Source of the DNA: Telopea speciosissima
Lineage: Eukaryota; Streptophyta; Magnoliopsida; Proteales; Proteaceae
Length of the DNA stretch: 64,000 bases
Direction of reading: 5' to 3'
NCBI RefSeq assembly: GCF_018873765.1
Contig: NC_057918.1
Span: 64,606,871 to 64,670,870 of the forward strand
Below the pieces are notes generated by a model. The model was not told the origin of the DNA. It made no database searches and saw only the letters and a program-made list of their open reading frames with translations. Position 1 is the first letter of the stretch, and each line of letters opens with the position of its first letter. The position numbers and the translations under genes are program-made. Shown one piece after another: positions 1-64,000 of the stretch.

Positions 1-103
1 GGGAATTGGAGAGGATTTTTTTCCCTAAAGGGATAGTACACTTTAACTGAATGAGTTTATCGTTTTTGGAGTTGCCGCTGAAAAGGCTAGGCATGGCAGC
101 ACT

Positions 104-373
104 TAGGGATGTAAATGGATCGAATTCGGCTCAAATAGTGCTATATCCACAACCGCATCCAATTAGCTTTCGGCTGGATTCAGATAATGCTAAACAGATA
201 CGGACACGAATATGGATCGAATATTTTATCCATTTACATGTAAATATAGCTTTTCGGATAGCTATAGCCTATCCGTATCCGCATCCGTTTAGCTTTCGGA
301 TGGATTCGGATAGTGCTAAACGGACACGGACAAGGATACGAAAACAGATTTCGGCTATTCATTTACACCCCTA
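104..373. mobile_element. MITE family A, copy 1 (TIR about 15 bp)
   Basis: The ends are inverted copies of TAGGGATGTAAATGGAT. The right end read in reverse is TAGGGGTGTAAATGAAT. The interior contains repeats of 'agctttcgg.tggattc.gata.tgctaaac' character. Two relatives lie at 15231-15497 and 62575-62751. No clear target duplication is visible for this copy. It is a non-coding, non-autonomous DNA transposon by structure; the superfamily is uncertain (hAT- or Mutator-like by analogy with copy 2). The apparent 163-codon ORF across it is only this repeat read through. Confidence 0.55.
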
Positions 374-989
374 CCGGCACTGTGCCCAGCCTGACTTCTG
401 TGTCTCTCTCACCCTCTATGTAATGACCCCTTGCTTCCCCATTCCACCCTCTCCATTGGGCACAACCGCTAACTCCAAGAAAGCTAATGGCATGCCTAAC
501 CCTCTCCTTTCTATTATACAAACGATTTTGTCATCCATCTAATTACATATATTTTTGAAAGAAAAATAAATTATTATTAGGTGAGTCAATCGTATTCTTC
601 TAACACAAGGCTAAAAATTTAAAAAGAAGGATTCCAGAAAAGAGAAATTCCCTGGTGATGACCATGTGAGATTTAAGGAGTTCAGGAAAGAAAAATAGAC
701 AATTGGGATTTCCTATATATGCCTTGATGGGAGGGGGAAAAAATCAAGAAATAAACATATCAATCCTTAGAAGTATTTTTGAGAAACAAAATCGAAATAC
801 TTTTACTTTCCCCCAACTGTAAGCATTGAGATTTCATGTGTTCTTAGTCCAGCAATCAAGTTAACTGAAACTGTATCAAAATAAACAAATAAATAATGTT
901 ACCCTGAAGTATATCAGAGGAAACAGAAACCATTTAATCAGACCATCCACCATCAGCATCTGCAAGGATACGAGGAAGGGCCAATTTAG
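374..989. other. AT-rich sequence downstream of the DUF3128 gene
   Basis: No coding signal is seen. This is the expected 3' UTR and terminator side of the minus-strand DUF3128 gene, whose stop codon is at 990-992. No clear poly(A) signal could be assigned. Confidence 0.4.
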
Positions 990-3900
990 TCACTCTGGGT
1001 CATTTACATGGCCAAACAGCTCATTAAAATGAGCTGAAGCTTCTTCAGGTGCCCGAAAAGTCCAAATGTGAGGTTTAGTTTTCTCACGAGTTTCCAAAAT
1101 TTCCTAAGAAAAACACAAAAAGTTGTACTGTCAAGAAAGAATTCCGCGTCAACTTTAAACGATTGAGGATCAATATAAAACTGCAGATATGAAAACATAG
1201 CAACAAAACATAAAGGAAGGAGAACAAAATTAAAGGAAATGTGATGATGCAGATATATAGCAGCCTCCTCACCAAAATACTCTAACCAGCATCAACCTTC
1301 TTTCTGTTCTCCACTCCTTTAGGCTATGTTTGGATGCCAAGAAAAGAAAAGATGAAGAGAAAAAACATGAGATAAAAATCATGATGATGCAATGATTGAT
1401 TTATGTGTCTCTCTTCAAATTAAAAAAATAATAATAATTTTTTCTATTCTTTTCTTTTCTTGACATCCAAACATAGCTTAATATATTTGTCCCATATTTT
1501 AAACAAGAAGAATCTGCATCTTACCAGGGTCGATCAAAATGGCCAAGTCAGATAATTCAAATTCAAAAGCAAAACTCTTGAATTGCTGTGTCTTGACCAT
1601 GCATAATGAGCTTACCGAGTGGCAAAACCAAACTTTTCCATGGCATGCCAACTCAATAAGTTGGTACAATTCCTTTTGCAGTATATTACCATAAACCTGA
1701 GTTTGCATCTTCATCAACTAACCTACCAGCCCCCAAAATGCCCACCTAATAAGAAAAGAAGCTTGTCCCTGACATCTGAATATGGACAAGTGTTTGCCGC
1801 AGCAGAATTGCAGAAAATGAACTGCCCTTGTTGTACAGAACTCAAATCTAATACTTGCAGCAGGTTGCCCCCATACTCTTTGCCCTGCTGCTCCCATTAC
1901 AAGCCTATCTGATGATCGAGGTATACATCTTCCATAAGTTCTGTTTGGGGATTTTCTCCTTTGAATTCCCTTGGGCGCATTACCCGCAATCATAATAGGG
2001 GATCTTCACTCCCTTGCCCATTTCACCAACATCCCAAAAGGCATATTAGTAATCCTTTAAATATATTTGGATCCCTGCTATGAGACTAAGGTTCTGCTTC
2101 TTTTGTAGCTTACCTTTACAGCAAAAAAAATCTGGGAAAATCAAATCATCATCATTGTTATTATCTTGTTCACACCTCCAACATGACAAAGAAACATATT
2201 TGGGCATTGGTTGACGAGGAAAAGAATCCAGCCATATGAGGGGGGAGTGTCCAAGGGTGGCAATTGTATCATGGTCTCATGGACCAAGATGCCACCATTA
2301 TTTTTGGAAGGCTCAAACTTAGTGTCACAAAGCCTTGTGAACTGACTCTTGTAAGAAGGACAACATACACCCCTCACACTCAGAATATCCTCATCCTCTA
2401 CCCTTGCCTGTGATTTCCTTGTTCAATTTTTCAACCCCATCTCTGCAACTATGCTGGGGATGAACTATAGGCAGCAAGCAACTTTCAAGTCCCGACAACC
2501 AGTGACTTGTCTGAAGCTCCAATGCCAGCAGTATTTCTTTTATGAAAGTTTTTACCCCCAATATCACCATCAAGTATCTCACCCTTTTTTTTTTCTTGTC
2601 TCCAACAAACTGTTGTAGTCATGATGATGAGTATTTATGCCCACTCCACTTTCTCCCTCTCTTCCAATGTCTTTCTCAAGCAATGACTCTTTTTAAAATG
2701 CACTCTTTCCAAACCGTTTATAACGAATCTTTTCCAATGGCTATTTCTTTTACCCCCGGGATTTGAATCTAAAAAAAAATGGGAAATTGCAAAAAATATG
2801 AGTGAAACCTATCGAAATTGGACAAATACTTCTGTTTCCATAGGGATCAAAATCACTTAATGAATCGAGTTTCAAAAATTAACTTCACGTACAATGTCTT
2901 TACTTTCATGGATTATCAGATTGCTGACTGACATAATTTCAATTTGTAAACAATTTCTTTGTCCCCTCCAGTTCCATTGCTTCTTATTCTTTTGCTTCCT
3001 TATCACCTTCTTTAAAAATTCTAGAAGTAGCATTCTCAGACTCAGCAACAACTATGATCCTGGATTTTGAATTTGTTCTTTTAGCCACATCAGCAGAAAG
3101 CCTATTCATAGAGCTTTCCCCTTTTTCCCAGGGAATAGGAAGAGCAAGGTTTCAAGGTTTGTGAAATAGATAGTTTAAATTTAGAAACCTAAAAAACTGG
3201 ACAATTCAAATCTGTTTGCAACATAAGGCATGCCACAAATGGTTGTTAGACTGGTCACAAACCTTTTTCAAGAACAACATTCAAAAGAAGAAACTGGAAG
3301 TTGTTTTCCAAATTTTTGTATTACATTTCAGTAAAACAATTTCTTATCTCTTTAGACCTATATAATTTCCTTTTGCTTTTAAGACAATTCTTGTAAAATA
3401 TTTTTATTGAATCAACTGAAACCTAAGTCAGCATAAAGCATGTTAGGCTTAGGAGGATCTCCGTTGGCATGACCACCAAAACAGAAAAGATTTTGATGAT
3501 ACAAACAAAAAATGAAGGGGATCAAAAGTAAGTTCAGAAATGTTTTTGATAAATACAAACACAAAGAGAAGTGGACCAAAAGTAAGTAACCCAACATACT
3601 AGATGGTCCGGCAAAAATAAGCATGAAGCATGAACCTCAATATGAGAAATAGAATAAGTAATTACTCACCTGCATCTCAGAAGATCGTTTTGTTTTCAGA
3701 CTCAAACAGTCAAATAGAGCATTCCACTTCTCAGAACAGTTATCAAGTACTCCAAGCCTGTAATATTGCTGCATCTGGTGAACAGGAGCTGCCAAGACAT
3801 GAATTTTCTTCAGTTCAACAGTCTAAACAAATATGAAAATATATTATTGGAATTAAAACATCAGCTAAAAATTAATTCAACTCAACTTTGTTCAGGAGTC

Positions 3901-5572
3901 CAAAGACATCAGCTAGAAATTAAGTCAGCTCAACTTTGGTCAAAGAGTCCAAAAGGACGGTAAAGAATGCTAACAAGAAAGTTACACAGCAAGTTGAAGC
4001 AGAAGTATAACAAGTAAGCTAATGCTTAATCAAAGAAATTTTAAGATGCCAGTAACACACATCAATTATACATGTGTATCTCTTCTTTCTTTCTTTTTTT
4101 TCTTTCCTCTTTTGTTTATCATTTTTGATTGGCACAACACAAAGCGCAACTTATCAAGCCTAATATCAAATTTTACTCTAAAGTACTCTACTACTTGCCG
4201 CCCATTTCAAATCTTGGTAATGCAGGCTCAATCCAGTCGATTAGGTAAAACTTCAGCATAAGGGTTTGTAGTGTTCCTTTTTCTATCCTCAAGAGCATTC
4301 TATTCCATTTTTCCCCCCATAGGTTGCAAGTTATGAATCCATTTTGGGAAACATTTTTTAAGAGGATTGATGTGAAGCCATTAGTATCAAATTCCATATA
4401 ACAATAAACATAGCTCAGTGCAATAAATTAAACTCACATTTCTTCCATACATCTTTCTCCTTTGGTTCCTCAATAAGTCAAAAAGTATTATAATAATGAA
4501 AGAAAAGATCCCCAAATCATTATAAGGGCCAAATGGACTAGTAAAAAATGAGGACTCTATGATGTAAATTCACACATTTCTTGATATTTGGAATGAATTA
4601 GGTCTTAGGTGGAATGATCAATCTGGAACCCTAGGTGGGTTGTCTTCCATATCCTCAATTTTTCTATCTTCTTTTCTCTTCTTTATTCTCTATCTTATCC
4701 TTATTTCTTCACATAATTCCTAAATAGGTATTCTTTTCCAGCTATTAATATTGAATCAGATTGTTCTGACTCTAAATTCTCAAAATCAAATTTCCAAATC
4801 CTAGAAACGCTATTCCTTAAACTCCAATGGAAACTACAGATCCAGAAATTGCCACATTTGATCACCTAACAAAAGTGACAAATAGTCATCTCTCTCTCTC
4901 TCTCTCTCTTTTTTTTTTTTTTTTTTGGGGGGGTGGGGGGGGGGGTTAGAACCATTTTTATAACATATGCACATTGTTTCTTCACTTCCTATAAGACCTC
5001 TAAACTCTCTCCAGCCAACACCTTCAGCCCATATAGTGACTCTTATTCTTTGATCTGCCAGCCTATTTGCTCAAGTATTCAAGTGCAATAAGATCAAGGC
5101 CACTAACAGTTTGCCCATTACACCACATTCAATAACCACACTCAGCATTTATGAAACTGTCCCAGTAGAATCCATACATTCTTGAACAAGCAAGGTTTAA
5201 GATCCAAAAAGAGACAACTCATCAATAAAGATTGTTTTTCTACCATGGGGATTGGGTTCCCCTGGAGAGGGAGGGAGCAACAATGTTGTAAAAGTATATC
5301 AAAAATGAAAAATAAAAGGAAGAGTTCAAACAGTAAAATTCAAAAGAGTGAACGCAGATAACAAAATGAAATGCAAAGGATTCTAAGCTTTTAGAGATGA
5401 ATTAAACTGAGTATTATAGCATGTGCGACACTGAGAAAAGATAACCATACAAAGGAATATACAAGTAGAGGAGAAGGCAAATATGCGTACAGTAGCAAAA
5501 CGAGAGAGCATCGAAGCAAGTGGTGCAGGATAAGCGCGATCCAGTACTGGAGGACTCTTCCTTTGGACTCAT
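990..5572 (-). CDS. DUF3128 / PANTS-like small Cys-rich protein (three exons)
   Basis: The minus-strand coding exons are 5572-5491, 3788-3670 and 1103-990, 315 nt together, giving 104 residues and a TGA stop. The splice sites are GT/AG: GTACGC after 5491, an AG ending at 3789, GTGAGT after 3670 and a TTAG ending at 1104. The phases join without a stop. Exon 1 gives the Cys-rich start (SCTTCFDALSFCY). Exon 2 continues with SPVHQMQQYYRLG, DNC..KW, and LFDCLSLKTKRSSE. Exon 3 has ILETREKTKPHIWTF and ends in NDPE. This spacing of Cys residues (C..C......C, then C and C) is that of DUF3128, the family of human C22orf39/PANTS; plant members are of about this length. The molecular role in plants is not known to me. 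The start at 5572 was chosen because the upstream in-frame Met lacks family similarity. The first intron is 1.7 kb and the second 2.57 kb. Confidence 0.82.
1322..1477. mobile_element. Tourist-like MITE (156 bp) with TTA target duplication
   Basis: Left end GGCTATGTTTGGATG and right end (reverse complement) GCTATGTTTGGATG continue as imperfect inverted repeats of more than 30 bp rich in AAGAAAAGAAAAGA. The flanking TTA at 1319-1321 and 1478-1480 fits the 3-bp TTA/TAA target of PIF/Harbinger elements. It sits in intron 2 of the DUF3128 gene, so it is transcribed but spliced out. Confidence 0.75.
4890..4946. repeat. (TC)n, poly-T and poly-G tract
   Basis: A CT microsatellite runs straight into a T run and then an interrupted G run, in intron 1 of the DUF3128 gene. 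It is low complexity and likely length-polymorphic. Confidence 0.9.
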
Positions 5573-6400
5573 TGATCTTTGAGAAGAAAGCCCCTGTATC
5601 AAGCTTCTATTAGTTTGTATCAGATTAAGATCAAAGTGATCAGAACCACATAAGCTTCCATACTCCATTTATAAGATGCTTCTATAAAAAACAGAGAAAT
5701 TTTTGAAAAATAGTCTGTCCCATGGATCGACAGCCACACAAGTAAATGACAATTAGCAGCTCCAAAATCCATGCTCAGTAGTGGCACCGCTGACTCACAG
5801 ACTTAACAACCCCAATCAAATTTCACCCCCTGGGTTGTTCCTCGATCAAGAAATGAACACCCAAAATCAACAGCCCCAATCATATTTGTTTTTCCCTCTA
5901 TAAGACCATTAATAGCTTCAAATGGTTAGTTCTTTTAATATTTTTCTAGTAAAGGAGTACAATAAACATGCAATAACGCATAAGTATCTGGGCCTGAAAG
6001 GGAAAGAATGTAAGTCTGATGAGAAGTAGCAGAAGGCCAAGGTAAAGGATAAAAATCGGAAGTTTTATCTCTGGGTTATACTTATCCCTATCCCGAATTG
6101 GCATTTACACATCCATGTTCCAACACCCATGAGGCCATAGAAACATAGTCAACGAGGCAAGGGAGGGAGAGAGATACTTACAGAGAGGAAGGGGCCGCTG
6201 CAATCCACTGGGAAGGGAGAAGAGATGCTGCAATCCACTGGAAAGGAGACTTAGATGGAGAGTGGAGACTCACCGGAGTAGCCGCTGCAAGCCTGCAACC
6301 ATTGCCGGAAGGGAATTCGGGTTCCAAAATCCACAGGTTTCTTTGGTTGCAACCATTGAAAAAAGAGACTTTGGGTTCGAAAGTTTGGAAGAAGGGTCGT
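5573..6400 (-). promoter_or_regulatory. 5' UTR exon(s) and promoter side of the DUF3128 gene
   Basis: A strong minus-strand splice donor (CTCT|GTAAGTATC) lies at about 6178-6185. A possible acceptor (TTTTTTATAG) lies at about 5683, so a non-coding first exon probably spans about 6185-6390. A short direct repeat containing 'gctgcaatccactgg' occurs at about 6196 and 6228. The exact transcription start cannot be read. Confidence 0.4.
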
Positions 6401-6489
6401 TTAGATTTTGGAATTTTTTGGGGGATTGATTTTTTATTTTTTATTTTTTTTGGAATTTAATCTTTAAAGCAACCTTTTTAATACGTGTT

Positions 6490-8642
6490 ATTATGTTTTT
6501 TTTTTTTTAATAGATGAAAAGCAAAAAACATAAGATTAATCAGCAGAATGTACAGAACTTATAATACAAGCATTCTTAGCCAAGTTCTTAGTTATTGCCA
6601 TACAAAGGCAACCCATGGTAAACCTAAACTCTATATTTTGAGATCTATCAGATATATACATAAAGTGGTGGAACAAGGTCCAAGGCCATTGGCATTTGGT
6701 AGGAGATGGAAGGGCTTGGGTGACTCGTTCCTCATCACACAAAATTTCTTTAATCTCCAAACCCAATACAGGCAGCATGGTCCAACCCCTTACGCAAAGC
6801 AAAACAGTAATTAGCCAAGTCAGCAGTAAGTTGCGATTTTCCTACATCAAAAAACCTAAACATGCCATGCACCAAAATGAGATAGGACCAGCCAGCCTCA
6901 ATTAGTCCGGAATCAGTGAACCCTGCACATATTAAGATAGGAAAATCATAATATGGTAAAGTAAAAGTGGGAGAAGCAATAGAAATTTCTATATCATGTG
7001 TTTCATCCCCCTGTGAAGAAACAAGGAAAGGTGATACCTGTAGATCCACTATCCATGTCGACACAGCCTTTAATATCCATAAAGGGTTAGGTTGTTCAGA
7101 ACCCATGACTGCCTTGTTCCTACTCAGCCAAATATAATAGCAAGTAATTATAAAAATACTAAAAAACCAAGTTAACAAAGTTTTGTTTGACCGAAACTGG
7201 AGATAAAAAAACCGACAAATAGTATTGAAGTCCTCAAAATCCAAAGAGTCAGGCCTCTGTCCCAATGGTCCCGCCGCCCACACATGTTTGACCCAATAAC
7301 AAGAAAGGAAAAGGTGCCATAGAGTCTCAACACCGTTTCCACAGAGTGCACAGGTAGAGTCAAGCTGGATCCATTTTGACAGAATATCCTTGAGAGGGAG
7401 TCCTGCATTGAGCAAACGCCAGAAAAAAAGCTTAAATTTTGGATGAATTTGAAGTTTCCAAAAGAATTTCCACCAACTAAAGAAATTTGCAGAAGTATGC
7501 TTAGACAAAGATTGTAATGCTCTAGCTGCAATTTTTGTGGTAAATTGACTAGTTTTGGATTTGATGCAACACCACCTGTCCTCAGAGGAAGAAAAAGTAG
7601 TGGCTTGTATTACAGGTAAAATAGTTGGTGGAATGAATTGTTTTAGAATATCAATATTCCAACCTGAATCAGATTTGAAATGACTAACAGGCAGAAGTTT
7701 GAGATCTTTGTTTAACTGCACCATGGTCATGTTAGAAAGATTACCTGAGAGAGAAGGTACCCATTTATCATACCAAAAAGAAGTTGTAGTGCCATTTCCT
7801 ATCTTACGTATAACCAACTTCTCCAGATCAGGAATCACATGAGTAATGCTATTCCAAATCCAAGAACCTTTCTTAGGCCTAGAGCTTGGGTCGAACAGGC
7901 TAACCTTAGGAAAATATTTAGCTTTTAAAGTTCTGGCCCACAAAGAGGTTGGTTCATTTAGCAAACGCCAACCCAGCTTAAGAAGCATTGCTTTATTATG
8001 GTGCTCAACTTTCCTAAAACCCAAGCCCCCACCGGCCTTTGTCGGCACATCCTATTCCAAGAAATAAGAGGGTGCTTCTTTTTGGAGCTATCACCATTTC
8101 CAAGCCAAAAATTGAGGCATAAAGAGTCAATCTTATGGCAAACTTTCAGAGGGAACTTGAAACAGCCCATCAGGAAAGCCGGAGTAGAGGCCAAAACAGA
8201 TTTTATCAGGACACTTCGTCCAGCAAACGAGAGGAATTTGGTTTTCCATAAAGCTAGCCAACAGTCCATTCTCGTGATCACCCCCTCCAGAATTCCGAAC
8301 TTTAGATCTCGATATTTTGACCCCTTGAAACATGTTAAGTTCACGGTAGACGAAAAAAAACCGAGAAAGGACTTCCATGGCCAAGATAAACAAGTATGGA
8401 CTGAGAGGGCATCCTTGGCGCAGCCCTCTAGATGCAGGAAAAAAATCAAAAGGGCTACCATTCAGTTTGATAGAAAAGGAAGTGGAAGTGATTAAATTAG
8501 AAATTAATCGTGTCCAAAGGTCCCCAAATCCTAAAAATTTGAAGAGAGAAGTCAGAAGACCCCATTCCACTCTATCGTATGCCTTAGACATATCAATCTT
8601 AATAGCAACATAACCTTGTTTGCCCCGAGTGTTTTGGACGTA
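6490..8642 (-). mobile_element. 5'-truncated L1-type LINE with 11-bp target duplication
   Basis: On the minus strand the element begins inside the reverse-transcriptase ORF and ends in a poly-A tail (poly-T on the plus strand at about 6496-6508). TAATACGTGTT flanks both sides (6479-6489 and 8643-8653), a good 11-bp target-site duplication. The coding remnant runs from the RT palm through zf-RVT to a decayed RNase H domain. It lies about 100 bp upstream of the DUF3128 promoter region. It is dead as an element: 5'-truncated, frameshifted and without the RT active-site segment. Confidence 0.88.
6750..8639 (-). pseudogene. LINE ORF2 remnant: RT fragment, zf-RVT, RNase H-like
   Basis: The open frame starts at 8639 (GYVAIKIDMSKAYDRVEW) and continues with RGLRQGCPLSPYLFI, which are RT palm motifs. 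It then shifts frame near 8260-8300 and again near 8050, and continues to 6750. The later part carries GGLGFRKVEHHNKAMLLKLG, a zf-RVT block (FFWRLLNAGLPLKDIL, CALCG....ETLWHLFLSC) and a weak RNase H-like tail. The segment that should carry the F/YADD catalytic motif is missing between about 8320 and 8300, so part of the palm was deleted. Same family as the LINE at 29.2-30.6 kb. Confidence 0.85.
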
Positions 8643-8653
8643 TAATACGTGTT

Positions 8654-9300
8654 TTTTTTGTTGAGGACGAATAATACGTCTTTAATACACATACAATCTA
8701 ATAAAAATTGTGTTTGTTACCATATAAGTGTATTTATATGTAAAAATACATTTATTGATTTTTTTTAATCCGAATATTATTTAGAACTGGGGAAGTCCCT
8801 AAATGAAAGATAAAGGGGGACATAACCCGCCTTACCCCTACCATCCTTGTCGAACAAGTTAAAGGCCTTCGTCAAATCTGCCTCACGTGACGACGACAAC
8901 GACTCATGGCTACTGTAAGGCCACTGCAAATGCAATTTGATGATTGATTAGCGGATTTCGTCAGATTGTGGTGGCTGCAGTGCTTCTTTGCTTCTCGTAC
9001 TCTCACGAAAAAACATCTCTCCTACCATTCTTCTCCCCTTTTTAATCTCAAATCTCTGCCTTCTGTAAATCAAGGGGTTCAAGGTTTTTTGCAAGGGGGT
9101 CTTCAAAGTTCCTCCTCCAAGATTTGAAAGTTCCCAAAGTCAAGAACGAAATGCTTGAATTCAAGACGATACTGAAGAAAATATGGACATTTTCCCATTG
9201 ATATTACTCCCTACTCTGATTATGTTTCTTTTGTGCATAATAGAAGGAATGAGAAGCACAATATGGGGACTTCTTTTGGCCCGCTCCTACGAATCATCTA
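8654..9300. other. Intergenic sequence, no recognised gene
   Basis: AT-rich DNA follows the LINE. A GC-richer piece at about 8880-9180 reads like a broken first exon (ATG at 8906, in-frame stop after 13 codons) but no protein family is recognised. The stretch 8640-8770 weakly resembles 53760-53935 (both rich in AATACGT and TTTAATAC). Confidence 0.4.
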
Positions 9301-9742
9301 TCTAGTTTTGGGTGAAAGATAAATCACAGTTCCTTGAGTACCATAGATTGATCTAAAACACCAATAACAAAAGATAGAAACTGTAATTATCGAAGCATAC
9401 CTTGTCTGGGATCCATCGTCACAACGATACACATCGAAAATCTGAAGATCCTCTAAGCAAGATGCTTCTCTTCTATTCCCCTCGTAATCACTGACTAGAT
9501 GAGAGAACCGAATACTATTGTGTGTATCTTAGGGTTAGAAGGAGGGACCTAGCTCTTTATTTATAGAGTTTTCCAATGGATCCACTCATCACAAGTCCAA
9601 TGGTCAACAATAAGGCCAACACTAGCCAGCTCATATTAGACTAATTAGAACTCCTATGTCCCACTTAATTAGACCAAATAATTGGCCCGGTTTCATCAAA
9701 CCCAATTAATATAAATCCACACATATTGGAAGTATTCTAACA
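9300..9742 (-). mobile_element. Copia-type LTR fragment
   Basis: On the minus strand it begins TGTTAGAATACTTCC and carries a TATA-like box (CTATAAATAAAGAG) near 9560, as copia LTRs do. TTGTG follows it at 9743-9747. The same TTGTG before a TG occurs at 9518-9522, which would define a 220-bp solo LTR at 9523-9742. The sequence beyond that also looks LTR-like, so the left boundary is uncertain. Confidence 0.45.
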
Positions 9743-9870
9743 TTGTGTTGTTTGCATTCATGTGATGCTTATGCCACTGATTTTTTGAGATTATTCGATC
9801 GGCTATAGTGGTGATGGATATCGAGGATGGTACAAATAGGGATGCAGAGGTGGTGAAGCTATGGTGATGG

Positions 9871-10236
9871 TGAAGTGCCATGTACCCGGCCCCACAGATG
9901 GCGAGATATTGTCTGCTTTGGGCTGAGACTTACACGGTTTAAAATACATCATGCCAAGTAAGGAGGCCACAACATATATGCACATTCCATGACACTTCCC
10001 TGGGATTATTCTGTGGTTCTATGGTTCTACATCCACGCTTCCATTGCGGCCCATCCCTGCTCTGATACTCTAATGAAGTGCCATGTACCCAACCCTATTG
10101 ATGACACGATATTATCTACTTTGGGCTGAGGCCTGCACAGTTTTAAAATGTGTCATGCCAAGTAAGGAGGCCATAACATATATGCGCATTCCATGACACA
10201 CCCTTAGGCAATGTGGGACTATTATGTGATTCTACA
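9871..10236 (-). mobile_element. TRIM element, 366 bp (LTR 161 / internal 42 / LTR 163)
   Basis: Two similar copies (9871-10031 and 10074-10236), each starting TGAAGTGCCATGTACC and ending TTCTACA, flank only 42 bp. On the minus strand the LTRs read TGTAGAA...CACTTCA (TG...CA). Directly beside the right LTR, 10058-10073 read in reverse gives TTAGAGTATCAGAGCA, close to the initiator-tRNA-Met primer site (TGGTATCAGAGC). There is no coding capacity. The flanking 5-mers (GATGG and AGTGG) match only partly. Confidence 0.72.
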
Positions 10237-11229
10237 AGTGGTGCAGATATGCAGCAGGGGCAACGAGGTGCATAATAGTAAAGCTCACAGACTACTAGAT
10301 ATTTCTCTGCTTCCACAGAACGTACATCTTTTTTCTACCAGCTACCTAAAGTTCCATTGTAGAGTGGAGGGTAAGCAAAGTTCAATAAATTTGTCAACAG
10401 TGATATCTCGCGTTACAAGTTCGATATTATTCCTCTTTTAAGGCATTATACTTTTAGTGATGTTCTTCAATTCACATTTTACCTCCTAAATACAGACATG
10501 GGAAAATTTTTCAATATGTAATTTTTAATTCCAAAATTTTTCTATGTAAAATTTTCACCTGTAAAAATTAAGCCGAAACAAACGGAGCCTTCACCCATGG
10601 TGCAGGGAGAAATCCTTCAATTAGCTTTTTAGGGTCCATCAAATTAGAATCGTAAATCTACAACATTGAAATAAAGCACATGCATGTACTTTTATGAGAT
10701 ACAATATAATTAGAAAAAGGACGGGTACACCATTGGTGTACCATAAGCTAGCGCCCACTATGTATATCTTTCTCTACTCCCTTTGAAATGACCCCTGCCC
10801 CTCTGGTATGATACCCCATCCTATGCCCCCCATTGGTGCCATTAGCTAGTTTAGCGTACATGGGGAGTGCCTATCCCTTTCCCATTACTATCCCCCCCCC
10901 CACACACAAGGATCTATCGTATATATTATTGGAAAAATATCAAAATGACAAATTATTTCAGGCCTTTAGGGAAGGAAGGAAGGAAGGAAGGAAGAGTCGA
11001 ACAACAAATCCTAGCTAGGCATTTACAAAGCATGAGGTTGAGGTGCATATCAAAATGATGATTTATCTTCATCACAAAATAAGCATTTCTAGAACAGATC
11101 TGTGTTCACTTCATTTAATATGAGATTACCTATAAATACCCTAATATTATCATTTACATATCATGGAAGTGTATGTGTGTAGGGTTGTGCAGGATGACAT
11201 TGAGATATGGGAGGAAACCAATAAGAAGG
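10237..11229. other. Intergenic sequence with a (GGAA)n microsatellite
   Basis: No gene was found. A GGAA microsatellite lies at about 10972-10996. A C run (about 10890-10900) precedes it. Short ORFs here have no recognisable domain. Confidence 0.5.
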
Positions 11230-12004
11230 TGTTGGGACTCGTTTTATGCTCAATAATGGGTCAGACACGTGAGGGTGGCGTAGGCTGACCAGGTCAAAGG
11301 GGGAACAGTTGAGAGAAAATCACTCAGGAGGGGGGTAATGCTCCCTATTTCCCAGCTAAGGGATAAGGCCCACCACGTCCACAACAATATATGATGGGAC
11401 ATGATGAGGAAAACATCTTAACAGGAGACTACGTGGCGAGCAGAGGAGATAGGGCACGAAGGCCACTAGAGGAAACGATAGTTGTAACCGCCAGGCAGAA
11501 TCCTTGTTGGGCCCATCTATAAAACCCAAGGGAGCTGTCGTGCATAAGGACACAACAACTCAACACATTTAGCATTTACCTTTCAGCATTTACTTATTAG
11601 TTCTTCATTTTGTTTTCTTCTGGGAAGTGTACGTTACAGTCATCGGGTTATCCATTGGGAGGAATCAGGAGCTCATCCACCTCAGTAGAATGGTATGATC
11701 TGGTATTGGCTTGTTTATTTCCCATTATTCAATCAGTTTATTCAATTTATGTGTTTGTCTTTTGCCTATCATATAACTTTTTGTTGACAATCTTGCGCTT
11801 TGTTGTTAAGAATCCCGTTGAGACCGATATTTTTAAAGTCTAACCCAAAGGTCCTTAGAGTTACTCAGGCACGAGGGAACCTTAGATTCCCTGTTGAAAG
11901 TCAGATAGGCAAATCCCAGCCTGTTTGAGCCTGCGTCAAAGGTTCTGGCACACCCTGCACTTATTCCATCCGTGCGCCATGTGAGAGTGTGGACATTTCT
12001 TCCA
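11230..12004 (+). mobile_element. Probable solo LTR (TG...CA, internal TATA box)
   Basis: It begins TGTTGGGACTCG and ends TTCTTCCA. An LTR-type TATA box (CTATAAAACCC) lies at about 11517-11527. The flanks CCAATAAGAAGG (11218-11229) and CCAATAGAAGG (12005-12015) are nearly identical but longer than the usual 5-bp LTR duplication. No internal domain is present. The family could not be assigned (gypsy-like by length). Confidence 0.42.
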
Positions 12005-12015
12005 CCAATAGAAGG

Positions 12016-13175
12016 TAAACATAATTGACTACTAATTATTAATTATATAACATAGGTTTTGCCGATTAAGTTCAATTGTAGTAATTGCATTGTATTTGTC
12101 AATATGGTTCATTTCACAAGTGTTTCATAAAATTAAAAAAGGAATGACAGCTAATCTCTACTAACATATGGTTTTTTGTTTTTCTCTATCTTATTAAAGT
12201 TTTAGCCTAAAATCAACTTAGAGCAAACAATAAGAAGAAAACCCTAAGATCTAATAATTATTGGGTAGGAAAAAAAATTCTGTAGTACTTCTAAAAATAA
12301 GTAATTGATAAGATTTTGAGAAAAGAAAACAAACAAAATTCATACCATTTTGTCATCTTTCTTCTTAACAAAGTAAAAGAGAGAACTGTGTTTGTGATTG
12401 TCAGTCCTAAGTATGTTTAAGACCAGGTGTCATATGTATCAAGATTGTGAAATAAAAAAAGAAAAAATTAATTACTAGAATTACCTAAAATTGGGTTTTG
12501 ATTTACAAAATTACACATCCAATGTAAGTCAACGAAATTACTCAAATTGAGTTTGAGTATTACTAAAATACTCAAAAATAGTATTTGGACTACGTATACC
12601 ATATTTTTCATGCGTGGAAGCTTTCAATAGACTACCAATGCCATTTCCATGAGAGTCAGCCAACATTATGTAGTGGATTCGATCAAATAAGAAAATTTGA
12701 TCGATAAGGGTGGATTTGGGAACATCTACAAAGTTGGTGGGTGATGATAGAAAACCGGCGGTGAGGCACATATGAATAACGCGAATCAAAGAAGACAAGA
12801 GTATCACCTTGAATCTAAGGTTGCTTAAATCAGATTTATATTGAAGGAGTTATGTTCCAGGAGTCAAACCTTATTTGGTGTGTGCAAATTCTGTTTCAAA
12901 TTACCCTGAATTGAAAGAAATTTTTAGACATCAAAACAAAAGATTATTTTGCCTCTCTTTCAATTTTTTAGTGATGTTATATCATAATAAAATTTATTAA
13001 ATTATTTTTATTTAAGAAAAGCCTTAGGATTTGAAAGTTTAAAATTGCCCCTACAACCCAAAAATTCAAATTTTGTTTTTGAATTGGAGGGTTTGATTTT
13101 TTTTTAAAACTATTTTTATTGGATTCAAATAGGGGGTACATGCTAATTTATGAATAATATCTTAGTATATGTAGG
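12016..13175. other. AT-rich intergenic DNA
   Basis: Nothing recognisable was found on either strand: no ORF with a known domain, no TIR pair and no LTR. Confidence 0.5.
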
Positions 13176-13179
13176 CAAT

Positions 13180-13675
13180 GTTTAAAATATCGGTATCGGA
13201 TATCATATCAGAAGGGTGGTTTTAAAAGACGTATTGTATCATTACGTATCAGAGATATGTATCGTACGCTACAGATATGAATGGAAATACACTTTTGGAG
13301 TTAAAAAGCAATACAAATAAGCAATATATAACACGTATATTGCATAAACACTAAAATGGAGAACATTGTATACCAAAACAAAAGACTTTAATCGATTTGA
13401 GTACAAATCCTTGCAAATGATCAAGTTTGATGCATCAACAAACTTAGTTTTAACTATAAGTATTGATACTCTCACAGAACCTTTAACGTATCGTTAGTAT
13501 CGGTTTGTATCGTATCATATCGGTCCATATCGAATGATACAATACGATACCAATCGAGACATACTATTTTCTAAAAAAATAAAAATAAAAATACGAATCG
13601 ATATGTTTCATATCGGTATTGATCAATACCGATACATATCGGTCAGTGTCGTATCGGCTAATACTTTAAACCATG
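13180..13675. repeat. TATCGG-rich dispersed repeat
   Basis: Clusters of TATCGGTATCG, CGATACGATACC and similar words occur at 13180-13275 and 13480-13670 and read in both orientations. The right part ends near 'taatactttaaacca', a phrase typical of this repeat. Related blocks are at 16895-17095, 40325-40465, 40885-40935, 56650-56835 and 59150-59395. They are non-coding; ORFs across them are chance. Confidence 0.6.
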
Positions 13676-13679
13676 CATG

Positions 13680-15221
13680 TAGGTGCCAAATAATTGTCAA
13701 ATCTGATTCGATACCATTTCGATTTAGGTTTCGTCAAATTTCGATGGGGATAAGTGAGTTTATATAGTTTGTTTAACCAGGTTGAATCGAAACTTGTGTA
13801 ATATCCAAAATTAAGATTTAAAACCATGATTCTAGATATACATGACAGTTGTCATTTGCACCAGCCATAAGAATTCAGTAATATAAGACATAAGAAAATT
13901 CAATGAATCTTGATAGATTTGAACCACCATCTCTTGGAAAGCCCCCAAATGCTGTACCTCTTTGATCTAAAAACTCACATACCAGAAAAATAATGATACA
14001 AATTCTGATTGAATAAGAACAACTATCAAAACTAACACAAAACATTAAAATCCAATATGAAGATAGCAAAAAGACCCTAAAACTAGATCACGTTAAAGAT
14101 TTAGAGCCCCCACATTCCTGTTGCATTGTTTTGCATGAATGTATATTATATCTTGAAAGTTGGATACCTTGAGATATTCTACCCAATGAGACTTGTCTTC
14201 TCTCTTTCTTTAGCGTTAGATTTCTTGAAATGACATTGATTTCCCCCTTCTATAATCTAAAGTATGTATTTTTTATCTTATACCAAGCGATGTAGGCCAA
14301 TACCAATTATCATTTATGGACCCCTAACATTTAAATTTAGCAGGAGCCGGTAGGTATTCACATTTTTAGCAAGCATTATTAGCAAATGGCAGAAGCATGC
14401 ATAGATCTGCATGGATAAAAATGGTGAATTCGAAGGCCAAAAAAATTAATAATCTAATAGTTAGTGTTAAGCATGAAAGAGGATCAAAATACTAGTGTGC
14501 ATAACCTAATGGTTAGTGTTAATTAAGCATGAAAATAGGATCATTTTTTAATTTTTTGTCATTTGAGGGGAGTATTAATGACTATTTAAGGTGGCGGAAA
14601 ACTTTCTCCTAATGTATAACCTATAATAACATTTACTTTCTTTGTAAAAATTTTGGAAAAAATTTAAGATTAATTAGGAACTGTCCAAACGTGTACATAC
14701 GCGTGTGTGTACGTGAGGCGCAATGTGGTGCTTTGATGGCACAGTTTGTACTTTGCACGTACGCATCATCGCACCTTAACTTTTTTTGGGTCGTCGATCA
14801 GTGAATCAGTGCAATGGTTCGGATCCGACCGTTGGATCGGTGTCTGATCCAAGGGTGCAATCCTTAGAATAAACGTTGAGCCCAATGATTGTATCCCATC
14901 CAAACAGCCATATGCAAGCCCATAATTGGCCCAGGAAATCAGTCATTTGGTAGTAACAAAAACGTTCTCTCTTAGTATCAAGGTGATTATTGTCCTTGTG
15001 AATCAGTAATTAGTCAGGTCTAATTTATCTTGGGAAGCAGATTTGTTGTAACTTGTTGCAATAATAAGGGTGCAAATACTGTCTTAAGGACAGAACGTGT
15101 TCGTTCGACTCAGGCAGACTCACCGTCCTCTTCATTTCTGTTATTAATTTTCCTACACAATACACACTGGATACATGGCATAAGGGATCCACACCTTGCT
15201 AAGGATTCCCAAGGATGGGGC
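13680..15221. other. Intergenic DNA, no recognised gene
   Basis: AT-rich. Partly duplicated phrases ('taatggttagtgttaa' and similar) occur at about 14455-14530. A GTGTGTACGTGA-rich patch is at about 14690-14720. No coding or transposon structure could be supported. Confidence 0.45.
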
Positions 15222-15230
15222 AATTACTAT

Positions 15231-15497
15231 TAGGAATGTAAACGAATGATTCAGCTCGGATAGTGCTATATCTGCATCCGCATTCGATTAGCTTTCGGAT
15301 GGATTCGGATAGTGCTAAACAAATATGGACACGGATACGAATCGGATATTTTATCTGTTTACATGTAAATATAGCTTTTCGGATAGCTATAACCTATCTG
15401 TATCCGCATCTGTTTAGCTTTCGGATAGATTCAGATAGTGTTAAACAGAGACAAACATGGATACGAAAACGGATTTCGACTTTTCATTTACACCCTT
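15231..15497. mobile_element. MITE family A, copy 2, with 9-bp target duplication
   Basis: It starts TAGGAATGTAAACGAATG and ends CATTTACACCCTT, inverted copies of each other. AATTACTAT flanks it on both sides (15222-15230 and 15498-15506). A 9-bp duplication points to a Mutator-like mover; an 8-bp hAT reading is possible if one base is chance. The interior matches copy 1 at 104-373 over almost its full length. Confidence 0.75.
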
Positions 15498-15506
15498 AAT
15501 TACTAT

Positions 15507-16560
15507 CACTCCCTTAACTTAGTCTATATTTACTAAATTCCCTACTTTAAACTTGATCTCCTCTTTTTTTTGTCAGGCAAATCAATCACGCACCTAAACC
15601 ATCAAATCACTCACGTCACAACCTTTGGAATGATGGAGATAACCTCAGCCGCTGAAGCTCTACTAGCTCCCGTGAAGCAATCGAATTGCGGAAATAGAGA
15701 AGCAAACCTTCTGGCTAAACGAAGGCCCCTATCGAAGAGACCTAACCCAAGTGGCGGAGGCCCTAAGACCGAACAACGACGAGGCCGTAGCCCACGCTGC
15801 ATTGAAGAAAAAAATACAAGAAAAAGCACATCAGGGAAATTGATGTTCATTGAAAAATTTGGTAGAAAATTTTGAAACTTTTATTGTAGATGTTAAGAAT
15901 TCATATAATATGTTTTGTTCTCTAATTTAGAACTGTTTTTTTTCGATTCTCTCCTATAACCAAAGTTCCACCTCCTTTTCTTTCCCATTATTTCAAAAAC
16001 CCCAGATTACCTCTCTATCCCAGTAACCCCGGCCATTGCCCTTAACCGACTACTTCCATCACTGCCGATTGCCGAATTATTATCCTTTCCAATTCCTAAA
16101 GTGTGACAATGCTGACAGTGTTGAGTGGAGATATTGACACCAGGCAGCTGCCATACCCAACGATTCAAGCTTATTGATATGAACGATTGGATGTGACAGC
16201 TACCAAGTGTCGACATTTCCGACTAGCACTACCGCACTTTAAGGAATTGGAGATGATAATTTTCTGCCGGTTACCCATCCTCCTCCTCCCCCTGTGCACG
16301 TCCTGCCTCACACCCTCTTCAGTCTTCACATAATCTTTGTTCTCTCCTTCACCCAATCTGTTTTCATGCCTGACAATCTAACATTTTCATGGGTTTATGA
16401 TATCCTCCTCCTTACCATCTGTCCCTCTTCTCTGGTTTTGGTGTTCCTGTCAAAGCCATTTTGGGTGTTCTTATGAGTTGCTGCTTGAGAAATGCACCAT
16501 TTTCACTCTTAGTATACTTATATGGGTAAAACATTAATTCAAATATATAAGGGAAAAGCC
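15507..16560. other. Intergenic DNA with an unassigned GC-richer patch
   Basis: The patch 15630-15830 has open frames on both strands (about 100 and 79 codons) but no family is recognised. It may be an exon remnant. Nothing else is supported. Confidence 0.4.
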
Positions 16561-16578
16561 TGGGTATCCTAGCCTTAC

Positions 16579-16598
16579 ACCGTATGCTAGCATACGGT
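16579..16598. repeat. Perfect 20-bp palindrome
   Basis: ACCGTATGCTAGCATACGGT is its own reverse complement. It sits in AT-rich intergenic DNA. It could be the centre of a decayed foldback element. Confidence 0.8.
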
Positions 16599-16784
16599 AT
16601 ATCCCTAGTATACCCATACCTCTCTTAACATATAAATACTTTTCCAAACGGATTGATCCATCGGTCGAATGCTATCGTAATGTAGGGATTACTTACTATT
16701 ATAAATCTAAAAAAGAAAATTCTCATTCAGCTCGGCACCAAAAAAATAAAAAATCAGAGTGGATCAATCTTCAACTAATTAAAC

Positions 16785-16884
16785 ATAAGAAATCGACTGC
16801 AATTGAAAAGAAAATTTGAGACAAAGCATTAGAGATAAGAAATCGACTGCAATTGAAAAGAAAATTTGAGACAAAGCATTAGAG
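16785..16884. repeat. Perfect 50-bp tandem duplication
   Basis: Units 16785-16834 and 16835-16884 are identical, beginning ATAAGAAATCGACTGC and ending AAGCATTAGAG. The lack of any mismatch suggests a recent event. Confidence 0.92.
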
Positions 16885-16894
16885 CTAGCCACCC

Positions 16895-17095
16895 ATGGTT
16901 CTAAGTATCGGTATCGTCTCGTCTGTATTAGGCGATACATATCGATTTTACTTGTTGTCAATACAGCACAGACAAGGAGTGAAATGATCAGAAAACTTGT
17001 TTTTTTTTTAAGGAAATTCAAGGGTATTTTTGTCCGATATAGCCAATCCAGACCGATACCTTATCAGTATCGTATCGGTTTTGAGGGTCCCCAAT
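16895..17095. repeat. TATCGG-rich dispersed repeat
   Basis: It has the same word family as at 13180-13675 (GGTATCGTCTCG, CAGTATCGTATCGG), with one arm at each end and a non-repeat middle. Confidence 0.5.
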
Positions 17096-17362
17096 ACCTT
17101 GCACTAAAACTAGGTAGCCCCCATTCTCTCTAGAACCAGAACCAGGCAGGCAGAATTTGCTCCTAACCAAAATCTAAACCAGGTGAGTAATAACTAAAAA
17201 CTGAGAATAGAAAAAGACATCTTTCGACTATAATAAATCCAATTAGAAAGACTCGATTCTACACAATCGTACACACAAAATCAAACTTCCTAACAGTTAC
17301 ATTATTCATTCCTTCCACTTTCTTCTTCCTCTTGTTTTCAATTCCCGTAAAAGTGAAAGTTC

Positions 17363-17827
17363 TCAGACCCCCAGAGGAGGACGAACCTCAACTCTGGAAA
17401 CACCGAGACCCTCCCTATCCTCTACAACCTTAGCCACCTCTACCTCTCCCACCACCAGCTCTGCCACTTCTTCCTCTTCTTCCTCTTCGTCTACAAAGTT
17501 CGGGTCTTTCTCGTCGATCGCCGCCGGTGCCACCTCTAACACATTCTCCGTAAGGTCACCTGGACCTTCCCACGTATACTTACCGCCGTGACCTGACTTG
17601 GGTGGTCCATAAACCAAGGGACGTCCATCAACAGGGTGACGCTCCATACGATGAACTCCCTTGTCACAAAGCTTCCTCTCAATGTATTTGATCGTCTCAG
17701 GATTGTGAGTCTTCACCTCCGCTTTCTCCACGCACATTCGTCCTTCCTCATCTTTGTGCTTTAATCGTATGATCACTGGCTCCTCTTTCGATTTGTTCTT
17801 CTCCTTCGCCTCCCTTGTCGTCGCCAT
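17363..17827 (-). CDS. Acidic-tailed plant protein, function unknown
   Basis: This single uninterrupted minus-strand frame gives 154 residues. The start at 17827 (MATTREAKEKNKS) was chosen over an in-frame Met 11 codons upstream because its context (ATATATGGCGAC) is better and the extra residues look like UTR. Residues about 5-25 are Lys/Glu-rich. Residues about 17-95 form the best-ordered part: EEPVIIRLKHKDEEGR, EKAEVKTHNPETIKYIE, RMERHPVDGRP, and KSGHGGKYTWEGP. The C-terminal third is strongly acidic, with a run of seven Glu. There is no signal peptide, membrane segment or catalytic motif. I believe similar proteins occur widely in plants, but I do not recognise a named family. The low-complexity tail together with a well-ordered core argues for a real gene rather than a chance ORF. 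Confidence 0.72.
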   Translation of the reverse strand: MATTREAKEKNKSKEEPVIIRLKHKDEEGRMCVEKAEVKTHNPETIKYIERKLCDKGVHRMERHPVDGRPLVYGPPKSGHGGKYTWEGPGDLTENVLEVAPAAIDEKDPNFVDEEEEEEEVAELVVGEVEVAKVVEDREGLGVSRVEVRPPLGV

Positions 17828-17914
17828 ATATTCTCTGGAATTAACGATTGGGGTTTTCACTTGTCTAGCTTGCTGTGACTGTTGTGACTCAAGAAGAAAT
17901 GGGAAGGTTGAGAG

Positions 17915-17995
17915 GGTTTTTATGGACGATTTTGGAAGTCGCTAGATAGAGACGGAGGGGGCGAGTTGGGCGGTACAACCTAGAAGGTTCGCTGG
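17915..17995 (-). promoter_or_regulatory. Candidate promoter: TATA-like box and minimal heat-shock-element core
   Basis: Read on the minus strand, CATAAAAACC at about 17915-17924 could be the TATA box, about 90 bp upstream of the start codon. Further upstream, 17983-17990 is GAAGGTTC (GAAnnTTC), the two-unit core of a heat-shock element. A third unit is not clear, so heat control is only a suggestion. Confidence 0.3.
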
Positions 17996-18042
17996 GATCC
18001 ATATTGATGATATGACCGATGACGGATTCTTTCTGCCCACAG

Positions 18043-18400
18043 TGATCAACACGTGTTCTTGTTATGGTAAAGACAAGAAGCTCGATCTTTCTACTCTTTT
18101 TTCCTGATATTTCTGTTCTTTTCTTAGTGGGGAATTGATTCTTGTGGGCCCCCTATGTCCTTTGTGTGGGACGAAATGTTGCTGTTACACTTGGCCCAGG
18201 GCTGAATGTTCACGTACAGACTCACAGCCGATTAGATGGAATATTTTCACAAGTTGGATTTCATCTGAATGGCTCACAGCCATTCATGTACAACTGAGAA
18301 TGGTCGCTATGGATCAACATGTGTTCTTGTTACGGTAAAGACAAGATGCTGGATCTCTGTGCTCTTAAAGCCACGTTTACTGATATTTCTGTTCTTTTCG
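18043..18400. repeat. Direct repeat pair flanking a MITE-like segment
   Basis: About 85 bp containing 'gatcaaca.gtgttcttgtta.ggtaaagacaaga' and 'tgatatttctgttctttt' occur at 18043-18125 and again at 18311-18400. Between them, about 18206-18300 is homologous, in reverse orientation, to the small MITE at 30364-30494 (TTCACGTAC...ACTCACAGCCG...TTAGATGGAAT). The flanking repeats suggest a segmental duplication around, or because of, the insertion. Confidence 0.6.
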
Positions 18401-18997
18401 TATTCTTGAGGAGGATTCGTGTCCTTTTGATAATCTTATGGGTGTTTCTGTTCTGAGTATGTGCTGAAAAACAGTAAAACAATCTTTTCATTTTCTATGC
18501 TAAAAAACCGTTTTTGACCACTTAATAAACTTATCCTGAAAACGTTTCCAAAAGACCATTGAAAGACCATTAGTGCATGATCCCACTACCACCACACACC
18601 CCCCCCCCTTTCCACTGCCGCCACCGCTTCCTCCAATGCTGTAAATGACTGAATTAGACCCTGAACTATGTCCCTAAGATGCCGAATCCAAGCTCATTGG
18701 ATTGTGCATCACAGAAGGCTGGAAGAAGTTATGGGTATTGCCCAGGTCTCAAATTTCAGGCTACTTCTTTGGGTTCTTGCCGATATCAATGCCAATCCCA
18801 CCTTCTGGTCCTTCGATTTCTCAATTCCCATCTCCAAAATTCTTCTCCATGTTACGTCCTGCAAAACTGACATTTTCTTTTTCCTTTTTAAGCTCCAAGA
18901 GGAAATGGAGAAGGAAAAGAATGATCCCCCTCGAGTGACACTGAAATAGGGCAGAGCGATGGAGAGAGAGAGAGAGAGAAAGACAAATTGTGAAGAC

Positions 18998-19803
18998 TTA
19001 GGGTTGTCTTCTCAAAGCTCTTGCGGAGGACGAGGGCTTTGTGTCAAATGTAAATGAAAAGCCAAATTGTGAAGACTTGTCGAAATTATAGACAGAACAA
19101 AACCCATCACTGTCTCTTCTCCATTAGAGACCCTAAAAAGGAAGAAGGCAGAGAGAGAGAGAGAGAGAGAGAGGGAGTTTTGGTGTCTAGTCTTGCACAT
19201 TATATAGATATAGACCTATATCAAAAGCAAAAATATCCCATCTCTTCAGGGACTGAAGTCTGGGACGGTTGAAGAGAGATATGGGAAGTAGTGATAGACT
19301 GCCCGCCATCGATCTCCCTTCTCCATTCAGCGAATTTCATGGGAATTTATCTGATTCGGAGTTACGAGAGACCGCCTATGAAATCTTCGTCGGCGCTTGT
19401 CGATCTTCTGGATTGGAGAGGAATGAGAGGTCATCGTCTCCGTCGTTGCTATCGTGTGGTTCTTCTGCTTCGCCTTCTTCTACTTCGCCCTCTTTGCAGA
19501 GATCAGTTACTTCAACTGCTGCCAGTAAGGTTAAGAAGGCCTTGGGTTTGAGATCTTCGAAGAGAAGTCCGGGAAAGGATAGTAGTTCGTCCAGGTCGAA
19601 AAAGCCGGTGACTGTTGGGGAGCTCATGAGGGTTCAGATGAGGGTTTCTGAGCAGGCTGATTCGATGAAAAACCAAATTCGAATAAAAGAAAGAATTTAT
19701 TCGAATCGCCGTTAGGGTTGTCTCCTCAGAGCTCTTGAGGAGGACGAGGGCTTTGTGTCAAATGAAAATGAAAAGCCAAATTGTGAAGACTTGTCGAAAT
19801 TAT
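18998..19803. repeat. 92-bp direct repeats bracketing the DUF810 fragment
   Basis: Copies 18998-19089 and 19712-19803 (TTAGGGTTGTC...GTCGAAATTAT) differ at only about four positions. They enclose 622 bp that hold the truncated PATROL1-like coding fragment. The motif CAAATTGTGAAGACTT occurs a third time at 18984-18999. No inverted ends or LTR ends are seen. Confidence 0.85.
19281..19715 (+). pseudogene. Truncated N-terminus of a PATROL1-like (DUF810/MUN) protein
   Basis: 144 codons from ATG 19281. The N-terminal residues DLPSPFSEF, LSDSELRETAYEIFVGACRS, and further on KVKKALGLRS and KPVTVGELMRVQMRVSEQADS, are the conserved start of plant DUF810/MUN-domain proteins. PATROL1 of this family moves a plasma-membrane H+-ATPase in guard cells. 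Full members run to about 1000 residues. Here homology stops after SEQADS (about 19662). Seventeen unrelated residues and a stop follow, with a hairpin (ATTCGAATAAA / TTTATTCGAAT, 19678-19705). The copy lacks all of the MUN domain. It lies between 92-bp direct repeats, so it is most likely a dispersed gene fragment. A (GA)n tract at 19150-19173 precedes it. A short expressed peptide cannot be excluded. Confidence 0.8.
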
Positions 19804-20039
19804 CGGGCACAGGTATTACAATTTGTTCTGTCAAAAGTCTTTCAGGGAGCATAAATTTTAATTTATGTTTCTAAAAATACTTTGTTATCAAACGATTTTT
19901 TGGTGTTTTTTCGTTTCTCAAAATGAAAAAACACCGAAAACTGTTTCTCGTAAGGTTATCAATGGAATCTTAAAGAGTATTTTAGAAAATACTAAAACCT
20001 AGAAGGGTATTTATGAACCCAAAGGGGAATTGAATTATT

Positions 20040-20872
20040 GTATTTCCTTGGCTGCTAGAATATTCTTGCTACCCTTCTTTCTCCCTTGCCGGTTGGATCT
20101 TTAGTTGGAAGGATTTTTCATACTTGGGGAAGAAGGAAAGCTCAGCCATTGAAGGGCTTTTTGGATCCATTGTTTGGTACTTGTGGAAGGCAAGAAACGA
20201 TCTCTATTTCGGTAAAGGAGTTTGGTCCCTACAGGACGTTATTTCAGCAGCTCTTCAATCTCATGGGGAGTATAGAAATGCTCAGAGGCCACCTCCTACT
20301 AGCGACCTAAAGGCTCCACCTTCCACTTTGGACTCAACTTAATGGACTCCTCCTCCTCCTCCTCATGTGTTTAAACTCAACTGTGATGCCTCTAAACGCA
20401 CCAATCTGGCCAAAGGGGGAATCGATTTTATCATTAGAGACCACAATAGTAAGCCGATTTCGGCCAAATCAATTGTCACAGAGTTCAGGAGTATTGCTGA
20501 AGGTGAAGCGTTTGCTATTCTTAGTGGTTTGCTTGAAGGTATCTCTAAAGGTACTGATCATTTACTGGTTGAGTTAGATAGTTTGGAGATCATCCAACTC
20601 ATTCAAGACCCCTCAAAGCCGGTTCCACATTCGACTTCGCCTCTTATAACGGATATCCGATACCTAGCTTCCCAGTTCATCACATGTTCTTTCTTTTTTT
20701 TACCTAGAAAAACCAATGTTATGGCTGATTTTTTAGTCAGGAAGGCCCTGTCTATACAGTATTCGACAGATTGACCAATTTCCACTCCGTGGCTATTGGA
20801 ATCTTGTATTTCTTTAGCCTCGTGCTTTGCTACTTCTTTTGAATAGAATGCTTTTTACCAAAAAAAAAAAAA
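20040..20872 (+). mobile_element. LINE 3' end: RNase H-like domain and poly-A tail
   Basis: The plus-strand frame 20124-20342 (IVWYLWKARNDLYF) leads into 20367-20774, an RNase H-like domain of L1-type plant LINEs (FKLNCDASKRT, AEGEAFAILSGL, LLVELDSLEIIQLI, and a late TNVMADFLVRKA). The chain ends in a stop and then an A run at 20860-20872. Part of the linker contains stops. Only the last third of ORF2 remains. No target duplication was identified. Confidence 0.82.
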
Positions 20873-21277
20873 GTGTAGCAGCAAAATATTTTCCGAATCT
20901 TGTAGGGGTCACAGACTGTGGCCCTGTGCCTCTTACGCATGTGGGCCAATGGGAGGAGAGGATCTAGATCAATAGGAACAACATTTCTGTCTTTCAAGTG
21001 ATAATTTTTTTTCGTAAGTAGCGGAAAAAATTTATAGAATACTTAACTCTTTTTTAAAAGAAAGAAAACAACCATTAATTGAAAAGCATGAGATGAACAT
21101 CAAAGTCACATAAAAGAAAGATAAAGCATTTCTCTCTATGTAACTTCCTGTAAAATTTTACAAGCCTATGGGAAATAAATCCCTAAGTTGGCAACATAGG
21201 CTAGGCCAACACTCTGTCTCTCTCTCCTTCATTGTTATTAACGAATCAAATCACAATGATGCTGATGAAAATGGCAT
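20873..21277. other. Short intergenic stretch
   Basis: Nothing recognisable between the LINE poly-A tail and the foldback MITE. Confidence 0.5.
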
Positions 21278-21286
21278 TTACAAAAA

Positions 21287-21669
21287 GGGTAAATTACACA
21301 TCACCCCCTGGTTTTCAAACAAAACTCAGATCACCTCTTGGTTTTTGAAAAAACGCAAATCACCCCTAGTTTAGACCCCAATATGACAAATTAGTCCTTA
21401 CCATTAGTTTTATACTGTTAATTGATGATGTCAGCCAGTTAAATAAATTTAAATCCCTAAACTACCCTTGACCAATGTTGAAGATGAAGGAAGGGTAGTA
21501 TTGTAAATTTAATTCTAATGTTTTAGTACAAGGGTAAAATAGTCATTTCATACCAATAACTAATAACAGACTTACACTGTTACTGTAGAGGGGGTGATTT
21601 GAGTTTTTTCAAAAACCTGGGGTGATCTGAGTTTCGTTTAAAAACCAGGGGGTGATGTGTAATTTACCC
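21287..21669. mobile_element. Foldback MITE (383 bp), Mutator-type 9-bp target duplication
   Basis: Inverted arms of about 80 bp begin GGGTAAATTACACATCACCC on both ends and stay highly similar inward. TTACAAAAA flanks it exactly (21278-21286 and 21670-21678). Long TIRs and a 9-bp duplication fit a non-autonomous Mutator-like element. It has no ORF of note. Confidence 0.85.
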
Positions 21670-21839
21670 TTACAAAAAACAACTATGGGCAATAATATTT
21701 TTTGTACCATCTCTTGTAAGAACTTTAGAAATTAAATAGTGTTAACCAAATATGGGGTGAGCCAAGTTAAACATAGATGAATATATTCTTTAGCTAACCC
21801 CAGACATGCAGGTGCAAAAGGAACTTTTAGAAATTTAGA

Positions 21840-22352
21840 TGGCCCATAATTGCCTCAAAAGGTCCAACATACATACATTATTGGACCTTTTGAATAAGAG
21901 TCAAAAAAATCTTATGGAAATGAAAGATCTTGGCCTAAAAGATCTAAAAAAAGATAGTGAGCATTCTAGAAAAGCCTTAAAAGAAGTTTTTCTCATTCTT
22001 TGGGTGCTCAAACTAATTTCTTTGCTGAATTTTTAACCCAATTCATAGGCTTAAAAGTTGGAGAAAAAAATAAATAAAGATATTACTCATTTATGGATTG
22101 AATGTGACTCCAGTGCAGTAGTTATTTATTTCCAAAACTAGTCCTTTCCATGAAATTTTCAACAACAATGGTTCTGGTGTATCAATATCTTGGAAAATCA
22201 CCTATTGTTACACGGTAGTGAATACTGTGACGGATTCTATGGCAAAGAAAAGTGTGGATTTACAAGATACTTCCAATTGATCCATTCATCCTCTTTTTGG
22301 TCAACATGATGTCATCTGGGACCTCCAGGAAAGATCCAGGTTTCGGTTTGAG
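21840..22352 (+). mobile_element. LINE RNase H remnant, left part, split by the LTR element
   Basis: Decayed plus-strand coding contains an RNase H-like phrase (LWIECDSSAVV at about 22090) and, frame-shifted, NTVTDSMAKKSVDLQ at about 22225. The remnant is cut at 22352 by the LTR retrotransposon and resumes at 27964, where the 3' tail runs to about 28140. Confidence 0.55.
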
Positions 22353-24305
22353 TGTCACACCCCCATCCCAGACAAGGAATATAATACATTATAAGGGGTG
22401 ACTAGGACGACACGTGTCATTCTACTACGCTGCCCGGATCACTGACACAGTGTCCCAACGCACAGTCATAATCAATATTAAAGTAATATAATATTAGAGT
22501 GCGGTAAGAGAATATTACATTCCAAAAGATCAATAGTTTTGCGGAAGCGTATAAAATCAAATAGTTATAAGATGTTCAAAGACTAAATGATAAATACTGT
22601 AATTAATACATTTTTCATGACCATCTAATAACTATCAACAATGGTATAATAGTAAATATTTATACATGAGCTTTAAGCCCTAAAATAATCAGAAAAGGGA
22701 CCAAGTCCCAACCATCATTATGCCTTGTAGGCAACATCATTTCGAGGACATCGATCATAGTGCTCCTTCGTCACCTACATCATAATCTAAAAAGTGTGTA
22801 CACGAGGGGGTTAGCTCCACTGAGCCAGTGAGGGGATGGGGATGCACAAACACACAGATCATATAATCCAATGATGTATACACATGTTAATTCTATTTTT
22901 TCACCTATCACACAACTAAGTCAGAGGTATATGCTATTGTGACAACTCGGGAAACACCGTGGGTCACTTAACTTATCGCTACAATGAACCTCAATTGTCA
23001 CCAGGGGGCTTACACCGGACAATGCCACCAAAACATCCCAGTGGCAAACCCCTTGATAGCCATCACTATCATGAATGGCTTCTCCCACCTCCACAGAATC
23101 CGGAGTTCTAGTTACCCAACACCTAAACCCCTATTGGTAAAGGTCGTAACATAAGGGTGCAAAGTCCTAGCCACAGATATACTACATGTAAGTCTTATCA
23201 TCCCGAGAGGTAATTCGGACGCATCAACTTTTCATCTGATTTAGCACCCGGGTACCAGCACGGCATGACGCATACAATTCAATATGACATTCAATCAAAG
23301 GTATTATATATGTATTCTGGGGTTCCGGCATCGACATTCACCGACACCGTAACCCAATAAAGAATGAAAAGCAACCACAACATCATCATATCAATCATTT
23401 AATAAAAGTATGCAAAATGCATAATCATGCTTAATAAAATATACTAATAGCATGGTACATATGAAATTAATAATAATAATAAGCCCAAACAAACCAAACC
23501 CACTCACAATATAAGTTATGTCCCGAAGTTACAAGTTGTCACCGCGATTAAGTAATATGCCACAAGATAGGAGTTTTAAATCTAGACAAAGAGTAAGAAT
23601 AGGGTTAAATAAGTAAAGGAAAAGATCCCTAAAAGGTCTCTCTTAATTCTTTTAAGTATAAGATTTCAGAGACAGGTTATATGGGTGGTCTCATGCCTAA
23701 TTCCTAAAACCACATGTAAATCCTAGATTACCAGGGGCTCAGGAAGGTCTCTGCCAAGCGCGGTTTTAAGGGTGATTTTTCTCAGAACATGAAACCGCAT
23801 GTAAAACCTCATACCTGTAGAATCAAAATTTGAAAGGTTTCTCACCAGGGGTTCCTTTTCCAAGGGGTTTAAAGGTAAGGAAACACCAAGGGAGCTTCCT
23901 CCTAGGTCCATTAGGGTTCTAAAACCTTATTAGGTCCATGTAATCCCAAGGATTCAAGAAGGAAACCAAGGAGAACCTAATCTATAGCTCAAATAGGGTA
24001 GAAACCCTAGGTTTCTCAAATAGAATGAGATTGAGAGCTTTAGAGCAAGCCATGGAGTGAAATAACTCCACAATAACCAAAGCTAAGAGTTCCAATCGAT
24101 CTTTGGGTTCCAAGACAAACCCTAGATCGAATCTCATTTTCCAAACCCTAAACCCAAAAATAAAAGAAGTGAAGTGGGTTTTAATGGCTTACCTACCTTA
24201 AGGTAGAGGAGCTCCACGTTGAGGGCTCCAAGAGGTGAGGTCTCAAGCCTCCAACCAAGCTTCTCCACCTTTCTTCCTCCTTTTCTCCTTCCTTCTTCTT
24301 CCTTT
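22353..24305 (-). repeat. 3' LTR (truncated) of the large-LTR element
   Basis: It is collinear with 25401-27210. It carries a 153-bp segment (about 23821-23973) that the other LTR lacks, bounded by AGAA at both ends. Homology stops at about 24305 in a CTTCTTCC-rich stretch. Confidence 0.85.
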
Positions 24306-24659
24306 CTATGCAAATCTGGACACCGAGAACCCCGGCATACAGAATTATCGAGTTGTTTCATATGTCAAGGGGGTCCCTATAGCCTTCACAGTAGCACAGT
24401 TAGTGGGGATTCTTAATGTGTCTATTGGGGAAGCAAAGACCTATTGTTCATCGGGAAAGAACCCATATATCTTCATCAAGCGGGAGGTAATGACATTCTG
24501 ACAACCATCAGGCGGCTGAACCTACGAGTGGTGGATGACTTCGATGAGGTCACGAAGCAACTCTCCGATCAGACTCGACTCCTAGAGGGTATCGAGAGAG
24601 GGGTAGATGACATCAACACCTTTCTTGATCACGGTGGTGGCGGTGGTGCAAACGACTAG
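24306..24659 (+). pseudogene. Broken retroelement-type ORF inside the LTR element
   Basis: The plus-strand frame reading NPGIQNYRVVSYVKGVPIAF...GILNVSIGEAKTY ends at 24501. A second frame (from 24444) continues with GGNDILTTIRRL, QLSDQTRLLEGIERGVDD and a Gly-rich end to the stop at 24659. The two overlap, so a small frameshift near 24485 separates them. The first part resembles the 'putative plant transposon protein' domain found in plant LTR elements. It is antisense to the LTR polarity inferred from the primer site, which is odd. Confidence 0.5.
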
Positions 24660-25400
24660 CCCATCTTTCTCTCAACAAATTGAAGTTATCTCAGATCAGT
24701 TCTTCTAGTTCTTGTCTTAGGATGGATACTTGTGGAGCTCTTTTACTTTTTCTTTAGTTTTCTCTTTTCTCTTTTTTTTTTTTTTTTTTTTTTTCTTCTT
24801 CTTTTGATCAGTTTGCTTGGAACAACTGGGAACTAGCATTCTGAGTTGGGAAAGGCACAGTTATGCCCAAACAGAGAATCTGGAACAATTATGGTGTTTA
24901 GATTGGTATCTTTTGATTGAGCAAGATGGAGTCATATGTTTTTTGTTGGAGTGGATGAAATCATGAATGTTGAAATGAGAAGGATATGGTTGCCTTCCAG
25001 GAAGATTTGGAACAATTGGATATTTATAATTAATCTTATATATATCTCTATGTATTTGCTTAATTCTCTCTTGTTTAAATCATTGTTGATAATTATGGTT
25101 GGTTATGATTGATTCATTATTATTTATGAAGTATAACATATAATTGTCCATTTATGACATACTTAAGACTTAACCAAGCAATTACATAGTTGTAGCTTAA
25201 CAGTCTATGGTTGAAGTCCTAAGTTCCATGTTGCCTATTATCTTCTAAGTCCTTGTTTTACCACAATCAGTCTTCTCCTATGTCTGTACACTATCATTTA
25301 TGTTCTTGAAGATTTTTAGTTTATAACCTAATTGTGGAAAGTAAATCAAGAGTCCGCGAGACTGTGATTGGTGTAGAGCATCATTGCTCTGATATCACTC

Positions 25401-27958
25401 TGTCATACCCCCATCCCAGACAAGGAATATAATACATTATAAGGGGTGACTAGGACGATGCGTGTCATCCTACTAAGCTGCTCGGATCACTGACACAGTG
25501 TCCCAACGCGCATTCATAACCAATATTAAATTAAAATAATATCAGAGTGCGAAAAGGGAATATTACATTCTAAAAGATCAATAGTTTTGCGGAAGCGTAT
25601 AAAATCAAATAGTTACAAAATGTTCAAAGACTAAATGATAAATACTGTAATTAATACATTTCCCATGACCATCTAATAACTATCGACAAGGGTATAATAG
25701 TAAATATTTATATATGGGCTTTAAACCCTAAAATAATCAGAAAAGGGATCAAGTCCCAACCATCATTATGCCCTGTAGGCAACATCATTTCGAAGACATT
25801 GATTACGGTGCTCCTCCGCCACCTGCATCATAATCTAAAAATTGTGTACACGAGGGGGTTAGCTCCACTGAGTCAGGGAGGGGATGGGGATGCATAAATA
25901 CACAGATCACATAGTCCAATGATGCATGCACATGTTAATTCTATTTTTCCACCTATCACACAACTAAGTCAGATGTATATGCTACTATGACAACTTGAAA
26001 AACACCGTGGGTCACTTAACTTATCGCCACAATGAACCTCAATTGTCACCAAGGGGCCTACGCCGGACAATGCCACCAAAATATCCCAGTGGCAAACCCC
26101 TTGATAACCATCACTACCATGACTGGCCTCTCCCACCTCCACAGAATTCGGAGTTCTGGTTACCCAACACCTAAACCCCTGTTGGTAAGGGTCGTAGCAT
26201 AAGGGTGCAAAGTCCTAGCCGCAGATATACTACATACAAGTCTTATCACCTCGAGAGGTAATCCGGGCGCATCAACTTTTCATCTGGTTTAGCACCCAGG
26301 TACCAGTATGACATGGCGCATACAATTCAATATGACATTCAATCAAAGGTATTATATATGTATTCCGGGGTTCCGGCACCGACATTCATCGACACCATAA
26401 CCCAATAAAGAATGGAAAGCAACCAACATCATCATATCAATCATTTAATAAAGTATGCAAAATATGCAATCATGCTTAATAAAATATACTAATAGCATGG
26501 TACATATAAAATTAATAATAATAGCAAGCGCAAACAAACCAAACCCACTCACAATATAAGTTATGTCCCGACGTTACAAGTTGTCGCCGTGATTAAGTAA
26601 TATACCACAAGATGAGAGTTTTAAACCTAGATAAAGAGTAAGAATAGGGTTAAACAAGTAAAGGAAAGGATCCCTTAAAGGTCTCTCTTAATTCTTTTAA
26701 GTATAAAATTTCAGAGACAGGGTGATTTTATGGGTGGTCTCATGTCCAATTCTTGAAACCTTATGTAAATCCTAGATTACCAAGGGCTCAGGAAGGTCTC
26801 TGCCAAGCGCAGTTTTAAGGGTGGTTTTTCTCAGAACATGAAACCGCATGTAAAACCTTATACCTACAGAACCTAATCTATAGCTCAAATAGGGTAGAAA
26901 CCCTAGGTTTCTTAAATAGAATGAGATTGAGAGCTTTAGAGCAAGCCATGGAGTGAAATAACTCCACAATAACCAAAGCTTAGAGTTCCAATCGATCTTT
27001 GGGTTCCAAGACAAACCCTAGATCGAATCTCTCCTATTTCTCAAACCCTAAACCCAAAAATAGAAGAAGTGAAGTGGATTTTAATGGCTTACCTACCCCA
27101 AGGTAGAGGAGCTCCATGTTGAGGGCTCCAAGAGGTGAGGTCTCAAGCCTCCAACCAAGCTTCTCCACCTTTCTTCTTTCTTTTCTCCTTCCTTCTTCTT
27201 CTTTTCCTTCTTTTCCTCTCCTTTCTTCTGTCTTTCTCTTCTTTCCCTTCTTCCCATGTTATTGGTTGGAGAAGAAGTAATGAGAATAAATGCTTCTCCT
27301 CCCCTTTGTCCTATTTATAGTAAGTGACTTGGGTCCTTTAAGTTAAATAGGTCATGAGAACTAAATGGGTCGACCCACTGGTTTTAAATAGAAAAGAACC
27401 CAATAAGGATGGGTCCATTTGGTTGGGCAAGAAATAGAATAAATCCATTATTGGGTCAAATAAACTTAAATGGGTCACCAAAGTTGGATAGGTCACTAAG
27501 CCAAATGGATTATTTTAAGTTAAATGGGTTATTTTAAGTTAAATGGGTCAACCCATTAGTTCTAAATAGGAATTAAGATTATTAAAGAATGGGTCCCACA
27601 TGATATGGGGACACAAATCCTTCACACTCTTCCCAAGGCAAGTGGGACCCACAAATAAAATATCTCCTACTCAACTAAAATAGTCCGGGCGGTTCAAACC
27701 TTGACCCGCACTTCGAGGACATCAAGAAAAAGCGTAAATAAATAAAATTAAGGGCTAGAACTTACTTCTTAGCCGTCATGGTTTGTTCCCCATGACCCCG
27801 ATAGTTTCCTCTACAGGCAAACCCGTACTGTGGTCAATAATTTTGTAGCTGGGTTTGACCACCAGTGAGAACAGCTTACCAGCATATATGACAGCGATAA
27901 CCACACGTCACGGGAAGAAAATAATAATTAACTATACTCCCGGGGTGCGGGTATAACA
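25401..27958 (-). repeat. 5' LTR (full) of the large-LTR element
   Basis: TG...CA ends in both orientations, 2558 bp, next to the primer-binding site at 25383-25399. Contains a pyrimidine-rich tract at 27160-27260. Confidence 0.85.
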
Positions 27959-28140
27959 TTGAGGGTTGATGTTTTCCGTTCCAGGCTAAGTGCTAGATTG
28001 TATTTTTTTGTCTTGAGGTTTCTGCTGATGGCTATGCTGAAGGTGGATCCCTACGTTAAATTTGGTTGTCTTGTGCTCTGCTGATGGCTATGCTGAAGGT
28101 GGAGTAACAAGTCAAGTTTGTATTTTATTTTTCCATCTAT

Positions 28141-29183
28141 GAATGCATGCACGTTAAATCATGTACAACCGTTTTTTTATCTTTAATTTCTCATGTTGTT
28201 GATCTTTCCCCAAAACAAAGTAGTTAGCATTGTTGTTTTAATATGTAAGAGGAAAATGAAGCTAATTAGTGAAATCATGATAACAATTTAATAAGAGAGA
28301 TGGTTTCCTACACGAACACTGTGCAGTTTCATGCCTTGAAGGAGGGGTATTTTGGAAAAACACTAAAAATAAGGGGTACATGAGACATTTTACAATTTCT
28401 GAATCTTTTATTTCAGCTCCTTGAGTTGTTGATCAAGATTCCTTGTCACTCCGGATCGGCTTACGTCAGCTGCCTTTTTAGGGTCATCGTTCTTCTCCTC
28501 AAAAGGAGATCTTGATCAAGAATAGGAACTACATTCTCCATTTACTCTGCACCTGCGTTCTTTTTGCCAACACAATCGTACCATCCATCGTCAAAACTTA
28601 TTGTTTCGGGGGGATTAAAAAACGATGGGGTGAATCGATTGATTCGAATTGGAATTGGCCAAAAGATTCTAGTTGATGACTCCAATTGAATAGATGGGGT
28701 GAATCCTCTTTTGAATTGCCTATTATTCATGCTTGATATTCATTTTTAATCGTGCGACATGTAGCTTGCTTCCAAGCCGATAAGATAGGCAGCGGGTTGG
28801 GCATACATAGAAGTGAGTTGTCAGAAGCATTCGATAGCTTGGCTTGCTTCCAAATTGGCCCAATCGTGACGGTGCCACAAAGTACCGTTGGTGCTCTTTA
28901 AAATAGTAGAAAATAAATGAGACTTACATTTTGTAGCAAGATCCCAAGTTTATGGAATTAAAAACTCCAAAAATAATCTTAGATTGTAGGAAATCTTTGC
29001 TTCTTTTTCTCAAACAACAATAAAATGTTTGGGCTACCAAGGCAAATGCTCTGGTTCAAGTCTTGAGGGTGGCTACTTTGCGCAAAAAATTAAGACCTAA
29101 CTCCAAACTCACCAATCCCAGGACCCCACATAAACAGGACCAACACTCGGTGATGGTCCATTTTGCTTCTTCTTCCTAAGGGT
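28141..29183. other. Intergenic DNA, no recognised gene
   Basis: A 27-bp direct repeat (CTGCTGATGGCTATGCTGAA and following) at about 28023 and 28079 precedes it, in the LINE tail. A small minus-strand ORF at 28542-28730 has no recognised relative. Confidence 0.45.
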
Positions 29184-30214
29184 TTTTTATTATTATTATT
29201 ATTTTTTTTTTATGAGAAAATAAAAGCTATATATTACTTGTAGGGCAAATTTACATCAAGGTTATACACAAAATTAGACTTGATGTTTAATGCCTTATCA
29301 GCCCAGAAACGCAGAAGTTTAGTTAATTTGTAATTATGACAAAGAGAAAAAGACACTTCTTTAGAAATGGCTGCCACCTGCAAAAAGAGATTAATGATTT
29401 CCAAAGGCCATGGAGATTGGGATGGAGATAGAAGAAGACCGGGCAGATTCTTGTGAGAGCACCAAACTTCTTTCATCTTCAACCCTAGTTTCGTAGCATG
29501 ATTTAATCCTGTTAAGGATTCCAAAAAGTTTGGATTCTAAAAAATGATTCGGATATAAGGTTCCTGCTACGATAACAATAAATTTGCCCTTTAGCAAAAT
29601 GCATGAGGCCCGCCCCGATGGTCCTATGCTCCTAGAGTAGTGTCCTGCACATATCAACACAGGAAAATGTAGAGTAGGTAAAATAGGAAAAAACATATCA
29701 ACATCATCATTTGTTACATCCAAGGGCGAAATTGAGGGGGGAGAGATATGTAAATCCTTCATCCAAAGTTCCACCTTCCTCATAACCAACAGAGGATTAG
29801 GCTTAATAAATCTGAAAATAATATTGTTTCTAATTTTCCAAATAAAATAACAAGTAATAATAAAAAATGAGAAAAACCAAGTGAGGGAAGGCTTATCAAG
29901 CTTGTAGTTCATCAAAATAGAAATGCAGAATTGTTCCAGAGAGGAATGGCTGATAAACTCTCTTCTGAGACCCAAATGACCGGCTACCTAAATATATTTA
30001 ACCCAATCACAAGTGAGAAAAATGTGCCAGTGGGTCTCGACACAAGTGCCACAGAAAGCATAAGTGGAATCGATCTGACTCCATTTCGAAATTGTATCCT
30101 TAACCGAAAGCCTTGCGGGTAATACATGCCAGAAAAAAATTTTAAATTTAGGATGTATATTAAGTTTCTAAAAAAACTTGCACCAAACGGAATGAGTGAA
30201 ATTAAGAATTGAAG

Positions 30215-30243
30215 TCCCCGTTTATCAAAAAAAAAAAAAAGAG
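30215..30243 (+). mobile_element. 29-bp retro-insertion with 14-bp target duplication
   Basis: ATTAAGAATTGAAG occurs at 30201-30214 and 30244-30257 around 29 bp that are little more than TCCCCGTTTATC and an A run. Removing the insert and one repeat restores the LINE frame (NFYHTSSILN continuing to FTHS). It is best explained as an extremely 5'-truncated LINE or SINE copy. Confidence 0.78.
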
Positions 30244-30363
30244 ATTAAGAATTGAAGAGGTATGGTAAAAATTAGCTGCTTGTTTCGTACTAAATTTACC
30301 ATCTTTGGCTAAGGTACACCACCAAGATTCAGAAGAATTTGACAGGTAATATTGATAATGTTG

Positions 30364-30494
30364 AGTCCGGTGACTCTTCACGTACGTGAGCGTACGTGAA
30401 TGACTCATAGCCGTTTAGATAGAATCCAATTTGTGAGAAATATTCCAGCTGAACGATTGTGAATCGTTCACGTATGTGAAGATTCCCTGCTCAC
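30364..30494. mobile_element. 131-bp MITE with 10-bp target duplication
   Basis: GATAATGTTG lies on both sides (30354-30363 and 30495-30504). The ends share the inverted motif TCTTCACGTACGTGA / TCTTCACATACGTGA. It is homologous to about 18206-18300. A 9-10-bp duplication fits Mutator-like elements. Confidence 0.7.
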
Positions 30495-30609
30495 GATAAT
30501 GTTGGGTAAAATTGAAAGATTAGAGATTTTTAAGAGCTCCTCATCCTAACTAGAAGAATTGATGAAATGGGAACTTTTTCAGGATACACTCTGGGAGAGC
30601 CATTAGGTA

Positions 30610-31440
30610 GGCCTGATTTGGTATGATTTCTATTTCAATTTCAGGGGGTGATTTCTATTTCTGAAATTGTTTGGTTTGATTTTTGTACCTTATTTCAGTG
30701 AAATAGAAATCAAGTTGAATAGAAATTCTGAAATAGCTGAGGGGCTGTTTTAGAATTTCTATTTCATTTGATTTAGCACTCTTGCTCTTGAATGAGCACA
30801 TGGTTAATTTCATGGGCAAAGTAATAATTTCATGTTAAAAACAAAACACCACCCTTCTACTCCTAATGGTCTCACCACCACCACCCCACCCCCACCATTG
30901 TCACTGCCACCACCACCACTACTACCCTGTTACCACCACCACTATCACCACTACCACCCCGCTACCACCACCACCACTCCGCTACCATCACCACCACCAC
31001 TACGCTGCCATCACCACCACCGCCACCACTGCCGCTGCCACCGCTACTGCCACCACCACCACCTCCACCGCCACCGCCACCACCACCACCACCACCACCA
31101 CCACCACCACCATCACCACCACCACCATTGCCACCACCACCACTACCACCACCACCACCGCCACCACTACCCCTTCACCACCACCACCACCACCGCCACT
31201 ACTTCCATGTCACCACTACCTTGTCACCACCGTCACCAACACCACCACCACCATCCTTTCCAAAGAAATATAGAGAATCTATTCTCAGAATTTGAACTAT
31301 CAAATGGATTTTTTTTTATTCTTGAAATATTTTATATTGATACAATCAAAACAATTTAAATATTTTGACCAAAAGTCTATTTGTTGACTATTTCAAGAAA
31401 TCAATCCAAAATTGAAATAGAAATCATACCAAATCAGGCC
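30610..31440. mobile_element. TIR element (831 bp) carrying a (CCN)n array
   Basis: Perfect 32-bp inverted repeats begin GGCCTGATTTGGTATGATTT at 30610-30641 and end at 31409-31440. TA lies just outside each end, giving a possible TA target duplication (Tc1/mariner-like), although other readings of the boundary remain. The interior is mostly a CCA-type trinucleotide array. There is no transposase. Confidence 0.75.
30868..31255 (+). repeat. (CCA)n-type trinucleotide array, about 390 bp
   Basis: Imperfect CAC/CCA/CCG triplets, with ACT, GCT and TTG interruptions. All three plus-strand frames are open here only because of the triplet repeat (poly-His, poly-Thr, poly-Pro). Confidence 0.95.
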
Positions 31441-32138
31441 TAAGATTGTAAATCCTAGGATCGGTCCAAATGAAAGTATCTTGGCCATTTCCAACTTTCC
31501 TAAGGGTAAAGGATCTCAACAAAATTAACTTTGTACGATTCCAATCAATTCTGGGTGGATTATGAATTCTTGAACCTGAAATCTGTATCCACCTAAGGAA
31601 GTTAAACGGTCGGTTCAGTTCCATTTTGGGTTGTTTATTTATTTATTGAGTCAGACTGAAATCAGATCGATTACAGTTTGATTTTTAGAAACTGAAACCA
31701 ATACTTATTGGTCCATTCCGGTTCAGTTTTTATTGATCTAGGAAAATGGTCTCTGAGGCGTAGACCACGGCCAGACACAGTTTGGGGGGGAATGACCGCC
31801 CCACCCCCAGATGCCACAATGCTTACTCTCATTGGCTGCTGCGCGCAAGGCCTCTACAGAGAATGCTCCTCTTTTAATTCTATCGTTTTTTTTCCTTCTA
31901 CTTTTCCGGTTTTAATCCATTCGGTTTGGTTCGTCAATCTTGGTCGGCCTATCTGTTTCAATTATTTTCCACTTTCTAAAACCCCAAAACTGGTCCGGTT
32001 TGGTTCGGCTTTCTATTTTTGAAACCCCTTAAGATCCACCCCTCTTATAAATCTCCACGGGCAGTTTGCCGGTTACTGCTTCTCTGCTAGTATTTTCTTC
32101 TACTGAAGCTATAGCCGTCAAGTGGAGTAACACTACCA
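31441..32138 (+). promoter_or_regulatory. Promoter and 5' UTR of the helicase-like gene
   Basis: A TATA box (TTATAAAT) lies at 32045-32052, 87-94 bp before the ATG at 32139, leaving a short leader. Upstream, GGTTTGGTTCGG-type repeats occur at about 31700-31730 and 31920-32010. A GC-rich patch at 31745-31860 resembles the middle of the foldback MITE family seen at 56161-56280. Confidence 0.5.
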
Positions 32139-35100
32139 ATGGGGAAGGGCGACGATGCACTTCGCAGAAAGAAGAACAAGGTGATCCGTAAGAGGATGCA
32201 GAAAGACCCTTCATCAGTTTCTTCCCGAGTGGCTGCTATTATCGCCGCCAAACAACGCCGCAAATCCGGCAAACGTCGCATGTGCGAGGTATGTGAGATC
32301 GCTTATTACTTCCTGCTCAGATTTTGAAGAGCCCATATAATCGATTGTGTAATGGCTATGAATCAATCGATTCTCTAACACAATCTTTAGCCCAAAACGA
32401 GCTAATCTTTGAATCAATTAAACCCCTTTCGGCATTTCACTATGAACTTACTTCTTTTTCTCTTTATAAGTTTTTCTTACTACAAATTCTAACCTGTTGA
32501 AAAATCTGTGATCTGCGTACTAAAATTTGTAACATTTTTCTAAGTTTTTCTTTCCTGGCTTAATTCGTTGGGAAGCTTTACCATGCTAGTGACTTGTTAT
32601 TATTCGTGATGGATTTTGCTCCTAGTTAACCAACATTAGTTTTTGTGGATTCGTTTTGGGTTTTCAGGGCATGTGTTTTGGCCTTCCTACTCTAGAGGAT
32701 CCGTTCAATGACAGACACGGGAAGAAGGATGTCAACATAAAGAAAGCCAAGACGGTACACTCTTCCCAACAGGATAGAGGGTCTGCCTCTAAGAAGGATT
32801 CTGGCGGCAGGAATCCTGAAAAGTTAGAAAATAGAAAACCCAATAAGGAGACAGCTATGAATCCAAAGAATGGGCAAAACAAGAGGGAGGGCCAGCCTCA
32901 AGCAGCCCCTTCGAAACCAGTTAAAGCAAATGCCAAGCTCATTGGGAAGGGTAGAGAGATTCATGCCAAAAACAGAGGGCTTTATGGAAGCTCAGATTGC
33001 CCATCTAAATTTCTTATTATGTGCTTGAATGCAATTCAGAATGCATTGCCGCATGATGGTACCTTGAATGGAAATAAAGACACGCCTTTGTTGGTTAACA
33101 CGTGGGGATTTGAGTTCTGGAAATGTAGTTCTGCTGGATTAGATATTCTGGAGACGACTGGAGCTTGTTCTACCACAGATCAAATTGCGTGGATGGCCTC
33201 CACCGCAGCTGATACTATTGCGAGAAAGGAGAAAGAAGGTCTATCTGTTGCTAGCCCTTTTCTCTTATTTCTTGTTCCATCGCAAGAGAAAGCCATTAAG
33301 GTTTGCAGTTTTTGCTTTGTTAATTTTGCCCTCTCTCTTTCCCTTTTTCTCGCGATAACAGTAGATGATTGTTGCTTATTCCTTATGCTTAATGACATCC
33401 TACTGCTAGAAGTTACTGATTTGGTTACCAATGCTATGCTTCACATTATGCTCAGGTTCGGTCAGTATGCAAACCTCTTAAGTCTCTTGGAATACACACA
33501 GTGAGTGTACATCCTGGTGCATCACTAGAGCATCAAATTCATGGGTGAGTAGCTTGTGTTCTTTCTCTGGTATACATATATACGTGTTAGTTACTGATAA
33601 TTTGAAGCTTGTAACTGGTTCTAATCTAACACGTAGGCTTAATGCTGTTAACTAATGAGCATGTGTTGTGCATGTAGTCAAATACTGTCGTTGTGGCTTC
33701 TAATGCCAAGATCCCATTGTTATAGGGTAAAAATTATGTCATTTCAGACCAAGATGGGAAGATGGAGGGAAAGCTAGAGTATTATTTGGCCTAAGTTCCT
33801 CCCCCCCCCCCCCTCCAGATTCACCTTCTATACTTTTCTATTAAGGGTAGTTATTGGTTTCATAAGGGTTTGTGATGTTTCCAGAAGTCACAAGACAAAT
33901 CTAAGCCAGTGAGCCGTCCAATTTTCATGGGTTTTCTGTCGGGAAGAGATGCGGAATAACCTTCCCACCTATGTGAATCAAAGAAACAAACGAAAAATGG
34001 AAACCAAACAAACAACCACAAACCAAAACGAACAGAAGATTTAACGTGGAAGACCCTTCAATGTGAAGGGAAAAACCACGGGGCAATTCCGAGAATAATC
34101 CACTAAATCAAACAAAGGATTACAATGATTCACCTCTCAAGTTTATGCCCAAACTTGAGATCCACCACAATATTGAGAAAAGAAAATAACAAGCACTTGG
34201 AGAGATTACAAGGTTACCTCACACTTTAAAGAAGATGCTACCAGATCACCTCTAAAAGCCACCAACAATTTCTCCTAAAGCTTGGAGAACCCAACTGAGC
34301 AAGCAAGTTGCAACTTCGGTTACCCGGCTAAACAAGAGCATGAGATGTAGCAAAAACGGCCTTAAGAATGACCCAAATGTGAGAGCTAAACATCCACAAA
34401 AATCCTTCACTTCTTTTCTAAGAGCTCCAAGAACAAAAGACTTCTTATCTTCTTCTTCTCAACAAAAAAGGTGAAAAACAACTTTTCCTCTCCTTGGAAA
34501 AAGTCCACTTACTCTCTCTCTTCCTTTTTCTTGCAAAGAACGGAACCCACTTCTCCCTTTACGTAGGTTACCTTTTCAATTCAAAACCCACTAAGAATGA
34601 GAAAGTGGCCTTTTTGACTCCTCAAATGGGTTTTGACCCAACTTGGTCCAAGCACCCAAAAAGCTCCACATGGGGCTGGACCAATATAGCCCAACACCCA
34701 ACAAACTCCCCCTCCAGTCCCATGAGGAGGACTCCTCCATACTGCAGGCTCATATGGAATCCATGCCTACCAAATTCTTGCATAGTTTATGCTTCTCCTT
34801 TGGCATTGTCTTGGTCATCATATCTGATGGATTCCTATCAGTATGAATTTTATTGATCTTCATCAAATCACTTTCAAGGATATCTCTAATCCAATGATCC
34901 CGGACCTCAATGTGCTTGGTCCTAGAGTGGAATGTAGCATTCTTGCTCAAATCAATGGCACTTTGACTGTCACACCTAACAACGTACTCCTTTTGTTCCA
35001 AACCCAACTCCATAAGAAAACACTTTAACCATAGCATCTACTTACAAGCTTCTGTGGCAGCAATTTATTTTGCCTCAGTAGTTGATAGAGCAACACACTT

Positions 35101-38100
35101 TTGTAATTTAGATTGCCCAGAGATGGTTCCCCCTGCAAAAGTTAACAAATAACCCGAAGTAGACTTCCTTCTGTCAATATCTCCTGCCATATCTGAATCT
35201 GTATAGCTCTCCACCATGATTGATGAATTTTCAAAGCATAAACAAACTTTAGATGTTCCTCTTAAATACCTTAGAATCCATTTTACAGCTTCCCAATGTT
35301 GCTTACCTAGATTTGCTAAGTACCTACTGACAACACCAGTGGCATGTGCTATGTCGGGCCTTGTACATACCATAGCATACATCAAACTCCCTACAGCTGA
35401 AGTGTAGGGGATCTTCTCCATTTCTTTCTTTTCTGTATTGCTAGTTGGAGACAACTTAGCACTCAACTTGAAATGGCTAGCTAATGGTGTACTCACAGGC
35501 TTTGCTTTCTTCATGTTGAATCTTGCAAGTACTGTCTCAATGTACTTTTCTTGTGATAGACATAACTTCTTGTTCTTCCTATCACGCTTGATTGTCATGC
35601 CCAAAGTCTGTTTTGCAGCCCCTAGGTCCTTCATGTCAAAGATCTTGTTTAATTCTTTCTTCAACCTGTCAATCAAGTTAGCATCTGGACCAACAATGAG
35701 CATATCATCAACACACAACAAGAGAATAATAAAGGAAGAATCAAGTTAGCATCTTGTCCAACAATGAGCATATCATCAACATACAACGTGTTTGCCTTCC
35801 GCGTGGAGGGGGAGATTGTTGGGATATCCACGCATAAGGCAGAAAAAATAGTCCCACATCAGATATGAAAGGGGATGTGGGTGGATTAATAGGTACTTGG
35901 GCACCCTCTCCTTAACGCCTAACTTTTGAGGATGAGACCCAAGTTCCTAACATTTTCCTAGCTAAACTATCTATTCTTGCTCAAAGTTGGGAGAATAGTA
36001 ATGGCTAGAGTACCGGTACACTGCATTGACTTACACGGGATGCATGCCAATACACTCGGGGGGGGGTTGTATTTGATTGAATTAGATTCTGAAATTTGGC
36101 TAGTCTAGACCACATCCTCTTTATCCAACAGTTGGAATGAACACATCATCTATCCACGTAGTAGAATAGGTGTCTTGTGATGTTTTGAAAATTAACAAAC
36201 CCTTTGTGACAATAATATTTCACCTTTTAGTAAGCATACTAATTGTTGGGAATAGTCCCACAATGGTTAACCGGGACCTTGGAGTTGGCCCGTTACACTT
36301 TGGAGATATCTCCACTTATGAGCTTACGCTTTTAATTAGGAAGCTTCAACATTGTATTAGAGTACCATCACTTGGTCCTCCTTACTGGTAACTGCCACGT
36401 GACCCAAAAAGAGGGGAACACGTGAGGGGGAGTGTTGGGAATAGTCCCACATTGGTTAACCGGGACCTTGGTGTTGGACCTATACACATGGGTGTCATCT
36501 GCACATATGAGGTTATGCTTTTAAGTAGGAAGCTTCAACACTAAACACAATTACAGTCTACATACAAATATCATTAAGAAAGCCACAAGGCATTGACAAC
36601 ACAAAATTTCCCTTGAGGACAAACCGAAGGAGGCTAAGGCATCGACAGCAGTACCACTCTCCCTGTGAGAGTGTCTAATAATTACTTCATCAAAAGTATA
36701 TGGCATAGATAACACAAACTGTGGTTGAAGTTTTTACATTCCTAGGAGCCAAAATTATATTACTACTTAAAATATTATCAAGAGCAGAAATTATGATGCT
36801 TGAACCACCTCCACCCATAGCCATGTGAGCCATCCAAAGGTCTTCATGAGTGGCTCATGCCTTGGCAACATTGGATGTTTGTGAGCCAATAATGATGCAG
36901 GTGTGGTTCAATAGAACCAAAATAAGCTTGCAAGGTAATGGGCCCTAATAACTGAAAATTCAGGACAACACAGAGAAGGAACTTAGGAAATTTAGGGGAA
37001 TGCTGAATAAATCAAAAGGGATTGATTCAATGAGGCTGAGAATTGGTTCGAAAAGGATTGAAGCATGGTCTGGAACTTGCGGCCCTGGTTGGCTAGTTGT
37101 CTCAGGCTTTCAGTGGGATCTAATTAAAGAATATTATGTTTTGGTTAGATTTCTTAATAACAAAGATAATGGCTATGCAGGATTATTAATGAAGAATTTA
37201 TACTTTCAAGAGAAAACAAGTTTGATTCCAGAATGAGGAGACAGACTCAAAATTAACCAAATTCTGGTACGTAACAGTCGCTAAAATAGAGCATGAAAAA
37301 GTTGAAAGCAGGGCATAATGACTGCAAAGCAGAGCAACAACAAGGGATCGAAAGAGGTGGTCTACTATCCTGATGTATGTAGTTACGGAACAGAACTAGA
37401 ACGAAGAAAAGAAAGGAAGAGGAGAGAGAGCATAGTTGTCTAGGCGTCCCCAAGGCGACACCTAGGCGTCCAGGCGCCTTGGTCAACTTGGGCAACTAGG
37501 CGGGCACCTTGGGTGCCTTGTTAGTGTCGCCTTGATTTTGGACCCTCTCCAACGCCTTGGGTTGCCTAGATGCCATGACAAAAACTTTATGGCCATTGCT
37601 TGTAATATGTGCCTGTAAGTGCCACTTCAAAATCCAAATCTTCTTTCCAAACCAACCTCAAAAGCCATGGGATATAATAATGTGCCTGCAATTTAAGTAG
37701 TGGAAACCTATTAAGACTCTAAATTAACTGTACAATCAGACCTATCTTTAAGCAGAAGGAAAATTACAAATGTACCACCCCATTTGCCATTAATCTGTCC
37801 CGCAGAGCTAAACTAAATAAAACTACAAATTTGCTACTTGATTCCAATGATAATCCTGGCCCTTTGTTTAGGCCTGTAGGATGTTGCAGCATTAAATAAA
37901 CCTTGCAAACGGAGGACAAACAAACTTCCATCAACCCTTTAGACTTTAAAGACCTCTGCTCATGTGAGTCATGTGACTACAAATATGTCCCACCCAACTG
38001 AACTAAATAATTATAAATTTTGCTACTTATTTACAGATATTGAACACATACACAATGGGGCTAACTCTGGCCCTTTGTTTAAGCCTTCAGGATGTTCATG

Positions 38101-40964
38101 CATTAAATAATCCTTACCAAACAAAGGACAAACAATCTATCATCAGCCCTTAAGAGACCTCCTAATGCCACTGGTGCTGGGATCCCAGAGGAAGCGCCAT
38201 CAAAATTTAATTTGAAGAGACCACTGGGTGGAAATTAACACATTACCTAGGGTTACACTTTGTAATAGCACAATCAGTAAAAAATAAACATTCATATATT
38301 CCTTAGTAAAATTAAGAATTTGAGTAGTTAAGCCAGCAGGATGTAAGTAGCCACTGCATCTGAAGCAAAAATCATTTCTTAGAAGCCACATATGCCATAT
38401 GTAGAAAGCAATTACTTTTTGTACTGACATTCAATGATCTGACTTAGCATTAGAATTTAGACTTGTACAAACCCAAGAAGTTAAGTCTTCATTATTGGGT
38501 AAAAGATTAGAAGGACAAAGAAGGTTCAAACCCTTTGAAGCAAAGGAGCAAGTTGTTATTGAGTTAACACATAATTATTACATAGAGTGCAGGAAATAAT
38601 AACTGAACACCTAAACTGCTTAATTTACAAGAATTGGGAACAATATCATGACAGATTTTCCAATGAAATGCTTGATTCTTCCAGACATTTGAAGCTTCTA
38701 TATTTCAATCCAAGGTAAAGAAACTGGTTGAGGATCCATCTTCAAGGATTCATAATCTGAGTTTTAGTGAATTTTCCTTTTGAAGTGAGACCCCAAACCT
38801 TACAATCAGGTTGCCAAATATTTGAATTGGTGTATTGAGGATTTGTTGGGCTTCTTCAAGAGCCCAAAAATTGCAAATGACCTCACTAGTTCAAGAATGA
38901 GAGTCATTGTCAATTAAATCTACAACAGTAAAAGTATTGCCAAGGACAGGGGCTGGAAATAAACTAGGAACCAAGTTATCATCGTATAACCTAATCTACA
39001 GTTTTAGGTGACTTGATCTGCTTTGCACGTAATAATCTTACATTGAATATGTAGGGTAGAAGTCAAGGGTAAGAGTTAGAAGTACATGAGCATATACGTG
39101 CCTACCTAGTTAGAGTATTAATGTCATACCTGCTTCTATTCCTGTTCTTCTTTCTCACCTGTTCTCCATCTGGTTTTTTTTTCCCCTTTGTAGGTTAAGG
39201 AGTTGTGAGCCTGAGTTTCTTGTTTCCACACCTGAGAGGCTTTTGGAGCTTATTTCTTCGAAGGCTATTGACATAACTGGGGTCTCTTCATTGGTAAGGC
39301 ACTCTCTTTGTTGTATTGATTTTTTTTAGGGTAGGGTACTAATAATGCCATGCAATATATTTCATTTGATCCGAAATAATTGTAGTTCTCATATACTTCG
39401 ATAGATCCCAAATGTAGTTCTCATATGCTTTGATACTGATAAACCATGCTATTACTTTTCTCTAGAGAATTATAAGATGCTATATTTCTTCACTGCTTAA
39501 TCATAACTTCTGATTGCTACACAGCATTCTTCATTCCTCACTGAGATAAGGACTAGTACATTTTATTGTACATTGAGGTTCTGTTCTGATGGTACCTCCC
39601 TACTTTTTCTTTGGAAAGTTCTCGTGAAGTTTAAATGGGTTAAGTTGCATGGCTGTGATCCAACTAAGTATGCTTTCTATTGTACTCTTGAGACACTGTT
39701 TTCCGTTGTTCAACCTTTTACATTGTGCATTCTGCAGGTTGCTCCCGTTCGAGGACCTTTTTTATTTCTTTATTTTATAGTGATAACAAATTGGTCTTCC
39801 ATTTTTATATTAATATAATTCAAGGCGCCAGCTCGCGCAGCTGGAAAGAACCAGGCTTGTTGTTGCCAGGTCATGGGATTGAATCCACCTTCATCTGATT
39901 GGGTTGGGGGGTTTTCCTTGTAATGTCACAAAAGTGGTAGCACAAAAAAAAAAAGGATGTTAATATAGTTGACAGCATATCTACCTTATCTAAGCCCTAC
40001 CCAAACTACTTGAGCTTGATAAAGTGATAAACTAATCCTGTTCTGCCATTGCACTCTATTTCGGGCCATAACATCTGCAAATACAATTGATAGAAGTAAT
40101 AAAGCATTATGATTGTGATGCAGTCAAGCAAACCCTAGATCTCTATTAGAAATTAGGGCTATGAATGGCATAACATGACTCCAGTTCTAAGGAGATTTTC
40201 TGTTGAATCAAGGGCTGACAAGCTTACCAGTTTTGATATTCCAGCAGCTTGCAATGGGAAAGAAAGAGAGAATAAAGAAGAGAGGAATGAGAAGAGATAG
40301 GGGGCTGTTTTGGGACTGTTAATAGCAGGGTTTTAAGTATCGATGATTATTGTATCAGCCAATATGTATCGGTATTGGTGGGTATCGATACGATACTTTT
40401 TATTTAAAATTAATTTGTATCAACTGATACAGATCGATACAGGTAATACACTCGATATGCCTCCTTTAAACCTGCAAGAAAGAAACCATGAGTGAGATAC
40501 GAAACCAAGATCAACCGAAGGTCTTGGAATAAAGTTGCAGATTTCTTTTTGTTTGGTCAATTTTTTTGTTTTCTTTTTCTTTCTTCCTTTATGCATCAGT
40601 AGATTAGGTAAAACGACTCAACTCCTTGCGTCAAGCTGATATATATTTCACATATTGCATAATAAGGTGTTATATGCTTCAAACCTGTATGGTTGTTGCA
40701 TAGTGACCTCGTGGTCGCAGGTTCGAGTCGGGAAACAGCATCTCTGCGAAGCTGGGGTTACGGCTGCATACATTATGACCCTCCCCAGACCCCGTAGTGG
40801 TGGGATATGCTTCAAAACTGCATTTTAATGTATCATAAACACATCCATGCAATTCTTGACCATTTCCATGTATATCTTTAGTATACGTAGTGTCTCTCCA
40901 ATACGATATCCGATACCGATACTTAAATCCTTGGTCAATAGTACCCTTGAAATGTAGCATGAAG

Positions 40965-41006
<42 letters not shown>

Positions 41007-44000
41007 GTAGGGGAGAAGAGTCACAGCTCACACACTTTACCCAATTACATAATCTGATAGAGAATTACATTTTACATATAAATACTCAAAAGGTAAAAAC
41101 CTAGTGAACTTCAAACACTTTAAACAAATTCTATATAAAGTTAAATAACCACAAAAGCCCTGATAGCCTTAAACACTAACATTGACTCATAAAAGGACTC
41201 CTAATCTCTCTTTTATACTGACTTAATTAATTTGACTCAAAACGAAAAACGAAACTCTATCTAGCTAATAAATATGCTAATCTAACTCCAACACCAAGAC
41301 ACTAGTCTCATGTACCCATTGTGGACCTAAAATTTGAACCATATGCTTGGGCCCATTTCAGGTAAATACACTAGCCTATAACCAAGTACTAGCAAAATAA
41401 GACCAATTTTTGGATGGGACCTTCATATTGTCATCAGTCTTGATCACAGGCTGATCCACCAGTACTTTTCAATTTTTGGATGGGATCTGCATATTGTCAT
41501 CGTCACCTATTATTGCTACCCTTAGCTTCCTGTGTAAGTATAGAATCAAACATTCTTGGTGCAATGTACAATTAATTACTGCAACAAGTATAGCAGATAT
41601 TCATGCATTGAGCTCATATTTTTTTTCCTTTATTGTTATAAATTGGTAGTCCATTCCTCTCCTCTCCTCTCCACCCCCCAAAAAAGCAATGGTTTAAATT
41701 TCTCTTTCCACCTCTGGTTCCTGTTATTTGCTCATAATTCAGTTTTGATCCTTGACAGGTTGTAGATGGATTGGAAGCTTTTGTTGAGGGAGAATTTCTA
41801 GAGAAGATAAAATCCATTAGACAATCCATTTCTGGAGATCCACAAACAGTTCTTTTCAGTAATTGCTTTGAACATACCTCTTCTTCAGTGGTGCAGGATC
41901 TTTTGGTGGGACCAATCAATCGATTATCTCTTAACAAATCTACAACTAGTCAAAGTGCATACATTGTTCAGTACATACATATGTCTGCCTCAGAAAGTGG
42001 AAAGCTATCAGAGGTTTGTAAATTAATACGTTCAAATCCTCATTCTACATCCTTGAATATATAGTGCAGAGGATAGTGTTACCACAAGAGACTAATGTTT
42101 CATATCTTATATATCTTGTTGATTGTTTCTATAGTCTGTTGTGGTTGTTGTATCTTTTTAAGGAAGAAGATATTGAGGTTTGCCATTAAATTACTAAAGT
42201 TATCGGCATATAGTATTATGCTTTTATAAGTCAGCTTATTCTAAAAGCCTATGACTGTTGGTGGAAACTAATTAAAGGATGTGTCCGCTAGAGAAAGATA
42301 CTAAGATGTTACAATATCAAAAACCTTGTAACCAGATTAGAGAGAGAGAGAGAGAAGAGAAAGAGAGAAGAAGAGAAGAAGGAGAAACAAAGCTTTCTCA
42401 TACAGGTTATAGATTTTAGTCATACTCTTCTCTGGTGAATATGTCTTTTTCAAATCATCCCACACTCCCTTTGCAGTAGTGTGAAACATGACATTGGCAG
42501 CAATGTCAAGCTCCATACTACTCCATAACCAAATGAGAATAATCTCATTGTCCTGCTTGACCCATTCATTATAATCTTTGGAATCTGATGCAGGAGCACT
42601 TGAAGTAATATAACAGAGCTTATTCTTAGCCATAATGTAAACTCGAACACCTTGAGCCCAAAGCAAGTAATTGGAGTTGCCTTTGAGCTTGATAGAAGTA
42701 ATCTGAACATTAACATTGTCCGTAGTATTCTTGTTCTCAACCATGTCACAAGAAAAAAAATAGCAACTCCAAAAAATCGATAGCAAGTAATGTGATGACA
42801 AATCCAGAAATCGATTTGGATTAAAGAGGTAATAGGAGCAGTCCAAATACACCCAAAAAAAAAAAAGGCTGGAAAGCACAACCAACAATAGGACAGGCTC
42901 CACCATAATAAAGGAATTCCAGAAAACCAACCAAGAAGAAATCGACTAGTCAGGGTTTTGGTGAAGTAGTCAAAATCGATGACATAAAATTGCAGAGCCA
43001 AGAAGACCAAAGTAGATTCAGCAACAAGGAGCCACGAATCCATAAGCTTCATAGAAAAAACAACAAAAACAGCAGCCAAAGTGGAGATCGATTTTATCAG
43101 GGTTTTGCTAGAGATCGATCCATCAAGGTTGGAGCAGACTTCAATGTAGATTGCAGTCTGCAGCAGTATCTTTGAGTAAAACCAGGTACAACCGTACAAT
43201 ACACTCCATCTATGAAGGAAGGAGTGATTAATTCATAAGAGATGCAGCATTAGGTGGCAACCACAGGGAGAATCGAAAAAGAGGAGCCAGTAGAGAATGA
43301 TTGGAGAAATTCTCAGATCCGATTACACGAGTGCTCTAATACCATGTTACAATATCAAAAACCTTGTAACCAGATTAGAATAAAGTGAGGATAGATGGTC
43401 CTCTTTCTAATATGCATAGCTTGGTTTAAATATGAGCATCTCACCCCACATGAGAAAACAAATTCTTGAAACTCTGATATTTATTATTTCCTTGGCACCC
43501 ATGACAAAGAAATAACTTGCTTGAATTGATTGTGTCCTTGTTGAAAGCCATAATTTCTACAGCCATTCACCTTCAAATTCATCAAGTACCTCTTTACATG
43601 AGCACATCCAAGGAGTACTTTGTGCATCATCTTCAAGTATTGAACCCTAAAACCTCTTTACATGAGCACATCTCACTCACTCTAGCTGACTAAATGATAT
43701 TGTTTCTCTTCCAAATATATCCATATCAAGTCTTCAGCTTTCCAGCTCAAGTTGCCATTGACAGCAGAATGGAAGGGAGGTAGATGTTCTTGTGTGATGC
43801 CAGATATCCTAGTCACCCTTTTCCACTACCAATACCAAATGGCTTCCCTTGGTACCTCCTACTGTACAACCAGAATTGCACTCACAAAGCTCTTGTATTC
43901 CTGTATTGCACAAACTGTCTTTTGCAGACTATTTGATGTGCCAGCATGGTGCCACCCTAGAGCACCTGAAAATGCTCTTTTGCTACCTCATGTGATTATT

Positions 44001-47000
44001 GGCTATGTGATGCAGTCATGCAGATCATGGACTTCCTAAAATCCAGTGTAGTGGGCCCCCATATGGAGGAGAATTGGTTGTGCACTATGGTAGTTATACA
44101 GATCCTATTTTAGGATCTGTCCCTACTGTTAATGTAGTCCTATATAGGCAAGGCCTAATAGGAGCCAGGTAAGATCAGAGTTCTGGAATTGTTTGCTAAT
44201 TAGGCAGATTTGGGGCTGTTTAGGGTACAACTAGGGTTAGGGTTGGATATTGGGAAAGGGGCTTATAGGGTATTAATGGGCAGGTCTAGAGGGCTATTAT
44301 GGTATAAAAAAGTTAGGGTTTGGATGAGTTTTGAAATTCTGCAATTTTGGGCAGAATTGAATTTTAGGTCAAAATTAGGGTTAAAGTTAGGTTTAGGTTA
44401 GGATTGTCTTATATGGTAATGATAGGCAGGTGTAGGGAAGTCTAATGGTATAGGTTTTATGATGTTTGGGTGAATGGAAGTAGGTTAGATGAGTTGGACA
44501 GCAAGATAAGGTTATTTGGGACAATTCCTAATAGAGGTAGGAGAAGGAGATTCTAGGGTTTAGGGTGGTGGGGGTCTGATGAAACTTGGATTGAGTGTCA
44601 ATAATGATGTAAGGGGTGTATGCTGAAAGTTTTATTTGAAACTGATGGATAGATTTGAAGTTATGGAGGAATCCTAGTTAAGGTAGGAGTGAGAAGAAGA
44701 AGGTTTAAACAAAGTTCAGATTCAAACTTACTAGATTTGAAGAGATCTTCAATGGCAGCAGGTTTGAAGATGAACAATGGGGTCTCCCGATCTTCACGAT
44801 ACAAGGAGTCGATTGGAGATCCACCAATCCCTTCACCTTGATATTGCTCACAAGGCAACCTTGATATTACTCACAAGGCACACTCACGATGGAGCAAAGC
44901 AGCAAGCATAAAACTGAGTTTTTATTAATCAAATTCGTGTTCAATGCTGGTCTCCCTTACAAACTTATATAGAAGACTCAAAATTAGACTTAGACACTAA
45001 AAAGGAAAGGCCTAACCCATTCCTTAACCTACAAGGTAACTTAAACTGACTAGGAAACTGAAATAGACTCAAAATAGAGTTCTAATCCAGCCTAACTAAA
45101 CAACTAAAAGAAAAACTAATAAAATCACTTAAATTGAACCAATTGGATTCAATCAATTTTGAACCGGTTCAATTAAAAACATAAAAATAAGACTAGGTAT
45201 TTGGCTAATCCCGTATGCAACCTATATACCCCTACTCTAGGCCCATTAAAGTGGCCTATTACATAGAAAACCCTTGGGATCAAAGGTCCAACATATATAT
45301 ATCCCAACCCTAGAATTATTCCTAATAAAAGAAGGTTAGTTTGGTGATAATTCTGCATCAACTGTGGGAGCTATTTTAGGAAGTTTTTTATATGCATATT
45401 TAATGCTAACGTGAAGATCTTCTGGTTTTATGAAGTGCAGTTGTTGGTTTCCAATCTTTTAGGAAACTGAATCATTAGCCAGCACCTAACTTGTGTGTAG
45501 GAAGTTTCCTGATTAGCTTGTAATCTTTTATTTCTTGTTATAGTATGTTACTGCTCTACAAATAAAGTGTTAGGCCAGCCCATATGATGGAGAAATACTG
45601 TTTGAGATGTCAGTTCGGTGGTGAAGCTGGATGGGTTGCAGAGATACACTGCGGGAAGCAGTGTTGCTGGGTGAGATGCCTTGCAAGTATGATCATTGTG
45701 ATTGAGGCTTCGGTGGGATACCCAAGTCTTATACTTTTTATCTTTTCCTTCATATGTAAAACAGAAAAAATTTCGTTTGTCCCTATATCATCGATCATGT
45801 TGCAATTTGATCTCCCACTGGTTCAAATCGATTCGGCATTATTATGTATAATAAGCTAGAATCATCCAAAATTGGAAAAGCAATCTTAATGCAGGCTCGG
45901 TTCAAAAACTAGACTTGGTTTTAGTTTTAGATTGGTTTTCACTTTAGTTTTTGATATTTTTATTTGTAGCGGCCTGAAATATAAAGCCAAAACTTAGGTG
46001 TAAAGAAGATGGACAAAATTTAGTATTCTATTGAGTAAATAGCTAATTGTGTCCCATGTCAAGAGTCCAAGTTTAGGGATTTTGTCTTTAGCTGTCCAAG
46101 AGTCCTAATGTTAGACATATTAAGTTAGAAGAAGTTTGAGTCAGTTTAGTATATTTTAGAAGTCGACAGCAGGATATTTTGAGTTTGATTATTTTATTTA
46201 GAGTAAGAGAGTGATCAGGGCCCCTTTTGGTAGTTCTTCTGCGGAGTGTTTTTTTAGTGTATTTTGTTCTGTGGGAGTGGAAAAAGAGTGGAAATGCGTT
46301 TGGTTTGTCCCGTTTGTTTTTCTACTCTTCCGGAGTGAACTGGGCATAAGGAGAATGGAGTAGAAAAGAAACAAAAAACAGGAAGAAACATGCTTCTCCA
46401 TTCTTGGAACACTTCTTGGAGAATTGCAAGAAACAAAAAACCAACATATACCACAAGAATGACAACTTTGTCCCCACGACGACGAACAAAAATAGATTGA
46501 TCAGAGAAGCACTAAGTGAATCCATATCCACCAACAACTTTTAAACTTATCAAACCAGGTGCGAAGAGATTGTTTCAGCCCATAGATTGCCTTGTGAAGT
46601 CACACACTTGGTAGCACGTGGAGATAATTTATCAATACCAGGTTGAAGGCTATGAACAAAGCACACGCAACTGAACACCTGTGGAGGTAAGCCAAATAGA
46701 GAAGCATGAGGAAAAACCACGGAAAAGGGAGATTGTTTTTTAAGAACAACATATGGCATGCGATTAATCAAATAACAAATAGTGTGGACCGCATCACTCC
46801 ACAAGTATTTAAAACATGCATATAAAACATTAAGGAACAGGCAACCTCTAGTAAATGCTGGTTTTGCCATTTAGCAACACCATTCTGTTGAGTAGTGTCA
46901 AGAACGACTAGTTTGATGTATCATGCCATGAATAGAACTAAACTCAAATATTTCGTGTTGGGTATATTCTACAGCATTATCTGAACTTTAATTGACACAC

Positions 47001-50000
47001 CAAATTGAGTTTTTATTTCAGAACAAAACTGATTAAAGGTAGATAGAAATTCAATGTCCTTCAACAATTATAACCACGTCATCCGAGAATAATCATCGAC
47101 AAAAGTAACAAAGTAAACAAAGGCTAACTAACTCTTTGCATGACATGGACCCCACACATCAAATGAACTAGGGAAAACAAGGAAGAATTTTGAGGAACAT
47201 CACAAGATGGGAATGTGGTACGGTGATGCTTTCCAAGCTCACATGCTTCATACTCAAGGCGAGATATATTCTTGCAATTAGGAACCATTTGTTGAAGCTT
47301 GAAGAGAGAGAGAGAGAGATGTTCCAATCGATAATGCCACTCAAGAGGAGAGACATAAGGGTAAGCGCAAAAGCAACTATAGGAGTGGAGCCATCAAAGT
47401 AATACAGACCGTCCTCCTCGCCCTCCATCAATTGTCTTCCTTGTCTGGAGGTCCTGAAAAACACAACAAGTGGGGTAAAATATGACTGAGAAATTTAATG
47501 ATTTCGTCAATTGACTAACAGAAAGAAGATTTAAAGCAAAGTTAGGAACATGAAGAACAGAATTTAACAAAAGAAAAGAGGGTAAAGAAACATAACTCGA
47601 AGCTGACACCTGAGCAGAGGAGCCATCAGCTAGCATGACTCTAGAAAGATGACTAATCTTTTGAAGAGAAGAAAGGACATGGGACTTAACCAGTCATAAG
47701 AGAGGTGGCACCAGAGTCAATGACCCATAGTGTAGAGGAAGAGGTGGCAAGGAATGCGCCAATACCTGAATGAGCAACAGTACCAGTGGATGTGGATGCA
47801 GACATCAATTTTCTGAATCTGTTTGCATAACTGAATAGGGACACAAACTGACTACCCCCAGGTATAGAAGCAAGATTGGCGTCGAAGGGAGATTGCGTTG
47901 TAGAGTTCTGAGCAAATATGACAGTGGTAGCTGAGAGCTATGGAGCCTAGTCTGGCCCACCATGCTTTTCTCAACACATGTATCAATAGTATGATTATGC
48001 TTCCTACAATGAGTACACTGATGCATGACATGATTTGTTGGCAGTCCTCGGCCTCAGGCCCCCAACCACCACCACGACCGCTACCAAGAAATCTAGTACG
48101 GCCACTACTATTTGAAACAAGAGCCGAATTATTTGACTTTACAATACTCAAGGTCAAGTTTTCTCATGCCTGGGAGAATTGATGCAGATCTTAGCCAGAA
48201 GGAAGTGAAAAAGGGCCTGCACCTGTATGAAATCAGCCCTTTTTCTTGACTCTGGTTCTTTAATACTGAACCAGTTTTAATTCAATTAAACCAGTGGTTT
48301 AGTGGTTTGGGTCAGTTTGATTATGGGCCAATTCTAGGAAGATATTTGTTTTATTCTATTGCAGGACACACATGAAAGATTCTTTATTAGATTCTGTTAT
48401 GTTTTACTGTTGAATAATGTACTCCAGAATACCCCCAGGGTATTCTGGTCTTTTGGGTTTTATTTTTATGTACTGTCGACTCTCTTAGTAAAGTCGGCTA
48501 GGGTATGGACAATTCTGTCCTATTTTTTTAATTCCTTTTCTTCTAAATAAAAGGGCTTGCTTGGTCGAATAGATCATTCAAGCATTCATTCAATTCTGTT
48601 ATGTCAACACGGCATCAGAGCCAATTTCTCTAATCTAGGTTTTCAAAACACTTCCGCCCTTCCATCATTTTTCCCTCCCTCCCTCTATCTTTCGATCTCT
48701 TCTCTCTCGTTTTTTCCTTGGTTCTCTTCATCCACATTAGGGCAGCACTAATGAGGTGATCATATGATCTAGACGCTGCCCTCAATCCAACCTCTTCAAT
48801 CAATGTTCTAATCACAGGTTCAGATCAATAGCTGCTGCCTCTCTCTGCGATTTTTTGGAGTTCTCCCCTTCTTGAAGATCGAGCCTCTATTTGTTTTGAA
48901 GGTTGATTTTCCTTGTTGGAGATCTTGGACAGCAACTATCACAGGTTTACACCATCCATTGAAGGCAATTCTCCTAGATCGATCTCCTCGAAAAACCCTG
49001 ACTCTCATCGAGTTTGGGTTTTCAGGTTTCAGCTCTTGCTGATTTTTGGAGAGCACTCTTTTTTCTACTTCAAGGAGTACTCAACCATGCTGGTGTCTCT
49101 TTCTATTGAAGTTTTTTGAAGATTTTCAGAATTCTCCTCCTAGGATTGATTTCTGCCCATATCGATCTTAGTTTTCTGTTTTGGTTATTGGCTGGCTGCA
49201 TCGACTAATTTCTGTTCTGCTGATTTGAAGTCAGTATGTCTGGTTCTGATATTACTACTGCTACTTCCGGCATTGAAGGCCAACCAAGGAATGAAAATCT
49301 CCCTTATGCTGCTGCTATTAAACTCGATGGGACAAATTATCCGATGTGGTCCAGATCTACCTATTTGACTGTTGCTGGCCGTGGCCTTATTGGGCACCTC
49401 CTTGGCATTGCTACCAAACCATCTCACCCTGGTCCTCCTCAGGATCGATGGCTATCTAATGATACTATGGTGATGTCTTTTTTTGCTGCATTCCATGCAA
49501 TCAGACCTATCCAGTGGTTACTTATTATTGGACACTGTACATCAGATTTGGGCTACTGCAAAGGAGACATATGGACAGATTGGGAATGATGCTCAGGTGT
49601 ATCAAATAAGGAAGTATATCCTAGATTTGTTGATAGAAATTGGTTTGTTAGGATGTCACCCTTCAGATACTCCATGGATTCTAATGTTCGTCTTAAAGAA
49701 AAGGAGGGTGAACTTGTTGATAAAGGCGGGTACCAAAGGTTGGTAGAGAAGTTGATTTATCTCTCACACACACGTCTAGACATTGTTATAGCAGTGGGCA
49801 TTGTGAGTCAGTTCATGCATGATCCCTACTCTTCCCATATGGAGGTTGTTCTTTGTATCCTTCACTACTTGAAGTCTGCTCCAGGGAAAGGCATTCTCTT
49901 GTCTCCTCATGATCACCTACGGATAGAAGCATATACTGATGCTGATTGGGCTGGTTCTCCTGAGCGCAAGTCTATCTCTGGGTGCTGTACTTTTGTAAGT

Positions 50001-52923
50001 GGTAATCTTGTCACTTAGCGCAGTAAGAAGCAGAATGTGGTAGCTCGTTCTAGTGCTGAAGCAGAGTTTTGTGTCATGGCACAAGGTATTTGTGAATTAC
50101 TATGGTTGAAGGGTTTATTCCAAGACCTTGGTGTTCCTGTTCGTCTCCCTATGATGTTGTACTGTGACAACAAGGCTGCAATCAGCATTGCCCATTCTAG
50201 TACAGCATGATCGTACCTAGCATGTTGAGGTGGATAGGCATTTTATCAAGGAAAAGTTGGAAGAAAGACTGATTTGTATTCCCTTTGTGAAGTCTGCTAA
50301 TCAGTTTGCTGATATTTTCACCAAGGGATTGTTTGGAAAGTTGTTTCATTCTGCTTTAGTCAAGTTGGGCATGTTTGACATTTATGCTCCAACCTGAGGG
50401 GGAGTGTTGAATAATGTACTCCAGAATACCCCGTCTTTTGGGTTTTATTTTTATGTATTGCCGACTCTCTTAGTAGAGTCGGCTAGAGTAGGGACAATTC
50501 TGTCTTATTTTTGTAATTCCTTTTCTTATAAATAAAAGGGCTTGCTTGGTCGAATAGATCATTCAAGCATTCATTCAATTCTGTTTTGTTAACATTTACT
50601 TTCCTTTTTATAGTCTTGGACCACCTAAAACTCCCTATATAATAGTTGTAAGGTTATTTAGCCCCCATGATTAGGTATGAATGAAGAAGCTTTTCGGCTC
50701 GCAGTATGTGGACTTCAGACTTTTACTTGGGTAGATTCTCAGCTGGCTCTGTGGATTCTCAGTTGTTCTTCTCTGCTGTACATTTAGTAGATATTCTGGT
50801 GGATTTCCAGAATAAATCTGGTGGATTCTCGATCCTTTATGTCCTGCACTTCATCAATATCAACAGATCAGGTCAGTGCCCACTTGTTCTTCTTCTTATC
50901 TTTTCTGTTTCTAACTTCCAGATCTGAACTTTCTAGCTCCTGTGCATTGTAGATCTATTTTCGTTCAAGTAAGGGATTCTAGTCAATTGAAAGGATCTTC
51001 TGATCTAGCTAGGGATCGTTTCGATTGCATTAGTAATGAGGATTTGGAATATCACACATTGATCAATCAAAGAGAGATTCAAAAACTAAAAGAAAGTTCG
51101 ATTCTTTGGGATCCTTCCTTTCTTCATAGGGAACAAAAAGAGATGGAATCAGACTGATTCCTGAAATGCCTTTCTGGATATTCCTCATTGTCCTGGCTAT
51201 TCATGGAATGTGAGAAACGGATGAATACTCTTCTATTCTGCTTCTAGATCTGTTCTGGTTTCAAAATCTCATCTTTCAATCAATTTCAGAAGAATCCTAT
51301 TTTTCTAGTACAAGTTTCTGAAATTCTGAGCTTATTTTCTGGATAGTGATTTCAGTTATCGGTTCATACTTCGGTTATTAATGTTCCAGCATTTTGGATC
51401 GCTTAAAATTATCTATTCTGGCTGTCTACGTCCTGAGATTGATTTCTGAATCTGGAGTACTGTTTGAGTTAATCCTTTCATCAGTAGGATTCCTAAATAT
51501 CTAGCAATCAGACCATTAGATCATCTTCAATTTTTGGGATGTTATTCTCTCCTTTAATTAGTCCTTCAATCATCTTAGTGACAAGATTTGAATTCTTGAT
51601 CTTCTGTTATAGTGTTTCTCTTGAATCTGTTTTCTTTCCTTCTCTGCAAGCCTGGTTTTCAAAGGGTTTTCTGAATTCCTAACCCTAGGTAATTTAGATC
51701 CCATCAAATGGTTATCATCAAGTGAATGCCCTGTTTCTAAAAATCATCGAGCTGGTTTAGCATCCGAATAGCTCTTCATTGCTGACAAAGTTAATGCCAT
51801 GGGATTCCTTATTAGAACTGTTGTCTGAATAAAGCATATATTGAAAGAAACGTAGTTCCGGAAAAATATCTCAAAGCTTGACTGTAAACAAGCTAGCAGA
51901 AATGAACTATCTCCATGATTTTGCAAAACCCCCTCTCCCAGCACATGCACAGTTGTATACACACACACACACACACACAAAGGTTTTCTTTTGTTATAGT
52001 ACCAACAACCCTGTTTCTAGAAATCGTTGAGTTTGCTTAGCATTCGAATAGCTCCTCATTGTTGACAGTTAATGCCATGGGATTCCTGAAGGAACAAGAG
52101 TCTGGGACTGGACTCCTTGTCCTATAAACTGAGCTTCATATGATTTTGATGTTAAGAAACTTGAATATTTCTGTCTTCAATGGTGCCATGAAATAGCAGT
52201 TCCATTAACCACATTTTTATGTTTCAATGTTTTTTGCAGGGTATTCAAATTTTAGATCAATTTTGCAGCATTCTACAGAATTCATTGCTAAAGAAGGTTC
52301 TATTTATAGTAGAAACAGATAGCACTGCCCAGATGTTACTTACTACTGTCAAGGCCAAGGGCTATCCTGTTTTGAATGACTCAATTAATGATGGTTCACA
52401 AGTAGCTAACAGGTAACCATCTGAACCTTGTATATCATCTCTATTGCTATTGTTGGATTCCCTGACTTTGACTAGGTTGTTTGTGAAATCTCCACTTGTT
52501 GCAAAACCATTTTGACTTTCCAGTCCACAGGCAGAAAAGGGGAAAACCTTAGCCTAGCAAATTAAATTCTGCATTCTTTTGTTTGATTGCTATAATAGGA
52601 TGAAATATATGCTTGAAAATCATTTCTTTATTCCAAATGCTTGCAGTGACAGGAGTATATTGGTCTGTGTCACTGATAAGGAGCATCTTTGGGCAACAGA
52701 TATAGGGGAATTTGAAGTCATCATAGTTATTGATTTCTTTTCATCAATGGATGATTACATTAAAATCCTCACAAGGATGGCACGTCACACAGTCAATGGA
52801 ATATTACATAGCTTCTTCAGCAGGGAAAACACACCACTTGCCAAACCATTGATCAAGATACTTGAACAGTGTGGTCAGACAGTGCCCATTGCCCTTAGAG
52901 ACTTTTGTGCCCTGGATTCATAA
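32139..52923 (+). CDS. DEAD-box-like RNA helicase with degenerate motifs (7 exons)
   Basis: Coding exons: 32139-32288, 32668-33300, 33456-33544, 39194-39293, 41759-42013, 52240-52412 and 52647-52923. These total 1677 nt, giving 558 residues and TAA. All introns are GT/AG and all phases fit. Residues 1-50 are basic ([14 protein letters not shown]) and about 70-155 are Lys-rich and probably disordered. A two-RecA helicase layout follows, but its motifs are altered: motif I is TTGACST (213-219, no Walker A Lys), Ia PSQEKA, Ib TPER (303-306), motif [10 protein letters not shown] (325-332, not DEAD), motif III SNC (358-360, not SAT) and motif VI near [15 protein letters not shown] (504-518). The intact frame across seven exons argues for a functional gene. 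I recall a plant-specific P-loop/helicase-like family with this basic start (Arabidopsis At2g28600-like) but could not verify it. Nuclear or nucleolar RNA work is only a guess. Confidence 0.85.
33937..34703 (-). mobile_element. Copia 3' LTR (767 bp)
   Basis: On the minus strand it begins TGTTGGGTGTTGGGC and ends TCTTCCCGACA. A polypurine tract (GGACTGGAGGGGGAGTT) lies directly before it (34704-34720). It belongs with the pol remnant at 34750-35721. The matching 5' LTR is absent. Confidence 0.75.
34750..35787 (-). pseudogene. Copia pol remnant: reverse transcriptase end and RNase H
   Basis: Minus strand. The frame at 35721-35065 holds [10 protein letters not shown] (the YVDD catalytic box with Tyr changed to Cys), [32 protein letters not shown], and the RNase H start [21 protein letters not shown] stop or frame break near 35060 precedes a second frame (35037-34750) with [26 protein letters not shown], and the C-terminal end. 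Before the catalytic box a 49-bp stretch is duplicated (35671-35719 and 35739-35787); the outer copy keeps the Tyr codon. Upstream gag and integrase are missing. Confidence 0.85.
35817..35952 (+). mobile_element. Orphan small LTR (136 bp) with polypurine tract
   Basis: Begins TGTTGGGATATCC and ends TCCTAACA. A polypurine tract (GTGGAGGGGGAGAT) sits immediately before it, so it is a plus-strand 3' LTR whose body is gone. It contains ATAGTCCCACAT, shared with both TRIMs in this window. Confidence 0.65.
36244..36540 (+). mobile_element. TRIM element, 297 bp (LTR 108 / internal 81 / LTR 108)
   Basis: LTRs 36244-36351 and 36433-36540 both begin TGTTGGGAATAGTCCCACA and end AAGCTTCAACA. The 81 bp between start with a primer-site-like TTGTATTAGAGTACC and end with a polypurine tract (GTGAGGGGGAG). 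Flanks CTAAT (36239-36243) and CTAAA (36541-36545) match at four of five positions. It is structurally complete and has no coding capacity. Confidence 0.85.
37435..37560. repeat. AGGCG-rich short repeat patch
   Basis: Repeats of CTAGGCG, AGGCGCC and CCTTGG in both orientations over about 125 bp. GC-richer than the surrounding intron. Identity unknown. Confidence 0.5.
37790..38440 (-). mobile_element. Decayed LINE RNase H fragment(s)
   Basis: Minus-strand 38430-38200 reads [17 protein letters not shown] and WSLQIKF, then [16 protein letters not shown] in the next stretch, as in LINE RNase H domains. A second, shorter relative of the following part is at about 37850-37930. Full of stops. Confidence 0.55.
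39821..39959 (+). mobile_element. SINE-like element (139 bp)
   Basis: A tRNA-like head (GCCAGCTCGCGCAGCTGG) and a B-box-like GATTGAATCC (39877-39886) precede an A run at 39943-39954. Near-identical flanks TTAATATAATT (39810-39820) and TTAATATAGTT (39960-39970) serve as an 11-bp target duplication with one mismatch. Confidence 0.75.
40325..40465. repeat. TATCGG-rich dispersed repeat
   Basis: The words GTATCGATGATT, TATGTATCGGTATTGG and GATCGATACAGG mark the same family as at 13180. A second small block lies at 40885-40935. Confidence 0.5.
40684..40804 (+). mobile_element. Au-type SINE (121 bp) with 12-bp target duplication
   Basis: ATATGCTTCAAA flanks both sides (40672-40683 and 40805-40816). 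The body has a B box GGTTCGAGTCG (40720-40730), then GGAAACAGCATCTCTGCGAA, and GGCTGCATACATTATGACCC, the recognisable core of Au-like plant SINEs. It has been 5'- and 3'-trimmed and lacks the usual short T tail. Confidence 0.8.
40969..41002. repeat. (GA)n microsatellite
   Basis: About 16 uninterrupted GA units in intron 4 of the helicase-like gene. Confidence 0.95.
42307..43700 (-). mobile_element. Copia remnant: LTR, primer site and gag start
   Basis: The 35 bp beginning TGTTACAATATCAAAAACC are identical at 42307-42341 and 43345-43379. Just inside the second copy, 43333-43344 in reverse is TGGTATTAGAGC, a tRNA-Met primer site. So the 5' LTR starts at 43345 and runs right, to about 43700 (boundary unclear). 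At the left only 35 bp of the 3' LTR survive, then a GA tract, then gag: a deletion removed pol. Confidence 0.75.
42380..42744 (-). pseudogene. Copia gag N-terminus (UBN2-type)
   Basis: Minus strand from ATG 42744: [39 protein letters not shown] and [12 protein letters not shown], the usual start of copia gag. It runs out into a GA-rich tract, so the zinc knuckle is lost. Confidence 0.8.
44840..45361 (-). mobile_element. Possible copia-like LTR
   Basis: On the minus strand it would begin TGATGCAGAATTATCACC at 45361. A TATA-like CTTATATAGAAG on the plus strand is at about 44970. Near the other end, TTGATATT.CTCACAAGGCA is tandemly repeated (44838-44880). The partner LTR and target duplication were not found. 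Confidence 0.35.
46550..48160 (-). pseudogene. Copia gag-pol remnant (zinc knuckle, protease, integrase)
   Basis: Minus strand, many frames. 48026-47805 has [14 protein letters not shown], a CCHC zinc knuckle. 47636-47394 has [22 protein letters not shown] (protease to pre-integrase). 47327-47124 has [13 protein letters not shown] (pre-integrase). 46870-46550 has [17 protein letters not shown] and [17 protein letters not shown] (integrase end). Stops and shifts throughout. No LTRs attached. Confidence 0.82.
48408..50594 (+). mobile_element. Copia element with internal deletion, TSD TTTAC
   Basis: LTRs 48408-48609 (202 bp) and 50405-50594 (190 bp) both begin TGTTGAATAATGTACTCC and end in TCAACA or TTAACA. 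TTTAC flanks both sides (48403-48407 and 50595-50599). A primer site (GGCATCAGAGCC, 48611-48622) and a polypurine tract (CCTGAGGGGGAG, 50393-50404) are in place. Inside are a gag start and, after a large deletion, the RT end plus RNase H. It is a plus-strand insertion in intron 5 of the helicase-like gene. Confidence 0.92.
49236..50397 (+). pseudogene. Copia gag start fused by deletion to RT/RNase H end
   Basis: 49236-49589 begins [12 protein letters not shown] and holds [20 protein letters not shown], a copia gag start. From 49653 another frame gives [32 protein letters not shown], then a stop at 50016 (TAG). Beyond it [34 protein letters not shown] and [12 protein letters not shown] continue with another stop. 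Protease, integrase and most of RT are absent. Confidence 0.85.
50958..51240 (+). pseudogene. ycf2: Chloroplast ycf2 fragment in the nuclear genome
   Basis: The plus-strand frame ending at 51157 reads [29 protein letters not shown] and [16 protein letters not shown], which is Ycf2 protein. Nucleotide similarity appears to continue past the stop to about 51240. It is a piece of well under 300 bp of a protein of about 2000 residues. It is a plastid-derived insertion (or one carried via mitochondrial DNA) inside intron 5. Several substitutions and a premature stop show that it is not recent. Confidence 0.85.
51729..52087. repeat. 80-bp direct repeat in intron 5
   Basis: 51729-51809 and 52009-52087 both begin CCCTGTTTCTA.AAATC and end ATGCCATGGGATTCCT, with moderate divergence. 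A (CA)n tract at 51957-51979 lies between. Confidence 0.8.
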
Positions 52924-55900
52924 TTTGAACATTGAAGAATATTTATGTTCACATTGCCTCCATTTGTGGTTTCGTCATGTTCACGAGTTCAAAGTTTTGG
53001 TTATAGGTGTTTATTATGTTCCTACATGAACTTATGAGCAACAAGTTTTGAAAATTGCACAATCAGAGGAACAACCCTTGTGTATCGCATTGAATCTTGG
53101 CACTAAACAAGTCTTGAAAGGACCTGATGGAACCAAGTTCATTCGGTACATAAGACAGTATAGGAACTTATGATTGTTGGGATGTAGCATGGTATGACAG
53201 AAGGAATGATGAATACATTGAAGAGTTTAATGTTAGTTCCATGTTCCTTGTATTATATGTACACTTGCAATTAAGTAGGCTTCTGAATGTGTTGTCCTGC
53301 TTGGAAATTCTCAGATTTTGGGCTTCTGAATAGGGTTTTTAGTCTTATTATTGAAGTCTGACCAGTTTTGTGGTTTGCCAGATATACTGAAGTTGTAGTG
53401 CTTTGCTTATTCCCCATGTTCAAATTTGCATTTTCTAATAGGCTTGGGTAGGTCTAATCTCGATATAAAAAAAAAAAATGGCACCACTGTGGGGTCTGAG
53501 GGTCATAATGTAGTCTTTCCCCTGCTTTGCTGAGAGGATGTTTCCCAACTTAAAACTGCGAATACTAGGTTGCAATGGAGCAACCTTACCTTTGCACCGA
53601 GGTCTGTCGTTGTAGGTTTAATGTCGATATTTTATTAACTAAAAGCAATGACATTTGAATGCAAGAATTCTGCATCTAATCTAGAGGAGAGAGAGAGAGA
53701 GAGACTCTTTTCTTTTAACCTCAAGTTTATTTCTCCTCTCTTTTATTTTTCTTCTCTCTAAAAAATTCGCGTATTATATATGAATCCGAACGTATAATTG
53801 AAAACACGTTTTTTGTTCTGTTTGAATGCACTAACACTGTATTATACGTGCCTTTTAAGGTCCGGAGTTTTATACACGTATAAAATGCATTTAATACGTT
53901 AAATATGTGTATTTTTTTTAATAAAAAATAATAATTGATCATTCAATCTTTAAATTCTCGATCCCCTAACCCTTAAATCCCTAACTGTCACCATTTAGAA
54001 GTTACTCAATACACCACCGTGGAACCCTAGCAGTGGTCGCCCCCTTCGTCTTCGGCTCCGTTCGCCATTCACCGATGAAATCAGTGGTGGCAGGCGATTG
54101 AAACTCTTCACCTAACCCTCGTCTTTCAGAATACGAAACCAACGAGCACTGGGGTTGGTTGGAAGTTGGAACCCTAGCGGCCTAGCCCCCTTCTTCTCCG
54201 GCTTCATTCAGATTGTTCCCAAATAATTTTAGTGGCGGTTGGCGATTAAAGTTCTTGAATATTGATTTAAATACCTCGAGTTGAGCCCCTGCCCCCAGCC
54301 CCCAGCCCCAGTGTTCCTTCTTCTTCTTCGTCTCTGGTAAATCAACGAGAATCGTTCCTGTAAGTTTTTCTGTAAATCAAAACCACCCCTCCCTTCTTAC
54401 AACAAAAAAACACCACCCCTCCCTTCTTACAACAAAAAAACACCACCCCTCGCTCTTATTTAATGAATCGTCGATGGCTCTTCCCTCCTGGACACGAAGG
54501 GAAAAAGATCTGTATTTGGTGGTGTTTTCTACGCCCTCTCATAAGGCATCGTGAGATGATGTCTCATACCAAGGCGTGCTCACCCATTGGCGCAGTCGCT
54601 TGTATAGATTAACATCCATACAATCCAAAGCTATTTGGTTTATCCCCTAGCGTGCTGAGCTAGATTGTGGGCCAGCAGAATCAACTGTCTTCTTGGTTGT
54701 TTAAAAATAACTAGACTAAAAATATGTAATGGAATTCTTAATATCTTACAGTACATGATAAAGCTCCCAGGGCCAGTTATGAGAATCCAGACAAGATATC
54801 TTTTTGTTTTTTGGATAAAAATCCAGACAAGATATCCGCTACCTAAGCTGTTCTAAATCCGTCCATACGAAATCAAATAATAACAATTTGTTGTCATCAA
54901 ATTGGTGAATTAAGAAGTTATAACCTTCTTTTAAGTGTTTATTATTTTATTCTTAAAAGTTATTTTATATAATATTTAAGATTTTAGTGTTAAAAAATAT
55001 ATATATATATATATTTTCTTTGGGGAAGTGTACCATCCATTCCTAGACATAGGAGAGGGAACGAAATGACCACCCCACCCACCCCATGAAAGGTATAAAT
55101 AAGTACCCGCTTGATGTTTCCACGTGCACTCCCACAGGCTCCTCATGCACATGCATAAATCATACTCCCCATAAGAAGCACTTTTTCAAAAGAAAATTAT
55201 TTAATACAATTTTTTTGTGATTTGACAGTTGAAAAGAACCAAAAATTCATTGCTCCAGGAATCCCCCTCCACCCTCTTGATATCTCCCCAATTATTGCTG
55301 ATATTATCTTCCCCCCTCCCCTCCCCTCCCCTACCCTATTGACCCCCTCCCCTACCCTATTAAGTGCTATTTCTTGCATGTTCCTAGAGATATTATTAAT
55401 GGCATTGCCGACACTCTAAGTCAAGAAAGGCATGTCTATTCAAATTCGAGTAAGGATAATTTGACATCATTCCATTCATTGACTCTATGATCTTTGTCAA
55501 GATGAAACCTCGGCATGAAACAAATCCCCTTGGAAATAAATTCCCCTTTTACCAAAAAAAAATAAAAAATCAAGTTTTAACTAATAAAATTAGCGTAATG
55601 ATAAAATAAGGTTTTGAAAATCCAATTGAAAAATAAAAAATTTTTAAAACAGAATGGACGGCTGAACGTGTAAGAGAGTGAAGGTAAATGATTATATCTA
55701 AGTTTAAAACTTTGCATGTCACCAATCCATACCATTAGATATTCACATGATATTTTTGTTTGGTGTTACCAATATTATAGGTATTATCGGTGACACAATA
55801 TGGATAAGGAGTAAAATAATCAATCAGGGGCAAATTTATCTAATATGACCGATCCATGCAAGTGACCGATACCCGATCTGATACCATACACTAAAATCCC

Positions 55901-56160
55901 TCTTCCTCCCTACCCTCTCTTTTGTGTCATATTACGGGAACCTTGAACATGGTCATAAACAATCGTTATTATTGATGATTAAGGGAATTAACTCATTAAC
56001 CTAAAAGATAATAATTAATCAAGATCAATACATTATATGTCAGATGTTTAAACAGACCTCTCACCCGTTACGTTCCATCCTCCTCTGATTTTCGGAATAC
56101 CGTTGGAATGTCTGTTATGTCATGTTAGGTAATTTTCTTCATAAAAAATATTGGGATGCT
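52924..56160. other. Intergenic DNA after the helicase-like gene
   Basis: 52924 onward is 3' UTR. A (GA)n tract is at 53687-53704. 53765-53935 is an AATACGT-rich patch. 53990-54360 is GC-richer, contains two related halves (GGAACCCTAGC.G...GCCCCCTTC) and looks like a decayed 5' end of some gene, unidentified. A T/C-rich repeat (CCCCTCCCCTACCCTATT) is at 55315-55365. No supported gene. Confidence 0.5.
54383..54451. repeat. 30-bp tandem repeat, 2.3 units
   Basis: Unit CCACCCCTCCCTTCTTACAA plus ACAAAAAAACA-type A run, at 54383-54412, 54413-54442 and a partial third unit. Confidence 0.9.
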
Positions 56161-56280
56161 GTTCTCCGTGCCGCAACCTAGGCTGCTCCCAGGCACATGG
56201 GGGTGGGTGCAATGATCGCCCTGCCCCCCTGAGTGGTAGACCCATGTGCCTGGTGTAGCCTGCGCTATGGCACAGAAAAC
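56161..56280. mobile_element. Foldback MITE family B, copy 1 (120 bp)
   Basis: Arms of about 40 bp: GTTCTCCGTGCCGCAACCTA... at the left, and the right arm in reverse starts GTTTTCTGTGCCATAGCGCA. The middle contains GGGTGGGTGCAATGATCGCC. Relatives at 57121-57240, 60806-60940 and 62164-62340, and a diverged piece at about 58984-59140. Confidence 0.75.
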
Positions 56281-56649
56281 AATCTCTCAAAAATATTATA
56301 ACAATTAAGTCCCAAACTTTTTCATAATTTGCATTTTTGCACCACAGATTTTTTGTTATACAAAATGACCGTCACATCCCCTTGGATTCTCAAAAATGAC
56401 CAAGGATACGGCAGTCATTTTGCATGCCCTAAGTTAAAGCGTAGAGGCAACGTATCTGGCACGCCTAGGTGGCGTTCTTTCTCCCAAAAGAATTAGGGTG
56501 AATATTGGTTGAGTGGCCACTCAATTAAGCTTGACTGAATGGCTCACCTATTTCTTCCAAAAAATAAAATGGCTCACCTATTTATGTCACATGGTATATT
56601 AGATGGGTAGCTAGGTAGGCGTAAGGTTCCTGAATGGACAAAAATGGGG

Positions 56650-56835
56650 GTTATTTTGAGGTATCGCTATTGGATCGATCATGACTAATACCGATATGTA
56701 TCAATCAATATGGTATCAATATGATTTTTTGATGAAGAAAATGGTGTTTTGTTCCTATAAAGGATTGACACGGCTCAATACATATCAATATCAATATCGG
56801 TATCGTTAGTGACTGATATTAGTGTTGATATCGTT
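56650..56835. repeat. TATCGG-rich dispersed repeat
   Basis: GAGGTATCGCTATTGG, ACCGATATGTATC and ATATCGGTATCG words; same family as at 13180. Confidence 0.5.
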
Positions 56836-57120
56836 AATTAAATAAGTAGGCCTTGTGTAAATACGGACATGAGAGGGTCTTGCCATTACATGAGAGCATA
56901 ACTGATTGAAGAGAAAAAGGTTTATTGAACCGATCGCAATGGGTACACTAACACACACACACACACTCACTCACTCACTCTCTCTCTCAAATGAAATGAC
57001 CTCTCTATATCATATGTATGGCATCGTTTTATCACTCCTTATTGGTGCGTTCTCTATGTCATTTGTTTAAAAAATCCTTTCCCATTATTGAATAGAATAA
57101 TAATAATAATATGGGAGAAT

Positions 57121-57240
57121 GTTCTCTATGCCGTAGCACAGGCTGAGCTTGGACACATGGACCTGTCACTCAGAGGGGTAGGATAGTCATTGCACCCACC
57201 CCATGTGCCTGGGCATAGCCTGCGCTGCGTCACAAAGAAC
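57121..57240. mobile_element. Foldback MITE family B, copy 2 (120 bp)
   Basis: The left arm GTTCTCTATGCCGTAGCACA pairs with the right arm in reverse, GTTCTTTGTGACGCAGCGCA. Same length as copy 1. Confidence 0.75.
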
Positions 57241-57278
57241 AACGCCCCTAATAATACATAACCAATCCAGATCCGAGT

Positions 57279-57457
57279 CTGGATCCTCTATTTCCACCTG
57301 CCCGTACTTTCATGTGTGCCCTACACACAATGGGGTGTGCAAAGACCACCTTACCCCTACCCAAGCGCCTTACCTGAGCGGGGATAAGGCAATCTTTACG
57401 CATCCCGTTGTGTGTAGGGCGCACATGAAAATAGGGGCAGGCGAAAGTAGAGGATGT
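57279..57457. mobile_element. Second foldback element (arms about 75 bp)
   Basis: The left arm starts ATCCTCTATTTCCACCTGCC. The right arm in reverse starts ATCCTCTACTTTCGCCTGCC and pairs along almost its full length. The loop is about 20-25 bp. This explains why long ORFs on both strands give near-identical peptides (YFHV.PTHNG). Confidence 0.75.
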
Positions 57458-57857
57458 GAATATATCCAGATCATTCTCATGCCGTTCAATGGTTGGAATT
57501 TCCCCATCTTCCATGTGACAAATACATAATTAGATAAATCATCCGAACCAGACAAGTTTAACTGCACACGGGCCACCGACCCAATTTGTCACCTAAAAAA
57601 AGTACACATTTTTAATTCAAGATACTTCGATTGACCCTCTAACTCGCCATTATTGGTTTGGTGCTTATGCTATGAAGAATTGAAGCTTCGCCATTCTCAC
57701 AGATGGGACCGTCAGCATCGGTATTCGGTAGGTGTCCTTTTTATTTGTTTTTAATTTTGATTAAGGAAAATGTGCCATAAAACCAAAAATAAAAAATAAA
57801 ATTGCCCTTAGTATGGGGAATTAAAATAGAAATGCTAAGTGAAGGTACATCACATCA

Positions 57858-57974
57858 AGGGTACGCACCCCAAAGTGCTCCCATCCATCGGTTCATTTGT
57901 AGCGTGGCACAGCGTGAAGCACATATTGGACGGTTGGGAGCACCCGGATACGCACCTCAAAGTACTCTCATCCA
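57858..57974. repeat. 29-bp direct repeat pair
   Basis: GGGTACGCACCCCAAAGTGC and GGATACGCACCTCAAAGTAC, each followed by a CTC.CATCCA, at 57858-57886 and 57946-57974. Confidence 0.7.
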
Positions 57975-58012
57975 CGATGCTACAGAGGGAGTTTAGATCT
58001 GCTACCCACATG

Positions 58013-58075
58013 GGGATGGGTGGGGACAGATCTGAACGTTCCATGGAGGTGTTAGATCTGTCTCCACCCATCCCC
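58013..58075. repeat. Strong hairpin (22-bp arms)
   Basis: GGGGATGGGTGGGGACAGAT (58013-) pairs with the stretch ending at 58075; only one mismatch in 22 bp. Loop about 19 bp. Confidence 0.85.
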
Positions 58076-59136
58076 TGATCCAGATTCCTACAGAGGAGCC
58101 CCATCTATTCATTGTTATTCACTTGGATCGGGCTCCTCTCCAATGGGTCCATCCAACAGCTGGATTGGTTGGATGCGCATTGGCACACATCCCAGCATGC
58201 ATCTAACCAGCCCAGCCGTTGGATGCTCACTGGGCACTCGATCGGAGATGGGCTCGCTAGCAAGAATCCCAATCCTACCTACTTCTTAAAAAGTAGAACT
58301 TGAAAAGAGTAGAGGAGAACAGGAAGACAAGAGATGCTTTTCCAGTGGTGAAGAAAGTGATGGGTGTCCTCTTAAACAAGGTTTTAAGAACAAATTAAAT
58401 TAAATGGGAAAGATTGATTTTAATTATTGTTTTCGGAAAATGATGGATGTTCTTAAAAGGCTACAATTTCACGCGTCATAATCTTTTTTTTATTTTTTTT
58501 TATTTTGGAGCAAATCTGTATAGTGTTCAGTAATTACATTAGTGGGCCTCTAAAGTGTTGAAGGCCCTGAAGAATCGGCCCACTTTGTGCGTTTATCTTT
58601 ATTATTGGGGTTCTGACAAATTGACGGGTCCATGAAGGGGGTTCAGGGGGTGACCGTTCTCAAGAAATTTATTTTAAGGTTATATAGGTATTTTATTAAA
58701 TTATCTGTACAGGGTTTCGTTATATATTTGTAGCAAGGGTTCTTTCTTTATAATTAATCTAAGAAAGGTGTGAGAACTAGCGACTGTAATCCTATTCTCC
58801 ATTGATAGAGAAGTAGATCTCATTTCACCGTGAATTTAGGCAATCTTACTAAACCACATAATTCCTTTTGTGTATTGTTTGATTGTTTGTAATTTCCATT
58901 CTTTTCTACGTCATCTTAGATTCATGTTTTTCTGTAATAAAATTCATGTTTTGGGCTGTTCTTCATTAAAGGCAAAGGGAAGGTTTTGTTTATGCAGAAG
59001 CATGGCCCCTGTGAACATGCGAGGGCCAATGAGAGCATGTGTGGAAGCATCATGGGGGTGGGTTTCTGCCTTTCATAGGGGGCAAGGCAGTTATTCCCCT
59101 CCCTCCCCCCACCCATTGTGTCTGGGCATGGTGGTA
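58076..59136. other. Intergenic DNA
   Basis: No gene found. About 58984-59136 is a diverged relative of foldback MITE family B (GTGTCTGGGCATGG end). The rest shows nothing. Confidence 0.45.
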
Positions 59137-59398
59137 GTACCATGGTTTGAGGTATCGGATAGGATTAACCGATTTTGGCTGAATCAATCGGTATCGGTCG
59201 AGACCGATCTCGATACCGATCCGATCTAGCTGTACGGATAAGGGTAAATGTAAAAAAAATAAAAAAATAAAAAAACAAAAGTTGTTTTTTTTATTATAAG
59301 AAAACAGGGAAAAAAGTGTCATATTTGTCCGAGTTTGGGCGATCCCGATCCCGATCCGATCCAATCCAGCTGATACCAAGATCACGAACCATGGGAGG
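59137..59398. repeat. TATCGG-rich foldback repeat
   Basis: Ends are inverted: ACCATGGTTTGAGGTATC at the left, and in reverse CCATGGTTCGTGATCTTGG at the right. CGATACCGATCCGATC and CCCGATCCGATCC words lie within. This copy shows most clearly that the TATCGG repeat is a foldback element. Confidence 0.6.
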
Positions 59399-59811
59399 TA
59401 CACTCCCCCACAGAAAACTTTTCTCCTTTGTTTAGTTATGTTAAAATTATTATAAGAAACCAAATATGATTAAGGGTAGGGTTTGGGTTTGGTCTGACAT
59501 TTGTGGGTCTTAATCCTATTATATGCCTGTTGTGGAGAGTGGAAGGCCCACTAAGGCCCATTCTTTTTCTTCATTTTGTATATAGAGTTATAAAACAAAA
59601 AAAGCTTTGTTTTGCTACTCTGTCTCCGTCGGTAGGGTGGGTCAAAGGGTCAAAGCCTCCAAGCCAAAGCAAAACATGGAAATGATGTTACATCAACCTT
59701 TGCTTCTCCTAATGCCTAAATAAAAGTGGGAGAGAGAGTTCAATGAATGAGATATTCGCGTAGCTTTCTGCTTTCACCTATAATTAAACATACTTCTAAT
59801 TCAGCTCTCTC

Positions 59812-60050
59812 GCAAACATCTGCTATCTCAGTTGGTTGGTGGCATTGCAAGTTGGTGCATGCTCCCCAGGAGTCAAGGGATCGATTCTCCTGGATTGCAT
59901 ATTGTGCCAAAAAAAGGCACATTTCTCCCTCTCCCCCCTAGTTGTAGATTGTGGGCTTGTCTTAGCCTTCCACTTACCTTGTAGTTGGCCTATGGGCCCT
60001 TGAGTAGGATAGTTCAAAAAAAAAATAAAAAATAAAAAAATAAAAAAAAT
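59812..60050 (+). mobile_element. tRNA-derived SINE (239 bp) with 13-bp target duplication
   Basis: ATTCAGCTCTCTC flanks both ends (59799-59811 and 60051-60063). An A-box-like TATCTCAGTTGGTTGG is at 59824-59839 and a B box GATCGATTCTC at 59879-59889. The tail is an A-rich run with T interruptions (60016-60049). Confidence 0.85.
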
Positions 60051-60063
60051 ATTCAGCTCTCTC

Positions 60064-60805
60064 TCTCTCTCTCTCTTTCTCTCTCTTATGGTCTAATCTT
60101 TTGATGAGTCTAATAATTAATGATTTCCATTATAATTGGAAGCAAGATTAATTATACTTCAACTAGAGATGCTATATTTGTAATGATTTCTTCTATGAAT
60201 TCCAAACAATAAAGGGGTTGGAGTTGGAGTTGGAGTTGGGGTTGGGGAGAGGAAGAGAGAGTAAGGGTGGCAAGTCATTTTCAATCTTTTCGAAACCTAT
60301 TAGATTCCATAATGGACGAAATCACACTATTACGTATAATGCTATTTAAAAAGAGTATTAGAGTTAGATAACTACACAACATCCACCATTCCCGCATACT
60401 ATAACTATTCCCACGTACCTGCAACTACTAATTAACTACTACATACACATATAGACTCCTAACTAACTTCAGATAGTTACTTAGACCCCTAATTTCACAT
60501 AGCTACCTCACACTCACTTCCACTACAAAGGCACATCCGCACATTTCTAGGCGTGCACGTAGCAGATAGTGTCGGAATTCATGTATTATGGGAGAGATCT
60601 CCTGATTCTCTTCTTCGTGGTGAAAAACAAAACTTTTTCCATGACCAATGCAAAACCATGACAATTGAGTTATGTACAACTTTTTTAAGTATCTTGAGAG
60701 TAACTATCATATGAGCATAAGTCTCACAAGTTTCTTTTTTAATGCGTAAATCTCAAAAGCTTGACTCTTTAGTACTTCTTTAAACAATTACATAAATGGG
60801 CTGAC
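60064..60805. other. Intergenic DNA
   Basis: A (CT)n tract follows the SINE. A GGAGTT repeat is at 60222-60245. No gene or element recognised. Confidence 0.5.
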
Positions 60806-60940
60806 GTTCTTTTGTAGCGCAGTGCAGCTTGTACCCAGACGTACACATGGGTTGGGTATTCCTGTCATTTAGGGGGTAGGATGGTCATTTTACCCACTCC
60901 CATGTGTCTGGGCACAGCCTGCGCCTCCGACACACAGAAC
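60806..60940. mobile_element. Foldback MITE family B, copy 3 (135 bp)
   Basis: Left GTTCTTTTGTAGCGCAGTGC, right in reverse GTTCTGTGTGTCGGAGGCGC. The middle has GTAGGATGGTCATTTTACCC. Confidence 0.7.
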
Positions 60941-61544
60941 ATTTGGCCTACATAAATATACACATGAAATGACAAAATGTATCATGGACTAGTAACTTGT
61001 TAAGGTGTTACAAGTCCGGCACCAAGTTTTTGTCATGTGGAAGGATAATATGTCAATTTTCAACTGTATGGATTTCTAGGAAATAGTATGTATCGATCAC
61101 ATATGGAATTTCAAACTTATTTAAACCCTCTCATGTATGTCCTTGCACTCTATTACAAATCGTAAACTTTTCAACGATTTATTTTGCCATTTGACAAACT
61201 CATTTGAGATTAGAATTTGACATATGAGCAGAAAATATATTATTTGTTTGTAGACAAATTTTTTAGGCTATCAAATCTACCACGAGCCAAATATTTATAC
61301 AAATTTAGGTTCTCTTTCCTCAAAAGGAATACAAATCAAAGATTACTTCAAATTTTGATACTCAAAGGATGTAATAAAGGAATCTCAATTAATTCTATAA
61401 TTAGAGACAGTTGTCATGATGTTTATGAAAGTATTACTATTTGGTGTTTAGTGGTTTTCTAATAGTTTAGGTGTGAGGAAATACAGTTTGGTGTCAAGTA
61501 GTTCTCGGTGAGGGGGAAATACATTTAAATATATTGATTCTATG
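60941..61544. other. AT-rich intergenic DNA
   Basis: Nothing recognised; the 81-codon ORF at 61217 has no family features. Confidence 0.5.
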
Positions 61545-61589
61545 GTTAGGATGGGTGACCTCCTGGGAAATCCTCGTGTTGCACCCCTT
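61545..61589 (+). mobile_element. 5S-rRNA-derived segment (Cassandra-type TRIM remnant?)
   Basis: GGTTAGGATGGGTGACCTCC and TGGGAAATCCTCGTGTTGCA reproduce the last about 42 nt of plant 5S rRNA with two or three changes, followed by CCCCTTTTT. The first two thirds of the 5S gene are absent. In plants such pieces belong to Cassandra TRIM LTRs, which carry a 5S promoter region; a 5S pseudogene is the other reading. Not a functional rRNA gene. Confidence 0.8.
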
Positions 61590-62163
61590 TTTCATTATGA
61601 GCTTTTCTCATTATCATCTTCATGATCACCATCAACATCAATGTCACACCTTATCACTCACTGCTCATAGTCATTACCTTTACCAACAAAGCATGTTGCT
61701 TCTTATTCAAATTAATTAACATTTATTAGCCAATACGTACACGTTTCCAAAATTAGTTTCCTAGTACTATAAGCTTAAATGTAGTTCTTATGTAGCCTTT
61801 TTTTTTTATTGTTTTTCCCGGTAATCTAATGTAGCCCTTTCATGCAAAGAAATATTTGAACACCAATCATGTTTAATTGCTTTAGTGTGTGCCCCGAAGC
61901 TTGTATTTTAACAAACATGTTTAATTGCTTTTATAATAATAGGAAAAAGATTTTCTACAACGCCAGTTGAAAAATGAAATTGCACATCTTCTCACGTATC
62001 ACTATTCTGTGAGGGGGTGATATATCATAAAAGTCCATGTCCCTCTTGTCAGATTCCAAAGAGAGTTCATATTCATCCAAAAATGCACTCAAAAAGTGTA
62101 GGGAACCTCTCCCATAATACTTATACACTATAAATTTACGGTATGTTATAAGTAAAGGAGAAT
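61590..62163. other. Intergenic DNA
   Basis: Directly after the 5S segment there is a CATCATCAT/CACC-rich stretch (61600-61680). If the 5S segment is Cassandra this would be the rest of its LTR. No second LTR was found. Confidence 0.4.
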
Positions 62164-62340
62164 GAGCGCTACCTTGTAACATGTGGCATGCAGCCTTTGC
62201 ACCCAGACACAAGATTGCGCAAAATGACCGCCGCACCCCCCATGGAAAGGTAGAAATCCCTAGGGACGCAACGATCTTTTCACGCGACACTGTATCTGGG
62301 CATAGGGGTTGCGCACCGCATGCAACTAGCTAGCGTTCTC
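62164..62340. mobile_element. Foldback MITE family B, diverged copy 4
   Basis: Left GAGCGCTACCTTGTAACATG, right in reverse GAGAACGCTAGCTAGTTGCA, joining at CACCCAGACACA / GCCCAGATACA. Contains CAAAATGACCGCCGCACCCC as in the other copies. Confidence 0.6.
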
Positions 62341-62574
62341 TTTCCCTATAAGTAATTAAATAAGACATTAAATAAAGAAAAAAATCACGAGGATATCAAT
62401 GTGATCGCAAACGTGACACTTCAAGATCAACCCTAGTGAGATAGTGAATTCAACTCCTCACCTTTGCGTCTTTTCAAATTTTAGTCTTCTCTAGTTTTCT
62501 ACCGCTCAACACAAACAGTGAGACTACAACGTCGTTCTCTCTCTGAATGTACGACTCCACTCTCTAGACTTTAC

Positions 62575-62751
62575 TAAGGATATAAATGGATAATCGGAAA
62601 TTTGTATTCGATTCATAATCATATGCGATTAGCAAAATCCATTATCGAAAAATAGATTTTTTAAAAACTATTCGAATCCGTTCAAAATCTAATTGAATGT
62701 GAATACGGATTATATCATATTTGATTTGAATTCGATCCGTTTACATCCTTA
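62575..62751. mobile_element. MITE family A, copy 3
   Basis: Begins TAAGGATATAAATGGATA and ends TCCGTTTACATCCTTA, inverted copies of each other and of the family A ends. Shorter and more diverged than copies 1 and 2. It sits about 600 bp upstream of the CSLA start codon. Confidence 0.6.
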
Positions 62752-62881
62752 CAGTAGACCCACTATTTGTCTTTAAGTCCTCTTACTTGTACTTGTAATT
62801 GGTAATTGATAATTGGCAATGGGTATTCAATTATCTAGTAAAGCCTCTGTCAATTGCATTATTTACTGTTAATTTTTCTTA

Positions 62882-62887
62882 TATAAA
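62882..62887 (+). promoter_or_regulatory. TATA box of the CSLA gene
   Basis: TATAAA in the context CTTATATAAAGGCC. Transcription would start near 62910-62920 and give a leader of about 440 nt up to the ATG at 63356. CT-rich stretches in the leader (63065-63085) are common in plant 5' UTRs. Confidence 0.55.
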
Positions 62888-63355
62888 GGCCACAATCCAC
62901 ATACTTGTGGTCGTAAGAGTTTGGAGTTCTAAACTTTGTTTATAGAGTTTTAGAACGACAAACCAAACCATTATAAACACAGAAGAGTGGAAAGGGAAGT
63001 TAGAGAAGGAGCTTGTTTTGATTTGCAGGGATTTGGGGCTTAAGAGAGTAAGATCTGAACTGGGTTCTTCTTCTTCTTCTTCTCACATTGAAGTAGTTTT
63101 GGTATCTGGTGGGTTCGGGTCTTTAACCGTGTGGAGGGAAGTGACTGACAGTCCAGCTCTGCCACATTCCCTTGCGTAATTCAGAAGCAAAATTTGCAGA
63201 GAAGAGTGGAAGATTCAAGCTCTTTTCTGCAAAGAGAGTCCTTTTAAATCCATGCAGATCTAGTGGTGTTTCCTCTGAACATTGTGTTCTCTGTCTCTGA
63301 GTTTCAAGCTTCTGGGTTCTCATCTGATCCTGCTCTGTTCTTCGATAACTACGAA

Positions 63356-63844
63356 ATGGACGCGTTTCAGGGAACGAGAGATGACATTACTCAGCAATTT
63401 GGATTCATATGGGATCAAATCAAAGCACCATTAATTGTTCCGATGCTGAGACTTGCGGTTGTACTGTGTTTGACCATGTCGGTGATGCTCTTCATCGAGA
63501 GAGTTTACATGGGCATTGTGATCGTTCTCTTAAAGCTGTTTGGGAGAAAACCTGAGAAAAGATACAAATTGGAACCGATCAAAGACGATCTGGAGCTGGG
63601 TAATTCAGTTTATCCCATGGTTCTCGTTCAAATTCCAATGTACAACGAAAGAGAGGTATTTTTTCTATCTGTCTCCTCCATTGTTTTCTTACTATTGATG
63701 TGTCTCTGTTTCAGCATTGCAGCTTACTTGTATGTGTTGATGCAGGTTTATCAGCTCTCCATTGGAGCTGCTTGTGGTCTCTCATGGCCGACAGATCGAA
63801 TTATAATCCAAGTCCTCGATGATTCCACAGACCCAACCATCAAG
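63356..63844 (+). CDS. CSLA9: Glucomannan 4-beta-mannosyltransferase, CSLA9-like (first exons)
   Basis: Exon 1 is 63356-63655 and exon 2 63746-63844. The intron has GT at 63656 and AG at 63745 (phase 0). A GT after 63844 starts intron 2, which runs beyond the window. The product is a Golgi GT2-family enzyme that polymerises beta-1,4-mannan/glucomannan from GDP-mannose and GDP-glucose. Seen: MDAFQGTRDDITQQFGFIWD, then RAPLIVP-type KAPLIVPMLRLAV, one membrane helix at residues about 25-60, FGRKPEKRYKLEPIKDD, PMVLVQIPMYNERE at the exon end, then VYQLSIGAACGLSWP and the first catalytic Asp region IIQVLDDSTDPTIK. 133 residues are in the window out of about 530. An upstream in-frame Met at 63263 was rejected because the family starts near here. 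Other CSLA subgroup members cannot be excluded. Confidence 0.93.
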
Positions 63845-64000
63845 GTTTTCACTTTAATCAAACCCATGAATTAGAAGCAACTTTGAAACAGAGAAATGGA
63901 GGGAATTTTTGCTTTTTTAGTCTTGTTTTAGGAGAATTCAAACAGAAAAGTTAAAACCCAGAACACCTTTTTCCTTTCCTTCCCCAGTTCCTATCGATTT

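Follow-up and report, generated by a model that had tools for sequence, protein, structure and literature searches.

The window, that is the whole stretch of 64,000 nucleotides analysed here, holds an intact seven-exon gene, most likely of plant origin, on its plus strand (32139-52923) whose product resembles DEAD-box helicases over two lobes and has lost several of their motifs. Judged by its sequence, this protein is probably a pseudohelicase, a relative of DDX5/DDX42/DDX46-like DEAD-box proteins that serves nuclear RNPs as an assembly factor or scaffold without using ATP. The first-pass annotation had already read the gene as coding for an intact helicase-fold protein lacking ATPase residues, and the open frame, the homology over two lobes and the motif alignment all support that reading.

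The exons were assembled by hand, and all six introns (379, 155, 5649, 2465, 10226, and 234 bp) are bounded by canonical GT-AG splice sites. Over a gene span of 20.8 kb, the spliced exons form with the short version of exon 7 a single open frame of 558 aa, with one stop placed at its end, which bears out the earlier claim of seven exons joining in frame with no stop. Exon 1 (32139..32288) provides the start codon and a strongly basic N-terminus ([14 protein letters not shown]...[13 protein letters not shown]; pI 11.28 for residues 1-60), and ends at a GT donor. The remaining basic tail and the start of lobe 1 are encoded by exon 2 (32668..33300); this part includes PLLVN, which alignment alone marks as a degenerate Q motif, followed by TTGACST at motif I and PSQEKA at motif Ia. 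Lobe 1 continues in exon 3 (33456..33544), where HPGAS occupies the position of the GG motif of canonical proteins, and in exon 4 (39194..39293), which falls within the Pfam DEAD match and reads STPERL in the region of motif Ib, against TPGR in canonical proteins, while motif II VVDGLE, motif III SNC and the inter-lobe linker are found in exon 5 (41759..42013). Lobe 2 starts in exon 6 (52240..52412) with motif IV VLFIVET, and the short form of exon 7 (52647..52923) contributes motifs V and VI in degenerate form ([19 protein letters not shown]), the C-terminus and the stop.

The start of exon 7 admits two plausible in-frame acceptors 48 nt apart, leading to 558 aa (52647) or 574 aa (52599), with two more in-frame acceptors at 52653 and 52656. 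The candidate 5′ extension (52599..52646) adds 16 residues resembling the motif IVa helix. A profile HMM built from six DEAD-box proteins of the same genome favors the 52599 acceptor (93.4 bits with the extension vs. 88.7 without, +4.7), as does DDX23 (37.4 vs. 31.8 bits, +5.6). DDX17 (65.5 bits without the extension, 63.7 with) and DDX42 (61.4 without, 57.6 with) favor 52647, their gain being of +1.8 to +4.3 bits, with smaller gains for DBP2, DDX46, and Vasa.

The two longest introns contain transposon remains. In intron 3 (33545..39193, 5,649 bp) these are of a Copia-type reverse transcriptase (35068-35745, minus strand; RVT_2, E 5.6e-16), and in intron 5 (42014..52239, 10,226 bp) of a Copia-type gag (42340-42945, minus strand; Retrotran_gag_2, E 1.1e-6), accompanied by an LTR-like repeat pair. 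The direct repeats of this pair (48408-48609 and 50405-50594) are about 200 bp long and 89% identical, with a weak, sub-threshold gag-like frame (49224-49586, E 0.009) between them, and together they are perhaps a short Copia-type element with LTR-like ends. Elsewhere in the window, retrotransposon remains matching RVT_1, zf-RVT, and RVT_3, read as of non-LTR type, lie at 6753-8681 (minus strand) and 20343-20771 (plus strand), and a direct duplication with a spacing of about 3 kb, whose ungapped pieces are 90-99% identical, extends over 22353-27206. A low-complexity, triplet-like tract with Pro/His/Thr-type frames on the plus strand precedes the gene immediately upstream (30962-31270). Two open frames on the plus strand had no Pfam match; the one at 63248-63871 presumably resembles the start of a CSLA glycosyltransferase, and the one at 19257-19712, we assume, the start of a plant unc-13-like (MUN) protein.

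The homology to DEAD-box proteins is, by the scores obtained, far beyond chance. Profile searches with DEAD and Helicase_C had been proposed with the first-pass annotation: the former, PF00270, matched residues 246-362 (profile positions 45-161 of 167) with 37.9 bits and E 1.9e-9, above its curated cut-off of 26 bits, and was the sole Pfam-A match of the protein at E up to 10, while Helicase_C had no match in the protein at that same threshold. Lobe 2 is backed by other comparisons. At E up to 1, a phmmer search of PDB sequences gave matches to 113 different ones; among the best 60 of these, DDX17, DDX42, DBP2, and DDX46 ranked highest and aligned from about residue 245 to about 550, over both lobes; the match to DDX17 covers residues 246-547 with E 3.2e-17, and those to DDX17 and DDX42 end at residues 547-553. 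The local HMM and hhalign against the six DEAD-box proteins of the same genome place the homology at 246-552, with an hhalign probability of 98.9 over 289 columns. Both RecA-like lobes thus appear to be retained. Ten NCBIfam bacterial RNA helicase families also matched, all far under their own cut-offs. Significant homology starts at residue 246, i.e., after motif I, and residues 158-245, where the Q motif and the P-loop are expected, gave no significant match.

Ahead of the lobes lies a tail of different composition. Residues 1-155 have a pI of 10.87, with 42 Lys and Arg and 15 Asp and Glu, and the segments from residue 156 onward have pI values of 4.6 to 6.0; the fold index is negative in the four 40-residue windows up to 160 and positive in nine windows covering 161-520. 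The tail is probably disordered. KKxK-like patterns were found in the protein at 11 and 75 and a bipartite pattern nowhere, and a nuclear or nucleolar placement may be predicted from its composition.

The motifs were compared in a MAFFT alignment of the protein with seven rows from the same genome (one of which, L016, overlaps the gene of row L003), and differences were found at motifs Q, I, II, III, V, and VI. The genomic proteins aligned are presumably DDX42- and DDX46-like, and DEAD and HR[IV]GRTGR are present in every row except L006, which has DEVD and HQIGRASR. At the putative Q motif P[TMS]P[IV]Q is aligned with PLLVN, placing Asn opposite Gln, in the region lacking a significant match. 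Motif I TGSGKT becomes TGACST (TTGACST, 213-219), with Ser218 at the Walker-A Lys, a placement based on spacing and on two agreeing aligners (MAFFT and hhalign with mact 0) in the absence of a significant local match. Several RNA-contact motifs differ in the MAFFT alignment as well, among them motif Ia (PTREL to PSQEK), GG (to GA) and motif Ib (TPGR to TPER). Motif II reads DGLE (327-330, within VVDGLE at 325-330) in place of DEAD, or DEVD in L006, and motif III reads SNC (358-360) in place of SAT. The ATDVAARGLD-like motif V is altered, with ARG gone, in a stretch spanning V and VI, and HRIGRTGR of motif VI is replaced by KILTRMAR, where the His and first Arg are lost and the second and third Arg kept (R510 and R513; ILTRMARH starts at residue 507 in the 558-aa numbering). 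The claims made at first pass, namely a motif I without the Walker A Lys, VVDGLE for VLDEAD, SNC for SAT, and a motif VI keeping two Arg without HRxGRxGR, thus hold at the residues given here. By this comparison the loss is strongest in the ATP-binding half of lobe 1.

A protein search of the genome returned 32 match rows from 42 candidates and one intact copy; the rows comprise the seven exons of the gene itself, four rows in three fragment loci (two in C9, one each in C5 and C10) and 21 others of 24-37% identity, where the four long matches reach 24-27% and short exon pieces up to 37%. The C9 fragment (L029), 90% identical to the gene, consists of exon 2 from CDS position 242 together with 34 bp of intron 2 and is interrupted by a stop and by 21 inserted columns. 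The fragments on C5 (L030) and C10 (L031) each hold exon 4 and flanking intron at 94% identity, the latter with extra short pieces of intron 3. The C5 match (284-359) first seemed to span joined exons, until the genomic alignment showed intron sequence. That the three loci are processed retrocopies, and hence a sign of transcription, was rejected, since they carry intron sequence and are genomic fragments. The three fragments, of which those on C5 and C10 share exon 4 with overlapping but different ends, perhaps result from gene-fragment capture by a mobile element.

At TTGACST the codons of the C9 fragment are identical to those of the intact gene, so that motif I, gene conversion aside, was changed before the C9 duplication. 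This bears on the possibility of a lineage-specific loss, with normal helicase orthologues elsewhere and a dead version in one lineage. The lower bound on age comes from the C9 fragment only and concerns motif I only, which leaves this explanation some room, but the change in motif I predates the C9 duplication, and the 24-27% identity of the long matches in the genome, together with a Q and motif I region beyond profile recognition, suggests a long divergence. Other plants moreover probably have similar proteins, Arabidopsis At2g28600 being the likely counterpart. A loss confined to one lineage is therefore unlikely.

The same fragments allow ordinary decay to be considered, in which an old DEAD-box duplicate would be turning into a pseudogene with a frame still open by luck, as might be supposed from the loss of several motifs and from long introns 3 and 5 with their transposon remains. 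Against this, 558 or 574 codons are open over seven exons with canonical splice sites, and the frame of the C9 fragment, which is still about 90% identical, has already been broken by insertions that change it and by a stop. Between exon 2 of the intact gene and C9 there are 16 synonymous and 22 non-synonymous differences (pN/pS 0.39, a contrast that may include time before the C9 copy broke), and a simulation with the observed transitions and transversions expected 10.8 synonymous differences against the 16 seen (P 0.038). In the region of exon 4, the intact gene alone is changed, relative to both fragments, at 0 of the 92 coding sites and at 12 of the 431 non-coding sites, the 12 possibly including changes from a shared ancestor of C5 and C10, and changes unique to the fragments number 6 and 15 at these coding and non-coding sites, respectively; by a hand estimate, all six coding changes would lie on the fragment side with a probability of about 0.05. 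Pairwise counts in exon 4 (0 synonymous and 1 non-synonymous for C5, 1 and 4 for C10, pN/pS 1.30) yield no usable ratio. The events are few and the tests agree in direction, and they weakly suggest purifying selection on the intact gene. With this synonymous excess, weak as it is, and no gene-unique change in the 92 exon 4 sites, decay appears quite improbable.

A further alternative is that ATP is still bound or hydrolysed in an unusual manner, via substitute residues. Asp327, which corresponds to the first Asp of DEAD, is kept, as are Thr219 in motif I and, in motif VI, R510 and R513, which we take to be arginine fingers; all would be compatible with it. Neither the Walker-A Lys nor the Glu of DEAD is present, however, and by alignment the Gln of the Q motif may be replaced too; losing any one of these three normally abolishes or cripples activity, which makes a residual use of ATP very doubtful.

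The possibility raised at first pass that a missing exon carries the true motifs was also checked. A tblastn comparison of the cores of six DEAD-box proteins of the same genome with the window as a whole (E up to 1) revealed no exon bearing the lost motifs. Apart from an antisense match (E 0.23), it returned exon 5 alone (E 0.12); the search missed the other degenerate exons of the gene as well and is informative on canonical exons only. A six-frame DEAD search of the genome had no match in the window among its 54 matches, which is weak evidence, as 48 of 182 candidates were scored and the gene's own exons were unlisted too. Hand assembly and the alternative acceptors of exon 7 notwithstanding, it is hardly credible that the gene model is wrong and that another exon carries the true motifs, given the outcome of the window search and the location of motif I within one 633-bp exon and of motifs II and III within another single exon.

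If the protein is a pseudohelicase, the loss of the residues that bind and hydrolyse ATP would leave it without the cycling between open and closed states, and binding without hydrolysis would be static, making it an ATP-independent platform. The basic, probably disordered tail may direct the protein into the nucleus or nucleolus and bind RNA or RNP, and the lobes may recognise by shape either RNA or a partner protein, which could itself be an active helicase; RNA binding by the lobes is not assured, because the RNA-contact motifs are altered too. The setting would be the assembly of a nuclear RNP, perhaps the pre-ribosome, by analogy with what has been proposed for Utp25, the process itself being a guess. 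The two arginines kept in motif VI are a point against this reading, as a purely structural fossil would not need them. A bolder version, which we regard as speculative and rather unlikely, would see here a plant-wide pseudohelicase family apart from Utp25/Cms1, which lost its ATPase early in plant evolution and was then retained as a clamp or a cofactor for a partner helicase, working without ATP and essential to nuclear RNP assembly. Its arginine fingers would act in trans on the ATP site of a genuine DEAD-box partner, either completing or blocking it.

Plant databases probably list the family already, with a name that implies activity. AT2G28600 is entered as a P-loop NTPase in a table of one article (PMC3282757), and the string “At2g28” is absent from the main text of a genome-wide survey of RNA helicases (PMC3827086). 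No functional study of the counterpart family was found in open-access full text (supplements and subscription papers lying outside this scope), and a search of the open-access literature for the motif strings gave no paper on the subject. If the likely plant counterparts share the losses, the labels DEAD-box helicase and P-loop NTPase name an activity against which the sequence argues.

Among known proteins, the best matches over both lobes are DDX5/DDX17, DDX42, and DDX46/Prp5. The DEAD-box proteins of the same genome have a similar C-terminal segment after motif VI, but keep canonical ATPase motifs and reach 24-27% identity in the long matches. Prokaryote and viral collections were scanned as well, where 9 and 1 stretches, respectively, fit a pattern and none was confirmed as a relative. 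Cms1/CMSS1 is a DEAD-box-like protein without the motifs, involved in pre-ribosome assembly; identity with it was rejected, as the protein has no CMS1 (PF14617) match, and none was obtained in the genome at E up to 1e-3, with 12 candidates scored.

In the open-access literature searched, three papers use the term pseudohelicase, two of them for a named protein (PriA and Utp25). In Deinococcus radiodurans, PriA is described as having poorly conserved helicase motifs and neither hydrolysing ATP nor unwinding, while retaining DNA binding and interacting with DnaB (PMC4504706). PriA is a bacterial DNA replication-restart protein, and its loss is a separate one. The closer comparison is with Utp25/Def, the pseudohelicase of the SSU processome: in yeast, according to PMC9539457, its first ~160 aa are predicted to be disordered and are followed by two RecA lobes of DEAD-box type in which the motifs are vestigial and DEAD is missing, the protein is essential and its motifs dispensable (Ia and VI were ablated without visible effect on growth), and roles as helicase cofactor or scaffold have been proposed for it. 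Identity with Utp25 was rejected, as Pfam-A (E up to 10) gives PF00270 and no Utp25 family. Separate matches to Utp25_C occur in the genome in four rows on C5 and C61 (C5:40299061-40299465 and C61:39322-43000), perhaps two gene copies or an alternative haplotype. The protein described here follows the same plan as Utp25/Def, a probably disordered tail and two degenerate lobes, but its similarity to true DEAD-box proteins is plain at the sequence level, and a further case with both lobes recognisable by sequence would be useful for studying the role of a helicase fold that does not use ATP.
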